The notes under the pieces were generated by a model. That model was not told the DNA's origin. It was given only the letters and a program-made list of their open reading frames with translations, and searched no databases. Both the position numbers and the translations under genes were made by a program. A stretch of DNA of 64,000 bases from Pseudomonas sp. MWU16-30317 (GTDB lineage Bacteria > Pseudomonadota > Gammaproteobacteria > Pseudomonadales > Pseudomonadaceae), in assembly GCF_020515695.1 (NCBI RefSeq), contig NZ_JAIWJA010000001.1:496001-560000 (forward strand), in the 5' to 3' direction. Every line of letters starts with the position of its first letter. Within the stretch, counting starts at the first letter, position 1. Positions 1 through 64,000 of this stretch are shown here, one piece after another.

Positions 1-308
1 TTGTCGAGTTTGGTCACCGTCAGCAGGTGACCGGCGCCAGCGCCGTTTTCCTGCTGCACCCCGAAGTGGGTCAGGGGGCCGGACGCTTCGGCCGGCACCG
101 AAGTCATGAGCGCGGGGCCGCCGGTTTCGGCGGGGCGCACCAGCAGAATGGATTTGGCCAGGCTGAATTTGGTCAGCCCGCTGTAATCCCCGCGGCCTTC
201 GCTGCGCCCATCTTCATATTGCACGTACTTGAGCTTTACCGGTGCGGCGCCACACCCGACCAACAGGGGGCTGCCCAGCACGAAAGCCAGCAGGGGCGAA
301 ATCCTCAC
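1..308 (-). CDS. Putative lipoprotein, 3' part outside window
   Basis: About 102 codons of a minus-strand gene are visible before the window edge cuts it. The product begins with a short signal peptide ending in a lipobox-like LLVGC, so it is probably a lipid-anchored envelope protein. The rest reads as a soluble domain with an acidic and glycine-rich stretch (YEDGRSEGRGDYSG). The GTG start at 308 was chosen because GAGGTG lies about seven bases upstream; an in-frame ATG 17 codons earlier has no such site and would bury the signal peptide. I do not recognise the family, and no partner gene is visible. Confidence 0.6.
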   Translation of the reverse strand, partial: MRISPLLAFVLGSPLLVGCGAAPVKLKYVQYEDGRSEGRGDYSGLTKFSLAKSILLVRPAETGGPALMTSVPAEASGPLTHFGVQQENGAGAGHLLTVTKLD

Positions 309-816
309 GATATACACCTCAATCGCGTAAGTAGGCTGCGCAGACGCATCCATGGCGTCTCTACCGAAGCGGTAAAGCTAATCCTCGCCAATGCCCTTGT
401 CCAGTGCCGTATGGCCCCCTGTTTGCTGGGTCAAGGGGGCTAGATCAAAGGATGTGAACTATTACCGGAATCTGCCCCGTAGCGAAGGGGGTTTGCTCGC
501 GAAAACCGCTGATTCCCAAGGAGATACCGGCGTTGTGCCACCTTTTTTGGCGTCAAGCTGCTTCGCAAAATGGCGGAGTAGGGTAGTCGGACAACTGGTG
601 ATACGGGAAAGGCATCTACTGGAAGGTATCAATGCCTGTTTAGCCTAACGATTGCGGGTAGACAGGATTGATTCTCATATTGGCGATACCGTTGCCTTGT
701 CTGCAAAAAAAGAACAACCGGGGATGGATATTCCTATGCTTGTACGATAACTTGTCTCCCATCGCGGCATTGATCGCGACCGTGTCCAATAAAAATAATC
801 GTGGGAGTACCACTGC
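309..816. other. Intergenic region upstream of the galactarate permease gene
   Basis: About 500 bases lie between the divergent lipoprotein gene and the permease gene. I see no convincing reading frame. A degenerate REP-like piece (GTTTGCTCGCGAAAACC) lies near 492-508. The promoters of both flanking genes must be here, but no box close to the sigma-70 consensus stands out. Confidence 0.4.
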
Positions 817-2175
817 ATGCAAGCGTCGAAAAACACGCATGTACGTTATCTGATCCTCTTTCTGTTGTTTGTGGTTACCACGATCAACTACGCCGACCGG
901 GCGACCATCGCGATTGCCGGATCGAGCTTGCAGAAAGACCTTGGCATCGATGCCGTCACCCTGGGTTTTGTCTTCTCCGCCTTTGGCTGGGCCTACGTGC
1001 TCGGGCAGATCCCTGGCGGCTGGCTGCTGGACCGCTTCGGTTCGAAGAAGGTCTACGCCATCAGCATCTTCACCTGGTCGGCGTTTACCCTGTTGCAAGG
1101 CTTCGTCGGCTACCTGCCGATGGCCAACGCGGTCATCGCGCTGTTCCTGTTGCGCTTCCTGGTGGGGGCGGCCGAAGCGCCGTCGTTCCCCGGCAACGCG
1201 CGCATCGTCGCGGCCTGGTTCCCGGCGGCGGAACGCGGCACCGCCTCGGCGATATTCAACTCGGCACAGTACTTCGCCACAGTGCTGTTCGCGCCGCTGA
1301 TGGGCTGGATCGTGCACGCCTTTGGCTGGGAACACGTGTTTGTGGTGATGGGTGCGGCCGGTATAGCGTTCTCGCTGGCGTGGATCAAATACATCCACAA
1401 CCCCAAGGAACACCCGATGATCAGCGCGCAAGAGCTTGAGCACATCGTTCAGGGTGGCGCGGTCGTTGACATGGACAGCGCGCAGAAGGGCAACAGCGGT
1501 CCGAAATGGGGCTACATCAAGCAACTGCTGAGCAACCGCATGATGGCCGGGATTTACCTCGGGCAGTTCTGCATCAACGGCATTACCTACTTCTTCCTGA
1601 CCTGGTTCCCGGTGTACCTGGTGCAGGAACGCGGCATGACCATCCTCAAGGCCGGCTTCATCGCTTCGTTGCCGGCGATCTGCGGCTTTATCGGCGGGGT
1701 GCTGGGCGGGGTGATTTCCGACTGGCTATTGCGCCGCGGGCATTCGTTGACCCTGGCGCGCAAGTTGCCGATCATCGGCGGCCTGCTGCTGTCGACCACC
1801 ATCGTGGCGTGCAACTACGTGCAGCTCGAATGGGTGGTGGTGGGCTTCATGGCTCTGGCGTTCTTCGGCAAAGGCGTGGGTGCGTTGGGTTGGGCGGTGA
1901 TGTCCGATACTTCGCCCAAGCAGATCGCCGGGATCAGCGGTGGCCTGTTCAACATGTTCGGCAACCTGGCGTCGATCAGCACGCCGATCGTCATCGGCTA
2001 CATCATTTCCACCACGGGCTCGTTCAAATGGGCCTTGGTGTATGTCGGTGCCAATGCGCTGGTGGCGGTGTTCGCCTATCTGGTGATCGTCGGCCCGATC
2101 AAGCGCGTGGAGCTGCGTGATCCAGATGGCAAACTGTTGGTGGAATCGCCTTCGGGCGCTGCACCGGCTCACTGA
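817..2175 (+). CDS. gudP: MFS transporter, glucarate/galactarate permease family
   Basis: This 452-residue inner-membrane protein has the 12-helix layout of the major facilitator superfamily. A loop after helix 2 reads [12 protein letters not shown], the family's motif A, and the start ([19 protein letters not shown]) is typical of the GudP/GarP anion:cation symporter group that imports D-glucarate and galactarate. The galactarate dehydratase gene follows 82 bases downstream on the same strand, so the two probably form an uptake and catabolism unit. The family assignment is strong. Which hexarate is preferred is inferred from the neighbour. The symbol could equally be garP. Confidence 0.85.
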
Positions 2176-2257
2176 TACAACGCTTGGAGTCGGTCAGCCT
2201 GTGGGTGACCGACGTTTCACCCGATTCAGCCTGTGCGTCGATAAAAAGGGCCAACCC

Positions 2258-3811
2258 ATGCAACTCATCGAACATTCCGACTCTCCCCGTTATGTGCGTC
2301 TGCACGCAGACGACAACGTCGTGGTAGTGGTCAACGATCAGGGCGTCACCGAAGGCAGCCGTTTTCCCGACGGCCTGACCACTGTCGAGGGCGTCCCGCA
2401 AAGTCATAAAGTGGCGCTGGTAGACATCCCTGAGGGCGGTGCGGTGCGCCGTTACGGCCAGATCATCGGCTATGCCTTGAAAGACCTGCGCCAAGGCAGC
2501 TGGGTGCAGGAAACCCAGCTGGCGATGCCGTCCGCGCCGCCGCTGGACAGCCTGCCGATGTCCGACGCCGTGCCCGCGCCGCTGGCTGCGCTTGAAGGCT
2601 TTACCTTCGAGGGCTTTCGCAACGCCGATGGCACCGTCGGGACCCGCAACATTCTCGGCATTACCACCACCGTGCAATGCGTGACCGGCGTGCTTGATCA
2701 CGCGGTCAAGCGCATCCGCGACGAACTGCTGCCCAAGTACCCCCACGTCGACGACGTCGTGGCCCTGACCCACAGCTACGGCTGCGGCGTGGCGATCAAT
2801 GCGCGGGATGCCTATATCCCCATCCGTACCGTGCGCAATCTGGCGCGCAACCCGAATCTGGGTGGCGAAGCGCTGGTGATCAGCCTGGGCTGCGAGAAGC
2901 TGCAGGCCGGTCAGGTAATGCACGAAAACGACAGCTCGGTTGACCTCAGCGATCCGTGGCTGTATCGCCTTCAGGATTCCAGCCACGGCTTTGTCGAGAT
3001 GATCGAGCAGATCATGGAACTGGCCGAGACGCGTCTGAAAAAACTCGACCAGCGTCGCCGCGAAACCGTCCCGGCCAGCGAGTTGATCCTGGGCATGCAG
3101 TGCGGCGGCAGCGATGCGTTTTCCGGGATCACTGCCAACCCGGCCTTGGGGTTCGCGTCGGATTTGCTGATTCGCGCGGGGGCCACGGTCATGTTCTCTG
3201 AAGTCACCGAGGTGCGCGACGCTATCTATATGCTCACCTCACGCGCCCAGGACATGGACGTGGCCCAGGCACTGGTGCGCGAGATGGACTGGTACGACCA
3301 ATACCTGGAGCGTGGCGCCGCGGACCGCAGCGCCAATACCACGCCAGGCAACAAAAAGGGTGGGTTGTCGAACATCGTCGAAAAATCTCTGGGTTCGATC
3401 GTCAAATCCGGCAGCAGCGCGATCAACGCTGTGGTCGGGCCTGGCGAGCGGGTCGAACGCAAGGGGTTGATCTTCTGCGCAACGCCGGCCAGTGATTTCG
3501 TCTGTGGCACCTTGCAGCTGGCCGCCGGGATGAACCTGCATGTGTTCACCACCGGCCGCGGCACGCCGTACGGCCTGGCGATGGCACCCGTGGTCAAGGT
3601 CTCTACGCGCACCGAGCTGGCCGAGCGCTGGCCCGACCTGATCGACGTCGATGCCGGCCGTATCGCCACCGGCCGCGCGACCATCGAGGAGCTGGGCTGG
3701 GAGTTGTTCCACTACTACCTGGACGTCGCCAGCGGCCGCAAGCAGACCTGGGCCGAGCAGCATCGTCTGCACAACGATATCGTGCTGTTCAACCCTGCAC
3801 CGGTGACGTGA
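2258..3811 (+). CDS. garD: Galactarate dehydratase
   Basis: The 517-residue product matches the UxaA/GarD family in length and layout: an N-terminal SAF-like domain (about residues 1-95) and a large C-terminal dehydratase domain. Landmarks include [15 protein letters not shown] and [17 protein letters not shown]. GarD removes water from galactarate to give 5-dehydro-4-deoxy-D-glucarate, the entry to hexarate catabolism. The ATG at 2258 is preferred; the open frame extends further upstream into the permease gene, but this start gives the usual family length of about 520 residues. A permease gene precedes it. Later pathway enzymes (aldolase or KdgD-type) are not in the window. Confidence 0.9.
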
Positions 3812-4013
3812 TCGGGCGGGCAGGGCGGCGCATTCGGATCAGGGCGCTGCCTTGTCACCGGGTTTTTTCTGCCGTGGGCGTCCGCCCAGTTTGCCATTTG
3901 CCCCGTAAACGCACCCTCCGTGGCACCGCTTTTTGCCTCGACCTTTTCATTAATGGCATCATGTGCGCCTTTCGCGCCGCAGGGCGCCGGTTCTGATCTG
4001 GAGAAACGCTGTC

Positions 4014-5273
4014 ATGGGCGCGCCGCACACCGCTACCGTCATTCCGCCTGGGTTTGCCTTGCACGGCCAGGTCTCGCCGCCCGGCTCCAAGTCGATCACC
4101 AACCGCGCCTTGCTGCTGGCCGCGTTGGCCAAGGGCACCAGCCGTTTGACCGGTGCGCTCAAGAGCGACGATACCCGGCACATGTCCAACGCGCTGCGGG
4201 CCATGGGCGTGACTGTCGACGAGCCCGATGACACCACCTTCGTGGTCACCAGCACGGGTCGCCTGCAGGCGCCGAGCGAGGCGCTGTTTCTCGGCAACGC
4301 CGGTACCGCGGTACGGTTCCTGACCGCTGCTGTGGCGACGGTGGATGGCGCGGTGACCCTCGACGGTGACCACTACATGCAAAAGCGCCCGATCGGCCCG
4401 CTGCTCGACGCCCTGCGTGCGGGCGGTGTACGGGTGTCGAGTGCCACCGGCTGCCCGCCAGTATTGGTACAGGGCACCGGCACGGTGCCGGCGCGGCAGT
4501 TCGAGATCGATGGCGGCCTGTCCAGCCAGTATGTATCCGCCTTGCTGATGCTGGCGGCGTGCGGCGAGTCGGCCATCGACGTCAAACTGTCGGGCAAGGA
4601 TATCGGTGCCCGTGGCTACGTCGACCTCACGCTGGCCTGCATGAAGGCCTTCGGCGCGCAGGTGGACGTGGTCGATGACACTACCTGGCGTATCGCCGCT
4701 ACTGGCTACACCGCGTGCGACTACCTGATCGAGCCAGACGCCTCGGCTGCTACCTACTTGTGGGCCGCCCAGGCACTGACCGGTGGCAAGATCGACCTGG
4801 GCATTGCCGAAGCCGACTTCACTCAACCGGATGCCCAGGCCCAAGCGTTCATCGCCGCCTACCCGAACATGCCGGCCGTCATCAACGGCTCGCAGATGCA
4901 GGATGCGGTGCCGACCCTGGCCGTGCTGGCAGCGTTCAACAACACCCCGGTACGGTTCGTCGAGCTGGCCAACCTGCGGGTCAAGGAGTGCGATCGCGTT
5001 CAAGCCCTGTACGACGGACTCAACGCCATCCGCCCGGGGCTGGCAACGGTCGAAGGGGATGACTTGCTGGTGGCGGCTGATCCGGCATTGGCCGGTACGC
5101 GTTGCGATGCCTTGGTCGACACCCACAGCGATCACCGCATCGCCATGTGCTTTGCGTTGGCGGGCTTGAAAGTCAGCGGTATTCGCGTGCTCGACCCGGA
5201 ATGCGTCGGCAAGACCTACCCTGAGTACTGGAACGCCTTGCGCTCGCTGGGTGTGACGGTGGAAATGGCCTGA
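4014..5273 (+). CDS. aroA: EPSP synthase (3-phosphoshikimate 1-carboxyvinyltransferase), stand-alone
   Basis: The enzyme joins shikimate-3-phosphate and phosphoenolpyruvate to form EPSP in aromatic amino acid synthesis. The 419-residue protein shows the N-terminal PPGSKSITNRALLLAAL, the PEP-site loop LFLGNAGTAVRFLTAA (residues 91-106), VKECDR and the C-terminal HSDHRIAMCFALAGL. The start at 4014 has GGAGAAA upstream. In Escherichia coli the residue after the loop arginine is Pro101; here it is Phe102. Many Pseudomonas carry an AroA domain fused to TyrA near serC and pheA, so this separate copy beside galactarate genes may be a second enzyme. It does not look like part of the preceding operon. 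Confidence 0.9.
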   Translation: MGAPHTATVIPPGFALHGQVSPPGSKSITNRALLLAALAKGTSRLTGALKSDDTRHMSNALRAMGVTVDEPDDTTFVVTSTGRLQAPSEALFLGNAGTAVRFLTAAVATVDGAVTLDGDHYMQKRPIGPLLDALRAGGVRVSSATGCPPVLVQGTGTVPARQFEIDGGLSSQYVSALLMLAACGESAIDVKLSGKDIGARGYVDLTLACMKAFGAQVDVVDDTTWRIAATGYTACDYLIEPDASAATYLWAAQALTGGKIDLGIAEADFTQPDAQAQAFIAAYPNMPAVINGSQMQDAVPTLAVLAAFNNTPVRFVELANLRVKECDRVQALYDGLNAIRPGLATVEGDDLLVAADPALAGTRCDALVDTHSDHRIAMCFALAGLKVSGIRVLDPECVGKTYPEYWNALRSLGVTVEMA

Positions 5274-5290
5274 TAACGACGCCTGTCAAT

Positions 5291-5395
5291 CCCCGTGGGA
5301 ACGGGCTCTGACCGCGCATTGCAGCAATACCGCCGGTGGTTATGACGATATCCGGTGCTGCCCATGCCTTCGCGAGCAGAGTTCGCTCCCACAGT
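5291..5395. repeat. REP pair (REPIN) after aroA
   Basis: Two REP-type palindromes face each other: CGTGGGAACGGGCTCTG at the left and CGAGCAGAGTTCGCTCCCAC at the right. They fill most of the gap between the convergent aroA and paoC genes. Such pairs are mobilised by RAYT transposases and are common between Pseudomonas genes. Confidence 0.75.
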
Positions 5396-5408
5396 GATCA
5401 GGGTCGTG

Positions 5409-7637
5409 TCAGGTAGCCAATGTGGATTTCAACAAGTCCTCGATCCGCACCGGCAAATCGCGCACCACCACCCCCGTCGCATGGCGCACCGCATCGGTGA
5501 TCGCCGCGCTCACTCCCGCCAGGCCGATCTCGCCGATACCCCGTGCGCCCAACGGATTGAGCGTGGTGTCCGGGTAGTCGAGAAAGGTGATGTCCACCTC
5601 CGGGGCATCGGCATGGGTAGTGACGATGTAATCCGCCAGATTGCTGTTCACCGGCTGCCCGGTGCGAGGGTCGTATTCAGTCGCCTCGAACAGCGCCATG
5701 CCCACGCCCATCATGATCGCGCCCTCGATCTGATTGCGCCCGGTACGCGGGTTGATGACCTTGCCGCCATCGATCACCGTGACCACGCGGTTGACCTTCA
5801 AACGTGCCATCTCCGGCTCCCAGGTGACCTCGACAAAATGCGCGCCGTAGGAGTGGATCGAGAACTTGTCGTCGACGTCCTTGCTGCCGGGTGTCTTGCC
5901 ACTGCCGCTGATGTATTTCATCCGCGCATTGCTCAACAGCTGGCCAACCTCGATACCGCTGGCCGGGTCGCTGCCCTTGGGATAGATGCGCATCCGCGCG
6001 AAGGTCAGCGCCTCGGCCTGCATGCCATGAAACGGCGGATGTTCTTCGATCGCCACGGCAATGGCTGCGTCGATGGCCGCCTGGGTCGCTTCTTGCACCG
6101 CTGGCACCAGCGAACCGGTGGCCATCGAGCCGCCGGACATCGGCCCTGGCGGCAGGCTGCTGTCACCTATGGTCACTTCGATGCGAGTCAGCGGCAGCCC
6201 GGTCAGCTGCGCGACCATCTGCGCCACCACGGTATAGGTGCCGGTGCCGATATCCTGAGTGCCGCTCAGTACCGTGGCGCCGCCCTGGCTGTCGAACTGC
6301 ACGGTCGCCTCGGCGGGCAGCGCCTTGGCCATCCAGGTGCAGGCCGCCATGCCCCAGCCGATCACCACGCCGGCGCCATTGCGCATCGAGCCCGGACGCG
6401 GATCTCGCTGCGCCCAGCCGAAACGCTCGGCACCGGTGGTCAGGCACTCGGTGAGGTGACGCGAGCTGAAGGGCGTGCCGGTGCTTTCATCGGTGGCCGG
6501 CTCATTGATCAGGCGCAGTTGCAGCGGATCGATGTTCAGCGCCACGGCCAGCTCGTTCATGCCCGATTCCAGCGCGTAGAGCCCAGGCACAGCACCCGGC
6601 CCGCGCATCGAGGTGGGCGGAGCGATGTCGCGACGAGCGAACGACCAGGCGGCGCGCAAGTTCGGCGAGCTGTACAGATACCCCGTGGCTTCGCCGCAGT
6701 TTTCCTTGTAGGTGTCCAGCCGCGCGTTGTGAAACAGGTAGTCGTGTTGCACCGACTGCAGCTTGCCACTGGCATCGGCGCTCAGGCGGATACGTTGCTG
6801 GGTGTTGGTGCGGTGGCCGACGTTGTGGAACATCATCTCGCGGTCGACCACCAGCTTGACCGGGCGCTGTAGTTGACGCGCAGCAGCCGCGGCCAGCAGC
6901 GAATGGCTCCACGGCCACAGCTTGCCGCCAAAACCCGAGCCCAGATATTCAGTGATGATGCGCATCTGCTCCGGCGCGACGCCGAGCATTTGCGCCATGA
7001 CCATGCGGTGATTCATGATCGCCTGAGAGGTCTCGTAGAGCGTGAACTCCTTGCCGTTCCACAGGGCGACCGTGGCATGCAGCTCGATCGGATTGTGGGC
7101 GTGGGGTGGCGTGGTGTAGGTGTGGTTGATCTTAACTGGCGCATTGGCGAAGGCCTTGGTCACATCGCCGCGCTCAGTGTCGACCGATTCCTTTTCCTCG
7201 GCGCTCAAACGCATGGACACGTTGGCCTGGTCGGCGGCGTAGCTGACCTTGACCGCCGCGGCGCCCGCCACGGCTTGCTCGTAGGTGTTGGCCACCACCA
7301 GGGCGACGTACTGGCCATAGTAGGTGATACGGTCATCGGCCAGCGGTGGGCGGGCCTCGTCAGTCTTGCCGCCGCCACTTTGCTTGCGGTAGACCTGATC
7401 GCTGAAATTGCCGGAATGGAACACCTGAATGACACCGGGCATCTGCAGCGCTGCCCCAGGGTCGAGGGCGGTGATGCGTCCGGTGGTGATGGTCGCGGTC
7501 ACGGGCACTGCGTGCACCAGGCCCGGGAAGGCGTGGTCGGAGGTGTAGCGGGCCGTGCCGGTGACTTTTTTTGGCCCGTCGATGCGGGTAAAGCCGTGGC
7601 CGATCACGGCCTCGGCGGTGTTGGATACTGGTGCCAT
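5409..7637 (-). CDS. paoC: Periplasmic aldehyde oxidoreductase, molybdenum-binding subunit
   Basis: This 742-residue protein is the large molybdopterin-cytosine-dinucleotide subunit of a xanthine oxidase family enzyme, closest in layout to E. coli PaoC (732 residues). Visible features are TARYTSDHAFPGLVHAVPV near the start, the GSGFGGK cofactor loop, MRGPGAVPG and the C-terminal GIGEIGLAG carrying the catalytic glutamate. The complex oxidises aromatic and other aldehydes to acids. GGAGG precedes the start by five bases. It is the third gene after paoA and paoB, separated from paoB by a REP pair. The substrate is not determined by sequence, and an isoquinoline-oxidoreductase-like role remains possible. 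Confidence 0.85.
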   Translation of the reverse strand: MAPVSNTAEAVIGHGFTRIDGPKKVTGTARYTSDHAFPGLVHAVPVTATITTGRITALDPGAALQMPGVIQVFHSGNFSDQVYRKQSGGGKTDEARPPLADDRITYYGQYVALVVANTYEQAVAGAAAVKVSYAADQANVSMRLSAEEKESVDTERGDVTKAFANAPVKINHTYTTPPHAHNPIELHATVALWNGKEFTLYETSQAIMNHRMVMAQMLGVAPEQMRIITEYLGSGFGGKLWPWSHSLLAAAAARQLQRPVKLVVDREMMFHNVGHRTNTQQRIRLSADASGKLQSVQHDYLFHNARLDTYKENCGEATGYLYSSPNLRAAWSFARRDIAPPTSMRGPGAVPGLYALESGMNELAVALNIDPLQLRLINEPATDESTGTPFSSRHLTECLTTGAERFGWAQRDPRPGSMRNGAGVVIGWGMAACTWMAKALPAEATVQFDSQGGATVLSGTQDIGTGTYTVVAQMVAQLTGLPLTRIEVTIGDSSLPPGPMSGGSMATGSLVPAVQEATQAAIDAAIAVAIEEHPPFHGMQAEALTFARMRIYPKGSDPASGIEVGQLLSNARMKYISGSGKTPGSKDVDDKFSIHSYGAHFVEVTWEPEMARLKVNRVVTVIDGGKVINPRTGRNQIEGAIMMGVGMALFEATEYDPRTGQPVNSNLADYIVTTHADAPEVDITFLDYPDTTLNPLGARGIGEIGLAGVSAAITDAVRHATGVVVRDLPVRIEDLLKSTLAT

Positions 7638-7704
7638 GTGGCCTCCGAGGGTCCGCCGCTCAGGGCGAACTGAATCTTGAATGTGTGCCAGCGGTGAGGA
7701 CCTT

Positions 7705-7784
7705 TTCGCGAGCAGGCTTTACGCCCACAGTGCGCCCAGCTCCAGCGCCGTACAGGTTGGGACCGGGCTTTGCCTGCGATGCGG
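7705..7784. repeat. REP pair (REPIN) inside the pao operon
   Basis: CGCGAGCAGGCTTTACGCCCACAG and the opposed GGGACCGGGCTTTGCCTGCG lie in the 156-base gap between paoB and paoC. The pair would be transcribed within the operon message and could shape relative expression or stability of the large-subunit part. That effect is inference. Confidence 0.7.
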
Positions 7785-7793
7785 CCATACGCT

Positions 7794-8798
7794 TCACGCC
7801 AGGGCTGCAACGTTGGCCAACGCCTGGGCGACGCAGCGCTTGGCCAGCTCGATCTTGAAGCCGTTTTCGCTCTGTGGCTGGGCGCCTTTGACGGCCGCTT
7901 CCGCCGCCAGTTGCCAGCTCGCGGCCGTGTCCGGGGCGCCGATCAATGCCTGCTCGGCAGCCGTGGCGCGCCACGGCTTGGTGCCCACGCCGCCCATGGC
8001 GATTCGTGCGTGACGCACGCGCCCGCCGTCGATCTGCAGCACCACGGCGGCCGAGGCAAGGGCGAATTCATATGAGGCGCGGTCACGCAGTTTCAAGTAG
8101 CCGGAGCGGCTACCGGAGCGCGGAGCCGGCAGCTCGACATGGGTCACCAGATCGCCCGGCTGCAATACGTTCTCCTTTTCCGGGGTATCACCCGGTACCA
8201 GGAAAAACTCGCCAATCGGCACCACGCGCTCGCCATCTCTGCCGCGAATATGCACCTGCGCCTCCAGCGCGGTCAGGGCGACATTCATGTCCGACGGATT
8301 GGTTGCGATGCAATGCTCGCTGGTGCCGAAAATCGCCAAGGTACGGTTGATGCCACCTATCGCCGCGCAACCGCTACCCGGTTCGCGCTTGTTGCAGGGG
8401 CTGTGGTTGTCACGGAAATACGTGCAACGCGTGCGCTGCAGCAGGTTGCCGCCGGTGCTGGCCATGTTGCGCAATTGCGCCGAGGCGCCGGACAGCAGCG
8501 CTTGCGAGAGCACCGCGTACTCTGCCTTGACCGCCGCGTGCTGCGCCAGGTCGCTGTTGCGCACCAGCGCACCCACCTTGAGGCCGCCGCCGCTGACGGC
8601 GCTGACCTCGGCCAGTGGCAGATGATTGATGTCGACCAACTGCTGGGGATATTCGACCCCCAGCTTCATGAGGTCGGTGAGGGTAGTGCCGCCGGCGATG
8701 AAACGCACGCTGGCGCCTTGTTGTGCGGTCTGGCTGGCAAGCCCGAGGCGGATAGCCTGTTCGGCGCTGCTGGCGCGGTTGAAAGCGAATGTCTGCAT
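7794..8798 (-). CDS. paoB: Periplasmic aldehyde oxidoreductase, FAD-binding subunit
   Basis: The 334-residue product is the medium FAD subunit of the PaoABC-type trimer. It shows the FAD motif RFIAGGTTLTDLMKL, LLSGASAQLRNMASTGGNLLQRTRC and a second cysteine cluster (YFRDNHSPCNKREPGSGC). That cluster corresponds to the extra 4Fe-4S site of E. coli PaoB, which ordinary xanthine dehydrogenase FAD subunits lack. The C-terminal CO-dehydrogenase flavoprotein domain contains MGGVGTKPWR. It starts ten bases after the paoA stop, so the two are translationally close. Electrons would pass from molybdenum through 2Fe-2S clusters to FAD and on to an acceptor. Confidence 0.85.
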   Translation of the reverse strand: MQTFAFNRASSAEQAIRLGLASQTAQQGASVRFIAGGTTLTDLMKLGVEYPQQLVDINHLPLAEVSAVSGGGLKVGALVRNSDLAQHAAVKAEYAVLSQALLSGASAQLRNMASTGGNLLQRTRCTYFRDNHSPCNKREPGSGCAAIGGINRTLAIFGTSEHCIATNPSDMNVALTALEAQVHIRGRDGERVVPIGEFFLVPGDTPEKENVLQPGDLVTHVELPAPRSGSRSGYLKLRDRASYEFALASAAVVLQIDGGRVRHARIAMGGVGTKPWRATAAEQALIGAPDTAASWQLAAEAAVKGAQPQSENGFKIELAKRCVAQALANVAALA

Positions 8799-8808
8799 GG
8801 CGGGGGCC

Positions 8809-9453
8809 TCAGGCTTTGCGAGTCTGCTGGATGGCAGCGAGGATGTTGGAGTAGGCGCCGCAACGGCAGATATTGCCGCTCATGGCTTCCTTGATCTCGG
8901 CATCCGAGCCGCCGCAAGGCTCCTTGGCCAGCGCCACTGCGGACATGATCTGGCCGCTGGTGCAATAGCCGCATTGATAAGCGTCGTGCTCGACAAAGGC
9001 CGCCTGCATCGGGTGCATCTCGACTGGGGTGCCGAGGCCTTCGATGGTGGTGATTTCGTCGCCCTCGTGCATCAACGCGAAGCTCAGGCACGAGTTGACC
9101 CGCCGACCGTTGACGTGAACGGTGCAGGCGCCGCATTGGCCATGGTCGCAGCCTTTCTTGGTTCCGGTCAGGTGCAGGCGCTCGCGCAAGGCATCGAGCA
9201 GGGTGGTGCGGGGGTCGACGCGCAAGGTCTGCTGTTTGCCGTTGATCACCAGTTTGAGCGGCTGGCTGCCAGGCTCGATGGGCGCCGCGTCACGGGGATC
9301 GGCGGCGGCTTCGGCCGCCAGCCCGCTGCCAAGTGCCGCTGCGGTGCCGCTTACCCCAATGGCCTGCAGCACTGAGCGCCGCGACATGGGCAGTAGCGGG
9401 GCGCCTGCTTGAGTGCGATCCGGTTCGACGCGTTCGTGGTTCTTCTTGCTCAT
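8809..9453 (-). CDS. paoA: Periplasmic aldehyde oxidoreductase, 2Fe-2S subunit with Tat signal
   Basis: The 214-residue small subunit carries two 2Fe-2S domains: CDHGQCGACT in the plant-ferredoxin-like part and CGYCTSGQ with CRCGAYSNILAAI in the helical part. Its N-terminus has a twin-arginine signal (MSRRSVLQAIGVSGTAAALG), so the assembled complex is exported folded, carrying PaoB and PaoC with it. The ATG at 9453 was chosen because GGAGACC lies about eight bases upstream; an ATG at 9468 has no clear site. It is the first gene of paoABC. No PaoD/XdhC-type cofactor-insertion gene follows in this window, unlike E. coli. Confidence 0.88.
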   Translation of the reverse strand: MSKKNHERVEPDRTQAGAPLLPMSRRSVLQAIGVSGTAAALGSGLAAEAAADPRDAAPIEPGSQPLKLVINGKQQTLRVDPRTTLLDALRERLHLTGTKKGCDHGQCGACTVHVNGRRVNSCLSFALMHEGDEITTIEGLGTPVEMHPMQAAFVEHDAYQCGYCTSGQIMSAVALAKEPCGGSDAEIKEAMSGNICRCGAYSNILAAIQQTRKA

Positions 9454-9518
9454 GCGAGCGGTCTCCATCAGTACGGTAGGGGGCTGTCTGTACCTCTAGC
9501 GGGTACTGAGCGTGCAGT

Positions 9519-9610
9519 TCTGCGGGAACGGGCTCTGCCCGCGAAGCACTTGATTGCGGCTGGCCAACGATGCCGTCAATAGCTTCGCGGGCAGCGCCCG
9601 CTTCCACAGA
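9519..9610. repeat. REP pair (REPIN) between paoA and ligD
   Basis: TGCGGGAACGGGCTCTGCCC and the opposed GCGGGCAGCGCCCGCTTCC form a pair of imperfect palindromes about 35 bases apart in the divergent paoA/ligD gap. The rest of this gap must hold both promoters; none is close to consensus. Confidence 0.75.
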
Positions 9611-9740
9611 TCGTGTCGCGTTGTATGTGTTGGTCACGCAAAACCGTACGGGCGTTCCATCGGATGTCGCCGATCAACGGTTTGAACTCCTGAACGGCTG
9701 CCGATTCGCATGGATATGAAGCCGACAACCGAGGTGGGCG

Positions 9741-12542
9741 ATGAGCGAAGCGCTGCACGACTACAACCAGAAACGCAATTTCGACGCCACGCCCGAGCCT
9801 GCAGGCAGTGCCCGACGCAGCAAGGGCAAGAAGGGCGGCCATGCCTTGCAGTTCTGCATCCAGAAGCATGACGCGAGCCATCTGCACTATGATTTTCGTC
9901 TGGAACTGGACGGCACCATGAAGAGCTGGGCGGTGCCCAAGGGCCCTTCACTGGACCCGAAAGCCAAGCGCCTGGCGGTGCATGTCGAGGATCACCCGCT
10001 CGACTACGCGACCTTCGAAGGCCACATCCCCGAGGGCCACTACGGCGCAGGCGACGTGATCGTCTGGGACCGTGGCGTGTGGATTCCCGAGGGCGATCCG
10101 CAGCAGGGCTACGCCAAGGGCAAGCTCAAGTTCAGCCTGCAGGGCGAGAAGCTGGGGGGGCTGTGGAATCTGGTGCGTACCCATATGCCGGGTCGCAAGC
10201 AGCAGTGGTTTCTGATCAAGCATCAGGACGAACAGGCGCGCTCGCTGGACGACTACGACGTGCTGATCGCCGAGCCCGACAGCGTGCTGAGCGACCGCAC
10301 CTTGGTGCCGAAGGAGCGCGGCAACGGCAAGCGCGCAGCCGCCAAGCCCGATGCCCATGACACAGATAAATCGAGCGCCAAGGCCAGCAGCAATGCCAAG
10401 TCCAGTACCAGGACCAAGACAGCCAAGGCACCCAAGGCGCAGTCTGTGCCCCAAGCCCCGGAGCCTGACACCGCCGCCAAACCTATCGCCACCCCGTCCG
10501 CCGCACCACGCCGCAGCCGCAGCGGCAAACTCGAAGGCGCCCGCAAGGCACCCCTGCCGACCAGCCTCAAGCCGCAACTCGCCACCCTGGTCGACTCGGC
10601 GCCTGCCAGTGGCGACTGGCGCTACGAGATCAAGTTCGATGGCTACCGGGTGCTGGCGCGCATCGAGGGCGACGAGGTGCGACTGTTCACCCGTAATGGC
10701 CACGACTGGACGGCTAAGATGGCGCATCAGGCGCAGGCCTTGGCCGAGCTTGGCCTGAGTTCCGGCTGGCTCGACGGCGAAATGGTGGTGGCCAACGAGC
10801 ACGGCGTGCCGGACTTTCAGGCGCTGCAAAACGCTTTTGAAAGTGAGCGCAGTGAACAGATCGTTTATTACCTGTTCGACGCCCCGTACCTCAATGGCAT
10901 GGACCTCACCGAGGTGCCAGTGGAACAACGCCGTGCAGCGCTGAAAAAACTGCTCAAGACTCACACGAGTGACACGCTGCGCTTCTCGGACGATTTTGAC
11001 GAGGGTGCCGCCTCGCTGCTGGACAGCGCGTGCCAGATGCAGATGGAAGGGCTGATTGGCAAACGCGTCGGCAGCGCCTATCGCTCTCGGCGCAGCCAAG
11101 ACTGGATCAAGCTCAAGTGCAAACATCGTCAGGAATTCGTGGTGGTCGGCTATACCGAGCCGAAGGGCAGCCGCAGCGGTTTCGGTGCGTTGCTGCTGGG
11201 CCTGCACGATCAGGACAGCGGCGAGTTGCGCTACGCCGGCAAGGTCGGCACAGGGTTCAGCGAGGCGACGTTGCGCTCGATTCTGCAGCGTCTGGAGCCG
11301 CTCGAGCGCCGCACCCAAGCCGTCGCCAACCCGCCGACGGGTGCCGATGCCCGAGGCGTGCACTGGTTGGAGCCCAGCTTGCTGGCCGAAGTGGCCTATG
11401 CCGAGATGACCCGCGACGGGGTGGTGCGCCATTCGGTCTTCCATGGCCTGCGCGACGACAAGCCGGCGCGGGATATCACCGCTGAAACGCCCGCTGCGGA
11501 AGCTGTGGCAGCGGCCTCTGCCCGCGAAGCATCTGAATCTTCACAGCGCACACAGCGCAGCGGGCACAGCCCGCTCCCACACAAAAGCGGCAGCAGCAAA
11601 GGCAAAAGCAGCAAAGGCAAAAGCAGCAAAGGCAAAAGCAGCAAAGGCAAAGCCGACAGCAGCCACCTAGTGCGCATCACCCACCCTGATCGCATCATCG
11701 ATGCCAGCAGCGGCACCACCAAGCAGCAGCTCGCCGAATACTACGCCAGCGTCGCCCCCTGGCTGCTCCCGCAACTCAAGGACCGGCCGGTCGCATTGGT
11801 CCGCGCGCCGGACGGCATCTCAGGCGAACTGTTCTTCCAGAAAAACGCCGGTCAACTGGCCATCGACGAGCTGCAGCACTACGACAAGGCCGAAGCCGGG
11901 CAGGCGTGCATGGTGATCAATTCCCCCAAGGCGCTGATCGGCGCGATTCAGATGGGCACCGTCGAACTGCACACCTGGAACGCCACCAGCGCTGACTTCG
12001 CCCACCCGGACCGCTTCGTCCTGGACCTCGATCCGGACCCGGCGCTGCCCTGGAAGGCCATGATCGAGGCGACGCAGCTGACCCTGACTGTTCTTGATGA
12101 GCTGGGCCTCACATCGTTTCTCAAGACCAGCGGTGGCAAGGGTATCCATATCGTCGTGCCGCTCAAGCCCCAGGCCGACTGGGACAGCGTCAAGGATTTC
12201 AGCCACGCCATCGTCAACCATATCGCCAAGCTGGTACCTGAACGCTTCTCGGCAGTGTCCGGCCCCAAGAACCGTGTCGGCAAGATCTTCATCGACTACC
12301 TGCGCAACGGCCTGGGCGCGACCACCGCCTGTGCCTACGCCGCGCGAGCACGCGAAGGCCTGGCGGTCTCGGTGCCGATTGAACGCGATGAAGTTGCGCA
12401 GCTCAAAGGTGCCAGCGAGTGGAACATACACAACGTGCACGAACGTCTGGCCGAGCTGCGGGACGACCCTTGGGCAGACTTCGACAAGTGTCGCCAACGC
12501 ATCACGGCCACCATGCGCAAGCGCCTGGGGCTCAAGGCGTGA
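9741..12542 (+). CDS. ligD: Multifunctional NHEJ DNA ligase LigD
   Basis: The 933-residue protein joins double-strand breaks with Ku. Domain order is phosphoesterase (about 30-190, HDASHLHYDFRLELDG), ATP-dependent ligase (about 275-560, adenylated Lys298 in EIKFDGYR, then the OB fold) and polymerase/primase (about 640-930, metal ligands Asp762 and Asp764 in LDLDPDP). This is the Pseudomonas PE-LIG-POL order. Two low-complexity linkers stand out. Residues 190-255 are rich in Lys, Ala and Ser. Residues 588-635 are encoded by a REPIN followed by four copies of a 15-bp repeat. All catalytic parts look intact. No ku gene lies in the window. Confidence 0.93.
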   Translation: MSEALHDYNQKRNFDATPEPAGSARRSKGKKGGHALQFCIQKHDASHLHYDFRLELDGTMKSWAVPKGPSLDPKAKRLAVHVEDHPLDYATFEGHIPEGHYGAGDVIVWDRGVWIPEGDPQQGYAKGKLKFSLQGEKLGGLWNLVRTHMPGRKQQWFLIKHQDEQARSLDDYDVLIAEPDSVLSDRTLVPKERGNGKRAAAKPDAHDTDKSSAKASSNAKSSTRTKTAKAPKAQSVPQAPEPDTAAKPIATPSAAPRRSRSGKLEGARKAPLPTSLKPQLATLVDSAPASGDWRYEIKFDGYRVLARIEGDEVRLFTRNGHDWTAKMAHQAQALAELGLSSGWLDGEMVVANEHGVPDFQALQNAFESERSEQIVYYLFDAPYLNGMDLTEVPVEQRRAALKKLLKTHTSDTLRFSDDFDEGAASLLDSACQMQMEGLIGKRVGSAYRSRRSQDWIKLKCKHRQEFVVVGYTEPKGSRSGFGALLLGLHDQDSGELRYAGKVGTGFSEATLRSILQRLEPLERRTQAVANPPTGADARGVHWLEPSLLAEVAYAEMTRDGVVRHSVFHGLRDDKPARDITAETPAAEAVAAASAREASESSQRTQRSGHSPLPHKSGSSKGKSSKGKSSKGKSSKGKADSSHLVRITHPDRIIDASSGTTKQQLAEYYASVAPWLLPQLKDRPVALVRAPDGISGELFFQKNAGQLAIDELQHYDKAEAGQACMVINSPKALIGAIQMGTVELHTWNATSADFAHPDRFVLDLDPDPALPWKAMIEATQLTLTVLDELGLTSFLKTSGGKGIHIVVPLKPQADWDSVKDFSHAIVNHIAKLVPERFSAVSGPKNRVGKIFIDYLRNGLGATTACAYAARAREGLAVSVPIERDEVAQLKGASEWNIHNVHERLAELRDDPWADFDKCRQRITATMRKRLGLKA
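11504..11582. repeat. REPIN embedded in frame in the ligD coding sequence
   Basis: TGTGGCAGCGGCCTCTGCCC (left arm start) and CGGGCACAGCCCGCTCCCAC (right arm) are two opposed REP units about 26 bases apart. Apart from two G-to-C changes in the left arm they match the intergenic REPINs of this window. The element is translated as part of the linker between ligase and polymerase domains (residues about 588-614) without a stop. Confidence 0.75.
11592..11651 (+). repeat. 15-bp tandem repeat, four perfect copies, in ligD
   Basis: The unit AGCAGCAAAGGCAAA occurs four times without mismatch and encodes (SSKGK)x4, a basic flexible linker just before the polymerase domain. The unit is a multiple of three, so copy-number change would alter linker length without shifting the frame. 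Confidence 0.9.
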
Positions 12543-12578
12543 GCGTCATCCATCTGGCCTTGATCAAAAGAGAAACCC

Positions 12579-13112
12579 GTGTCGAAGATCATCACCGAAA
12601 CTGTGGCACCCCCTAACGATAGCAACGCCGCCCATATGTTCGGCTCGGCGAAGGACCGCCTGGATTTCTACCGCAAGGAAATCCATTACGAAACCGCGCT
12701 GCTGTCCAACCGCACCAACGCCTACCTGTCGGCGCAGTCGTTCATGGTTATCGCGTTCGCGTCGTCGATGGCCAACCTCAATCCCGAGTGGGGCAAGCTT
12801 TTTACCTTGTTCGTGCCGCCCCTGCTGGCGCTGCTGGGCATCGTCAGTTCGTTGCACGCCTGGCCAGGCATCCGCGCCGCCTACGACATCATCGACCATT
12901 GGCATTTCAAGCAAAGCCAGCTGTTAAGCAGCGAGCCGATCATGGGCATGGCCTACGACGACTCGCCGCTGTTCAGCAGCCACGAGTCCACCGAAAAAGG
13001 CTACGCCAAGTCGCTGCTGTTCTCGCTGCGCACGCCTTGGCTGTTTTCGATTTTCTGGGCCGTGCTGGGGGTGTTTGCCCTCTATGTACAGTTCGGCAAT
13101 CCGGGTGTCTGA
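12579..13112 (+). CDS. Uncharacterised membrane protein
   Basis: The 177-residue product has an N-terminal soluble helical part (residues 20-50), hydrophobic segments around residues 50-62 and 69-90, and a third near the C-terminus (PWLFSIFWAVLGVFALYVQF). It is probably an inner-membrane protein with two or three helices. The GTG at 12579 follows AGAGAAA at a reasonable distance; an internal ATG at residue 20 is possible. It sits 36 bases after ligD on the same strand and may share its transcript. I do not recognise the family and propose no function. Confidence 0.65.
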   Translation: MSKIITETVAPPNDSNAAHMFGSAKDRLDFYRKEIHYETALLSNRTNAYLSAQSFMVIAFASSMANLNPEWGKLFTLFVPPLLALLGIVSSLHAWPGIRAAYDIIDHWHFKQSQLLSSEPIMGMAYDDSPLFSSHESTEKGYAKSLLFSLRTPWLFSIFWAVLGVFALYVQFGNPGV

Positions 13113-13216
13113 AGTCGACGAAATAGATTGAACCCCGATGACGTGAGGATGCCGTAATTCAACAGGCCCGACATTGCGTGGCCGCGATGCGATTCACAAG
13201 GACAGGTGCACGAACC

Positions 13217-14236
13217 ATGAATAGTCAGCTCCCCAAGGACGCGCTTAGCGACTTCGCCCAACGGCCGATTGCGCTCAGTGTCGATGAAAGCCTGCGCCAG
13301 GCCATGCTGCGCTGTATCGATCAACGGCTCACCGAGCTGCCGCTGCCGGGTGACGGCGACACCTTGGGGCGCTGGCAGGTGTTGGCCAAGGTGGCGGGCA
13401 TCGATCTGGCGCTGCTCAAATTGTTCGAAGGTCATACCGATGCCGTCGCCATTCTCGAAGAGCTCGGCGCCAGCGACCTGCAGGCGCCAGGTATCTGGGG
13501 GGTGTGGGCCGCCGAGCCGCCTGATGCCAGAGTGCGGATTACCGAACGCAGCCCCGCCGGCGTGCGCCTGGAGGGCCGCAAGGCCTGGTGTTCGGGCGCA
13601 CTGCAGGTCGATCACGCGCTGTTGACCGCCTGGGATGAGCAGGATGAGCCACAGCTGGTAGCGGTCAAGCTCGATCAGCCGGGCGTGCGCCGTTCAGAGC
13701 AGGGTTGGCAGGCGGTGGGCATGGCCCATACCGCCAGTGTCGATGTGCATTTTGACCACGCGCCGGCCTGCCCCGTAGGCGCCAGCGGTGAATACCTCAG
13801 CCGCCCGGGCTTCTGGCAGGGCGGAGCCGGTATTGCTGCGGCCTGGTATGGCGCGGCTCAGGCGCTGGGAGAATACCTGCGCAGCAGTCGTGGACGCAGC
13901 GACCCGCACGCCGATGCTCACCTGGGGGCCGTGGACGCGGCCTTGTACGGCGCGGCGTCGGCCTTGCGCGAATGCGCGGCGTGGATCGATGCCTATCCAT
14001 TCGATAATGCTCAACTGGCAGTGCAACGTGTCCGAGCGCACGTGGAGGCAGCGGTCGAAACCGTGCTCCACCACGTCGGTCGCGCGCTGGGGGCGGGGCC
14101 TTATTGCCGAAATCCGCACTTCGCCCGATTGATCGCCGACTTGCCGGTGTTCATCCGCCAAAGTCATGCCGAACGCGATCTGGCGGGCCTTGGCCGGCTG
14201 GTCGCGGCGCAGCCTGCCGGGGAGTGGTCGCTATGA
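13217..14236 (+). CDS. Acyl-CoA dehydrogenase-like protein
   Basis: The 339-residue protein has the acyl-CoA dehydrogenase fold: a helical N-terminus, a middle beta domain (WGVWAAEPPDARVRITERS, then GVRLEGRKAWCSGA) and a C-terminal four-helix part with ALGAGPYCRNPHFARLIADLPVFIRQSHAERDL. It is shorter than the usual 380-400 residues. The ATG at 13217 gives a start that fits the domain. The next gene overlaps by four bases, and two more follow closely, making one operon. Since the partners are a deacetylase, a methyltransferase and a glycosyltransferase, it more likely modifies an acyl group on a lipid or glycolipid than serves beta-oxidation. That role is inference. Confidence 0.82.
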   Translation: MNSQLPKDALSDFAQRPIALSVDESLRQAMLRCIDQRLTELPLPGDGDTLGRWQVLAKVAGIDLALLKLFEGHTDAVAILEELGASDLQAPGIWGVWAAEPPDARVRITERSPAGVRLEGRKAWCSGALQVDHALLTAWDEQDEPQLVAVKLDQPGVRRSEQGWQAVGMAHTASVDVHFDHAPACPVGASGEYLSRPGFWQGGAGIAAAWYGAAQALGEYLRSSRGRSDPHADAHLGAVDAALYGAASALRECAAWIDAYPFDNAQLAVQRVRAHVEAAVETVLHHVGRALGAGPYCRNPHFARLIADLPVFIRQSHAERDLAGLGRLVAAQPAGEWSL

Positions 14237-15012
14237 GCCGTGCCAACGTACAGTCCGTGGATGCCCCGTTCGGCGTGGTCGGCACACCCCTGCGGGACTG
14301 GCAGGCGAGCCGGGCGCTGCGCAGGGCTGCGGTGGTGTCCATCGACGAGCTGATTCCCCCGGGCGCGCGGCTGGTGGTAGTCGCGCCGCATCCGGACGAC
14401 GAGATTCTTGCCTGTGGCGGCTTGCTGGCGGCCATGGCCGAACGAGTGGCAGACGTACATTTGATATCGGTAACGGACGGCGACGCTAGCCATCCAGGCT
14501 CCCAGCAATGGCCGGTAGCACGCCTGCGTGCCCAGCGGCGGGTCGAGAGCGAATGCGCCCTGGCGCGCCTTGGCCTGGATCTGTCACGCCTGAGCTGGCA
14601 GCGTCTGGCGTTGCCCGATGCCCGTGTCGCCGAGCATGAAGCGGCGCTGGTGCGTGCCATCAGCGGTAGCCTGCACGCTGGTGACTACGTGCTGGCGACC
14701 TGGTGCCATGACGGCCACGGTGACCACGAAGCAGTGGGCCGCGCCGCAGCTCAGGCGGCGCGAGAGCAGGGTGCGACTCTGCTGGAGGTGCCGGTCTGGG
14801 CCTGGCACTGGGCCCATCCGGAAGACCCGCGGCTGCCCTGGGGGCGAGCCCGCAAGTTGCTGCTCAACGACGATCAGCTTGAACGCAAGCGCGAAGCCAT
14901 TCGCGCCCACACCAGCCAACTGCATGATGACCCCAGTACCGGCGCGCCGCCAGTTCTTGACCGCGCCACATTGGAGCGGCTGCTGCAGCCCTTTGAATTG
15001 GTCTTTACCTGA
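14233..15012 (+). CDS. PIG-L/LmbE family deacetylase
   Basis: The 259-residue product is a zinc-dependent N-deacetylase of the PIG-L/LmbE/MshB type. The zinc motif reads APHPDDE (His53, Asp56) and a later HGDH supplies His165. The family removes acetyl groups from N-acetylglucosamine-containing lipids or small glycosides. The ATG at 14233 overlaps the stop of the dehydrogenase gene (ATGA), so translation is coupled; the frame stays open further upstream, but only inside that gene. A NodS-like methyltransferase and a glycosyltransferase follow, which suggests an amino-sugar conjugate that is deacetylated and then methylated. Confidence 0.85.
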   Translation: MSRANVQSVDAPFGVVGTPLRDWQASRALRRAAVVSIDELIPPGARLVVVAPHPDDEILACGGLLAAMAERVADVHLISVTDGDASHPGSQQWPVARLRAQRRVESECALARLGLDLSRLSWQRLALPDARVAEHEAALVRAISGSLHAGDYVLATWCHDGHGDHEAVGRAAAQAAREQGATLLEVPVWAWHWAHPEDPRLPWGRARKLLLNDDQLERKREAIRAHTSQLHDDPSTGAPPVLDRATLERLLQPFELVFT

Positions 15013-15023
15013 GTGATGCCGAT

Positions 15024-15653
15024 ATGAGTGATGCTGCCATAAGAGATGCCACCGCAAGCGTGCCCGCCGAGTACTTCGATCAGATGTTCGCCGCCAGTGA
15101 TGACCCTTGGGCCTTTCGCACCCGCTGGTATGAGCAGCGCAAGCGCGACCTGACCATGGCCGCCCTGCCGCGTCAGCGTTATGAGCGCGTATTCGAACCG
15201 GCCTGTGCCAACGGCGAGCTTAGCGTGCTGCTGGCCGAGCGCAGCGAGTCGTTGCTGTGCATGGACCTGAGCAGTGACGCGGTGCGCCTGGCGGCGGCAA
15301 GGCTGCGTGAATATTCCGCTGTCGAAGTGGTTCAGGGGCGTTTGCCAGGTGATTGGCCCGGCGGCGAGTTCGACCTGATCGTGCTCAGCGAAGTGGCGTA
15401 TTACCTGTCGCCTGCCGACCTCGCGGCTTTGATCGATCGAGCGGTTGCCAGTCTCAGTCCCGGCGGTGCGCTACTCGCTTGTCACTGGTTGCACCCCATC
15501 GACGGCTGCCCGCAGGATGGCCGGCAGGTGCATGCCATGCTCGATGCGAAGCTGCCGCTGCATCGCGCGGTGCGCCATGAAGAGGCGGATTTTCTCTTGG
15601 AATTCTGGTGCGTACAGCCTTGCGCGATCGATCTCGATGAGGAAGCGCTATGA
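15024..15653 (+). CDS. NodS-like SAM-dependent methyltransferase
   Basis: The 209-residue protein has a class I methyltransferase fold. Motif I is VFEPACANGELSVLLAE, with an acidic end to strand 2 (CMDLS). The N-terminal YFDQMFAASDDPWAFRTRWYE is typical of the NodS family, which N-methylates the deacetylated terminal glucosamine of rhizobial lipochitooligosaccharides. It begins 11 bases after the deacetylase gene and overlaps the glycosyltransferase gene by four bases. The family match is good. The substrate is unknown, and no chitin synthase (NodC) or acyltransferase (NodA) is present, so this is not a Nod-factor locus. Confidence 0.83.
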   Translation: MSDAAIRDATASVPAEYFDQMFAASDDPWAFRTRWYEQRKRDLTMAALPRQRYERVFEPACANGELSVLLAERSESLLCMDLSSDAVRLAAARLREYSAVEVVQGRLPGDWPGGEFDLIVLSEVAYYLSPADLAALIDRAVASLSPGGALLACHWLHPIDGCPQDGRQVHAMLDAKLPLHRAVRHEEADFLLEFWCVQPCAIDLDEEAL

Positions 15654-16312
15654 TCGGCGTTATCGTCCCCGCCCATAACGAGCAGGATCTCCTGCCGTAT
15701 TGCCTCGAGTCCCTGCATATCGCCGCCCGTCATCCGGGCCTCGGCGGCGAAGCCGTGGAGATCCTCGTGGTGCTGGACAGCTGCGATGACCAGTCGGGCA
15801 AGGTCGCGCGCGGCTTCGATGCGCTGACCCTGTCGATCAGCGCGCGCAACGTCGGCCATGCACGACGGGTGGGCGCTGCGTGCATGCTGTCACGGGGTGC
15901 GCGCTGGCTGGCCTGCACCGACGCCGACAGCCAGGTGCCCGCCGACTGGCTGATGCAGCAATTGGCGTTCAAGGCCGATGTGGTCTGTGGCACGGTGCAG
16001 GTGCTGGATTGGGAGAACCACGGCGTGGATATCCAGGCGCGGTATCTGGATGGCTATCAAGCCCGTGAGGACCACCGGCACATCCATGGCGCCAATCTGG
16101 GGATCTGTGCCAAGGCTTACCGTCGCGCCGGGGGCTTCAAGCCGCTCACGGCGCACGAGGATGTCGGTTTGGTGCAGGCGTTGGAGCGCAGTGGGGCGAA
16201 GATCGTCTGGACGGCACTCAACAGTGTGAGCACCAGCGCCCGTTCCGATCCACGGGCGCGGGAGGGGTTTGGGGATTATCTGAAATCGCTGGCGGTGGCG
16301 GCGGTGGTCTGA
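15650..16312 (+). CDS. Glycosyltransferase family 2
   Basis: The 220-residue protein starts directly with the GT-A nucleotide-binding fold (IGVIVPAHNEQDLLPYCLESL) and carries the metal motif TDADSQ and a later HEDVGLVQALE. It is short and has no membrane helices, so it is probably cytoplasmic or peripheral. It is the last gene of the four-gene operon and overlaps the methyltransferase gene by four bases (ATGA). Donor sugar and acceptor cannot be read from sequence. Together with the deacetylase and methyltransferase it probably builds and tailors a small glycoside or glycolipid. Confidence 0.85.
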   Translation: MIGVIVPAHNEQDLLPYCLESLHIAARHPGLGGEAVEILVVLDSCDDQSGKVARGFDALTLSISARNVGHARRVGAACMLSRGARWLACTDADSQVPADWLMQQLAFKADVVCGTVQVLDWENHGVDIQARYLDGYQAREDHRHIHGANLGICAKAYRRAGGFKPLTAHEDVGLVQALERSGAKIVWTALNSVSTSARSDPRAREGFGDYLKSLAVAAVV

Positions 16313-16335
16313 ATCCGGTGGCGGGCATGCGGCCT

Positions 16336-16413
16336 CTTGGCGGCAAGCCCTGCTCCACAGCTACGACTCAACATCGTCTGACACCGTGGGAGCAACGCTT
16401 ACCCGCGAAGGCG
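16336..16413. repeat. REP pair (REPIN)
   Basis: GGCAAGCCCTGCTCCACAG and the opposed CGTGGGAGCAACGCTTACCC lie in the gap after the glycosyltransferase gene. They mark the end of the operon and separate it from a convergent small gene. Confidence 0.7.
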
Positions 16414-16441
16414 CCCGCAAAAGCGCCACCGCACCCGCGCA

Positions 16442-16702
16442 TCAAACATCAATCTGCAATTCCAGATCCCCATTATCCAACCGCCGCGCATGGGCAAGGC
16501 TGCCGCTCAAGCGGCGTTCGGGGGAGAGGGTAATGACCAGCGAGTGGGCTTTGTGCAAGTCGTCCGGCACGGGGGCCAGCACCTGTACCTGAAAGGCGCC
16601 CGGAGTGATGGGCGTGATGATGACGTCACAGTCGACGCTTTTGGGGATAGGCCCGAACAGCGTGCCATGTGCGTAGTCGAGGCGGGCAGGGGTAGCGGTC
16701 AT
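16442..16702 (-). CDS. Small uncharacterised protein
   Basis: An 86-residue open frame lies alone on the minus strand between two REP pairs. The product is soluble and beta-rich (CDVIITPITPGAFQVQVLAPV, HSLVITLSPERRL) and ends in DLELQIDV. A GAGGA sequence lies about eight bases before the ATG. No competing frame on the other strand looks better, so I take it as real, but I do not recognise the family. No operon partner is visible. Confidence 0.55.
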   Translation of the reverse strand: MTATPARLDYAHGTLFGPIPKSVDCDVIITPITPGAFQVQVLAPVPDDLHKAHSLVITLSPERRLSGSLAHARRLDNGDLELQIDV

Positions 16703-16772
16703 GGCGCGGTCCTCGCGAAATCACAGCGTTATCACTGTGAGACCGCGAGCGGCGCAGGAGTTTCAATCCAAT

Positions 16773-16859
16773 CCTGTCGCGAGGGAGCTTGCTCCCGATG
16801 GATAAGTCAGCGCACCGATGCGCTGGCTGATACTTCCGATCGTGGGCAAAGCCCCTCGC
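16773..16859. repeat. REP-like pair of a second type
   Basis: CGCGAGGGAGCTTGCTCCCG and the opposed CGTGGGCAAAGCCCCTCGC form an inverted pair between the small gene and the aldo-keto reductase gene. The core (GAGGGAGCTTGCTCCC) differs from the main REP class of the window. Confidence 0.6.
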
Positions 16860-16897
16860 TGCATTGGCCTTATTGCACCCGGTTCGACAGACAGGCC

Positions 16898-17935
16898 TTA
16901 TGGCGCTGGGTTCGGTTGTTCGACGTGGATCGCTTCCAGCCCGGCCAGCACTTCTGGCGACAACACCAGATCGATGCTCTTCAGGTTGCTTTCCAACTGC
17001 TCCAGCGTCGTGGCACCAATGATGTTGCTGGTCACGAATGGCTGCCCGGTGACGAACGCCAAGGCCATCTGGGCCGGGTCCAGCCCATGTTCGCGGGCTA
17101 GCGCCACATAGGCTGCGGCGGCGCGGTCGGTCTGCGGGTTGTTGTAACGCTGGAAGCGATCGAACAGGGTCAAACGGCCCTTGGCTGGACGCGCACCATT
17201 GAGGTATTTGCCCGCCAGCACACCGAAGGCCAGCGGCGAATACGCCAACAGGCCGATCTGCTCGCGAATGGCGATTTCAGCCAGGCCCACTTCGAAGCTG
17301 CGGTTGACCAGGTTGTAGGGGTTCTGGATCGATACAGCCCGCGGCCAGCCACGGGTTTCGGCCAGGTGCAGGAAGCGCTGAGTGCCCCATGGGGTCTCGT
17401 TGGACAAACCGATATGGCGGATCTTGCCGGCCTTGACCTGCTCGTCGAGCACCTCGAGCGTCTCCTCGATGGCGGTGAACTCGTCTTCCAGATGATGCTG
17501 GTAGTTGAGTTGCCCGAAGAAGTTGGTCTTGCGATCAGGCCAATGCAACTGGTACAGGTCCAGGTAATCGGTGTTCAGGCGCTTGAGGCTGGCATCCAGC
17601 GCAGCGGGGATGTTCTTGCGGTCGAGCCGTGGATTGCCGTCGCGGATGTGGGCCATACGGCCGGGGCCGGCGACCTTGCTGGCGAGGATCCAGTCGGCAC
17701 GGTCGCCATGCTGCTTGAAGTATTCACCGATATAGCGCTCGGTGGTCGCGTAGGTCTCGCCGTTGGGCGGTACCGGATACATCTCGGCGGTGTCCATGAA
17801 ATTGACACCGGCGGCCTTGGCCAGACGGATCTGTTCGAAGGCTTCGGCCTGGGTGTTCTGCTCACCCCAGGTCATGGTACCGAGGGCGATGGCGCTGACG
17901 TTGATATCCGTCTTGCCAAGGGGACGAAACTGCAT
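16898..17935 (-). CDS. tas: NADP(H)-dependent aldo-keto reductase, Tas family
   Basis: The 345-residue protein matches the size and layout of E. coli Tas (346 residues). The barrel begins MQFRPLGKTDINVSAIALGT. Catalytic-type residues lie in FMDTAEMYPVPP (Asp and Tyr), and LYQLHWPDR and IQNPYNLVNRSFE follow. Family members reduce aldehydes and ketones with NADPH in the cytoplasm. The ATG at 17935 has AAGGAAG upstream; the open frame extends 35 codons further but with no sequence resembling the family. It faces the exopolysaccharide locus on the same strand with a 114-base gap and is probably independent of it. Confidence 0.88.
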   Translation of the reverse strand: MQFRPLGKTDINVSAIALGTMTWGEQNTQAEAFEQIRLAKAAGVNFMDTAEMYPVPPNGETYATTERYIGEYFKQHGDRADWILASKVAGPGRMAHIRDGNPRLDRKNIPAALDASLKRLNTDYLDLYQLHWPDRKTNFFGQLNYQHHLEDEFTAIEETLEVLDEQVKAGKIRHIGLSNETPWGTQRFLHLAETRGWPRAVSIQNPYNLVNRSFEVGLAEIAIREQIGLLAYSPLAFGVLAGKYLNGARPAKGRLTLFDRFQRYNNPQTDRAAAAYVALAREHGLDPAQMALAFVTGQPFVTSNIIGATTLEQLESNLKSIDLVLSPEVLAGLEAIHVEQPNPAP

Positions 17936-18049
17936 GACTGGCTTCCTTATGGATAGGCGTTTTTCAGCCCCAAACCATAGTGGAATGGGGCATTCAACGC
18001 CAGTGAAAACCAGTCTACGCGCCGGTGGGCGTCCTGCCACTTTGGCATA

Positions 18050-19441
18050 TCAATAGATATTTTTCGAAAACAGTGTGAACGGCGTCTTCACCAGGATCTT
18101 GATGTCCAGCCACAACGACCACTGGTTGATGTAGTTCAGGTCCTGGGCCACGCGTTGCTGCATCTTTTCCAACGTCTCGGTCTCGCCGCGGTGCCCAGTG
18201 ATCTGGGCCAGCCCGGTGATGCCGGGTTTGAGGCGGTGGCGGGCCATGTAGGCTTCGACCTTGCCGGTGTAATACAGGTTGTGGGTCACAGCATGCGGGC
18301 GCGGGCCGACCAGGGCCATCTCGCCGAACAGCACGTTGAACAACTGCGGCAATTCATCGATAGAGCTGCGACGCAGAAAGGCGCCAACGCGGGTAATGCG
18401 GTCATCGGTGCGGGTGGCCTGGCGTACTTCGCTGTCGTCATGCACGCGCATCGAGCGGAATTTCCACACCTTGATCACTTCACCGTTACAACCGTGGCGA
18501 TTCTGCTTGAACAGCACCGGGCCAGGGGAGGACAGCTTGACCGCAATGGATGCGCCGATCAGCAGCGGGCTGAGAGCAACGATTGCCAGCGCGGCCAGGG
18601 TGCGTTCCATCAATTCCTTGCCCAGCAGGGCGGCAGGGTGGGAACTGATCGGGCTTTCGTTGAGGTAAATGGCCGGCATCCGTTCGATCTCGGAAATCGA
18701 CTGGTTGAGCAGCATCATACTGCCGAAGTCCGGAATCCAGACCACGTCGACGCTCATGTCCAGCAGGTCGATGTACAGGCCTTCGATGGTCGCCAGTTGC
18801 GCCAGCGGCAGGGCGATGTACACGCGCCGGACCTCTTCGCGCACGATGATATCGCGCAACTCGTCGACATTGCCGAGCAGCGGCAAGGTAGTAGGCACCA
18901 GGCCGTTTTCGCCGGAGGCAGCGATAAAGCCGATGACCGGCACGCGGTTGGGCGTTGTCAGTTTTTTCGCCAGCGCATCGGCCATGGGGCTGATGCCGAT
19001 GATCACCGAACGACGCTCATTGCGTACCTTGCGCGAGTGCATACGCGCCAGATAGTGCAGCGGCAGGAAGCTGGCCACTTGCGCCAGATAGCCCAGCCCG
19101 ACCCAGAGCATGATCACTTGGCGGGAAAACACTGCGGTGGTCTGGGTCAGGAAGGCAATGGCGATCAACGCGCCGAGCAGGCTCATCCAACCCGCCAGCA
19201 AGCGGCCCATGCCCGACAGGATGCCGTGACGTTTGTGGTAGACCTGCAGGAAGCTGTAGGCCGGCACTGAACCCAGCACGGTCAGAATCATCGCCACGCG
19301 GTATTCGCTGGCGACGGTGCCGACCTGATCCCACACCAGCATGATCAGCACCAGATTGGCCAAGGCCATGCCGCAGGCCCATTGGCTCCAGAAAGTCAGG
19401 CCTTTGCGGTGTGTTGCGCGACTTGTGTATTGCGAAGTCAT
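18050..19441 (-). CDS. Undecaprenyl-phosphate sugar phosphotransferase (initiating enzyme)
   Basis: The 463-residue inner-membrane protein belongs to the WcaJ/PslA/GumD group that transfers a sugar-1-phosphate, usually glucose, to undecaprenyl phosphate to start each repeat unit. About four N-terminal helices and a Rossmann-like middle precede the C-terminal bacterial sugar-transferase domain (from about 275). Its marks are KVWKFRSMRVH, RRSSIDELPQLFNVL, GPRPHAV and KPGITGLAQI. The start at 19441 has GGAGACC upstream. It is the last gene of the locus but has its own 381-base leader holding a hairpin and an ops element, so it is probably expressed partly on its own. Confidence 0.9.
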   Translation of the reverse strand: MTSQYTSRATHRKGLTFWSQWACGMALANLVLIMLVWDQVGTVASEYRVAMILTVLGSVPAYSFLQVYHKRHGILSGMGRLLAGWMSLLGALIAIAFLTQTTAVFSRQVIMLWVGLGYLAQVASFLPLHYLARMHSRKVRNERRSVIIGISPMADALAKKLTTPNRVPVIGFIAASGENGLVPTTLPLLGNVDELRDIIVREEVRRVYIALPLAQLATIEGLYIDLLDMSVDVVWIPDFGSMMLLNQSISEIERMPAIYLNESPISSHPAALLGKELMERTLAALAIVALSPLLIGASIAVKLSSPGPVLFKQNRHGCNGEVIKVWKFRSMRVHDDSEVRQATRTDDRITRVGAFLRRSSIDELPQLFNVLFGEMALVGPRPHAVTHNLYYTGKVEAYMARHRLKPGITGLAQITGHRGETETLEKMQQRVAQDLNYINQWSLWLDIKILVKTPFTLFSKNIY

Positions 19442-19581
19442 AGTCTGGTCTCCGACACGTAGGGCTGTCCTGATCACGGCGCACAAAATTGCGCGCACTT
19501 TCCCGCCATGCTGAAAAACAGCACGGTTTGAAAGGAAGTTATGAGGGGCGTTCAGCGCAGGGCTGCCGAACGGGTAAACGC

Positions 19582-19612
19582 CATGCTACCGCCACAAGCT
19601 GCTCGGGCAGCT
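19582..19612 (-). promoter_or_regulatory. Hairpin plus ops element in the leader of the initiating transferase gene
   Basis: On the minus strand the 8-bp stem CAAGCTGC/GCAGCTTG with a 4-base loop is followed after one T by GGCGGTAGCATG, a match to the ops consensus GGCGGTAGC-N-T recognised by RfaH. The same unit, with compensatory stem changes, lies in the leader of the first gene of the locus. Confidence 0.75.
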
Positions 19613-19784
19613 TGGGGATATCATTTATATAAAACAGATAGGGCAATGCGTGTTGCGTATGGAATATCAGAAAGGGTAGAGAACCGCCTGATAATGGGCG
19701 TCAGATAAAAATGCGCAACGCTATCGTCTGTCGCGAGTTCGAATTTACACCAGCGGCATCGGCTTTGCCAGTCACCGGAACGAA

Positions 19785-19790
19785 ATTATA
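19785..19790 (-). promoter_or_regulatory. Possible promoter -10 box for the initiating transferase gene
   Basis: An exact TATAAT lies on the minus strand just past the stop of the upstream acyltransferase gene. The -35 region is not close to consensus, so activation by a regulator would be expected. Transcription from here would run about 185 bases before reaching the ops element. Confidence 0.35.
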
Positions 19791-19822
19791 GTGCCGTCAA
19801 TCGGCCCTCTTTGCAGTCACTC

Positions 19823-20947
19823 TCAGGTCGCCTGCCGAGGGCGCAGTTTGGCTTTTTGGGCAAACATCAGCGTCGAGAGTAAGTGGTTGCTGCGACAGAC
19901 ATAGTAAAGGGCGATGGAAGTGCTGATCGCGATGACATAGGCAGCACAACCGACACTGACTTCCGAGTGCAACCAGCGCGGGAGTACCCGCAACATCGTG
20001 TATAGCACTGGCGCATGGAAAATCAGAATGAACAAACTGACTCGGCCGAAGTAACCGAAAAATCTTGATATGTACGCTGACTTCGAAAGAAAGAAGCACA
20101 GACACAACATCACGTAGATGCCGAACAGTGCTTCGATCGGTGTAAGCAACAGGTCGTCATAGAGTCGGCCATTCAAGTCCAGCTTGAGTGGGAACGCTTG
20201 ACGCAGGAGGATCAGGCACATCAAGGCAGCTATCGCCTGCAACGGGCTCGGCTGCAAGTTTCTGATCCGCGTTGACAGGAAGTGTCCGGAAAAAAAGAAG
20301 AAACTGGTGATCAACAGCAAGTCGGCACTGAACGGCAGACCGCACTCGAACAGGTGCAGGGTGAAGTTGAGCTGCTTGATGCACAGGTCGTTCTGGTAAG
20401 GCGTGTCGAACAGGTGCACGAGATAGAAGCCGCCGGCGGCGCACAAGCCCAACAAGGTGATCTTGGCCAATGCCGTAGTCAGCCAGTTCTGGGCAACGAT
20501 CAATACCGCCGCGCTGCAGCTATACACCAGCCATAAATGCGGCAGAAACCACAGAGGCGGCCACGCGAGGGTGAAGCCCGCACCAAAGCTCAGGCCGACC
20601 AGCAGGTTTTCCAGGCTGGCGGTACCCGCGAGTATCTTCGCCATGCCAACGAAAATGATCACCACCGCGCACGGTTTGAGCCACGCATCAGCGCGCTCCA
20701 TGATGATCCGCCGCAGATTGCCATCGCCCAGTGATAGGGTGACCCCCGAAACGAAGAAGAAAAACGGCAAGCGGAAGGAGGTCAGGGTGCGGGCAAACAG
20801 GTCGAAGTTGTCAACGAACAGTGTGTTATGGCCCAGAACGATCAGCAAAATGCCAAGACCTTTGGCAATATCGATCATCGGTAGGCGAAGCTGAATGCGT
20901 CGGTTCACAAGAACTGCGGGCTCGGCTAAAACCGACGATTGAGACAT
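19823..20947 (-). CDS. Membrane acyltransferase (acyltransferase 3 family)
   Basis: The 374-residue integral membrane protein has about ten helices and the family's opening pattern (MIDIAKGLGILLIVLGHN, with the active-site-like histidine) followed by RLPFFFFVSGVTLS. Such enzymes O-acylate, most often O-acetylate, polysaccharide repeat units at the inner membrane. AGGAA lies nine bases before the ATG. It is one of four such genes in this locus, which suggests a heavily substituted polymer. The acceptor sugar and the acyl donor cannot be read from sequence. Confidence 0.85.
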   Translation of the reverse strand: MSQSSVLAEPAVLVNRRIQLRLPMIDIAKGLGILLIVLGHNTLFVDNFDLFARTLTSFRLPFFFFVSGVTLSLGDGNLRRIIMERADAWLKPCAVVIIFVGMAKILAGTASLENLLVGLSFGAGFTLAWPPLWFLPHLWLVYSCSAAVLIVAQNWLTTALAKITLLGLCAAGGFYLVHLFDTPYQNDLCIKQLNFTLHLFECGLPFSADLLLITSFFFFSGHFLSTRIRNLQPSPLQAIAALMCLILLRQAFPLKLDLNGRLYDDLLLTPIEALFGIYVMLCLCFFLSKSAYISRFFGYFGRVSLFILIFHAPVLYTMLRVLPRWLHSEVSVGCAAYVIAISTSIALYYVCRSNHLLSTLMFAQKAKLRPRQAT

Positions 20948-20981
20948 TATTGATCGTTCCTGTTCGAGATTTTTCCAAGCG

Positions 20982-21938
20982 CTAGAGGATGACTTTAAGG
21001 CGCTTGTTTATTTTGATGAGGAAAAACGATGCAATCAGCGACAGCCCCAGAATGACAAACGTCAGGCGGGTGCCATCCATATCAAACAGGCGCAGACAAG
21101 CGAGCAAAAAGAATATATGCACAAAGTAGATGCCCGCGCTGTACAAAGACAAGTTTTTGCTGCCCCCCTGGATATTCATTTTCAATGTGCAGATGAATAC
21201 CGCAGGGCACACCAGTATCAATGACGCCATGTTGTCGAAGCCAGTGTCATTTGCCAGATTGCGGAAGTTCAACCAAGACTCTGCAATCAGCGACACCAGC
21301 CCCACGCACGCAGCCGCCACTGCGACGGACAGCGTGATCTGGCGATGAAGCGAAAACTTGTTGATGAAGTAGCCAATGCAAAAGAAAGGGAACGCACTGA
21401 ACAGGAAATTTCGATGGCTCCAGCTGTCGGTCAGAATCCTGTCAATGTTTTGATCATCCAACCACTGATAGCTGGCACTGTATTGCAGTAAGGTGCCGAT
21501 ACTGTAAGCAAGAATCACCAGCGTTGCCACCCAGGGCCATCGCCAATCGCGCATCAGCGTCATCATCAGTGCCGCGCCGATCACTCCGGCCACATACCAC
21601 AGGTGGTAATACCCGAGAAAGATGATCAGCAGCATCCGCCCTAGCTCTTCGAATGACCAGGCGCTCGGTCGGAACCAGAAATAGGCGTAGAACATCATCC
21701 AGAACGCGTACAGCATCAAGACCCGTTTGAGCCAGCGTGCGTGCGTATCTCCGGCCAGCGCCTGGTAGAAATAGAAGCCGCTGGTAAGGAAGAAGATGGG
21801 CACCGCCATGCGGAAAACTCCGTTGACAGTCAGGTATTCGGCCAGCGAGTTGATATCTCGGAGAAAGTACGTATGGATGCCGACGACCATCATGGCCAGC
21901 ACCACTTTCAAAATGTCCAAAGCAATGTTACGCGTCAA
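20982..21938 (-). CDS. Membrane acyltransferase (acyltransferase 3 family), TTG start
   Basis: The product is a 318-residue polytopic membrane protein. It begins TRNIALDILKVVLAMMVVGIH, the usual start of acyltransferase 3 proteins, with MAVPIFFLTSGFYFY after it. The TTG at 21938 was chosen because AAGGAG lies eight bases upstream and the domain starts there. An open frame extends 39 codons further to a GTG at 22055 with no ribosome-binding site and an unrelated-looking N-terminus. It should acylate the exopolysaccharide or its lipid-linked repeat unit. Confidence 0.78.
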   Translation of the reverse strand: MTRNIALDILKVVLAMMVVGIHTYFLRDINSLAEYLTVNGVFRMAVPIFFLTSGFYFYQALAGDTHARWLKRVLMLYAFWMMFYAYFWFRPSAWSFEELGRMLLIIFLGYYHLWYVAGVIGAALMMTLMRDWRWPWVATLVILAYSIGTLLQYSASYQWLDDQNIDRILTDSWSHRNFLFSAFPFFCIGYFINKFSLHRQITLSVAVAAACVGLVSLIAESWLNFRNLANDTGFDNMASLILVCPAVFICTLKMNIQGGSKNLSLYSAGIYFVHIFFLLACLRLFDMDGTRLTFVILGLSLIASFFLIKINKRLKVIL

Positions 21939-22092
21939 GTGACGACTCCTTGGAGCGATCAGGATGTACGACTTGTCCTCAAAGCGTGGCCGCAAGTGCT
22001 TGACTGCAAGCTCTTGGTTGTACAGCGCGCATGAAGTCATTGCCAGGATCGGCACAGCCGAGTCCCGGACTGGCAGTTTCGTTATTGTCGGG

Positions 22093-23301
22093 TCACCGGG
22101 CGGGGGAGGCCACGGGGTTTTTTTGGGGTTGCTTGAGGCTGTTCAGTGCACTGATGTAAGCAGGCTTGGCAAAGAAGCTTTGTAACTGCAAGGCTTGGGC
22201 AATCTTGCGCGCGGCCAACTGTGGATCGTCCTTGATCGAGCGCAGTTGCTCGGCGGCGTGGCTGACATCGGCATCGGCCCAGGTCAAGGCGCCCATGCCG
22301 GCAAATTCAGGATGCCCGGAGTCTACGGCGATAGGTGTGAAACGGACCGGGTAGCTGTTTTCGTCGTTGCAGAAGTCAGTGTTGCCGGACCAGTTGGTGG
22401 CCACCACCGGGGTGCCGACCAACATGGCTTCGGCCATGGTCAAGCCAAAACCTTCGGAGCGGTGCAGGGACAAACACACGTCGGACTCCTTGAGCAGGCC
22501 GACGATTTTTTCCTTGTCCCAGATCTCGCCGATCTGGGTGATGTTGGCGTGCTGCGCGATCATCGCCAAAAATGCCTTCGTGGTAGCCGAGTCATCGGCG
22601 CGGTTGGTCTTGAGCACCATATGCGCGTTCGGGGTGTCGGCGAACGCCTCCAGAAAGGCCGCGACCATCGCTTGCGGGTTCTTGCGCTCCTGCGCTGAGC
22701 CGAAACTGAAGACACTGGTTACCACGAATGCGTCTTCGGCGAGCCCCAGTGCCCGGCGCACGCCTTCCTGGGCTATGCCGGCGGTCACTGGGTGCGCCAC
22801 GGTCAGCACTGGCTTGTCGGTGTATTGGCGGATCGCCGTGGAGGTGAACTCCGAGGGGCAGATGATCGCGTTGATATAACCCAGTGCATTGCGCCATTCC
22901 TGTGGAATCTGCTCCAGCTCCCAGGCCCACACGCCTACGTTGAAGACCCGGCGATAGCGGCTCAGGCCCAGGCGAAAGATCACCGGCGGCATCATGGGTG
23001 GATTAAGGTGCAGTACCCGGCAGCCGACCTCGTGTTCCTCGGCGGTATCAGCCAGATGCCATTCCAATTCCACCGGCTTGAGAAAGAACCGCTCGACACT
23101 GATGCAGCGGATCTTGTGGCCCTGCTGATGAAGTTGGAGCGCGCACTGCCGCGCGGATTCACCCAGCCCCGAGGCCGTGTGGAAAAAACCGACTATCTCG
23201 ATGGCTTGCTTGTGGCCGGCGAAGATCGGCGCTCGGCTGCGAGGGATCATACGTTGCAGCACGGTGGCCCGCAGGCCTCTGTATAGGCGGCGAATAAACA
23301 T
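22093..23301 (-). CDS. Glycosyltransferase family 4
   Basis: The 402-residue GT-B enzyme has an N-terminal acceptor domain (IVGFFHTASGLGESARQCA) and a C-terminal donor domain with SVFSFGSAQERKNP and the EX7E motif in SEGFGLTMAEAM. GT4 enzymes retain configuration and commonly use GDP-mannose or UDP-sugars. It has GGAG seven bases before the ATG and lies inside the exopolysaccharide operon, so it should extend the lipid-linked repeat unit on the cytoplasmic side. GumH of xanthan synthesis belongs to the same family. The specific linkage is unknown. Confidence 0.85.
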   Translation of the reverse strand: MFIRRLYRGLRATVLQRMIPRSRAPIFAGHKQAIEIVGFFHTASGLGESARQCALQLHQQGHKIRCISVERFFLKPVELEWHLADTAEEHEVGCRVLHLNPPMMPPVIFRLGLSRYRRVFNVGVWAWELEQIPQEWRNALGYINAIICPSEFTSTAIRQYTDKPVLTVAHPVTAGIAQEGVRRALGLAEDAFVVTSVFSFGSAQERKNPQAMVAAFLEAFADTPNAHMVLKTNRADDSATTKAFLAMIAQHANITQIGEIWDKEKIVGLLKESDVCLSLHRSEGFGLTMAEAMLVGTPVVATNWSGNTDFCNDENSYPVRFTPIAVDSGHPEFAGMGALTWADADVSHAAEQLRSIKDDPQLAARKIAQALQLQSFFAKPAYISALNSLKQPQKNPVASPAR

Positions 23302-23337
23302 CGAGCAACTCCAGTAAACAGTAAGCGGGAAGCCCGA

Positions 23338-24411
23338 TCAGTCGGCGGGTTTCTTGGCAGTCAGCGACAGCGAGGCAAGGCCGAAGCGGGTCTTGATCAG
23401 GCCATCGCCCTGGCGCTTCATCCAGCGGCCACCGGGCGTCTCGATCAAGCGGAAGCACAGGTAGGCACACACCAGTATTGCTGCGGTGATGACTACGGCC
23501 AGCAAAGCAGGGTGCGGGGCAGGTCCCATGAACTTCTGGGCCACGTAGATGATCGGCAGGTTCAGGAGGTAGATCGAGAAACTCCACTCGCCACAGCGCT
23601 GCAACGCACGGTTTTCAAACAAGATGCGGTTGAGCAGGGTCGGGAACGAGAAAACAAAGATGAACAGCCCGGCGAACAGCGATGGCAGCAGGTCGTTGTA
23701 CATCTCTTTCTTGGTGCCGACGTCGACATAGATGATGTTGCCGACCACCAGTCCGATCAGCGCCAGAGCGATGACCTGCAGCGCAGTGATATTGCGATGA
23801 CTGAAGTTGACCGATGAAGCCTGGGTGCGGATCAGGCCAAAGACCACGCCGATGAAGAAGTAATGGATCATCGAGCCGACGAATGTACCCGGCAGGTTGG
23901 CCCGCAGGCCCATCACTACGGCGATCAGTAGCCCCATTAGCGCGATCATGCTGAAGTCTTTCTGGCTGATGGCGCGCCATGCCGCGAACCAGATACCGAC
24001 GAACACCGCATAGAACTGCACTTCCGGCGGGATGCTCCAGAGCGCCGAGACGTTCCCCGAAAACAGGATATGACGGGCGAAGTTCCAGCCGAAGATGCTG
24101 TAGACGAAATCGGGGTCGATAAAGCGGCAGATCAGAAACGAAGCCATCACCACCGTCAGATAGGCAGGTGCGATGCGCGAAAAGCGAGCCACGGCGTACT
24201 TGAGCACGGTATCGGTGCTGAAGGGCTTTTCGCAGTACAGGTACGACATCAGGAAGCCGCTGAGGGTAAAGAACACCATCACGCCTACTTCACCAGGGTG
24301 CAGGCGGTGAATGCTGAAAAAACCGTTCTCGGTCAGGTGGGCGTAGACCACCAGAAGCGCTGCAAATCCTCGGATGCCGGTGAGGGCGTCGATCCGCTTG
24401 TTACTGTCCAT
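23338..24411 (-). CDS. Membrane acyltransferase (acyltransferase 3 family)
   Basis: The 357-residue protein has about ten helices and the family start RIDALTGIRGFAALLVVYAHL, then VMVFFTLSGFLMSYLY and RFSRIAPAYL. The C-terminal half keeps GEWSFSIYLLNLPIIYV, typical of the OafA-like branch. The ATG at 24411 was preferred over a GTG three codons earlier because AGGTG lies six bases before it. It follows the WecG-type gene by 24 bases and is the second acyltransferase in transcription order. Confidence 0.85.
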   Translation of the reverse strand: MDSNKRIDALTGIRGFAALLVVYAHLTENGFFSIHRLHPGEVGVMVFFTLSGFLMSYLYCEKPFSTDTVLKYAVARFSRIAPAYLTVVMASFLICRFIDPDFVYSIFGWNFARHILFSGNVSALWSIPPEVQFYAVFVGIWFAAWRAISQKDFSMIALMGLLIAVVMGLRANLPGTFVGSMIHYFFIGVVFGLIRTQASSVNFSHRNITALQVIALALIGLVVGNIIYVDVGTKKEMYNDLLPSLFAGLFIFVFSFPTLLNRILFENRALQRCGEWSFSIYLLNLPIIYVAQKFMGPAPHPALLAVVITAAILVCAYLCFRLIETPGGRWMKRQGDGLIKTRFGLASLSLTAKKPAD

Positions 24412-24435
24412 AGGGGTCACCTGGTGAAGATGGTT

Positions 24436-25212
24436 TCAGGGGCGTGTCGCAGGAGCGCGTGGCGTGTCTTTGTTGCGGTTGCGCAGGATGTACAGCAGAA
24501 ACAGCGGAATCCCGAGGATGTAACGCTTGAACAACCGCCGCGGTTCTCGGTACAGCCGATACGCCCATTCCAGCCCGAACTGGCGCGCCCATTGCGGCGC
24601 GCGCTCGACCCGGCCGGCAGCGAAGTCGACGATCGCACCGCCGCAGATGATCACCGCCGGGGTGCTGTTGAACGCGTGCTTTAGGCGCACGGCGACGGTT
24701 TCCTGCTTGGGCATACCCATCGCCAGCACCACCAAGGCCAGATGGCCTGGCCGGTAGTGCTGTTCGAAGAAACTCAGATAAGCGTCTTCGTCCTGAAAGC
24801 CGTTCAGCGTCAGTACCTCGCTGGTGCCCAGCAATGCCTGGGCGCCGGTGCCGAGCCACGGCTCCTGAGTGCCGAACACGAAGTACTGCAAGGGCAGGGC
24901 GGCATGGGCCTTCAGGTGGCTGACCACCTGGGGTATGAAGTCGGTGCCGTTGAGGTTCAGTCCTGGGTCCAGACCATTGAGTTTGCAGGCGAGCTTGATG
25001 CCGGCACCGTCGCGCAAGAGATAGTCCATCTCCATGAAGCAATGGCGGAACACGGGTTGTTGCTCGATAAGGTTGTACCCGTGCTGGTTCAGAAACCCGA
25101 CGATCTGTGCGCATTCGGGGTTCTGCAAGCGGTGCAGCAACTGCTGGTACGCCTCTTCATCGCACAAATCCAGGCGGCTGAGAATGTCATCTCGGCAAGC
25201 GGTGGTCGTCAT
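24436..25212 (-). CDS. WecG/TagA/CpsF (GumM-like) glycosyltransferase
   Basis: The 258-residue protein belongs to family GT26, which adds a sugar to an undecaprenyl-linked precursor. Marks are GIKLACKLNG (with the usual DG nearby), LNGTDFIPQ, VVLAMGMPKQE and the C-terminal GGAIVDFAAGRVERAPQW followed by a basic amphipathic tail (EPRRLFKRYILG) that attaches it to the membrane. GumM of xanthan synthesis is in this family and makes the second glucose addition. Together with the GumD-like initiator this points to a short cellobiose-like core, but that is inference. Confidence 0.85.
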   Translation of the reverse strand: MTTTACRDDILSRLDLCDEEAYQQLLHRLQNPECAQIVGFLNQHGYNLIEQQPVFRHCFMEMDYLLRDGAGIKLACKLNGLDPGLNLNGTDFIPQVVSHLKAHAALPLQYFVFGTQEPWLGTGAQALLGTSEVLTLNGFQDEDAYLSFFEQHYRPGHLALVVLAMGMPKQETVAVRLKHAFNSTPAVIICGGAIVDFAAGRVERAPQWARQFGLEWAYRLYREPRRLFKRYILGIPLFLLYILRNRNKDTPRAPATRP

Positions 25213-25254
25213 CGTTAATCCCGGCGATTTGGAGGGTATGTGCCCGGCGCGGTG

Positions 25255-25288
25255 TTTTTCGGCAAAGCGCTACCGCGTTACCGAAAAA
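25255..25288 (-). promoter_or_regulatory. Hairpin with an ops-like core inside the operon
   Basis: The 148-base gap between the Wza-like and WecG-type genes holds TTTTTCGG/CCGAAAAA arms. Between them, on the transcribed minus strand, is GCGGTAGCG, nine contiguous bases of the ops 12-mer; the first G and last two bases differ. It may be a degraded or weak antitermination site. Confidence 0.35.
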
Positions 25289-25360
25289 ATCAAGGTGCCC
25301 GGAGGGTCGAGGGCGCGCGGGCGCCCGGCAAAGGAAATCGTGAAGCGCTGGTACCCGGGG

Positions 25361-25894
25361 TTAGAAGAAGCCTTGATCCACGGTGATGGTGTCACCCGCG
25401 CTGACCGGAGTGTTGAGGGTGGCTTTTTCCGCGGTCCGGGCATTGTCCGAGCCATGGATGATGGTGATGCGCTTGCTCGAACCACGTTCGGTCAGGCCGC
25501 CGGCGAGGGCGATGGCGCCGTCGACCGTCAATCCTGGCTTGAAGGCATAGCCATTGGGCGACTTCACTTCACCGCCGATGAAAAATGGTCGATAGCTGGC
25601 AACGCTCACCGACACCCTTGGCGACACCAGATACCCTTGGCTCAGGCGCGCGGTCACGTCCTTTTCCACTTCGCTGGTGGTCTTGCCGCCGGCTTTCACT
25701 TCACCGATGAAGGGATAGGTGAAGGTCCCGCTGTCGTTGAGTTCGAGTTTGTCGATGCTCAAATCCTTCTCGCCGTAGACGCTGATGTTGATCACGTCTC
25801 CGGAACTCAGGCGGTAAGGCGCCGAGTCCGCGTGGGCGACCAGAGGCGAGGAGAGCAGCAGGATGAGGCTGGTGAAGGCGGCGCGAATATTCAT
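25361..25894 (-). CDS. Short Wza-like polysaccharide export protein (OPX), no lipobox
   Basis: The 177-residue product has a cleavable signal peptide ending PLVAHA, a polysaccharide export domain (YRLSSGDVINISVYGEKDL to VSVASYRPFFIGGEV) and one SLBB-like domain (PGLTVDGAIALAGGLTERG). There is no cysteine for lipidation and no C-terminal amphipathic helix, the part of Wza that forms the outer-membrane pore. Such short OPX proteins are periplasmic and are thought to pair with a separate outer-membrane barrel, and a barrel gene lies 19 bases upstream. GumB is a comparable small member. Confidence 0.88.
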   Translation of the reverse strand: MNIRAAFTSLILLLSSPLVAHADSAPYRLSSGDVINISVYGEKDLSIDKLELNDSGTFTYPFIGEVKAGGKTTSEVEKDVTARLSQGYLVSPRVSVSVASYRPFFIGGEVKSPNGYAFKPGLTVDGAIALAGGLTERGSSKRITIIHGSDNARTAEKATLNTPVSAGDTITVDQGFF

Positions 25895-25913
25895 GATGAT
25901 AGTCCTGAAGTCG

Positions 25914-27071
25914 TCAAAGGCTGAGTTCTACGCTGAGCAGATAGATATTGCGGGTGAAACCTTCCAGCTCGGCGGTGGAGTCGTTCTTGATACGCAGATA
26001 CCCGAGGCTGACGTCGACCCAGCGACGTGGGCCATAGGTGATCTTGCTACCAAAGATGTTCTGCTTGTCCTGACGGTCGACCCCCTCGTACTCGAGCTCG
26101 GCGTGGGTGTAGTCGAACGTGGTCTTGATCCGTTGGCTCCAGTGGTGCTCCCAGCCGAGTTTGCTAGTGACCACATGGATCGCGCTGGCGCCGTCGTCAC
26201 CTTCGTCATAGGACTTATGGGTGTTCAAACTGAAGGTCGAGTAGGTGCGTGGCTTGTAATCGATGCCCACTTCCCAGGTCGGGCTTCGGTCGTTGCGATC
26301 GCTGTCGTTGAAATCCTTTTGTTCTTCGCCGATGCGCACCTTGCCGGTGGTCTTGGCGGTGGCATCCCACTCCAGACCAACCAGTGCAGCGGTCCCTACG
26401 CTGGTGCGCGGGTTACCGCTTTGCAAGTAGTCGAAATCGGTGTAGCGAACCTCGCCCAGCGCGCGGGTCTTGCCGCTGAGGCGGTGGTACCAGGTGCCGA
26501 TGAACGCGGTGGTGTTGCGCTCCATGTCATCGTTGATGCCGTCGGCATTCTGGAATCGACGCTGCTCGTAATCCAGACCGAGGTCGATCTGGTTCTTCGC
26601 CGTCGCGGCGCCAAAGGTGTAACCGATGCCGGCATTCTTGACGGTGTAGCGGTCGTTCTCGGTACGCACCGTGGTGTCTGTGGTCTGTTCAAGCTGCTTG
26701 TAGCCCAGGTCATAGCGCAGGCGGTTACGCGAGTCGAACTCCAGCACGCTGCGAAAGGTGAGCTGGTGATCGGTGTGGTTAGCGCTGGAGTCGTCCCAGT
26801 AGGTCTGGTTGTTGCCGATGTACTGCAGCTGATAGCCGGTGTTGCGGGTCTCGGCCTGGAGCAGGAATATCGGCGCCACCGAGGAAATCCACGACGCTTG
26901 TTTGTGATCGGGCAGGGTGCGGAAGTTGTCGTCGTAGGACTGGGTCAGGTTGAGCTGCGGGGTGAAATCGAATCCGCCGATATCAATGCTTGCCGGCTTG
27001 GCCAGCTCGGCTTGGGCGTTGATCGAGAACGTACTGACGAGCGTGGCGGCCAAGGCGGTTCTTTTGATCAT
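25914..27071 (-). CDS. Outer-membrane beta-barrel protein of the exopolysaccharide locus
   Basis: The 385-residue product has a signal peptide (MIKRTALAATLVSTFSINAQA) and then alternating polar and hydrophobic strands rich in aromatic residues up to a terminal strand (IYLLSVELSL). This layout is that of an outer-membrane barrel of the BBP2/porin-like type found in polysaccharide operons. The ATG at 27071 has AAAGGA nine bases upstream; the longer open frame adds 41 residues that would mask the signal. Its position directly before the short Wza-like gene suggests it supplies the pore for polymer export. Confidence 0.8.
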   Translation of the reverse strand: MIKRTALAATLVSTFSINAQAELAKPASIDIGGFDFTPQLNLTQSYDDNFRTLPDHKQASWISSVAPIFLLQAETRNTGYQLQYIGNNQTYWDDSSANHTDHQLTFRSVLEFDSRNRLRYDLGYKQLEQTTDTTVRTENDRYTVKNAGIGYTFGAATAKNQIDLGLDYEQRRFQNADGINDDMERNTTAFIGTWYHRLSGKTRALGEVRYTDFDYLQSGNPRTSVGTAALVGLEWDATAKTTGKVRIGEEQKDFNDSDRNDRSPTWEVGIDYKPRTYSTFSLNTHKSYDEGDDGASAIHVVTSKLGWEHHWSQRIKTTFDYTHAELEYEGVDRQDKQNIFGSKITYGPRRWVDVSLGYLRIKNDSTAELEGFTRNIYLLSVELSL

Positions 27072-27157
27072 TTGTGCAATCCTTTGGGAGGTACAGCAAC
27101 ACAAGGCTATGAAATGACGTCTTGTTGTTGTCGGTGATATCAATGCAAAGCCCGTTG

Positions 27158-28390
27158 TCAGGCCAACAATCCATTGGCGATGCGCTGGCGCCACAGGTAC
27201 ACGGCCAAGGCTGTGATCAACATGGCGAAAGCAACGCCCGGCAAGCCGAACAAGGGCGCGGTGATCAGGGTGAACAGCGCCGAAAGGCCCATGGAGGCAA
27301 GCGAGATCACGGCGATCTCCCGGTCCTTGTGGTAGCCATACAAAATGTTGCTGGTGCCTTCCGAGACGGTTCGCAACAGGATTGCCGCCAACATGATGAA
27401 CAGCACGCTCTTGTGCGCTTCGAACTTGTCATTGCCCAGATGCGCCAGCAACGGCGGCATCAGACACACCAGCACCACCGACATGCCCAGGCACCACATC
27501 CAGATCTCGCGCTGCATCGCGCGGCAAGATGAGTCGATCGAGGCCTTGTCGCCGCCTTGGATCACCGCAATGATCCGCGGCCCGAGTTGGCTGGTGACGC
27601 CAAAGAAGATGACGTTGTTGATCGCATTGGTCAGCGACCAGAAAAACGTATAAACCCCGGTGGCTTCGAGCCCGAGAAAGCTGGTGACCAGAAAGCGGTC
27701 CAGGTACAGCGAGCCCGAACTGCCGATATCCGAGATGTAGAAGTTGCGGCCCTTGCGGATCATTTCCCAGGCTTGCTCGCGATCGAATCGCGCCAGCTTC
27801 CAGGCCCGAGTGACCACGGCTGCGGCCAGGCAGATCAGCACCACCACCAACAGACTCGCCAGCCAGAATTCGACGATCACCGTGACGCTGCGGTACTGCG
27901 GCATGTACCAGGCCATGCCGATGAACAGCAGCGGCCAGGCACCCGAGCGAATGAATACCAGCACGGCGGCGAACTTGGACTTGAAGCGCGCCACCAGAGC
28001 GGCATTGATGTCGGTGGCCAGATGTTCCAGAAACAGCGTGATGGCCACCAGCAGCAACAGCAGGTGGTCTGCGGCCGGGATCAGCAGGCTGATGATGAAA
28101 ACCGCCAGCGGCGTGAGCACCGCGTGCAGGATCAGGGTGATGCTGACTCGGGTCGACAGCAGCACCATGGCTTGCGGGCGGCTGACGTTGACCAGGCTGC
28201 GGCTGCACGGGCCATTGAGCCCCAGGCCGTAGAGCGCTGGGATCAGGGTTGCGCCGACGGCGATCAGGCCGTAGAGGCCGAGGTCCGAGAGGGTCATTTC
28301 CTTGGCGATGAACAGGGTCAGGACGAACTTGGACAGCAAGCCGGTACCGCGCAAGCCTAGCAGGAACAGACGTTCGATGATTCGATGCAT
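27158..28390 (-). CDS. Wzx-type oligosaccharide flippase
   Basis: The 410-residue inner-membrane protein has about twelve helices in the MOP/polysaccharide transporter arrangement (LLSKFVLTLFIAKEMTLSDLGLYG at the start). It should flip the undecaprenyl-linked repeat unit to the periplasmic face. GGAG lies five bases before the ATG at 28390, and the gene follows an acyltransferase gene by 12 bases. The Wzy-like and Wzc-like proteins encoded upstream complete a Wzx/Wzy-dependent pathway. Confidence 0.85.
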   Translation of the reverse strand: MHRIIERLFLLGLRGTGLLSKFVLTLFIAKEMTLSDLGLYGLIAVGATLIPALYGLGLNGPCSRSLVNVSRPQAMVLLSTRVSITLILHAVLTPLAVFIISLLIPAADHLLLLLVAITLFLEHLATDINAALVARFKSKFAAVLVFIRSGAWPLLFIGMAWYMPQYRSVTVIVEFWLASLLVVVLICLAAAVVTRAWKLARFDREQAWEMIRKGRNFYISDIGSSGSLYLDRFLVTSFLGLEATGVYTFFWSLTNAINNVIFFGVTSQLGPRIIAVIQGGDKASIDSSCRAMQREIWMWCLGMSVVLVCLMPPLLAHLGNDKFEAHKSVLFIMLAAILLRTVSEGTSNILYGYHKDREIAVISLASMGLSALFTLITAPLFGLPGVAFAMLITALAVYLWRQRIANGLLA

Positions 28391-28402
28391 ACCAGCTCCG
28401 GC

Positions 28403-29524
28403 TCAGCGTCGGTAACGACTGAGGTAATTGGCGACGGGTTGTTCATAGGCGCGAAAGACCATGAGCCCGACGGTGATCGACAGCAGCTCGCACGCCAGGC
28501 AGAACAACAATTGGGTCAACAGGTCGGTGGCCGTGGTCAGGTGCTGGAACACCAGGCGGCACAGCGGCAGGCTGAACACGTGGGTCAGGTACAGGCTGTA
28601 GGAGGCATCACCGATAGCCTGCAGCCATCTGGAGCGCAGCGCGGGGCGTTGCAGCTCCAGGGCGCACAGGCAGTAGACGATCCAGGCTGCCGGCAAGCCG
28701 AACGCGAACAGCCGATCTTCGACGGTGAAGCGCAAATTGAGGATCACGATCGCGCCGATTCCGGCCGCCAGCATCGCCGCAGCGATCGTGGGCCTTGGAT
28801 ACCAGCCACGCTTGACCATCACCGCCACCAGTACGCCGAAGTAGAACTCGAACACCATGGGGTGACCAAACACCGCCAACGCAGGGGAGTGGCTGTTGAA
28901 GGTGGCATTGGCCCACACCAGTACGCCGAACACGGCGGGCAACAGCAGCAGGCGAGCGGTGGGCTTGACGAACATCATCAGGCCGAAAAGGACATAGAAG
29001 AAGGCTTCGTAATTCAGGGTCCAACCGGGCACCAGTAGCGGCGTCAACAGCATTCCTTCTTCGCCAGGGCCGGTATACGCCGGGTTTGGCGCCGGCCAGA
29101 ACAGCAGCGACGAGATCAAGTGATGGCCTTCGAGCACCGTGTGCTTGAGCACGTTAGGCGCGATCAGCGCCACCGCTGCGGCAAACAGGGTCAGGGTCCA
29201 GTACAGCGGAATGACACGGATGATGCGTTTACGCATGAAAGTGAGTGGGGTCATCTTGCTGTTGACGGTGGTGATCCACATCAAAAAACCGCTGAGCACG
29301 AAAAATAGATCCACGCCTGGTTCGCCGATTCTGGGCAGCGGCGTGGCGATGCCCATGGTATCCAGCTGCACCAGTGCATGGAAATACACCACCATCAGCG
29401 CCGCGATGCCCCGCAGGTATTGCAAGTAGTAGAAATTGTGGATGGTCTTGGTCACCGCTGGCGCCGGGACGGCGGCAGGCTGCAGGGCGGCGGTCAATGC
29501 GCTGTCTGGGGTCATGTTGCTCAT
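28403..29524 (-). CDS. Membrane acyltransferase (acyltransferase 3 family)
   Basis: The 373-residue polytopic protein begins YLQYLRGIAALMVVYFHALV after a 30-residue soluble lead, then GVDLFFVLSGFLMWITT and RKRIIRVIPLYW, the OafA/exopolysaccharide acetyltransferase pattern. VPGWTLNYEAFFYVLFGL is another strong landmark. Its start overlaps the stop of the upstream glycosyltransferase gene by four bases, with GAGGGAG before the ATG. It is the first of four acyltransferases in transcription order and is probably specific for a sugar added by its coupled neighbour. Confidence 0.87.
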   Translation of the reverse strand: MSNMTPDSALTAALQPAAVPAPAVTKTIHNFYYLQYLRGIAALMVVYFHALVQLDTMGIATPLPRIGEPGVDLFFVLSGFLMWITTVNSKMTPLTFMRKRIIRVIPLYWTLTLFAAAVALIAPNVLKHTVLEGHHLISSLLFWPAPNPAYTGPGEEGMLLTPLLVPGWTLNYEAFFYVLFGLMMFVKPTARLLLLPAVFGVLVWANATFNSHSPALAVFGHPMVFEFYFGVLVAVMVKRGWYPRPTIAAAMLAAGIGAIVILNLRFTVEDRLFAFGLPAAWIVYCLCALELQRPALRSRWLQAIGDASYSLYLTHVFSLPLCRLVFQHLTTATDLLTQLLFCLACELLSITVGLMVFRAYEQPVANYLSRYRR

Positions 29525-30648
29525 ATCACTCCCTCACTGGTGCCGTCGATGTCCGATTCGAGCGTGCTGTGGTAAACCGCCATGATGTCCTTGGCCACGG
29601 CCGGCCAGGAAAACTGTTCGGCGTACGTCTGAGCTCTGAGTGCGGCTGTTTCCGACCAGCCTTGGGTGAGCAACAGATAGGCCTGTTCGAATGCCTGGGG
29701 GTCGTGAGCGAACAAGCGGCCACAGCCGGCGCCGCTGACGAAGTCGATGAACGACGGCGGCTGATCGGCCAGAAACGGCAGCAGGCCGTAGGACATCATT
29801 TCCACCACGCCTAGGCCGAAGCCTTCATATTCCGAGGCGCTCACGGTGTAGCGCGCCGTAGTCAGATGCTGGCGGATCTGCTCGTCGCTCTGATCGAGCA
29901 CCAGTGTCACCCGGTCGCCACAGCCGAGGCGGTCGATAAGTGCGCTCAGCGCGTCGGCATCACCGGTCTTGCTACGCCCGATGATCTTAAGCATCCCCAT
30001 GGGGCAATTCAGCGCGGCATAGGCTTCGATCAGCCACGGCAGGCGCTTGTTGGAGCTGAAGCGGCCCAGGTAGACCATGTCGTGGGTGCGGCTGGTGGCC
30101 TGGACCGGGCCGAACTTGCGCAGGCGCGTACCGTTCTTGATGAGTTGGGTGCGCGGGGCGATCTGCTGGAACAAGGCATGATCGTTATCGCTGCAACTGA
30201 GAATGGCGTCGGCGCCCGACAGGGTGAAGCGCGTGATGGTCTGAAAGAACAGCTGCTTGATGCGCTGGTTCTTGTTGGTATGGAAAAACCCGCCGTGGGT
30301 AGACACCACCAGCTTGCTGCCGAAACGCCCGAGGCGCTTCATCAGCGACAGATAGTCGACAATGAAATCGATCGCATGCACATGGACGATATCGGCGCCA
30401 TCCAGTGCCTTGAGGTCGAGGCTGCACACGGGATAACGCTGCGAACCTTTCCAGGCGAAACGGCGGACCTGAATCCCTTTGCAGACCTCCAGGGCCGGCA
30501 GCGTTTCGTCGGTCTGAAAATCGCTGTTGAGGGTGAAGACCTGAACATTGTGGCCGGCGCTCAGCTGCTCGTACGCAAGGTTCTCCACGTAGTCCTCCAG
30601 GCCGCCAACGCTGGGATGAAATTGGCGGACCACATGGATGATATTCAT
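29521..30648 (-). CDS. Glycosyltransferase family 4
   Basis: The 375-residue GT-B enzyme begins NIIHVVRQFHPSVGGLEDYV, a glycine-rich acceptor-domain start. It carries VYLGRFSSNKRLPWLIEAYA and the EX7E motif in YEGFGLGVVEMM. The ATG at 30648 has AAGGAG six bases upstream and overlaps the stop of the polymerase gene (ATGA); the open frame upstream runs inside that gene and was not used. It probably adds a mannose- or glucose-type residue to the repeat unit. The exact donor is unknown. Confidence 0.87.
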   Translation of the reverse strand: MNIIHVVRQFHPSVGGLEDYVENLAYEQLSAGHNVQVFTLNSDFQTDETLPALEVCKGIQVRRFAWKGSQRYPVCSLDLKALDGADIVHVHAIDFIVDYLSLMKRLGRFGSKLVVSTHGGFFHTNKNQRIKQLFFQTITRFTLSGADAILSCSDNDHALFQQIAPRTQLIKNGTRLRKFGPVQATSRTHDMVYLGRFSSNKRLPWLIEAYAALNCPMGMLKIIGRSKTGDADALSALIDRLGCGDRVTLVLDQSDEQIRQHLTTARYTVSASEYEGFGLGVVEMMSYGLLPFLADQPPSFIDFVSGAGCGRLFAHDPQAFEQAYLLLTQGWSETAALRAQTYAEQFSWPAVAKDIMAVYHSTLESDIDGTSEGVI

Positions 30649-31937
30649 GCTTTGCTCCTTGCGGGTTGTTGCGGTTGAGTGACCGCCGAGTGCTCTTCGG
30701 CAAAGCGCTCGGGGCTGGAGATGAACCCCACCAGCAACCACAACAGGGCTGCGACCTTGATGGAGAAGATGGCTGTGCCGCCAATCAGCAGGTTGACGAA
30801 GATGTAGATCGTCAGGCCATAGGCACAGCGCATCTGCGCCGGTGTGCGCTGCGGGATCACGAACGACACCATCAACCAGAACAGAATGAAACCGATAAAG
30901 CTGCTGGAATAGATCACGTAGGGATAGCCAGCATCCATGAGGCTGGCGAGCTGGTTGATCTGCATCCCCAGATACTCAGGGAAGCCCATGTTGGAAATGA
31001 TGCGCCCGGTATGGGAAACCCGACCGGCGAAGTCGTCGTTGATATAGTGCGGGTACATATTGTAGATGGTCACGCCGGCGACAATGATCAGCGGCGCAAC
31101 CAGTACGTTGAGGTAGCGCGGCAGCCGCGGGTAGACGAAATAACCAACGATCGACAACACGAACAGGATCGAGGTGGTACGGGTGTTATTGGACAGGATG
31201 ATCAAAGCTGCCAATGCGACGTGCACCACGCGCTCGCGAAAGCTCAGGCGTGGCCAGCAGGCGAGCAGAAACACGCACAGCACGGCGGCGAAGTTGGCCA
31301 GCGACACCTGCTCCAGAAACAGCGAGGAGGTGCGTGGGCCGGCAAAGATGCCGAACGAAAAGCGCCCTGCGAAGCCCAGCGCGTTACGGAAGATACCAGT
31401 GTCATCAAGTTCGAATTCAGGCATGCCACGGGTATTGAGGAAATACACCGCGGGCTTGAAGATCTGTGCGTAGGTGAGCAGCGAGGTCATCTCGATCAGC
31501 ATGACCCCGAGCACCAGCACGCTGACCACCAGGAAGGTCTTGCGCAAGGTGGCGAACTGGATATTGCGCCCCAGACACAGGAACAACGTGATGATCAGCG
31601 CGTTGCGAAACGCATCCACGAACAGCACGCCGTTCATCAGGCTAATGGCCATGGCGATCGCCAGCGACGCCACGCAGTACCAGAGGATATTGGCGCAATC
31701 GTGCTTGATGCCGTCCTTCACCAGTTTCACCAAGCACACGCTCAGGATCATGATTTCGGTGACGGCGACCAGTGCGAAGTTGACCGAAAACACATGGGCG
31801 TTGATGAACGCCAGTAGCGCGTTGTAGGTCACGGCGAGCAGCGTCAGCCCGAGCACCCAGCGATCCACAGGAGCATGGGCTTGTACCAGCTGCACGGGGA
31901 CCGGACGGTCGTGGAATCGCAAGGTGGAATCGTTCAT
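30645..31937 (-). CDS. Wzy-like polysaccharide polymerase (O-antigen polymerase family)
   Basis: The 430-residue protein has about ten to twelve helices and a large periplasmic loop around residues 165-210 containing FRNALGFAGRFSFGIFAGPR, with SNNTRTTSILFVLSIVGY in a later helix. This is the general form of Wzy and GumE-type polymerases, which link repeat units in the periplasm. Sequence conservation in this family is low, so the call rests on topology and on its place between the Wzc-type gene and a glycosyltransferase gene. A ligase role cannot be excluded. Confidence 0.75.
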   Translation of the reverse strand: MNDSTLRFHDRPVPVQLVQAHAPVDRWVLGLTLLAVTYNALLAFINAHVFSVNFALVAVTEIMILSVCLVKLVKDGIKHDCANILWYCVASLAIAMAISLMNGVLFVDAFRNALIITLFLCLGRNIQFATLRKTFLVVSVLVLGVMLIEMTSLLTYAQIFKPAVYFLNTRGMPEFELDDTGIFRNALGFAGRFSFGIFAGPRTSSLFLEQVSLANFAAVLCVFLLACWPRLSFRERVVHVALAALIILSNNTRTTSILFVLSIVGYFVYPRLPRYLNVLVAPLIIVAGVTIYNMYPHYINDDFAGRVSHTGRIISNMGFPEYLGMQINQLASLMDAGYPYVIYSSSFIGFILFWLMVSFVIPQRTPAQMRCAYGLTIYIFVNLLIGGTAIFSIKVAALLWLLVGFISSPERFAEEHSAVTQPQQPARSKA

Positions 31938-31957
31938 ATACGTACTACCCCAGTGAT

Positions 31958-34222
31958 TCAGATCGTCTTGGCCGTGCTTTTGTCAGGGTTGGGCAGAGCG
32001 CTGTAGTCGTAGTAGTCGTAGAAACCGTCGAAGCGACCGCCGTTCTGCAGGGACTTCTTGATGTCGACCTGGTTGAGTACCACACCCCGCAGCGGTGCAT
32101 TCTCTTGGGCCAGACGATCAAGACCTTTTTCCGCCAGGCGCGCGGACGTGGAAGCGGCCTTGATCACATAGATGACCGAGTCGGCGAAGTACGACAGAAC
32201 CAGTGCGTCGCTGACCGCATGTGTCGGCGGAGAGTCGATGATGATGGTGTCGTAGCGATCTTTGAGCATCTTCAGGGTATTGAGGAAGGCGCGGGAAGAC
32301 AGCATCTCCAGCGGGTTATGCACTTGCTTGCCAGCGCTTAGGAAGTCGAAACCGTCCTTGCTCTGGATGCACGCTTCAAGGGACGCTTCGCCATTGACCA
32401 GGTCCGTCAGGCCAACGCCGTTGACTGGCGAGCCGAGCATCGCGGCCAAGCTTCGGCGGCGCAGGTCGATGTCGACGAGCAGGGTCTTTTTCAGCTGGCC
32501 CATGGCGCCGGCGAAGTTGATCGAGAACGTCGATTTGCCTTCACGTGGTACCGACGAGGTGATCAGAATCACCTGCTCCGGCTTCTCGATGGTATTGAGA
32601 ATGACACCGGTACGGATGGTGCGGATCGATTCGCTGAAACGTTGCTCGGCGACGTCGCCGAACAGAATGCCAGGGTGGCGTTTCTTGTTCAGCTTGGTTT
32701 TAGGCACGATGCCTAGCACGGGTACGTTGAGCCGGCTTTCGACTTGCTCGATGGTCTTGAAGGTCTTGTTCAGCGCTTCAAGGATCAAAGCCAGGGCACT
32801 GCCCAGAATCAAGGTCAAGATGGCTGCCAGCGCTACGATCAACGGTTTGTTCGGACGCACCGGTACCATCGGGGTGATCGCCGGATCGACGATACGAATG
32901 CTGGCGCTGCCTAGATCGGACGTCGCGGTGGTTTCGCGCAGGCGAGTGGCAAAGGTTTCGTACAGCGCACGGTCGCCATCGACTTCACGTTGCAGTTCGC
33001 GCAGCTTGAACTCCTTGCGGGAGATATCTTGGATCTGCGACTTGTTGGAATTGAACGACGACACCAGCGACCCCTCGTTGGCCTGGGCCAGCTGGTAGTT
33101 GCGCTGGATGCTGGCGACCACTTGCTCTACCTGCGCCTTGAGGCTGCTGGTGGCGGCAGCTACATCAGAGTTCGCTGCTTCCATGGCGGGGTGACGCGGC
33201 CCGTAGCGGCGTGACAGTTCGTCGGCCTTGCCTTGAGCTTCGGCCTGCTGTGCGCGGAATTTCTGCACCAGCGGGTCAGCCAGCACAGCCGGGAGGCTGA
33301 CCAGCTTCTCCCAGCCACCGCCCTGGTTGCTCTGCACCTGACGATACTGGCTTTCGGCTTCAGCGCGTTGACGGCGAGCTTCGATCATTTTCTCGCCGGT
33401 CACCGACAACTGCGCGGCGCTGACGGTACTGACGCCTTGAACGTCGACCAGGTTTTCTGCATCGCGGTATTGCTGCAGGCGTTCCTCGGAATCCTTGAGC
33501 TTGGCACCCAGTTCGCCCAGGCGGCTGTTCATCCAGGCGCTAGCGGTGCCTGAGGCGCCGATGGCGGCTTGCAGCTGGCTTTCCATATAGGCGTGGGCGA
33601 GGGCGTTGGCGGCCTTGGCGGCCATCACTGGATCAGTCATGTCGACTTGAATCTGCACCAGCTGGCTTTTGCCGAGCTGAGCGATATTGACCCTGCTCTG
33701 AAATTGACGGGTCACATTATTTGCGAGCTGTTCCGGGGTGGGGGCTGGCTCGTTGGCTTTCAGCCAGGAGCCGCCCACGCCGTGGGCCAACAGCCAATCC
33801 TTGAGGTGCTGCTTCACCGAGGGATGTTTGCTTTGATCGAATTCAGGGTATTGAGCCAAGCCCAATTCCTGTACGACCTGGTCGGCGGTGGTGCGCGACT
33901 TCATCAGCTCGAACTGGCTTTCCAGGTACTGATTCGCCGCGTTGGAGTCACTGGCGGTATTAGGGTCGAAGGACACCACCTTGGCGTTCTTCTCGCTCAC
34001 CATCAAGGTGGTGGTGGCCTGGAACACCGGCGCCATTTGCAGCGCGACGAAGGCCGTGGCAGCCGCAACTATGACCGTACAACCAATAATCGGGAATTTC
34101 CTGCGCCAGATGGTCGAGGCCAGTTGCATCAGGTCAAGGTGCTTCGGCGCGTTATCGGGGTGATGTGCATTCACATTGGGTGACATCACGCGAACATTAG
34201 TTTGCATAGATTGGGCTCTCAT
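31958..34222 (-). CDS. Wzc-type polysaccharide co-polymerase with tyrosine kinase domain
   Basis: The 754-residue protein has a Wzz domain with a first membrane helix (about 40-65), a long periplasmic coiled coil (about 200-430), a GNVR-type segment and a second helix (about 470). A cytoplasmic BY-kinase follows: Walker A PREGKST near 560, A' VDIDLRRRS and Walker B TIIIDSPP near 660. The C-terminus carries the tyrosine cluster FYDYYDY, the expected autophosphorylation site. It controls chain length and links polymerisation to export. The ATG at 34222 was chosen although no clear ribosome-binding site is visible; an ATG at 34207 is the alternative. Confidence 0.9.
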   Translation of the reverse strand: MRAQSMQTNVRVMSPNVNAHHPDNAPKHLDLMQLASTIWRRKFPIIGCTVIVAAATAFVALQMAPVFQATTTLMVSEKNAKVVSFDPNTASDSNAANQYLESQFELMKSRTTADQVVQELGLAQYPEFDQSKHPSVKQHLKDWLLAHGVGGSWLKANEPAPTPEQLANNVTRQFQSRVNIAQLGKSQLVQIQVDMTDPVMAAKAANALAHAYMESQLQAAIGASGTASAWMNSRLGELGAKLKDSEERLQQYRDAENLVDVQGVSTVSAAQLSVTGEKMIEARRQRAEAESQYRQVQSNQGGGWEKLVSLPAVLADPLVQKFRAQQAEAQGKADELSRRYGPRHPAMEAANSDVAAATSSLKAQVEQVVASIQRNYQLAQANEGSLVSSFNSNKSQIQDISRKEFKLRELQREVDGDRALYETFATRLRETTATSDLGSASIRIVDPAITPMVPVRPNKPLIVALAAILTLILGSALALILEALNKTFKTIEQVESRLNVPVLGIVPKTKLNKKRHPGILFGDVAEQRFSESIRTIRTGVILNTIEKPEQVILITSSVPREGKSTFSINFAGAMGQLKKTLLVDIDLRRRSLAAMLGSPVNGVGLTDLVNGEASLEACIQSKDGFDFLSAGKQVHNPLEMLSSRAFLNTLKMLKDRYDTIIIDSPPTHAVSDALVLSYFADSVIYVIKAASTSARLAEKGLDRLAQENAPLRGVVLNQVDIKKSLQNGGRFDGFYDYYDYSALPNPDKSTAKTI

Positions 34223-34233
34223 CAATAGGACAG

Positions 34234-34354
34234 CTACCCGCGCACGGCGGCGGGTACCGACAGGGGCAGGACAGGACGGCGCGAAGGGGACGCGGCTTTA
34301 TTCGATCAGGTCAGGGAATAGCGAAGGGGTAGGGCGGCAGCGCGACGGCGCTGC
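34234..34354 (-). other. Two hairpins between the GH5 and Wzc-type genes
   Basis: GCAGCGC/GCGCTGC with a 4-base loop lies just after the GH5 stop (34337-34354), and TACCCG/CGGGTA lies nearer the Wzc gene (34234-34255). Neither has a T-tract, so they look like processing or attenuation structures rather than terminators. Within a message modified by an ops element they could tune downstream expression. Confidence 0.4.
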
Positions 34355-34366
34355 ATCATTACAATG

Positions 34367-35401
34367 TCAGGGGCAGCTATTGGTTTCTTTGACATGGGGG
34401 CCGACAACGGCCCATTGCGGTTTGTCTTTGCCGCCGTCCGGCTCGATCGACAGCGGGTAGCCTCCCCATAGCTCGCCGGCGGCCCAGTACGACAATGGCA
34501 CGCACTTGGTGTGCAGGTAGGTCAGTAGTCGATCCATGGCTTTGAGGTACCCAGCGTCAGGCGGAACACCGAACTCGCCGAGCTGGCCTCGGCGATTATT
34601 GCGCACCAGCCATTCGACGAAGGGCTTGACGCGGTTCACGGCCAGGTCCGTATCGAAACTGGCCGGTATGGCGGTCTGGTAGGTGCCACTGGCGTCGACA
34701 TCGGCATACATGTGCGCCGAGAACACCAGATTGTTGGCCGGGTCCTTGAGCAGCAACAGGTCGCCATTGAGGGTCGGCCAGTTCAGTGCGTTGGACCACG
34801 ACTTGCCTTCAACATAAATAGCCTTCACCGGGTCGGCCGCGCGCACACCATTGATACCGGCCTGGGCGACGGAGGGCCAATAGGCATCGGCGGCACCGTA
34901 GGGTTCGTTCATCAGGTCGTAACCGACCAAGCCTGGGTGATCTTTCCAGCGATGCGCCACTCGACGCATGAAACTCTCGTAATACGTCAGCGGCACGTCG
35001 CTGGTACCAATGACCTTCTGGTAGTAGCGCCCGTAATTGTGGATGTCGAGAATAACGCCCATGTTGCGCTTCGCTGCTTGGGTCAGGAACTTGTCGATAC
35101 CCTGGGCATATGCGGTGTCGAGCTCTTTCTCAGGCGTTGGCTGCAGGCGCTCCCACAGCACTGACAGGCGGATGATGCGAATGCCTCTGCTCTGCCAGCG
35201 ATCCAGGTAGGTGCTGGAAGGGAAGGCATAGTCGTAACCGTTGCGCCCCGGCAGCACCCTGTCATTGAAACCCGGACCCGCGACATTCATATGCACCAGC
35301 GGCAAGCGATTGCCGTAGGGCACAAGTGTGTCGGCATGGGTCTCGACGCACGCCATCAGACAAAAGCCGACGAACAACGCACCTATCAACTTTTTCATCA
35401 T
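34367..35401 (-). CDS. GH5 family endoglucanase-like glycoside hydrolase, exported
   Basis: The 344-residue product has a signal peptide. The region LMACVETHAD could be cleaved before Asp24, or LMAC could be a weak lipobox. A GH5 barrel follows, with acid/base Glu166 in DLMNEPYG and nucleophile Glu276 in QLGEFGVP. GH5 enzymes mostly cut beta-1,4-glucans or mannans, so the gene suggests a beta-1,4-linked stretch in the polymer. It would trim or clear polymer in the periplasm or at the outer membrane. It is the first gene of the locus, with an approximately 390-base leader. The start is a double ATG; either codon may serve. Confidence 0.88.
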   Translation of the reverse strand: MMKKLIGALFVGFCLMACVETHADTLVPYGNRLPLVHMNVAGPGFNDRVLPGRNGYDYAFPSSTYLDRWQSRGIRIIRLSVLWERLQPTPEKELDTAYAQGIDKFLTQAAKRNMGVILDIHNYGRYYQKVIGTSDVPLTYYESFMRRVAHRWKDHPGLVGYDLMNEPYGAADAYWPSVAQAGINGVRAADPVKAIYVEGKSWSNALNWPTLNGDLLLLKDPANNLVFSAHMYADVDASGTYQTAIPASFDTDLAVNRVKPFVEWLVRNNRRGQLGEFGVPPDAGYLKAMDRLLTYLHTKCVPLSYWAAGELWGGYPLSIEPDGGKDKPQWAVVGPHVKETNSCP

Positions 35402-35562
35402 GGCGTCCTGTGCTGATGTGGTGTGAACTTAACGCCCATGCAGTCTGCCGCAGATGGCAGGCAGTGACGCACGAACCAGACCGTATAAAAGAGGTTAGCG
35501 AAGCACCAGCAGAGAGCGGGGCACACAAGATGAGCGGTACGCGACGTATAAAAACGATTAAC

Positions 35563-35595
35563 CACGCTACCGCCACAAGGTTCGTATGAACCTTG
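35563..35595 (-). promoter_or_regulatory. Hairpin plus exact ops element in the operon leader
   Basis: The minus strand reads stem CAAGGTTC/GAACCTTG with a 4-base loop, one T, then GGCGGTAGCGTG, an exact 12-base ops element. RfaH binds ops in the paused polymerase and makes it read through long operons. The element lies about 220 bases into the predicted transcript and about 160 bases before the first gene. Confidence 0.85.
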
Positions 35596-35800
35596 TCGTG
35601 AAAATCTTCTAGGGGATCAACAATGACGGCGAAAGCGTCATGTAACTGTCACTTTCAAGAAAGCAATTTGCGGGCCGCAGATTGGTCTCAGGGCGCCAAT
35701 TTACACGAGTTGTATAGGATCTGCCAATAACTCATAGAAATATAAGGGACAATTAGAGCTCGATCTTGACGATTCTGACGGCCGGCATTATGAAGAAACC

Positions 35801-35814
35801 GTCAATAAAATGCC
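35801..35814 (+). promoter_or_regulatory. FleQ-like box overlapping the operon promoter
   Basis: GTCAATAAAATGCC agrees with the published FleQ consensus GTCA-N-TAAAT-TGAC except at two positions. It overlaps the predicted -10 of the exopolysaccharide operon. FleQ represses or activates several Pseudomonas exopolysaccharide operons in response to cyclic di-GMP. Confidence 0.5.
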
Positions 35815-35830
35815 TTTTTAGTAGTGTCAA
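35802..35830 (-). promoter_or_regulatory. Predicted sigma-70 promoter of the exopolysaccharide operon
   Basis: On the minus strand a consensus -35 TTGACA (35830-35825) is separated by 17 bases from a -10 TATTGA (35807-35802). Start of transcription would be near 35795, giving an approximately 390-base leader before the GH5 gene. Confidence 0.6.
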
Positions 35831-36048
35831 ATTGCCATGCACCGAGTTGATACATTAGCCCTGGATTGGCGCACCGATTCGGGTCGCGTAGCGGATGGCA
35901 AAATGTCGCACCACGCTCGTCGAAATACCTTGCAACATGTTCGAATCCGAAAATCAAATCAGTTATCATACAACTGCCGCAAAGGCTGATGGCCTTTTCA
36001 TGGCATTTCTTGCAATCGGTACCTGTGACAATGGCCGTTTGCCACCGT

Positions 36049-36060
36049 TCAATTTATTGA
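36049..36060 (+). promoter_or_regulatory. Second FleQ-like palindrome
   Basis: TCAATTTATTGA is a perfect 12-base palindrome matching the core of the FleQ consensus in reverse (TCAATAAATTGA). It lies 15 bases before the small membrane protein gene at 36075, so it could act on that gene or together with the box at 35801. Confidence 0.4.
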
Positions 36061-36074
36061 GGACTAATTTCGCC

Positions 36075-36344
36075 ATGGGGCGCATCGTTCTGTTTTACCT
36101 GTTCCAATTCGCCAGACGCGTACTGCAAGGCTTCACCGCCCAGCCACGCGACGAGTCCTATAACCGCTATGAGGACAGCGAGGGGCGTTTGTCGAAAACC
36201 GCCATCGCCATGATCACGGGCCTGGGGCTCTACATTGCCATCGGTCTGGGTTACTACGTGAAAGTGCACTGCTGGGACGAATTGACCGACGCACAGAAAG
36301 GCGTGGTCGTACAGGCAATGATCGCCAACGATCAAGCGTTGTAA
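36075..36344 (+). CDS. Small membrane protein, uncharacterised
   Basis: The 89-residue product has an N-terminal amphipathic segment (MGRIVLFYLFQFARRVLQGF), a short charged part and one clear helix (TAIAMITGLGLYIAIGLGYYV) with a polar C-terminus. It is probably a single-pass inner-membrane protein. The ATG at 36075 was chosen; the frame remains open 60 codons further upstream, but that part looks unlike protein. It is divergent from the exopolysaccharide operon and shares its control region. I do not recognise the family. Confidence 0.7.
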   Translation: MGRIVLFYLFQFARRVLQGFTAQPRDESYNRYEDSEGRLSKTAIAMITGLGLYIAIGLGYYVKVHCWDELTDAQKGVVVQAMIANDQAL

Positions 36345-36415
36345 GGTTCAAGCCGCAAGACGATTCACCCGCTACACCCCGTCCAGCGCGTTCGCGCGGA
36401 CTCCCACAAAAATAA

Positions 36416-37546
36416 TCACACCGGTGGCTGACGTTCGATCTCATGAGTCATATCAGGCTCTTGCGGGTTCGGCCGCGCCGTTTTTGTCGACATTTCGGCA
36501 CGAAGCTGCGGCAGGCACTCGGGATATTGATGATTGATGAAGGCGATCAGACGCTCGCGCACGTGACAGCGCGCATCGAAGTTCCTGGAGGAGTCCAGCG
36601 AGCTGAGGAGGATGCGTATCTGCATGGTTTTCTCGCTGGTGTCGGTGACCTGCAGTACGAAAACGCGCCCGTCCCATAGATGAGGTATCTCGTCACAGGC
36701 GCGCTTGGCTTCTTCACGCAGGGCTTCGAGCGGCATGGAATAGTCGACCCACAGAAATACCGAGCCAATGATATTGGCGCTGGCGCGCGTCCAGTTCTGG
36801 AACGGCTTTTCGATAAAGTAGGTGAGGGGCACCACCAGGCGCCTTTCGTCCCAGATCTTGACCACCACGTAGCTGCCGGTGATTTCTTCGATGCGCCCCC
36901 ATTCGCCTTCGACGATGACTACGTCATCGAGGCGGATGGGTTGGCTGATGGCGATCTGCAGCCCGGCGATCAGGTTGCCCAGCACCGGCTTGGCGGCGAA
37001 ACCGGCGGCCAGCCCGGCCAGGCCTGCGGAGGCCAGCAGGCTGGTGCCGATCTGCTGCACGGCCGGGAAGCTCATGAGGATCAGGCCACTGCCGAACAGG
37101 ATGACCAGCACGTTCAGGCAGCGCACCAGCACCCGCACCTGGGTCTGAATGCGCCGGGCGTTGAGGTTGTCCTCGACCTCCAGGGGGTTGCGCAGGGCGA
37201 TGGTGTGGGCGACCGCACGTACGAAGCGCAGCGCCAGCCAGATCACTGCGGCAGTGACCAGCAAGCCGTTGACGTGACGCACGCTCTTGATCAGCAGCAG
37301 ATCGTCGTCGGCGGACGTCCACACCGATTGCAGTGCCAGCAGCGGCATCAGCCACAGAGAAGGTTGCTCGGCGTTGTGCAGCAATTGCTGGGCGAGCAGG
37401 AACGGTTTGGAAAGGCGGCGCAGCACGACCAGGCCGACCCAGCGGATGAGGAGGATGACGATAACGGCAACGAGTGCGGCGGCGAGGGTCGCCAGCCAGG
37501 GCATGGGGAGTTTGTCGAGCCAGCGTTCGGGCAGCAAGTGATCCAT
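36416..37546 (-). CDS. Mechanosensitive ion channel, MscS family
   Basis: The 376-residue inner-membrane protein has about four helices, the last being the pore-lining TM3 (TSLLASAGLAGLAAGFAAKPVLG), directly followed by the MscS beta domain (QPIRLDDVVIVEGEWGRIEEI) and a C-terminal alpha/beta domain. Such channels open under membrane tension during hypo-osmotic shock. The ATG at 37546 has GGAG nine bases upstream; the longer frame adds 32 residues with no membrane character. No operon partner is apparent. Confidence 0.88.
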   Translation of the reverse strand: MDHLLPERWLDKLPMPWLATLAAALVAVIVILLIRWVGLVVLRRLSKPFLLAQQLLHNAEQPSLWLMPLLALQSVWTSADDDLLLIKSVRHVNGLLVTAAVIWLALRFVRAVAHTIALRNPLEVEDNLNARRIQTQVRVLVRCLNVLVILFGSGLILMSFPAVQQIGTSLLASAGLAGLAAGFAAKPVLGNLIAGLQIAISQPIRLDDVVIVEGEWGRIEEITGSYVVVKIWDERRLVVPLTYFIEKPFQNWTRASANIIGSVFLWVDYSMPLEALREEAKRACDEIPHLWDGRVFVLQVTDTSEKTMQIRILLSSLDSSRNFDARCHVRERLIAFINHQYPECLPQLRAEMSTKTARPNPQEPDMTHEIERQPPV

Positions 37547-37642
37547 GCGGGTACAGCTCCGGTGAAAGGGTTCAGTAAGAACCGACCCTGCGTTGGAGCT
37601 GGGGTTCCCGAGGGAGCTGTCTATCTCGGGGGATGCAGGCAA

Positions 37643-37731
37643 ATATGGGAGCTGGCACTGGCCGCGAAAGGGCGCTGGCCCGGTCAGGTATCAGGCCGAG
37701 GCTATTTCACGGGCAGAGCCCGCTCCCACAG
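37643..37731. repeat. REP pair (REPIN)
   Basis: TGGGAGCTGGCACTGGCCGCG and the opposed GGGCAGAGCCCGCTCCCACAG lie upstream of the channel gene and downstream of the small DUF6555-like gene. Confidence 0.7.
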
Positions 37732-37752
37732 AGTACCGCGTTTGATCGAGAG

Positions 37753-37977
37753 TCAGGCCTGGCGCCAGTGCACCTCTTCGATACCGAACTTCTCGGCGAT
37801 CGGCTTGCTGGTCTTCTTGACCTGGTCGCGGCCGAATTTGCCTATTCGGCCCACGCCTGCGTCACAACTCGCCCAATGCCAGGCTTCGGCGTTGTCCATG
37901 TTTGCGGCGCGGATCACGAATGATTTCGGCGCCCCGTGGAGGGTGTAGTCGATGACGAAGAGTTTTGCGCTGTTCAT
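37753..37977 (-). CDS. DUF6555-like small protein
   Basis: The 74-residue product (MNSAKLFVIDYTLHGAPKSF, later GRIGKFGRDQV) resembles a small family common in Pseudomonas that I recall as DUF6555. It is soluble, basic and without a signal peptide. AAGGAGG lies about a dozen bases before the ATG at 37977. It stands alone between REP elements and the ergothioneine gene. Function is unknown; the family name is from memory. Confidence 0.75.
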   Translation of the reverse strand: MNSAKLFVIDYTLHGAPKSFVIRAANMDNAEAWHWASCDAGVGRIGKFGRDQVKKTSKPIAEKFGIEEVHWRQA

Positions 37978-38064
37978 GGTGCTGTGAATCCTCCTTGTGA
38001 TGCAGTACAGAGTGTGACGCGCGTCAAATAATTCCATTTGATTGCTCAGCGGTCTCCTGCCGGC

Positions 38065-40230
38065 CTAGGCGAGGCAGAACAGCGCCACTTGCGGGTCGTC
38101 GCTCAGCCATTGATGGCTGACTTTCCAGCCCGCCTGGGCGGCCAGGGCAGTGAAGGACTGCACCGTGAACTTGTGCGAGTTCTCGGTGTGCAGCGACTCG
38201 CCGGCCTTGAAGGCGAAGGCTTGCCCGGCCGCGTGGACGATCTGGTCACGCTGGCTGACCAGGTGCATCTCGATGCGCGCCAGCTCGGCATTCCACAGCG
38301 CCTTGTGAGTGAAGGTGGCCAGATCGAAGTCGGCGTCCAGCTCGCGGTTCATGCGGGTCAGCAGGTTCTTGTTGAAGCGCGCTGTCACTTGGCCCGCGTC
38401 GTCATAGGCGGCTTCGAGGATGGCGCTGTCCTTGACCATGTCGACCCCAATGATGAAGCGCGCGTCGCGACCCAGTAGATGATGGGTCGCGCGCAGGAAG
38501 TCCACGGCCTGGGCATGGGTGAAGTTGCCCAGGGTCGAGCCGGGGAAGAAGCCCACTCGAGCCCGGTCGCGAGTCGCCTCTGGCAAGTGCATGACCTTGG
38601 TGAAGTCGTCCACCTGAGGGGCAATCTGCAGATTCGGATAGGCGCTGCGCAGTTGCTCGCAAGCCCGCTGCAGCGCGTTGGGGCAGATATCGATCGGCAC
38701 ATAGACGCCCAGCTGCGGGGTGGCATCCAGCAGCAGGCGGGTCTTCTCGCTGGCGCCGCTGCCAAATTCGATCAGCGCGGCGTCATCCGGGATCAACGCG
38801 GCCATTTGCGGCGCGACGCGGGTCAACAGCGCCGCTTCGGCACGGGTCGGGTAGTATTCCGGCGCCTCGCAGATGTCCTCGAAGAGTTGCGAGCCGAGGG
38901 TGTCGTAGAAGTACTTGGGCGACAGGCTTTTTTGCGGTGCCGACAGCCCGACGATCACATCGGCGGCGAAGGCTTTGCGTTCCTCGTCCTGACCTTCGGT
39001 TTCCGGCCCGTTGCACAGCGCAGGGCGGGTATCCCTGGCCAGCCGCACGGCGCTGAACATCCAGCGCTGGTTGGCGGCGAAGAAGTTGCGATAGGCCGGG
39101 CGGGCGTGGTCGGGGCTGGTGACACTGGCGCCACCGCGCAGAACCATCTGGTTGATCATGAACTTGCCGTTGTATTCACCCACAGCGCTGGCCGCAGGGC
39201 GAAACCCGGGGTAGGCGCTGTAGGCGCTCTGGGTCCACTGCCAGCCGACATCGTCAAGTTGTTCCAATAGCCCGGCGTGGGCGGCAACTTCCCATTCGGC
39301 TTCAGTGGGCAGGCGTGCCTCGGCCCAGTGGGCGTAGGCTGCGGCCTCGAAATAGCTGACATGGGTCACCGGTGCATTCGGGTCCAGCGGGTGCAAGCCA
39401 CGCAAGCTGAACTCGTACCAAGCGTCGTCTTGCCGATACCAATAGAAGGGCGCCTGCCAATCTTCGGCCTGGACCGTCGTCCACCCCTCTGAGAGCCACC
39501 ACCCGGCTTGCTGGTAGCCGCCGGCTTCGATAAACGCCAGCCATTGACCGTTGGTGACCAGCCGATCGCTGATCTCGAACGGCTCCAACCAGACCTTGTG
39601 TCGCGGGCTTTCGTTGTCGAACGAGAAGCCCTCGCCTTGATGACCTATAGCCTGTAAGCCGCCGTCCAGCGCGCGCCATTTTCCCTTGCGTCCAGGTTTG
39701 TCGCGCGGCCAGAGGGAGTCGTAGGCAGGCTTGAGCGACGACAGGCTGAACAGATGAAGGGTGTCCATCAGCAGCAACTCTTGATGCTGCTGTTCATGTG
39801 CCAGGCCCAGGTCGAACAGTTCGTGGGCTTCCTTATTGAGCGTGGTTTGCAGCAAGTCCTGCATGTGCAGGTCGACGTAGGTTCGATAGGCCAGCACCTG
39901 GTCGAGCGTCGGCCGCGTCATCATGCCCCGCTGCGGGCGCGGCTGGCGGGGGCCAACGGCCTCGTAGTAGGAGTTGAACAGGTAGGCGAAGTGAGCATCG
40001 AACGGGCGATAGTCAACGAGGTTGGGCTTTAGCAGGAAGGTTTCGAAAAACCAGGTGGTGTGCGCCAGGTGCCATTTGCCGGGGCTGGCGTCGGGCATGG
40101 ATTGCACGACCAGGTCCTCAGCGCTCAGCGGCGCGATCAACTGTTCGGTGTAGCGGCGCACGCTCTGATAACGCTGAGCGGCATCGTTGTGGGCGGGCAG
40201 GGATTTTACGCTGTGGGCGGTATGGTTCAT
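38065..40230 (-). CDS. egtBD: EgtB-EgtD fusion: ergothioneine sulfoxide synthase and histidine methyltransferase
   Basis: This single 721-residue frame joins two ergothioneine enzymes. Residues 1-400 are EgtB: a DinB-like iron-binding part with His57, His145 and His149 (GKWHLAH, AHEQQHQE), then the formylglycine-enzyme-like domain ending RGGASVTSPDHARPAYRNFF and VRLARD. Residues 401-416 form a short polar linker. Residues 417-721 are EgtD, with ALIEFGSGASEKTRLLLD as SAM motif. EgtD makes hercynine from histidine and EgtB attaches sulfur with oxygen. In the fungal fusion Egt1 the methyltransferase comes first; here the order is reversed. No EgtA, EgtC or EgtE gene is adjacent. Confidence 0.9.
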   Translation of the reverse strand: MNHTAHSVKSLPAHNDAAQRYQSVRRYTEQLIAPLSAEDLVVQSMPDASPGKWHLAHTTWFFETFLLKPNLVDYRPFDAHFAYLFNSYYEAVGPRQPRPQRGMMTRPTLDQVLAYRTYVDLHMQDLLQTTLNKEAHELFDLGLAHEQQHQELLLMDTLHLFSLSSLKPAYDSLWPRDKPGRKGKWRALDGGLQAIGHQGEGFSFDNESPRHKVWLEPFEISDRLVTNGQWLAFIEAGGYQQAGWWLSEGWTTVQAEDWQAPFYWYRQDDAWYEFSLRGLHPLDPNAPVTHVSYFEAAAYAHWAEARLPTEAEWEVAAHAGLLEQLDDVGWQWTQSAYSAYPGFRPAASAVGEYNGKFMINQMVLRGGASVTSPDHARPAYRNFFAANQRWMFSAVRLARDTRPALCNGPETEGQDEERKAFAADVIVGLSAPQKSLSPKYFYDTLGSQLFEDICEAPEYYPTRAEAALLTRVAPQMAALIPDDAALIEFGSGASEKTRLLLDATPQLGVYVPIDICPNALQRACEQLRSAYPNLQIAPQVDDFTKVMHLPEATRDRARVGFFPGSTLGNFTHAQAVDFLRATHHLLGRDARFIIGVDMVKDSAILEAAYDDAGQVTARFNKNLLTRMNRELDADFDLATFTHKALWNAELARIEMHLVSQRDQIVHAAGQAFAFKAGESLHTENSHKFTVQSFTALAAQAGWKVSHQWLSDDPQVALFCLA

Positions 40231-40559
40231 CTATAGCGGCTCCAACGGCTCCGTCGCGGGCGACGATGGGGGACGGCAGGGGACTGCTGCCCGGTACGCA
40301 CATGGCTGACTGCGGAGCGTGACCGGCCGCCAGGAGCGCAAGCGTTGGCATCACATCGCGCGCTGGCGAATCCGGGCACCGTTGCGCTCGCCTGCACGCT
40401 CAGGTTATTAATCTGAAAGATGTGACTGAGGTGAGCGCCGGGGGTTCGCATTATTTTGCGTGTAAGCACTTCAGTTCGGTCGAGTGGTCGCCAGGATGGG
40501 AGTGAACCGGGTGCCTTTCAGCTGGGTCGGACCTTCAGTATCCCCGAGTGGAGAGGCGT
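40231..40559. other. Divergent promoter region of egtBD and the DUF72 gene
   Basis: About 330 bases separate two divergent genes. I see no credible reading frame. An AT-rich patch (GGTTATTAATCTGAAAG, near 40402) stands out in otherwise GC-rich sequence and may hold the egtBD promoter. GGAGAGG near 40550 is the ribosome-binding site for the DUF72 gene. Confidence 0.4.
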
Positions 40560-41465
40560 ATGACCGGCGTGCATATTGGTATATCAGGGTGGCGCTATGC
40601 GCCGTGGCGCAAGGATTTCTATCCCGAAGGCCTGGCGCAGAAGAACGAACTGCATTTCGCCTCACGAGCGGTCAGTAGTATCGAAATCAACGGTTCGTTC
40701 TATGCCCTGCAGACCCCTGAGCGTTATGCGCAGTGGTACAGCGATGCGCCCGAGCGCTTCGTCTTCAGCGTCAAGGGCCCGCGTTATATTACCCATACGC
40801 GGCGGCTGCGCGAGATTGAAGTGCCTTTAGCGAATTTTTTCGCCTCCGGGGTGTTTCAACTCAAGGAGAAACTCGGGCCGCTGCTGTGGCAGTTTGCGCC
40901 AAATTTCAAATTCGATGCCAAGCGCTTCGAGCATTTCCTGCAATTGCTGCCGCAGACCATGGCGCAAGCGCGCCGGTGTGCCGAGGGCTGTGACGAGCGG
41001 TTGCGCAAGCCGGGCTACCTGGATATGCCCAAGCGCGGCAAGTTGCGCCATGCAGTGGAGATTCGCCACGCCAGCTTTGCGGTGCCCGAGTTCATTGCCT
41101 TGCTGCGCAAGTACAAGGTTGCGCTGGTGATGGCTGACACGGCAGGCAAGTGGCCCTATGCCGAGGACTTGACCGCAGAGTTCATCTACATACGCCTGCA
41201 CGGCGACGCTGAGTTGTACAAGAGCGGCTATTCGGCCGAGGCGCTCGAGCACTGGCGCCGGCGCATCGAACGCTGGGCGGCGGGGCAGCAGGTCGACGAT
41301 GCAGTGACTATCGATTCGACCAAGGCGAACAAGCGAACGGCACGCGAGGTGTTCTGCTATTTCGATAACGATGTCAAGGTTCGGGCGCCCTACGATGCGC
41401 GCGCTTTGATCGACCTGCTGGATCTCGGTGCAACGCTGCAGGCGCGCCCTGGCGAACCTTTGTAG
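40560..41465 (+). CDS. DUF72 domain-containing protein
   Basis: The 301-residue protein is a TIM-barrel DUF72 family member (YecE-like): HIGISGWRYAPWRKDFYP at the start, then EINGSFYALQTPERYAQWY, FVFSVKGPRYITH, LLWQFAPNF and the C-terminal YIRLHGDAELYKSGYS. The family is widespread but its activity is not established. The ATG at 40560 was chosen because GGAGAGG lies directly before it; a GTG four codons earlier overlaps that site. It is divergent from egtBD. Confidence 0.85.
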   Translation: MTGVHIGISGWRYAPWRKDFYPEGLAQKNELHFASRAVSSIEINGSFYALQTPERYAQWYSDAPERFVFSVKGPRYITHTRRLREIEVPLANFFASGVFQLKEKLGPLLWQFAPNFKFDAKRFEHFLQLLPQTMAQARRCAEGCDERLRKPGYLDMPKRGKLRHAVEIRHASFAVPEFIALLRKYKVALVMADTAGKWPYAEDLTAEFIYIRLHGDAELYKSGYSAEALEHWRRRIERWAAGQQVDDAVTIDSTKANKRTAREVFCYFDNDVKVRAPYDARALIDLLDLGATLQARPGEPL

Positions 41466-41761
41466 CGAGGCGCTTGCCCCGAACATTCGTATCGCGACAG
41501 GCCGGACTGCTTTCTGGGATTACGCCTCCCGGCTATCGTGTGGGTAGGAAAACCAGATAAATGGTCGATTTGGTTTATCGGATGGCTGAATCGATTATTG
41601 GCGGGATTTGGTTGCCAGGTTTGTTGATCTGGATCATCAGGCGTGGAATTACGAGTGCAGGTTGTCCGCAGGCTTTTGCGGTCCATGGCTGACAGGTATA
41701 TACCAGAAGACTACTGCAGGCCCTGCCTGCCGCGTCGAATCACTGTCTGAGGATAGCCATC

Positions 41762-42022
41762 ATGCAAGCATTAGGTTTATGCCCGCTGGAAATGCGCCAG
41801 ATCATCGAGTCGGAGTTTCTGCCCCTCCGGTGCGAATGCCTGGAAGAAGAGGGCAATACGTTGATGATTCGTATCCACAACCCTGATACCGGGCAAGTCG
41901 ACTTGAGCGTCAGCGGCATCGCCCATGAGCGATTCAGCAGCAGTCGCGCGATTCTTCAGCTGGTTGGGGAGCTGCGTGACGAGTTGTGCCACAAGCAGAT
42001 GCCTCACGCGAAGGCCAGTTGA
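41762..42022 (+). CDS. DUF1652 family small protein
   Basis: The 86-residue soluble protein matches the DUF1652 family, found mainly in Pseudomonas (CPLEMRQIIESEFLPLRCEC, then IAHERFSSSRAILQLVGELR). Function is unknown. GAGGATAGCC precedes the ATG. A 9-bp perfect hairpin (CGCAGGCGC/GCGCCTGCG, 42053-42079) follows the gene without a T-tract. The 296 bases upstream, after the DUF72 gene, contain nothing I can name. Confidence 0.8.
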   Translation: MQALGLCPLEMRQIIESEFLPLRCECLEEEGNTLMIRIHNPDTGQVDLSVSGIAHERFSSSRAILQLVGELRDELCHKQMPHAKAS

Positions 42023-42166
42023 TCGCCTCGCCCTCGTCTGCACATCCACCCTCGCAGGCGCCGCTTCCAAGCGCCTGCGCTGCATGCCTCAAACCGCAGC
42101 GTCTTTCTTGGTCAAAGGAATCGTGGTTAACTTTGCCTCTTCCCAAAAACCAGAAGGAATCAGTTC

Positions 42167-42667
42167 ATGGCTCAAGTGACGCTTGGTGGCAACCCGATCA
42201 CCGTTAATGGTCAACTGCCGCAAGCTGGTGCTGCTGCGCCGGCGTTCACGCTGGTAGCGGGCGATCTGTCCGAAGCGACGCTGGCGACCTTCGCTGGCAA
42301 ACGCAAAATCGTCAACATCTTCCCGAGCGTGGACACGCCAACCTGCGCGACCTCGGTGCGCAAGTTCAACGCGCAGGCCAACGAGCTGGCCAATACTGTG
42401 GTGCTCTGCGTGTCTGCCGATCTGCCATTCGCGCAAGCGCGTTTCTGCGGCGCCGAAGGCCTGGAAAACGTCAAGAATCTTTCGACCTTCCGCGCGGCGG
42501 AATTCGCCAGCAACTATGGCGTCGCCATCGCCGACGGTCCGCTCAAGGGCCTGACTGCCCGCGCCGTGGTGGTGCTGGACGAGAACGACAAGGTGCTGCA
42601 CAGCGAGCTGGTCAAGGAAATCAAAGAAGAGCCTGATTACGAAGCGGCGCTGGCCGTCCTCAAGTAA
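42167..42667 (+). CDS. tpx: Thiol peroxidase, atypical 2-Cys peroxiredoxin
   Basis: The 166-residue enzyme reduces hydrogen and lipid peroxides using thioredoxin. The peroxidatic Cys60 lies in [15 protein letters not shown] and the resolving Cys94 in [12 protein letters not shown], exactly the Tpx spacing. It is monocistronic, with an intrinsic terminator 20 bases downstream. Length matches E. coli Tpx (168). Confidence 0.95.
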
Positions 42668-42686
42668 TCCGAGCACCTGAACAGCA

Positions 42687-42720
42687 ACGGCCTGGCGTTT
42701 TCGTCAGGCCGTTTTTATTT
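42687..42720 (+). terminator. Rho-independent terminator after tpx
   Basis: Stem ACGGCCTG/CAGGCCGT with a 10-base loop is followed by GTTTTTATTT. Confidence 0.9.
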
Positions 42721-42786
42721 GTGCGCACGTCCTGGGGCCGTAATGGCATAGTACTGGCGGGGGAAATCAAACCCCTGACATCTCAG

Positions 42787-42829
42787 GATACGTAAATTGC
42801 CCGTAAAGGCGCTTTGCTAAATACGTATC
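42787..42829. promoter_or_regulatory. Inverted repeat upstream of muxA, possible operator
   Basis: GATACGTA and TACGTATC lie 35 bases apart (start to start), each containing the palindrome TACGTA. They sit 61-103 bases before the muxA start, in an AT-rich patch likely to hold the promoter. A dimeric regulator could bind both halves. No regulator gene is adjacent. Confidence 0.45.
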
Positions 42830-42889
42830 AATGCTTATCTTGCATCCCTCTGAATGTAAAAGCCTTCTTGAACAAGGGTCGTCCACCCC

Positions 42890-44191
42890 ATGCAATCGTC
42901 TGATTCGCGCCGTTTTTCCCTTCGCTGGCTGTTGTTCGTCGTGTTGTTGATCGTGTTGGCAGGCGCTGCTTGGTGGTATTGGGCGCATCGCGCTGAAACA
43001 GGCCAGGCCGCCGCAGGCCCCGGCGCGACGGCGGGCAGCCATGGTGGACACGCCGGCCGTCGTGCTGGCGGCCCTGGCCGGCCTGGCTTCGGTGGTTCCG
43101 AGGAGCCCACGCCGGTGCGCGTGGCGGCGGTCACTCAAGGTGATTTTCCGGTGTACTACAAGGCACTGGGCACGGTGACATCGACCAATACCGTGAGCGT
43201 GCGCAGCCGCGTTGCCGGGGAACTGGTCAAGGTCAATTATCAGGAAGGCCAGGTGGTCAAGGCCGGCGACCTGTTGGCGCAGATCGACCCACGCAGCTAC
43301 CAGATCGCCCTGCAACAGGCGCAAGGCACCCTGGCGCAGAATCAGGCATTGCTCAAGAACGCGCAGATCGACCTGCAGCGCTACCAGGGGCTGTTCAAGG
43401 AGGACAGCATCGCCAAACAGACACTCGACACTCAGGCGTCTCTGGTGGGGCAGTACCAAGGCACCATCAAGACCAACGAGGCAGCGGTCAACGATGCCAA
43501 GCTGAACCTCGACTTCACCCAGATTCGTTCGCCGATCAGCGGCCGCGTCGGTTTGCGCCAGCTGGACGTCGGCAACCTGGTGGCGGCCAATGACACCACC
43601 GCGCTGGCGGTCATCACCCAGATGCAGCCCATCACCGTGGTCTTCACCCTGCCGGAAGCCGAGCTCAACCCGGTGCTGGAGCGTTACCACAGTGGCGCTA
43701 CACTGCCGGCCGAGGCCTGGGATCGCGGTGACGCCAAACTGCAGGCCAGTGGCGTACTGGCAAGCCTCGACAACCAGATCGATATCACCACCGGCACCCT
43801 GAAGTTCAAGGCCCGCTTCGAGAACCGCGACGAGGCGCTGTTTCCCAATCAATTCGTCAATATCCGGCTGCTGGCCAACACCCTCAAAAACGTAGTGCTG
43901 GCCCCGAGTGCGGCGATTCAGTTCGGCACCGACGGCAGCTACGTCTATGTGGTCGGCGACGACAAGAAGGTCAGCCTGCGCCAGCTCAAGCTTGGTGCCA
44001 GCGACGGCTCTTCGACGGTCATCCTGAACGGCCTCAAGGCCGGTGAGCGGGTGGTGCTCGAAGGCACCGATCGCCTGCGCGACGGCAATGCCGTGGAGGT
44101 GGTCAACGATCCTGGCCAGGTGCCTACCGAACCGCGTCAGCACCTGCAGGGCAAGGACCAGAACGCCGGCGAAGGCAAGCACGGCGCATGA
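42890..44191 (+). CDS. muxA: RND efflux periplasmic adaptor, MdtA/MuxA family
   Basis: The 433-residue membrane-fusion protein has an N-terminal anchor helix ([20 protein letters not shown]), a Gly-rich linker, then a barrel-sandwich domain ([20 protein letters not shown]), a coiled-coil hairpin (about 120-185) and a beta-barrel ([17 protein letters not shown]). It links the two RND pumps to the outer-membrane channel. Two different RND genes and an outer-membrane factor follow in one operon with 4-base overlaps, the arrangement of mdtABC and of P. aeruginosa muxABC-opmB. Confidence 0.92.
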
Positions 44192-47100
44192 ACCTCTCCC
44201 GCCTGTTCATCCTGCGCCCGGTCGCCACCACGCTGAGCATGCTGGCGATCATCCTCGCCGGTGCCTTGGCCTACCGGCTGCTGCCGGTCGCAGCGCTGCC
44301 GCAGGTGGATTACCCGACCATTCGGGTGATGACCCTCTACCCGGGCGCCAGCCCCCATGTGATGACCAGTGCGGTGACGGCGCCGCTCGAACGCCAGTTC
44401 GGGCAGATGCCCGGGCTGCAGCAGATGGCCTCGACCAGCTCCGGCGGGGCATCGGTGCTGACCCTGCGCTTCAGCCTCGATATCAATATGGACGTTGCCG
44501 AGCAGGAGGTGCAGGCCGCGATCAACGCCGCCACCAACCTCCTGCCCAGCGACCTGCCTGCGCCACCGGTTTACAACAAGGTCAATCCCGCCGACACCCC
44601 GGTGCTGACGGTGGCGGTCAGTTCGAAAACCATGCCGCTGCCCAAGCTTAACGATCTGGTCGACACCCGCATGGCGCAGAAGCTGGCGCAGGTATCAGGG
44701 GTCGGCATGGTGACCATCGCCGGCGGTCAGCGTCAGGCGGTACGGATCAAGGTCAACACCCAGGCGCTGGCGTCCCACGGTCTCAATCTCGAAGATGTGC
44801 GCACGCTGATCGGCGCTTCCAACGTCAATCAGCCTAAAGGCAATTTCGACGGCCCTACACGGGTGGCAATGCTCGATGCCAACGACCAGCTGCGCTCGCC
44901 CGAAGAGTACGCCAACCTCATTCTTGCCTACAGCAATGGCTCGCCGCTACGGCTCAAGGACGTCGCCGAGATCGCCGATGGCGCCGAAAACGAACGGCTG
45001 GCGGCCTGGGCCAACAAAAACCAGGCAGTGCTGCTCAATATCCAGCGCCAGCCCGGCGCCAACGTCATCGAGGTGGTCGACCGTATCAAGGCGGTCCTGC
45101 CGTCGATCACCGACAACCTGCCCGCCGGCTTCGACGTCACGGTGCTGACCGATCGCACCCAGACGATTCGCGCCTCGGTCAAGGATGTGCAGCTCGAGCT
45201 GTTCATCGCCATCGCCCTGGTGGTGATGGTCACGTTCGTCTTCCTGCGCCGCGCCAGCGCCACACTGATCCCCTCGGTGGCGGTGCCGCTGTCGCTGATC
45301 GGCACCTTCGGGGTGATGTACGTGGCGGGTTTCTCCATCAACAACCTGACGCTCATGGCCATGACCATTGCCACCGGTTTTGTGGTCGACGACGCCATCG
45401 TCATGCTGGAGAACATTTCCCGGCACATCGAGGAGGGCGAAACGCCCCTGCAGGCGGCGCTCAAGGGCGCTCGGCAGATCGGCTTCACCCTGGTGTCGCT
45501 GACGGTGTCGCTGATTGCCGTGCTGATTCCGCTGCTGTTCATGGCCGATGTGGTGGGGCGCCTGTTTCGCGAGTTCGCCATCACGCTGGCGGTCGCGATC
45601 CTGATCTCGCTGGTGGTGTCGTTGACCCTGACGCCGATGATGTGCGCGCGGTTGCTCAAGCGTGAACCACAACCCCACGAGCAGGGGCGTTTCTATCGGG
45701 CCAGCGGGCTGTGGATCGACTGGCTGATCGAGCGTTACAGCCACGGCCTGCGCTGGGTGCTGCGCCATCAACCGCTGACCTTGCTGGTAGCGGTCGCCAC
45801 CCTGGGCCTGACCGTGGTGCTTTATATCGTGGTACCCAAGGGCTTCTTTCCGGTGCAGGACACCGGGGTGATCCAGGGGATCTCCGAAGCGCCCCAGGCA
45901 ATTTCCTTCAAGGCCATGAGCCAGCGCCAGCAGGCGTTGGCGGACGTCATCCTGCAAGACCCGGATGTCGACAGCCTGTCGTCCTATATCGGTGTCGACG
46001 GCGACAACGCCACGCTCAACAGCGGGCGCTTCCTGATCAATCTCAAGCCCCACGACCAGCGCAGCCTGACCGCCAGCCAGATCATCACGCGCCTGCAGCC
46101 GAAGGTAGACACCCAGGTCGGGGTACGCCTGTTCATGCAGCCGGTGCAAGACCTGACCATCGAGGATCGAGTCAGCCGCACGCAGTACCAGTTCAGCCTG
46201 TCGTCACCCGACGCGGATATGCTCGCCACCTGGAGCGACCGCCTGGTGCAGGCGCTCAAGCAGCATCCGCAACTCACCGATGTGGCCAGCGACCTGCAGG
46301 ACAAAGGCCTGCAGGTCTATCTGAACATTGACCGGGACACCGCCAAGCGCCTGGGCGTCAACGTGTCCGATATCACCAACGCCCTGTACGACGCTTTCGG
46401 CCAGCGACAGATATCGACCATCTATACCCAGGCCAGCCAGTACCGTGTGGTGCTGCAGGCCGCCGACGGCGGGAGGATCGGCCCGCAGGCGCTGGAGCAG
46501 ATTTACGTCAAGACCAGCAACGGCGCGGCAACCTCGACCAGCAATACCGCCACTGGCACCAACTCTGGCACCAACACCGAGGCCATCGGTGGGCAGGTGC
46601 GGCTGTCGAGCCTGGCCCACATCGAGCAACGGCAGACGCAACTGGCGATTACCCACATCGGCCAGTTTCCGGCAGTGATGATGTCGTTCAATCTGGCCGA
46701 AGGCGTATCACTGGGCGAAGCGGTGGCGTTGATCGAGCAGGTACAACACGAGATCGACATGCCGCTGGGTGTGCGCACTGAATTCCAGGGCGCGGCGCAG
46801 GCGTTCCAGGCATCGCTGTCGAGCACCTTGTGGTTGATTCTCGCGGCTATCGTGACCATGTACATCGTCCTCGGTGTGCTCTACGAGAGCTTCATCCATC
46901 CGATCACCATCCTCTCCACGCTGCCGTCCGCCGCGGTCGGCGCCTTGCTGGCCCTGATCCTGACCGGCAACGATCTGGGGATGATCGCGATCATCGGTAT
47001 CATTCTGCTGATCGGGATCGTCAAGAAAAACGCGATCATGATGATCGACTTCGCCCTGGACGCTGAGCGCAGCCGCGGCATCGATCCGCAGACGGCGATA

Positions 47101-47388
47101 TTCGAGGCAGCGCTGCTGCGCTTCAGGCCGATTCTGATGACGACGCTGGCGGCGCTGTTCGGGGCCATCCCGCTGATGCTGGCGACGGGTTCCGGTGCCG
47201 AGTTGCGGCAGCCGCTGGGGCTGGTGATGGTCGGTGGGCTGTTGGTGAGCCAGATGCTGACCTTGTTCACCACGCCGGTGATCTACCTGTATTTCGATCG
47301 CCTGGGTCGTCGCTGGCGGCCAAAGGCGCGACCTGCCGCACCAGGTGTCGATGACAGTGCCCATGTCGTCAGGCCGAGCCATGAGTGA
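44188..47388 (+). CDS. muxB: RND efflux transporter, MdtB/MuxB family
   Basis: The 1066-residue inner-membrane pump has twelve helices and two large periplasmic loops. The proton-relay aspartates lie in [20 protein letters not shown], and the second half keeps [20 protein letters not shown] and [15 protein letters not shown]. It works with MuxC as a heteromeric trimer. It starts inside the muxA stop (ATGA). A Thr/Ser/Asn-rich stretch of about 20 residues near 777-800 ([19 protein letters not shown]) looks like an insertion in the periplasmic docking domain compared with MuxC. Confidence 0.93.
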
Positions 47389-47394
47389 CGCGCG

Positions 47395-50300
47395 ATGAAC
47401 ATCTCCGGACCGTTTATCCGTCGTCCTGTCGCCACGCTGCTGCTGAGCCTGGCGGTCATGCTGCTGGGCGGCGTGGCGTTCCGACTACTACCGGTCTCAC
47501 CGTTGCCGCAGATGGATTTTCCGGTGATCGTGGTTTCGGCGCAGCTGGCTGGCGCCAGCCCAGAGGTCATGGCGTCGACTGTGGCCACGCCGCTCGAACG
47601 GGCGTTTGGCAGCATCGCCGGTGTCACCAGCCTCAACAGCCGCTCCACTCAGGGCTCGACCCGGGTGATCCTGCAGTTCGACCTCAAGCGCGATATCAAT
47701 GGCGCCGCCCGCGAAGTGCAAGCCGCCATCAACGCCTCGCGCTCGCTGCTGCCCAGCGGTATGCGCAGCATGCCCACCTACAAGAAGGTCAACCCCTCGC
47801 AAGCGCCGATCATGGTACTGGCACTGACCTCCACGGTATTGCAGAAGGGCGAGCTCTACGACCTGGCCTCGACCATCCTGTCCCAGAGCCTGTCTCAGGT
47901 GAATGGTGTCGGCGAGGTGCAGGTGGGCGGCAGTTCGTTGCCAGCGGTGCGGGTCGAGCTCGAGCCTCAGGCGCTGAGCCATTACGCGGTGTCGCTGGAT
48001 GATGTGCGCAGTGCGATCGCCAATGCCAACGTGCGCCAGCCCACCGGCTTCGTCGAAGACGCCGCCAACAGCTGGCAGGTGCAAACCAACGACCAGCTGG
48101 AAAAAGCCAAGGATTACCGGCCGCTGATCATCCGCACCCAGGACGGCGCGGTGTTGCGGCTGTCGGACGTCGCTCGGGTCAGCGATGCGGTCGAGAACCG
48201 TTACAACGCGGGCTTCTTCAACAAGCAGGCGGCGGTGTTGCTGGTGATCAACCGCCAGACCGGCGCCAACATCATCGAGACGGTCAAGCAGATCAAGGCC
48301 CAGCTGCCGGCGTTGGAGTCGTTGCTGCCGGCCAGCGTCAAGCTCGACCTGGCAATGGATCGCTCGCCGGTGATCACCGCCAACCTGCACGAGGCCGAAT
48401 TGACCCTGTTGATCGCCGTGGGCCTGGTGATCCTGGTGGTGTTCCTGTTTCTCGGCAATTTCCGCGCGTCGGTGATTCCGTCGCTGGCGGTGCCCGTGTC
48501 CTTGATCGGCACGTTCGCGGTGATGTATCTGTACGGGTTTTCACTGAACAACCTGTCGTTGATGGCGTTGATTCTTGCCACCGGGTTGGTGGTGGACGAT
48601 GCCATCGTGGTGCTGGAGAACATTTCGCGGCGCATCGACGAGGGTGAAGCGCCGCTACAGGCCTCTTATAATGGCGCCCGCGAAGTGGGATTCACGCTGC
48701 TGGCGATGAACGTGTCGCTGGTGGCGGTGTTTCTGTCGATCCTGTTCATGGGCGGCCTGGTGGAAATGTTGTTCCGCGAGTTTTCCATCACCTTGGCGGC
48801 GGCGGTGCTGGTGTCGTTGCTGGTGTCGGTGACGCTGACGCCGATGCTCTGTTCGCGCTGGCTGCAGCCCCACAGCCCGGGTGACGAAAACCGCCTGCAG
48901 CGCGCCAGTGCGCGGCTCAACGAACGGCTGGTGGCCAGCTACGATCGCACCCTGGGCTGGGTCCTGCGTCACCCGCGCCTGACCTTGCTGGTGCTGCTGG
49001 TGACCATTGGCGTCAACGTCGCCTTGTACATCGTGGTGCCCAAGACCTTGCTGCCGCAGCAGGACACCGGGCAGTTGATGGGCTTTATCCGGGGTGACGA
49101 CGGCATGTCGTTCGCGGTGATGCAGCCGAAGATGGAAATCTATCGCCACGCCTTGCTGGCGGACAAATCGGTGGCCAGCGTCGCCGGCTTTATCGGCGGC
49201 AACAACGGCACCAACAACGCCACCGTGCTGGTGCGCCTCAAGCCCATCGAACAGCGTGACGACAACGCTCAGCAGATCATCGACCGGCTGCGCAAGGATT
49301 TGCCACCGGTGCCCGGCGCACGGCTGTTCCTGATGGCTGACCAGGACTTGCAGTTCGGCGGCGCCCGTGACCAGCAGACTTCGCAGTACAACTATGTGGT
49401 GCAGAGCGACGACCTGGCGGCGCTGCGCCTGTGGTTTCCCAAGGTGGTCGCGGCCTTTCGCGGTTTGCCGCAGCTGACGGCCATCGATGCCCGCGAAGGC
49501 CACGGCACCGCGCAGGTCACGTTGGTGGTGGACCGCGATCAGGCCAAGCGCCTGGGCATCGACATGAACAGGGTCACGGCGGTGCTCAACAACGCCTATA
49601 GCCAGCGGCAGATTTCGACCATCTACGACAGCCTCAACCAGTACAAGGTGGTGATGGAAATCAACCCCAAGTACGCCCAGGACCCGATCACCCTCAATCA
49701 GGTACAGATCATTACCGGCGCAGGGGCCACGGTGCCGCTGTCGGCGATCGCCCATTACGAAAACAGCCTGGCGGACGATTCGGTCAGCCATGAAGGGCAG
49801 TTCGCCTCCGAAGACATCTCTTTCGACCTGGCCGAGGGTGTTTCCCTCGATCAGGCGGGGGCGGCAATCGAGCGGGCACTGGCCGGCGTTGGCCTGCCGT
49901 CGAGCATCATCGTCAAGAATGGCGGTACCGGCGGTGCCTTCGCGGCGGCGCAGAAGGGCCAGCCGCTGATGATTCTGGGCGCGCTGGTGATGGTCTATCT
50001 GGTGCTCGGGATCCTCTACGAAAGCTATGTACACCCGCTGACCATCCTCTCGACCTTGCCGTCGGCGGGAGTAGGGGCGTTGCTGGCCATTTACCTGACG
50101 GGGGGCGAGTTCAGCCTGATCTCGCTGCTGGGGCTGTTTCTGTTGATCGGCGTGGTGAAGAAAAACGCCATCCTGATGATCGACCTGGCCTTGCAGCTCG
50201 AACGCAATGAAGGCATGACGCCGCTGGAGTCGATTCGCCACGCGTGCCTGCAACGCCTGCGGCCGATCCTGATGACCACCATGGCGGCCATCCTCGGCGC

Positions 50301-50502
50301 CCTGCCGCTGTTGCTGGGCACGGCCGCTGGGGCCGAGATGCGCCGCCCGCTGGGCCTGACCATCATTGGCGGCCTGGTGCTCAGCCAGATCTTGACGCTT
50401 TACACCACGCCTGTTGTTTACCTTTCTCTGGATCGCCTTCGTCACCGGGTCAACCGCTGGCGTGGGGTGCGTACCGATGTTGCCCTGGAAACTCCGCTAT
50501 GA
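47395..50502 (+). CDS. muxC: RND efflux transporter, MdtC/MuxC family
   Basis: The 1035-residue pump is the second inner-membrane subunit. It shows NISGPFIRRPVATLLLSLAV at the start, proton-relay residues in GLVVDDAIVVLENISRRIDE and GVVKKNAILMIDLALQLE late in the protein. It begins six bases after muxB and overlaps the outer-membrane factor gene by four. MdtBC-type pumps export bile salts, novobiocin and similar compounds; MuxABC-OpmB of P. aeruginosa handles aztreonam, macrolides and novobiocin. Substrates here are inferred from those relatives. Confidence 0.93.
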   Translation: MNISGPFIRRPVATLLLSLAVMLLGGVAFRLLPVSPLPQMDFPVIVVSAQLAGASPEVMASTVATPLERAFGSIAGVTSLNSRSTQGSTRVILQFDLKRDINGAAREVQAAINASRSLLPSGMRSMPTYKKVNPSQAPIMVLALTSTVLQKGELYDLASTILSQSLSQVNGVGEVQVGGSSLPAVRVELEPQALSHYAVSLDDVRSAIANANVRQPTGFVEDAANSWQVQTNDQLEKAKDYRPLIIRTQDGAVLRLSDVARVSDAVENRYNAGFFNKQAAVLLVINRQTGANIIETVKQIKAQLPALESLLPASVKLDLAMDRSPVITANLHEAELTLLIAVGLVILVVFLFLGNFRASVIPSLAVPVSLIGTFAVMYLYGFSLNNLSLMALILATGLVVDDAIVVLENISRRIDEGEAPLQASYNGAREVGFTLLAMNVSLVAVFLSILFMGGLVEMLFREFSITLAAAVLVSLLVSVTLTPMLCSRWLQPHSPGDENRLQRASARLNERLVASYDRTLGWVLRHPRLTLLVLLVTIGVNVALYIVVPKTLLPQQDTGQLMGFIRGDDGMSFAVMQPKMEIYRHALLADKSVASVAGFIGGNNGTNNATVLVRLKPIEQRDDNAQQIIDRLRKDLPPVPGARLFLMADQDLQFGGARDQQTSQYNYVVQSDDLAALRLWFPKVVAAFRGLPQLTAIDAREGHGTAQVTLVVDRDQAKRLGIDMNRVTAVLNNAYSQRQISTIYDSLNQYKVVMEINPKYAQDPITLNQVQIITGAGATVPLSAIAHYENSLADDSVSHEGQFASEDISFDLAEGVSLDQAGAAIERALAGVGLPSSIIVKNGGTGGAFAAAQKGQPLMILGALVMVYLVLGILYESYVHPLTILSTLPSAGVGALLAIYLTGGEFSLISLLGLFLLIGVVKKNAILMIDLALQLERNEGMTPLESIRHACLQRLRPILMTTMAAILGALPLLLGTAAGAEMRRPLGLTIIGGLVLSQILTLYTTPVVYLSLDRLRHRVNRWRGVRTDVALETPL

Positions 50503-51983
50503 CTGCTCGTTTGCCTGATTCCCAGCCCTGCGCGTTAACCGTGCGGCTGTTCGCCGCCCGCGGGTCACGCGTTGCAGGGCTTGCCTTGTGCGGGTTGATG
50601 CTGAGCGCGTGCGCCGTGGGGCCGGACTACCATCGCCCGGCAGTCGCCGCGCCCGCGCAGTTCAAGGAAGCCGCGGGTTGGCGTCAGGCACAGCCCAGTG
50701 ATGCCTTGGCACGCGGGGCCTGGTGGGAGCTGTATGGCGACGCGCAACTCGACGGGCTGGTGGAGCAGCTCAATCGGTCCAACCAGACGGTCGCGCAATA
50801 CGAGGCCCAGTATCGCCAGGCGGCGGCACTGGTGCGCAGCGCCCGTGGCGCGTTCTTCCCCAGTGTGACGCTGGATGTGAGCAAGAGCCGCGCGAGCCAG
50901 GGCACCGGCAGCAGCGGTTCGAGCCTCAGCAGTTCCAGCAGCGGTATCCGCGACACTCACAACGTCCAGCTTGGGGTCAGCTGGGAGGCCGATGTATGGG
51001 GCCGCTTGCGTCGCGGCCTGGAGGCCGATACCGCCAGCGCCCAGGCCAGCTATGCCGATCTGGCGGCGATGCGCCTGAGCCTGCAATCGCAGCTGGTGCA
51101 AGCCTATCTGCAGTTGCGGGTGCTGGATGAACAGAAGCGCCTGCTGGAATCGACGCTGGAGACCTACCAGCGCTCCCTGACCCTCACCCAGAACCAGTAC
51201 AAGGCCGGTATCTCGGGCCAGGATGCGGTGGCCCAGGCGCAAACCCAGCTGAAGTCGACCCAGGCTGACCTGATCGACCTGATCTGGCAGCGGGCCCAGC
51301 AGGAAAACGCGATCGCCGTGCTCACTGGCCAGGCCCCGGCGAATTTCAGCGTGGCGCCGGTGCAGAGCGTGCCGCAGCTACCGCAGATCCCGCTGGGCGT
51401 GCCGTCGCAATGGCTGGAGAGGCGCCCCGATATTGCTTCTGCCGAGCGCGCTGTCATCGCTGCCAATGCCAATATCGGCGTGGCCAAGACCGCTTACTAC
51501 CCGGATTTGACCTTGAGCATGGCCGGCGGCTATAGCAGCAGTACCTTTGCCAATTGGATCTCCCTGCCTAACCGTTTCTGGTCGGTGGGGCCGCAGCTGG
51601 CCATGACCCTGTTCGACGGCGGCCAGCGTGCTGCCGAGGTGGAACGTACCGAGGCCGTCTACGACCAGACGGTGGCGCAATACCGGCAGACGGTGCTCAA
51701 CGGTTTTCAGGAAGTGGAAAACTACCTGAGCCAGTTGAAGGTGTACGAAGACGAGGCGGGGGTTCGTCAGCAAGCGCTGGATGCGGCCCGGCAGTCGCTG
51801 CGCTTGACTACCAATCAGTACCGCGCTGGGGTGATCGGCTATCTGGATGTGGTGACGGTGCAGGCCACGGCGTTGAATAATGAGCGCACCGTGCTGGCGT
51901 TACAGCAAAGCCGGCTGATTGCCAGCGTGCAGTTGATCGCCGCGCTGGGTGGTGGTTGGGATGGGGAATTGAATCGGCCGTAA
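50499..51983 (+). CDS. opmB: Outer-membrane efflux lipoprotein, NodT/OpmB family
   Basis: The 494-residue TolC-like channel has a lipoprotein signal (LMLSACAVGPDYHRP) and two repeated halves of helical hairpin and beta-strand, with VPSQWLERRPDIASAERAV between them and QYRAGVIGYLDVVTVQATAL near the end. It forms the exit duct of the MuxABC pump. The ATG at 50499 overlaps the muxC stop. The open frame extends 85 codons upstream inside muxC, but the lipoprotein signal fixes the start. A Ser-rich stretch (GTGSSGSSLSSSSSGI) lies in the first half. Confidence 0.92.
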   Translation: MTARLPDSQPCALTVRLFAARGSRVAGLALCGLMLSACAVGPDYHRPAVAAPAQFKEAAGWRQAQPSDALARGAWWELYGDAQLDGLVEQLNRSNQTVAQYEAQYRQAAALVRSARGAFFPSVTLDVSKSRASQGTGSSGSSLSSSSSGIRDTHNVQLGVSWEADVWGRLRRGLEADTASAQASYADLAAMRLSLQSQLVQAYLQLRVLDEQKRLLESTLETYQRSLTLTQNQYKAGISGQDAVAQAQTQLKSTQADLIDLIWQRAQQENAIAVLTGQAPANFSVAPVQSVPQLPQIPLGVPSQWLERRPDIASAERAVIAANANIGVAKTAYYPDLTLSMAGGYSSSTFANWISLPNRFWSVGPQLAMTLFDGGQRAAEVERTEAVYDQTVAQYRQTVLNGFQEVENYLSQLKVYEDEAGVRQQALDAARQSLRLTTNQYRAGVIGYLDVVTVQATALNNERTVLALQQSRLIASVQLIAALGGGWDGELNRP

Positions 51984-52007
51984 TGTACGGCTCAGGTGCG
52001 ACTTGCA

Positions 52008-52093
52008 CTGCAGGAGCAAAGCTTGCTCGCGAAGGTGTCGGCGGCCAATGGTGCTACGCCTGACGTCTTCGCGGGCAAGCCTCGCTCCTGCAG
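52008..52093. repeat. REP pair (REPIN) after opmB
   Basis: CAGGAGCAAAGCTTGCTCGCG and the opposed CGCGGGCAAGCCTCGCTCC lie between the convergent opmB and SCP2 genes. Confidence 0.75.
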
Positions 52094-52106
52094 AGGCAAC
52101 GAGCGC

Positions 52107-52421
52107 TTAGACCGGGAACAGCTCGCTCAACTTCATCGCCAGCATCATGTCGCCTTCAGCGCGCAGCTTGCCGCCCATGAACGCCTGCATGCCGTCGGTC
52201 TCGCCGCTGACGATGCCCTTGAGCGTTTCGCTGTCCATCACCAGAGTGACCTGGGCGTCCGGGTTTTCGCCTTCCTGCAGTTCGCAGGTGCTGTCCTTGA
52301 CGATCAGCGAGAAGTTCTCGGTCTCGTCGATGCGGAAACCGAACACCAGGTCCAGGCCGCCGGCGGCAGCGGGATTGAACTTGGCCTTCATCTTTTCAAC
52401 GGCTTTGGCTACATCGGTCAT
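52107..52421 (-). CDS. SCP2 sterol-binding domain protein
   Basis: The 104-residue protein is a stand-alone SCP2 domain (VFGFRIDETENFSLIVKDS, VTLVMDSETLKGIVSGET, KLRAEGDMMLAMKLSELF), a fold that binds lipids or acyl-CoA in a hydrophobic tunnel. The ATG at 52421 has AAGGAA eight bases upstream; the longer frame adds 46 residues without family similarity. No operon partner is present. The ligand is unknown. Confidence 0.88.
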   Translation of the reverse strand: MTDVAKAVEKMKAKFNPAAAGGLDLVFGFRIDETENFSLIVKDSTCELQEGENPDAQVTLVMDSETLKGIVSGETDGMQAFMGGKLRAEGDMMLAMKLSELFPV

Positions 52422-52751
52422 GGCGCGTTCCTTATTGGGTGATTTGAGCAACCGCCCGGGGTCCAGGCGGGCGCTGATGGGGGTGGTTGGAAATTGACCA
52501 CTCCCAAAGCAGGACCCGACGAGGTTAGGGGGCCCCCAGCGAGCTGTCAACGAAAACATACAAGCGTTTGAAAAGCTCGTTTGAATTTACATTCAGGCAC
52601 TCGTGCGCTGGCAGCAAAAGGGGCCAGTTCTGCTGCTTCTTGGCCCCTTCATCACTGAGCCCCACTCCGAAAACGGCAAAAGGCCGAATGATCGGCCTTT
52701 TGGCGTGTTTGGCTGCCATGACGGCAGCCAATGGCAGGGCTGTGACGGACC
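52422..52751. other. Intergenic region upstream of the SCP2 gene
   Basis: About 330 bases without a credible gene. Near 52567 the plus strand has two direct copies of CGTTTGAA five bases apart. A 9-bp hairpin AAGGGGCCA/TGGCCCCTT spans 52618-52649. A terminator for the neighbouring minus-strand unit follows at 52678-52701. Confidence 0.4.
52678..52701. terminator. Rho-independent terminator after the cysI unit
   Basis: The perfect 10-bp stem AAAAGGCCGA/TCGGCCTTTT with a 4-base loop has T-runs on both strands and may act in both directions. It lies 51 bases past the DUF934 gene stop. Confidence 0.8.
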
Positions 52752-53246
52752 TCAGCGGCGCCGGAACAGCGGCAGCGGCTCGTCGGTGGCGGCCTGGTAG
52801 GTCACGCTGAAGTCCTTGAGGCTTTCCAGCGCTTCGTACGGGTCCTTGTCGGCGCGCAGGGCGAAGGCGTCGAAACCGCAGCGGTGCAGGTAGAACAACT
52901 GGTCGCGCAGCACATCGCCGATTGCCCGCAGTTCACCCTTGTAGCCGTACCGATCACGCAGCAGACGAGCGTTGGAGTAGTTGCGCCCGTCGGTGAAGGC
53001 CGGGAAGTTCAAGGCGATGACCTGGAAGTGCTCGACATCGTCACCGATCTCTTCGGCTTCTTCGTCGGCATCGAGCCACACGCCCAGGCCGCCATCGCGG
53101 GCCTTGAGGGCGTTGCCGTGTTCGCGCCACAGCGCCAGCGGCACGATCAGGTCGTCGCAGTTGCTGATGCTGTCAAAGCTCGTGTCCTTGGGCAGCAGGT
53201 GCCAGGTCTCGTCGATGACGGCATTGTTCTTAATGATTCGCTGCAT
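52752..53246 (-). CDS. DUF934 protein, sulfite reductase partner
   Basis: The 164-residue soluble protein belongs to DUF934, a family nearly always encoded beside a one-component sulfite/nitrite reductase in Pseudomonas and relatives. Marks are VWLDADEEAEEIGDDVEHF, ALNFPAFTDGRNYSNARLLR, GYKGELRAIGDVLRDQLFYL and CGFDAFALR. It may support electron delivery or assembly of the reductase, but its biochemical role is unproven. The ATG at 53246 has AAGGAG upstream and overlaps the cysI gene by 17 bases, so the two are co-translated. Confidence 0.87.
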   Translation of the reverse strand: MQRIIKNNAVIDETWHLLPKDTSFDSISNCDDLIVPLALWREHGNALKARDGGLGVWLDADEEAEEIGDDVEHFQVIALNFPAFTDGRNYSNARLLRDRYGYKGELRAIGDVLRDQLFYLHRCGFDAFALRADKDPYEALESLKDFSVTYQAATDEPLPLFRRR

Positions 53247-54888
53247 AGACGCGCTCCTTGAACGGATCGATACCAATACGCTGGTAGGTGTCGATAAAAC
53301 GCTCGTCTTCCGTGCGCTTTTCTACATAAACGTCGATCAGCTTGCCGATCACTTCAGGCATCAGTTCCTGAGCGAAGGATGGGCCGAGGATCTTGCCCAG
53401 GCTGGCGTCACGGCTGGCGCTGCCACCCAGGGAGACCTGGTAGAACTCTTCGCCTTTCTTGTCGACACCGAGGATGCCGATGTGGCCGACGTGGTGATGA
53501 CCACAGGCGTTCATGCAGCCCGAGATGTTGACGTCGATGTCGCCGATGTCGAACAAATAGTCCAGGTCGTCGAAGCGGCGCTGGATGGATTCGGCGATCG
53601 GGATCGACTTGGCGTTGGCCAGCGAGCAGAAATCACCACCGGGGCAGCAGATGATGTCGGTCAGCAGGCCGATGTTCGGCGTGGCGAACCCGCCTTCGCG
53701 CAGTTCCAGCCAGAGGGCGTGCAATTGTTGCTGCTCGACGTCGGCGAAGATGATGTTCTGCTCGTGAGAGGTGCGCAGCTGCCCGAAACTGTAGCGCTCG
53801 GCCAGGTCGGCGACGGCATCCAGCTGTTTGTCGGTCAAGTCGCCTGGAGCAACGCCGGTTGGCTTGAGCGACAGGGTCACAGCCACGTAGCCGGGCTTCT
53901 TGTGCGCCAGGGTGTTGCGGGCGCGCCAGCGGGCGAAACCTGGGTGCTCGGCTTCCAGCGCGCCGAGTTGGGCGCTGAAATCGCTCAGGGCCTTGTATTC
54001 GGGATCGACGAAGTGCTTGGCTACGCGCTGCAGCTCGGCTTCGGTCAGCGTGGTGCTGCCGCCGCGCAAGTGCTCCATCTCAGCGTTGACCTTTTCGGCG
54101 AACACTTCAGGGGTCAGGGCCTTGACCAGGATCTTGATGCGCGCCTTGTACTTGTTGTCGCGACGGCCATAGCGGTTGTACACACGCAGGATGGCGTCGA
54201 GGTAGCTCAACAGGTCTTGCCAGGGCAGGAATTCATTGATGAACGCGCCGACCACCGGCGTACGGCCCAGGCCGCCGCCCACCAGGACGCGGAAGCCCAG
54301 CTCGCCGGCTTCGTTGTACACCGGCTCCAGGCCGATATCGTGCACTTCGATGGCGGCACGGTCGGTGCTGGCGCCATTGAGAGCGATCTTGAACTTGCGC
54401 GGCAGGTAGGCGAATTCCGGGTGGAAGGTGGTCCACTGGCGGATGATTTCGCACCAAGGGCGCGGGTCGATGACTTCGTCGGCAGCGACACCGGCGAACT
54501 GGTCGGTGGTGACGTTGCGCAGGCAGTTGCCGCTGGTCTGGATCGCGTGCATCTGCACGGTGGCCAGCTCGGCGAGGATGTCCGGGATGTCTTCGACCGC
54601 CGGCCAGTTGAACTGCACGTTCTGGCGAGTACTGATGTGGGCGTAGCCCTTGTCGTAGTCGCGGGCGATCTTGGCCATCATTCGCGCCTGGCGCGACGTC
54701 AGTTGGCCATAGGGCACGGCGACTCGCAGCATGGGCGCGAAACGCTGGATGTACAGCCCGTTCTGCAAGCGCAGCGGGCGAAACTCTTCTTCGCTCAACT
54801 CCCCGGCCAGGTAGCGGCGGGTCTGGTCACGGAACTGCTTGACGCGGTCCTCGATGATCCGTTGATCGTACTCGTCATAAACGTACAT
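53230..54888 (-). CDS. cysI: Sulfite reductase hemoprotein (CysI-type)
   Basis: The 552-residue siroheme and 4Fe-4S enzyme reduces sulfite to sulfide for cysteine synthesis. It has two ferredoxin-like/sulfite-reductase repeats, with IQTSGNCLRNVTTDQFAG in the first half. The cluster-binding cysteines lie in IICCPGGDFCSLANAKS and NISGCMNACGHHHVGH. In Pseudomonas this form works without the CysJ flavoprotein of enterics and probably takes electrons from ferredoxin or an unknown donor. The DUF934 gene is coupled downstream. The AT-rich upstream region probably holds its promoter; a CysB site could not be defined. Confidence 0.9.
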   Translation of the reverse strand: MYVYDEYDQRIIEDRVKQFRDQTRRYLAGELSEEEFRPLRLQNGLYIQRFAPMLRVAVPYGQLTSRQARMMAKIARDYDKGYAHISTRQNVQFNWPAVEDIPDILAELATVQMHAIQTSGNCLRNVTTDQFAGVAADEVIDPRPWCEIIRQWTTFHPEFAYLPRKFKIALNGASTDRAAIEVHDIGLEPVYNEAGELGFRVLVGGGLGRTPVVGAFINEFLPWQDLLSYLDAILRVYNRYGRRDNKYKARIKILVKALTPEVFAEKVNAEMEHLRGGSTTLTEAELQRVAKHFVDPEYKALSDFSAQLGALEAEHPGFARWRARNTLAHKKPGYVAVTLSLKPTGVAPGDLTDKQLDAVADLAERYSFGQLRTSHEQNIIFADVEQQQLHALWLELREGGFATPNIGLLTDIICCPGGDFCSLANAKSIPIAESIQRRFDDLDYLFDIGDIDVNISGCMNACGHHHVGHIGILGVDKKGEEFYQVSLGGSASRDASLGKILGPSFAQELMPEVIGKLIDVYVEKRTEDERFIDTYQRIGIDPFKERVYAANH

Positions 54889-55174
54889 AGTGGTCCTGTT
54901 CTCAGGCTGCTACAGCATCTCTGCATAACTGCGCGCACGGCCGCGCACTCCGGCTTCGGAGCCGACGGAATATACCCGTTTGCGGATATGCTTAATAGTG
55001 ACGTTTGAATATAAGTAAATAACCCAAGGTTATAACTGGCATGGCTGTTAATCATTCAGTACTGAGTTTGGCCGATATCCCTACTTGTAAGAAGGGCATT
55101 GGTGAACTTGACTGTATTGTATGTCCTGCTCCAGTGACATCCCGTCCGATAACAATCACAAGAGACGACGCCTG

Positions 55175-55288
55175 ATGAACCATTCGATCAAACCGCGTAA
55201 AAATGCCAGTCATGTCGATGCCTGGGCCATAGCCTTTGTGGTCATCCTGGTGGTGGCTGCAGTGGTGTTCTGGGCCAGCCATCACTGA
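55175..55288 (+). CDS. 37-residue membrane protein
   Basis: A 38-codon frame encodes a basic N-terminus (MNHSIKPRKNASHVD) and one hydrophobic helix (AWAIAFVVILVVAAVVFWAS) ending HH. AAGAGACG lies about ten bases before the ATG, and the frame fills the gap between the divergent cysI and the metH end. Composition and layout are those of a small single-pass membrane protein. No family is recognised. It is likely real, since the reading frame keeps a clean helix despite the GC-rich context. Confidence 0.65.
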   Translation: MNHSIKPRKNASHVDAWAIAFVVILVVAAVVFWASHH

Positions 55289-55313
55289 CCGGCTCTGGGT
55301 AATGGCAACTGGC

Positions 55314-55381
55314 CTATTCGCGGCCAAGCCCCGCTCCCGCAGGCGCACATCTATGGGAGTAGGACCTGCCCGCGAAGATGG
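55314..55381. repeat. REP pair (REPIN) before the metH end
   Basis: GGCCAAGCCCCGCTCCCGCAG and the opposed TGGGAGTAGGACCTGCCCGCG lie between the convergent small membrane protein gene and metH. Confidence 0.7.
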
Positions 55382-55398
55382 CCTGCGGTCAGCATCAT

Positions 55399-59091
<3,693 letters not shown>

Positions 59092-59460
59092 GGGAAGACA
59101 TACTCTTTAGAGACAATTCGGGCGCTGAAGGCCGTTTACAGGGGATCGATGATAGCAAAGCTGCAACGCATTTGAGGGAGTTGGGATGAACATGAATAGC
59201 GCTCATGTTGAGCCCGGGGATGTGGCGGCTGGGCCCTTCGCCGCCGAACGCGGGACCTTTCTGGCAGGAACGATGGTGCTGAGTCGTACGAGTGTGGGAA
59301 CTAGGCTTGCCTGCGAAAAAGCGATCTCATGGGTCCCGCATCAAATAACCTGTTACCACCCCGCGCGCACGCGACTGGCACCTGCGCGCGCCCGCCGGTA
59401 TGCTGGGCGGACAAGCGCGCCGGGACAGCCGGGCGCTGTGCATCGGTTAAAGGAGCCCTC
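59092..59460. other. Divergent promoter region of metH and sohB
   Basis: About 370 bases. A degenerate REP pair covers 59236-59322, with TGTGGGAACTAGGCTTGCCTG as its clearest arm. Open frames here look like read-through of these repeats. AAAGGAG at 59449-59455 is the ribosome-binding site of sohB. Confidence 0.45.
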
Positions 59461-60483
59461 TTGAATTTTCTGTTCGATTACGCCAGCTTCCTGGCCAAGA
59501 CCGTTACCCTGGTCATTGCCATCGTCATCGTCCTGGCCAGTATCGCCTCGCTGCGCAGCAAGGGCCGGCGCAAGACTGGCGGGCAGCTGCAGATCAGCAA
59601 ACTCAATGATTTCTACAAGGGCCTGCGCGAACGCCTGGAGTCCGGCATGCTGGACAAGGATCAGCTCAAGGCCTTGCGCAAGACTCAAGCCAAGGCGGCC
59701 AAGGCAGAGAAGAAAAAGCCCGATTCCAAGGCGCGGGTATTCGTGCTCGATTTCGATGGCGACATCAAGGCATCCGCCACTGAAAGTCTGCGCCACGAAA
59801 TCACCGCGCTGCTGACGCTGGCCACATCCAGGGATGAAGTGGTGCTGCGCCTCGAGAGCGGCGGCGGCATGGTTCACAGTTACGGCCTGGCTTCCTCGCA
59901 ACTGGCGCGTATCCGCCAGGCGGGTGTGCCCTTGACTGTGTGCATCGATAAGGTCGCGGCCAGCGGCGGCTACATGATGGCCTGCATTGGCGAGAAGATC
60001 GTCAGCGCGCCGTTCGCGGTACTGGGTTCCATCGGGGTGGTGGCGCAGTTGCCGAACGTTAATCGCCTGCTGAAAAAGCACGATATTGATTTCGAAGTGC
60101 TCACGGCAGGTGAGTACAAGCGCACGCTGACAGTGTTTGGCGAAAACACCGAGAAGGGGCGCGAGAAGTTTCAGGAAGACCTGGACATCACCCACAAGCT
60201 GTTCAAGAACTTCGTGGCGCATTACCGCCCACAGTTGCAGATCGATCAGGTCGCTACCGGCGAAGTCTGGCTGGGTGTCGCCGCCCTGGACAAAAAGCTG
60301 GTCGACGAGTTGAAGACCAGTGACGAGTACCTGGCCGAGCGCGCCAAGGTCGCGGAGGTGTTCCACCTGCATTATGCCGAGCGCAAGAGCTTGCAGGAGC
60401 GGGTAGGGATGGCGGCGAGCACCGGGATCGAGCAGATGGCGATCAAGGCGTGGGGCAAGATCAGCCAGCAGCGGTTCTGGTAG
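59461..60483 (+). CDS. sohB: Inner-membrane peptidase SohB, TTG start
   Basis: The 340-residue S49-family serine protease has an N-terminal membrane helix (VTLVIAIVIVLASIASL), a SohB N-terminal extension and the protease domain with catalytic Ser168 in AASGGYMMA and Lys220 in AGEYKRTL, a Ser-Lys dyad. It degrades membrane or periplasmic peptides. The TTG at 59461 was chosen because AAAGGAG lies just upstream and the protein then begins NFLFDYASFLAKTV like its relatives (E. coli 349 residues). The frame continues 44 codons upstream without protein-like sequence. Confidence 0.9.
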   Translation: MNFLFDYASFLAKTVTLVIAIVIVLASIASLRSKGRRKTGGQLQISKLNDFYKGLRERLESGMLDKDQLKALRKTQAKAAKAEKKKPDSKARVFVLDFDGDIKASATESLRHEITALLTLATSRDEVVLRLESGGGMVHSYGLASSQLARIRQAGVPLTVCIDKVAASGGYMMACIGEKIVSAPFAVLGSIGVVAQLPNVNRLLKKHDIDFEVLTAGEYKRTLTVFGENTEKGREKFQEDLDITHKLFKNFVAHYRPQLQIDQVATGEVWLGVAALDKKLVDELKTSDEYLAERAKVAEVFHLHYAERKSLQERVGMAASTGIEQMAIKAWGKISQQRFW

Positions 60484-60496
60484 CCCGCGTCACCCC

Positions 60497-60602
60497 CCGT
60501 GGGAGCGAGCTCGGCTCGCGAAGGCAGCATCGATGCCAGCATGACCGCCGGGATCGTGCACAGGCGTGATGACCCTTTCGTGAGCAGAGTTCGCTCCCAC
60601 AG
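60497..60602. repeat. REP pair (REPIN) between sohB and cti
   Basis: CGTGGGAGCGAGCTCGGCTCG and the opposed GTGAGCAGAGTTCGCTCCCAC face each other about 50 bases apart. Confidence 0.75.
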
Positions 60603-60686
60603 TGAATGGTTCGACCATAGTTTCAGCTGCTGTAGTGGCCATCAAGCGTTACAATCGGCTCCTGATGATTCAGGAAAACCGGCCAA

Positions 60687-62981
60687 ATGCCTTACCGCTC
60701 GATCCTTTGCGCTCTCCTGCTGTTGTTTTGCGGGAGCCCTCAGGCGCAAACCCCGGCGACGCCGGTTATCTCCTACACCCATGACGTGCAGCCCATTTTT
60801 ACCGAGCGCTGCATCGCCTGCCATGCCTGTTATGACTCCGCCTGCCAGCTCAACCTCGGCAGCGCCGAAGGGGCTGCCCGGGGCGCCTCCAAGGTGCCGG
60901 TATATGATGGCTACCGCAGTCTCGCGCAGGCGCCTACTCGGCTGTTCATCGACGGGTTCGGCCCTGAGCAATGGCGCCACAAGGGGTTTTACTCGGTGCT
61001 CGATGCCCAGGGCAGTCAGGCCGCGCTGATGGCGCGCATGCTCGAGCTCGGGCGTCAGGCTCCATTGACGCCGAATGCGAAGCTGCCCGACGGCATCGTG
61101 CTGGGGCTCGAACGGCAGAACATGTGCCCGATGCCGGGCGAGTTCAATGCCTACGCCGGTGCCCATCCCCGCGAAGGGATGCCATTGGCGGTCACCGGGC
61201 TGACCGATGGCCAATATCACACCTTGCAAGCCTGGCTCGCCCAAGGCGCGCCTGTCGATCAGCAGGCCGTGCAGCCGAACCCCAGCGAGGCGCGGCAGAT
61301 CACTGAATGGGAGGCGTTTCTCAATGCCCCTGGCGCTCGGGAGTCCCTGGTGGGGCGCTGGCTCTTTGAGCACCTCTATCTGGCGCACATCTTCTTTGAT
61401 CGCGGCCAGTCGGGGCATTTTTTCCAGTGGGTCCGCTCACGCACACCCAGCGGCCAGCCGATCGATCTGATCGCCAGCCGGCGGCCTGATGACGATCCAG
61501 GCACGACCTTCTACTACCGCCTGTGGCCGGTAGAAGGGGCGATCGTCTACAAGACCCACATCACCTATCCGTTCGACGCGGCAAAAATGGCGCGAATCAA
61601 GCAACTGTTCTACACCGGCGACTGGCAGGTCACCCGACTGCCGGGTTATGGTCCGCAGCACCGCGCCAATCCGTTCGAAACCTTCGCGCAGATCCCGGCA
61701 GGCGCGCGCTATCAGTTCATGCTCGACAATGCCGATTACTTCGTCGACACCTTCATTCGTGGTCCGGTCTGCCGCGGGCAGATTGCGACCGACGTGATTC
61801 GCGACAATTTCTGGGTGATGTTCCAGGCCCCGGAACATGATCTGTACGTCACCGACCCGCAGTATCGGGCCAAAGCCACGCCATTGTTGGCCATGCCTGG
61901 GCAGAACGACGACGTTGGCAGTGTGCTGGCCCTGTGGCTGCGTTATCGCGACAAGCGCAATGCCTACGAGGCACTGCGCCGCGATACCTATGGCGACGCA
62001 CCGCCGCCGAGCTGGTCGAGCCTGTGGGCAGGTAACGACAATGCGCTGTTGAGTATTTTCCGTCACTTCGACAGCGCCACGGTGACCAAGGGCCTGGTCG
62101 GTGAAATACCGCAGACCCTGTGGCTGTTCGATTACCCGCTGCTTGAGCGCACCTATTACCAATTGGCGGTCAATTTCGATGTATTCGGCAACGTCGCTCA
62201 TCAGGCGCAGACCCGCTTGTACTTCGACCTGATCCGTAACGGCGCCGAGGTCAACTTCTTGCGCTTGATGCCGGCTGACAGCCGTGAGGACTATCTCGAT
62301 GACTGGTATCAGAACGGCGGCAAGCTGAAGATGTGGCTCGATTATCAGAAGATCGACGACAGCAAGCCCACCGGACTGGTCTTGATCAAGAAAGACCCCA
62401 AGGCCGATTTCGCCAGGCAACTATTGGCACGCTATGCCACGCTGAATGCCAACCCCGACCCGATCAACCGTTGTACCGGTGCCTACTGCTCGCGTCCGGG
62501 TGCGCCGCCCTTGATCCAGGAAGCCGAACAATCCCTGAGTCGCTTGGCATCGCGCCCGGCAGGTGGGCTTCAGGTCATCGATCGGATGCCCGAGGCGACC
62601 ATGCTGCGGGTGGATGATGGCCAGGGCCATCGGGTGATTTACAGCGTGTTGCGCAACCGCGCGCACAGCAACGTAGCGTTTCTGCTGGGTGAATCGAGTC
62701 GCTATCAGCCAGCGTTGGACACCCTCACGGTATTTCCGGGGGTCATGACCAGTTATCCGAACTTCATGTTCAACGTCCCGGCGTCCGAAGTGCCGTCATT
62801 TGTAGACCAGATGATGGCGGTCAAGGATGCAGCCGGCTTCGAAAAAATCGTCGACCATTGGGGGATACGTCGCAGTCATCCGCAGTTCTGGTTCTATTTC
62901 CATGATCTGACGACCTACTTGCAGGAGACCAATCCGGTGAATGCCGGGGTGCTGGACATGAACCGCTACGAGAATTTATGA
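60687..62981 (+). CDS. cti: Fatty acid cis/trans isomerase
   Basis: The 764-residue periplasmic enzyme converts cis- to trans-unsaturated fatty acids in phospholipids, making the membrane more rigid under solvent or heat stress. It has a signal peptide (ILCALLLLFCGSPQAQ) and a cytochrome c-type heme motif Cys42-x-x-Cys45-His46 (CIACH) that is required in characterised Cti proteins. Length agrees with P. putida Cti (about 766). The gene is near metH and sohB, a neighbourhood I recall from P. putida. It is probably constitutively expressed, with control at the level of substrate access. Confidence 0.93.
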   Translation: MPYRSILCALLLLFCGSPQAQTPATPVISYTHDVQPIFTERCIACHACYDSACQLNLGSAEGAARGASKVPVYDGYRSLAQAPTRLFIDGFGPEQWRHKGFYSVLDAQGSQAALMARMLELGRQAPLTPNAKLPDGIVLGLERQNMCPMPGEFNAYAGAHPREGMPLAVTGLTDGQYHTLQAWLAQGAPVDQQAVQPNPSEARQITEWEAFLNAPGARESLVGRWLFEHLYLAHIFFDRGQSGHFFQWVRSRTPSGQPIDLIASRRPDDDPGTTFYYRLWPVEGAIVYKTHITYPFDAAKMARIKQLFYTGDWQVTRLPGYGPQHRANPFETFAQIPAGARYQFMLDNADYFVDTFIRGPVCRGQIATDVIRDNFWVMFQAPEHDLYVTDPQYRAKATPLLAMPGQNDDVGSVLALWLRYRDKRNAYEALRRDTYGDAPPPSWSSLWAGNDNALLSIFRHFDSATVTKGLVGEIPQTLWLFDYPLLERTYYQLAVNFDVFGNVAHQAQTRLYFDLIRNGAEVNFLRLMPADSREDYLDDWYQNGGKLKMWLDYQKIDDSKPTGLVLIKKDPKADFARQLLARYATLNANPDPINRCTGAYCSRPGAPPLIQEAEQSLSRLASRPAGGLQVIDRMPEATMLRVDDGQGHRVIYSVLRNRAHSNVAFLLGESSRYQPALDTLTVFPGVMTSYPNFMFNVPASEVPSFVDQMMAVKDAAGFEKIVDHWGIRRSHPQFWFYFHDLTTYLQETNPVNAGVLDMNRYENL

Positions 62982-63112
62982 CCGCCGTCAGTATCGCCCG
63001 CGAATGGCCGATCTGACTTTCTCGGGACCTTTTGCGCCAAAGTGAAGTCCGACGCAACACAGGGCGCCCCGAAAGGGTGCGCCAGTTGTGGGATTCAAGA
63101 CAGGCGTTTGCA

Positions 63113-64000
63113 ATGCTGATTTCGCTTCAAGCACTCAGGGCGCTTACCGCCTGGATGGTGGTCTGCCATCACTTCATGCAGATCTTTTTCGACTTTCACC
63201 CGAGCGGTCCGATTGGGCAGTTCTTCACCGACAGGGGGGCGGTGGGCGTCGATATCTTCTTCGTGATCAGCGGCCTGGTGATTTACCTGTCGACCCAGGA
63301 CAAGGACATGCCCGCCGGGCGCTTTTTGCTCAATCGCGCTATCCGCATCATCCCGGCCTATTGGCTGTATACGGTGCTGATGGGGCTGATGCTGGTGTGC
63401 CTCGGCCAGTGGTTGCCGCACCCAGCGGTGGATCTGCCGCATTTCGTCCTGTCGCTGTTGTTCATTCCTGCGGAAAATCCAGGGGGATATGGCCTGTATC
63501 CCACCTTGAACGTGGGCTGGACGCTGAACTACGAAATGTTCTTCTATTTGCTGTTTTCATTGGTGTTCACGGTGCCTAAACGTCATCGGCCCCTGATCGT
63601 TGCGGCGGCTTTGTTTGTCGTCAGTGAGGTGTTGGGGCGTTACGGCGTGGTCAGTCGTTTCTATGAAAACAACATCATCTACGAATTTCTGCTGGGCATC
63701 GGCATCGGCATTCTCTACCGTCGGGGCTGGGTGGCACAGGGGTTCTGGGCGCCGTTGACGCTGATCGCGGCATCGGCGCTGGCGATCTACGAGCTGGATG
63801 CCAGTGACCGGTTGCTGCATTGGGGCGTGCCCAGCGCCATGATCGTGCTGGGCTGCGTGGCCATGGAGCCGTACTTCAAAGGCAGCCGGCTGCTCAAGGC
63901 GCTGGGGGACTGCTCGTATTCGGTGTATCTGGTGCATGTACTGGTGCTATACGGCGGCTGGCTGGCCAGCGAACACTGGCAGCTCAATCCTTACGCGGTG
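63113..64000 (+). CDS. Membrane acyltransferase (acyltransferase 3 family), 3' end outside window
   Basis: The 296 visible codons run open to the window edge. The product begins LISLQALRALTAWMVVCHHF, then GAVGVDIFFVISGLVIYLST, RAIRIIPAYWLYTVL and VGWTLNYEMFFYLLFSLVF, an OafA-like O-acyltransferase with about ten helices. GDCSYSVYLVHVLVLYGGW near the visible end shows that most of the domain is present. The start at 63113 has a weak ribosome-binding site. It lies 131 bases after cti and is unrelated to the exopolysaccharide locus by position. Its target is unknown. Confidence 0.85.
   Translation, partial: MLISLQALRALTAWMVVCHHFMQIFFDFHPSGPIGQFFTDRGAVGVDIFFVISGLVIYLSTQDKDMPAGRFLLNRAIRIIPAYWLYTVLMGLMLVCLGQWLPHPAVDLPHFVLSLLFIPAENPGGYGLYPTLNVGWTLNYEMFFYLLFSLVFTVPKRHRPLIVAAALFVVSEVLGRYGVVSRFYENNIIYEFLLGIGIGILYRRGWVAQGFWAPLTLIAASALAIYELDASDRLLHWGVPSAMIVLGCVAMEPYFKGSRLLKALGDCSYSVYLVHVLVLYGGWLASEHWQLNPYAV

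Follow-up and report, generated by a model that had tools for sequence, protein, structure and literature searches.

A Pseudomonas operon pairing NodS-like and PIG-L enzymes with a flavoprotein, and a possible stress-linked N-methylated hexosaminyl product

In the terminal tailoring of Nod factors, NodB deacetylates an N-acetyl amino sugar and NodS carries out N-methylation, with a GT2 glycosyltransferase also involved. In the bacillithiol and mycothiol pathways, a PIG-L deacetylase (BshB or MshB) acts after a glycosyltransferase in forming a stress-protective small molecule; that glycosyltransferase belongs to another family than the GT2 enzyme considered here. The group D flavin monooxygenases have the acyl-CoA dehydrogenase fold and include the sugar N-oxygenases KijD3 and DnmZ, and N-hydroxylation has been described within the group (PMC6165268; PMC5481743).

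The operon compared here with these systems lies in a stretch of 64,000 nucleotides from Pseudomonas sp. MWU16-30317 (the window; features in Table 1). An ORF check of the window sequence confirmed four ORFs on the + strand, 13217-16312. ATGA overlaps join the flavoprotein gene to the PIG-L gene (14233-14236) and the methyltransferase gene to the GT2 gene (15650-15653), and an 11-base gap (15013-15023) separates PIG-L from the methyltransferase, a layout just as the initial annotation had described it. The flavoprotein gene could instead start further upstream, at a GTG at 13178. The names given earlier to the PIG-L, NodS-like and GT2 genes hold, their scores being above the Pfam cut-offs of 28.2, 24 and 23.3 bits, respectively; that of the acyl-CoA dehydrogenase depends on the middle domain (Acyl-CoA_dh_M) only, which matches at 27.6 bits against a cut-off of 33.3. 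A single gene intervenes between ligD and the operon; it has a weak 8xMP match and is at most a putative member of the pathway.

Table 1. Operon genes and upstream neighbours in the window
Feature	Coordinates	Strand	Remarks
ligD, DNA ligase D	9741..12542	+	TIGR02776 750 bits; recurrent genomic neighbour, outside the pathway
Small membrane protein	12579..13112	+	between ligD and operon; Pfam 8xMP 25.2 bits (cut-off 30); hydropathy 2.16
ACAD-fold flavoprotein	13217..14236	+	339 aa from ATG; named "acyl-CoA dehydrogenase", by profile nearest group D flavin monooxygenases
PIG-L/LmbE-type N-deacetylase, type 1	14233..15012	+	259 aa; PHPDDE and downstream Asp-His motif; Pfam PIG-L 90.5 bits
NodS-like SAM-dependent methyltransferase	15024..15653	+	209 aa; Pfam NodS 44.4 bits
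Small GT2 glycosyltransferase	15650..16312	+	220 aa; no membrane-spanning stretch; Pfam GT2 51.1 bits

The likeness to Nod-factor tailoring that had been noticed at the outset is borne out by the deacetylase, the NodS-family methyltransferase and the GT2 enzyme. Profile comparison of the methyltransferase gave a member of its own family (4isc, 2.7e-85), then NodS (3ofj, 4.9e-18), its nearest characterised relative, with the next match at 2.2e-6; on the NCBIfam NodS equivalog model it scores 50.5 bits, well short of the cut-off of 300. The nearest PDB relative of the PIG-L protein by profile is diacetylchitobiose deacetylase (5e-12), and its deacetylase motif is intact. PHPDDE is found in all 28 type-1 Pseudomonas copies of at least 200 aa, and outside those copies HPDDE is kept in 41 of 44 loci and a downstream DHxx[VAT] in 24 of 44. 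Glycosyltransferases for GlcNAc are among the fold matches of the GT2 protein. Several differences set the operon apart from the Nod-factor system, however. Its deacetylase is of the PIG-L type rather than NodB, with no Pfam match to the polysaccharide deacetylases (NodB type), and its GT2 is short and soluble (maximum 19-residue hydropathy 1.10, no hydrophobic span, only a generic Pfam GT2 match) and is not a membrane chitin synthase of the NodC type. There is also an additional ACAD-fold flavoprotein, and a setting of stress genes. As had been claimed earlier, neither a chitin synthase nor NodA occurs among the four operon genes and three neighbours (ligD, 12579-13112 and 16898-17932), where Pfam and NCBIfam models reveal no acyltransferase of any kind. 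The pairing of a glycosyltransferase with PIG-L likewise recalls the bacillithiol and mycothiol pathways, but the operon adds a methyltransferase and a flavoprotein, and a thiol of that type was rejected as product since PIG-L does not reach the equivalog models (46.9 bits for BshB1, cut-off 182.5; 36.2 for BshB2, cut-off 195.25; 23.9 for MshB, cut-off 224.35). A defence system was also considered and set aside, PADLOC having matched only the methyltransferase, to part of mad2.

Whether the flavoprotein is a dehydrogenase or a monooxygenase was approached through profiles, predicted structure and conserved residues. It passes no acyl-CoA dehydrogenase family model, whereas more distant relatives, L127 from Deinococcus among them, do pass the N- and C-terminal domain cut-offs. 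In the PDB profile ranking the best matches are the group D monooxygenases DszC (9.3e-27), TdsC (2.4e-23) and MsuC (1.3e-22), followed at about 5e-20 by 5z8t and 5gj7, two chains that carry the acyl-CoA dehydrogenase name (acyl-CoA dehydrogenase type 2 domain protein), then KijD3 (1.6e-18), within the ten best, and the dehydrogenase MmgC (3.2e-18). Because the profile lies nearest DszC, TdsC and MsuC, the label "acyl-CoA dehydrogenase" is doubtful. The predicted structure (pLDDT 83) has the ACAD fold, and dehydrogenases fill most of the top structure rows; as a discriminator the fold comparison gave a tied result, so that the model by itself would not decide between the two activities. Alignment length was not informative either, because TdsC, KijD3 and DnmZ end where dehydrogenases end. 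Acyl-CoA dehydrogenases have their catalytic glutamate close to the C-terminus. In the flavoprotein alignment, position 319 is Glu or Asp in all 37 rows and could take that role, and DLxx[YF]xRQ is invariant near the C-terminus (37/37). The operon protein differs from the group D enzymes in being shorter, in having an invariant Arg aligned with His391 of DszC, and in the lack of a flavin reductase among the operon genes (Pfam/NCBIfam).

The proposed check of looking for the same four-family neighbourhood in other genomes was carried out in a sample of 119 Pseudomonas genomes, and far from rarely occurring together, the four families share the same 76 genomes, forming one contiguous run in 63 of them and being split but complete in the other 13. 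The methyltransferase and GT2 have identical distributions over these 76 genomes, ACAD occurs in 77 and the operon-type PIG-L in 78 (type-2 rows removed by hand); only three further genomes are involved, two with an isolated operon-type PIG-L (G007, G027) and one with an ACAD fragment (G076). Among 40 loci hand-picked from profile matches, all four genes stand in operon order at 17 of the 26 Pseudomonas ACAD loci, and script-predicted starts put their spacing anywhere between an overlap of 52 bases and a gap of 13. Order and co-occurrence thus exceed chance. The neighbourhoods of detached GT2 genes were considered as a clue to the acceptor and discarded, no common neighbour emerging over 12 fetched loci (nine detached GT2s, two second copies and one ACAD-methyltransferase-GT2 locus). 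Another glycosyltransferase, of the GT7C type, is the sole recurring neighbour there (L215 and, below cut-off, L221). In three genomes the GT2 lies within 10 kb, with an adjoining gene of 443-463 aa, which in L021 encodes an Nramp transporter.

Beyond the genus, the four-gene set recurs elsewhere in the same class, in Alphaproteobacteria and in Nostoc, and partly in Deinococcus. All four genes were present in 15 of 32 fetched non-genus loci and, in a scan of named genomes, in 34 of 80 loci, and annotated sets occur in Bradyrhizobium, Komagataeibacter, Sulfitobacter, Sphingobium and Paracoccus plasmids. Of ten tested genomes in which PIG-L does not adjoin its partners, nine have a 64-71% identical copy elsewhere and the tenth (L186) has none; for those nine the idea that Methylobacterium-type loci lacking PIG-L represent a pathway without deacetylation was accordingly rejected. 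Searching with the operon methyltransferase profile also revealed three proteins (L117, L118, L120) in which GT2, NodS and polysaccharide deacetylase domains are fused, so that three activities like those of the operon reside on one polypeptide, and a fourth (L126) that joins NodS and deacetylase without a Pfam GT2. They differ from the operon in having a NodB-type deacetylase in place of PIG-L and in the absence of an ACAD partner at their loci by the Pseudomonas ACAD profile. Since the families co-occur even when split, and natural fusions exist, the suggestion that the four genes serve one pathway is strengthened.

A link to stress is supported by the recurrence of ligD/Ku, treY-glgX, otsAB, sucrose-phosphate synthase and catalase genes as neighbours. 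In Pseudomonas, treY-glgX lies beside 15 of the 26 ACAD loci and ligD beside seven (in L024 a ligD piece), and 22 of the 26 adjoin trehalose or ligD genes. Elsewhere the Bradyrhizobium set has Ku and ligD neighbours, those of Sulfitobacter and Sphingobium a catalase neighbour, and four Methylobacteriaceae loci (L141, L143, L146, L147) a LigD-type 3'-phosphoesterase piece directly before ACAD; otsAB and sucrose-phosphate synthase/phosphatase complete the list. Of 28 loci with a convergent GT2, 10 have an EcfG-type promoter motif ahead of that gene; before ACAD, where the motif was set aside, it is exact in one of 78, and with one -10 mismatch it is found in 13 of 78 (about 3.7 expected). No AlgU-like promoter was found at up to two mismatches in 9400-9760, 12400-12600 and 13050-13230. 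The position beside ligD had been read as accessory or stress-linked; the second term is upheld, and the first understates an operon complete in 76 of 119 sampled genomes.

Taken together, these findings favor, with a probability of about 0.5, a hexosaminyl compound that is N-methylated, possibly also N-oxygenated, and linked to stress, with all four enzymes likely working on a single molecule. In this scheme the GT2 would transfer an N-acetylhexosamine to an acceptor and PIG-L would deacetylate it, after which the NodS-like enzyme would place a methyl group on the exposed nitrogen (rather than on an oxygen). Oxidation by the flavoprotein, perhaps of that same nitrogen, would follow. The product is likely cytosolic and part of a drying, osmotic or oxidative stress programme, and the gene neighbourhood alone points to a non-reducing disaccharide such as trehalose as candidate acceptor. 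Of the product first envisaged, an N-methylated amino-sugar conjugate with a modified acyl chain, the N-methylated amino sugar is retained, whereas the modified acyl chain finds no support, because the flavoprotein profile is monooxygenase-like and no acyltransferase is present among the genes tested. A literature search, in keeping with the initial annotation, found neither an assigned product nor a paper on the four-gene set.

Among other explanations, it is possible, though unlikely, that the target is a polysaccharide or lipopolysaccharide of the cell surface, on which GT2, PIG-L and methyltransferase would make a terminal N-methyl-hexosamine cap for the flavoprotein to oxidise. Additional glycosyltransferases adjoin the set in Sphingobium and some other loci, the gene for fusion protein L118 sits among GT2 genes and adjoins an ABC transporter, and in Sphingomonas melonis a glycosyltransferase gene run and an exopolysaccharide gene belong to the EcfG regulon. 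The window itself has a WcaJ-type exopolysaccharide gene (18050-19498), but on the opposite strand and beyond an aldo-keto reductase gene; moreover, the four operon genes include no flippase, polymerase or polyprenyl sugar transferase, the GT2 lacks a membrane stretch, and the Pseudomonas loci mostly adjoin trehalose or ligD genes. Less probable still is a passenger set of individually useful stress enzymes held together by co-regulation: the neighbours are generic stress genes, and partners lie apart in 13 of the 76 genomes and in many Methylobacterium loci, yet separated partners are retained with so few exceptions, and other proteins fuse three of the activities. A Nod-factor-like lipid, the N-acylated amino sugar originally proposed with its chain modified by an acyl-CoA dehydrogenase, is improbable, for although NodS and deacetylase analogues and a dehydrogenase fold are present, the genes examined lack NodA, other acyltransferases and chitin synthase, and the flavoprotein profile prefers group D monooxygenases. 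Two ORFs on the opposite strand with polysaccharide genes (19823-20947 and 20982-22055) resemble membrane acyltransferases by eye and would suit such a lipid.

In summary, a set that one genus keeps or loses nearly whole, and that in several phyla accompanies genes which help cells withstand drying, salt and double-strand breaks, is a pointer to a new stress metabolite. Such a role would also remove from fatty-acid metabolism a large group of genes that now bear the name acyl-CoA dehydrogenase; one motif identifies at least 585 of these relatives across the genome collection. As a tentative and rather doubtful extension of the stress-linked hexosaminyl compound, Proteobacteria, Deinococcus and Nostoc may share a hitherto undescribed stress metabolite, an N-methylated, N-oxygenated hexosaminyl glycoside whose core may be trehalose or a different non-reducing disaccharide. 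It would be the joint product of GT2, PIG-L, the NodS-like methyltransferase and a group D flavoenzyme that acts on sugars, and as part of the general stress response it would work alongside trehalose, NHEJ repair and catalase.

The four-gene operon is a real, conserved set, of which our literature search found no description. The layout reported in the initial annotation, with two ATGA overlaps and an 11-base gap, was recovered exactly (see table). Pfam cut-offs were passed by the PIG-L deacetylase, the NodS-like methyltransferase and the GT2 protein, the last having no membrane span; the acyl-CoA dehydrogenase middle domain of the first gene's product (ACAD, a flavoprotein of 339 residues) did not reach its cut-off.

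Features of the window, with the operon and its surroundings
Feature	Position	Strand	Remark
AroA-type EPSP synthase	3963-5273		stand-alone; 338 bits, model cut-off 287
PaoABC-like molybdenum aldehyde oxidoreductase	5409-9468		divergent from ligD
ligD	9741-12542		one small membrane-protein gene separates it from the operon
ACAD	13217-14236	+	
PIG-L deacetylase	14233-15012	+	
NodS-like methyltransferase	15024-15653	+	matches part of MADS defence protein mad2, 5.9e-18
GT2	15650-16312	+	
WcaJ-type sugar transferase, then two ORFs resembling membrane acyltransferases by eye	18050-22055		probably an exopolysaccharide locus

The closest named proteins place the window in the genus Pseudomonas. The same 119 Pseudomonas genomes were searched with each of the four families and the positions then compared. 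ACAD was present in 77 (with a fragment in genome G076 and two pieces in G052 and G080), the methyltransferase and GT2 in identical sets of 76, and the operon-type PIG-L, counted after a second PIG-L type had been excluded by hand, in 78 (the G052 copy in pieces). That the families belong together, as first supposed, is borne out by the co-occurrence of all four in the same 76 genomes. The genes are contiguous in 63 of these, with GT2 separate in 12 (within 10 kb in 3) and PIG-L in one, and even where separated none of the families is missing from any of the 76; because related genomes are not independent, no probability is attached to these counts. Gene order is likewise conserved: among 40 Pseudomonas loci of our own choosing, 26 hold ACAD and 17 of these carry all four genes in order.

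Within the 26 ACAD loci, treY and glgX occur in 15, ligD in seven (locus L024 having a 213-residue piece directly before ACAD), and neither in four. In the protein tree, glgX-linked and ligD-linked copies mostly separate, the glgX side being weakly supported (72/36), and the window's copy clusters with three loci that have neither link; in its genome, glgX lies on contigs other than the operon's. A second PIG-L paralogue, 43-49% identical, adjoins glgX in L027-L030, L033-L040, L047-L049 and L060, and occurs there also in loci lacking the operon. All 16 copies of it read PHPGDE, losing the first Asp of HPDDE, the general base in MshB, and the paralogue is likely a pseudo-deacetylase of the trehalose locus. 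As far as the cited passages describe it, the published trehalose operon ends at glgX in both P. syringae and P. aeruginosa (PMC8982409, PMC3591346, PMC8084333).

Outside the genus the methyltransferase family is widespread but patchy: its profile matched 6 of 274 genomes at class level and 31 of 299 at phylum level, each figure taking in the genome of the window at the least. All four families were found in 15 of 32 fetched non-genus loci. ACAD, PIG-L and methyltransferase with an adjacent glycosyltransferase occur on plasmid records of Bradyrhizobium (with Ku and ligD), Komagataeibacter, Paracoccus, and Sulfitobacter and Sphingobium (with catalase); plasmid records also show the set in Nostoc, and a Methylobacterium plasmid carries ACAD alone. 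In Deinococcus radiodurans such records show ACAD-PIG-L, the methyltransferase 2.8 kb further, and no GT2 match at that locus; its ACAD protein (L127:6543-8882) is 779 residues long, the first ~420 without a Pfam match. A scan of named genomes by ACAD motif gave at least 585 relatives, from which 80 loci were kept. Within 5 kb of ACAD these contain the methyltransferase in 65, PIG-L in 37, GT2 in 36 and all in 34, and PIG-L is retained elsewhere in 9 of 10 genomes tested whose locus is without it. The same 80 loci include ligD in six, Ku in three, catalase in two and glgX in one. LigD-type 3'-phosphoesterase pieces directly precede ACAD in four Methylobacteriaceae loci (L141, L143, L146, L147), scoring 155-172 bits except in L146 (115 bits), where the piece is a 166-residue gene flanked by GT2 and ACAD. 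Other neighbours are otsA-otsB (L107), sucrose-phosphate synthase/phosphatase (L109) and treY (L104).

Among 28 mostly alphaproteobacterial loci whose GT2 is convergent, ten (five of them Ancylobacter) carry a putative EcfG-type promoter motif, GGAAC-N15-17-CGTT, no more than about 300 bases upstream of where the GT2 match begins, against an expected 0.005 each; upstream of ACAD the motif occurs in 1 of 78. The EcfG motif of Sphingomonas melonis is GGAAC-N17-20-GTT, and its regulon, in the part of the account cited, includes Ku, treZ, glgX, catalase, CO-dehydrogenase-like genes and a glycosyltransferase run, that part naming none of the operon genes (PMC6599016). The CO-dehydrogenase-like genes may be compared with the window's PaoABC-like oxidoreductase.

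As to chemistry, the modified acyl chain first proposed for the product is not supported, since the group D monooxygenases DszC, TdsC and MsuC rank first in the flavoprotein profile; next come two chains annotated as "acyl-CoA dehydrogenase type 2 domain protein", and then KijD3 level with the dehydrogenase MmgC; by structure comparison alone, the monooxygenase and dehydrogenase classes tie. The proposed amino-sugar product stands. The methyltransferase profile finds 4isc, of the same family, and then NodS (4.9e-18), the next match being at 2.2e-6; the top PIG-L match is diacetylchitobiose deacetylase, with PHPDDE in 28 of 28 operon-type copies, and the predicted GT2 structure, of GT-A type, lies close to WrtF and to two GlcNAc transferases, TarP and TarS. 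In addition, single proteins from other classes of the phylum (L117, L118, L120) join GT2, a NodS-type methyltransferase and a polysaccharide deacetylase, and one in L126 joins the latter two without a Pfam GT2. Around the L118 fusion gene lie GT2 genes, with an ABC transporter adjacent. From the enzyme matches and natural fusions, the most economical reading is that a transferred N-acetylhexosamine would be deacetylated and then N-methylated; that the flavoprotein may oxidise at nitrogen is the boldest step of the scheme.
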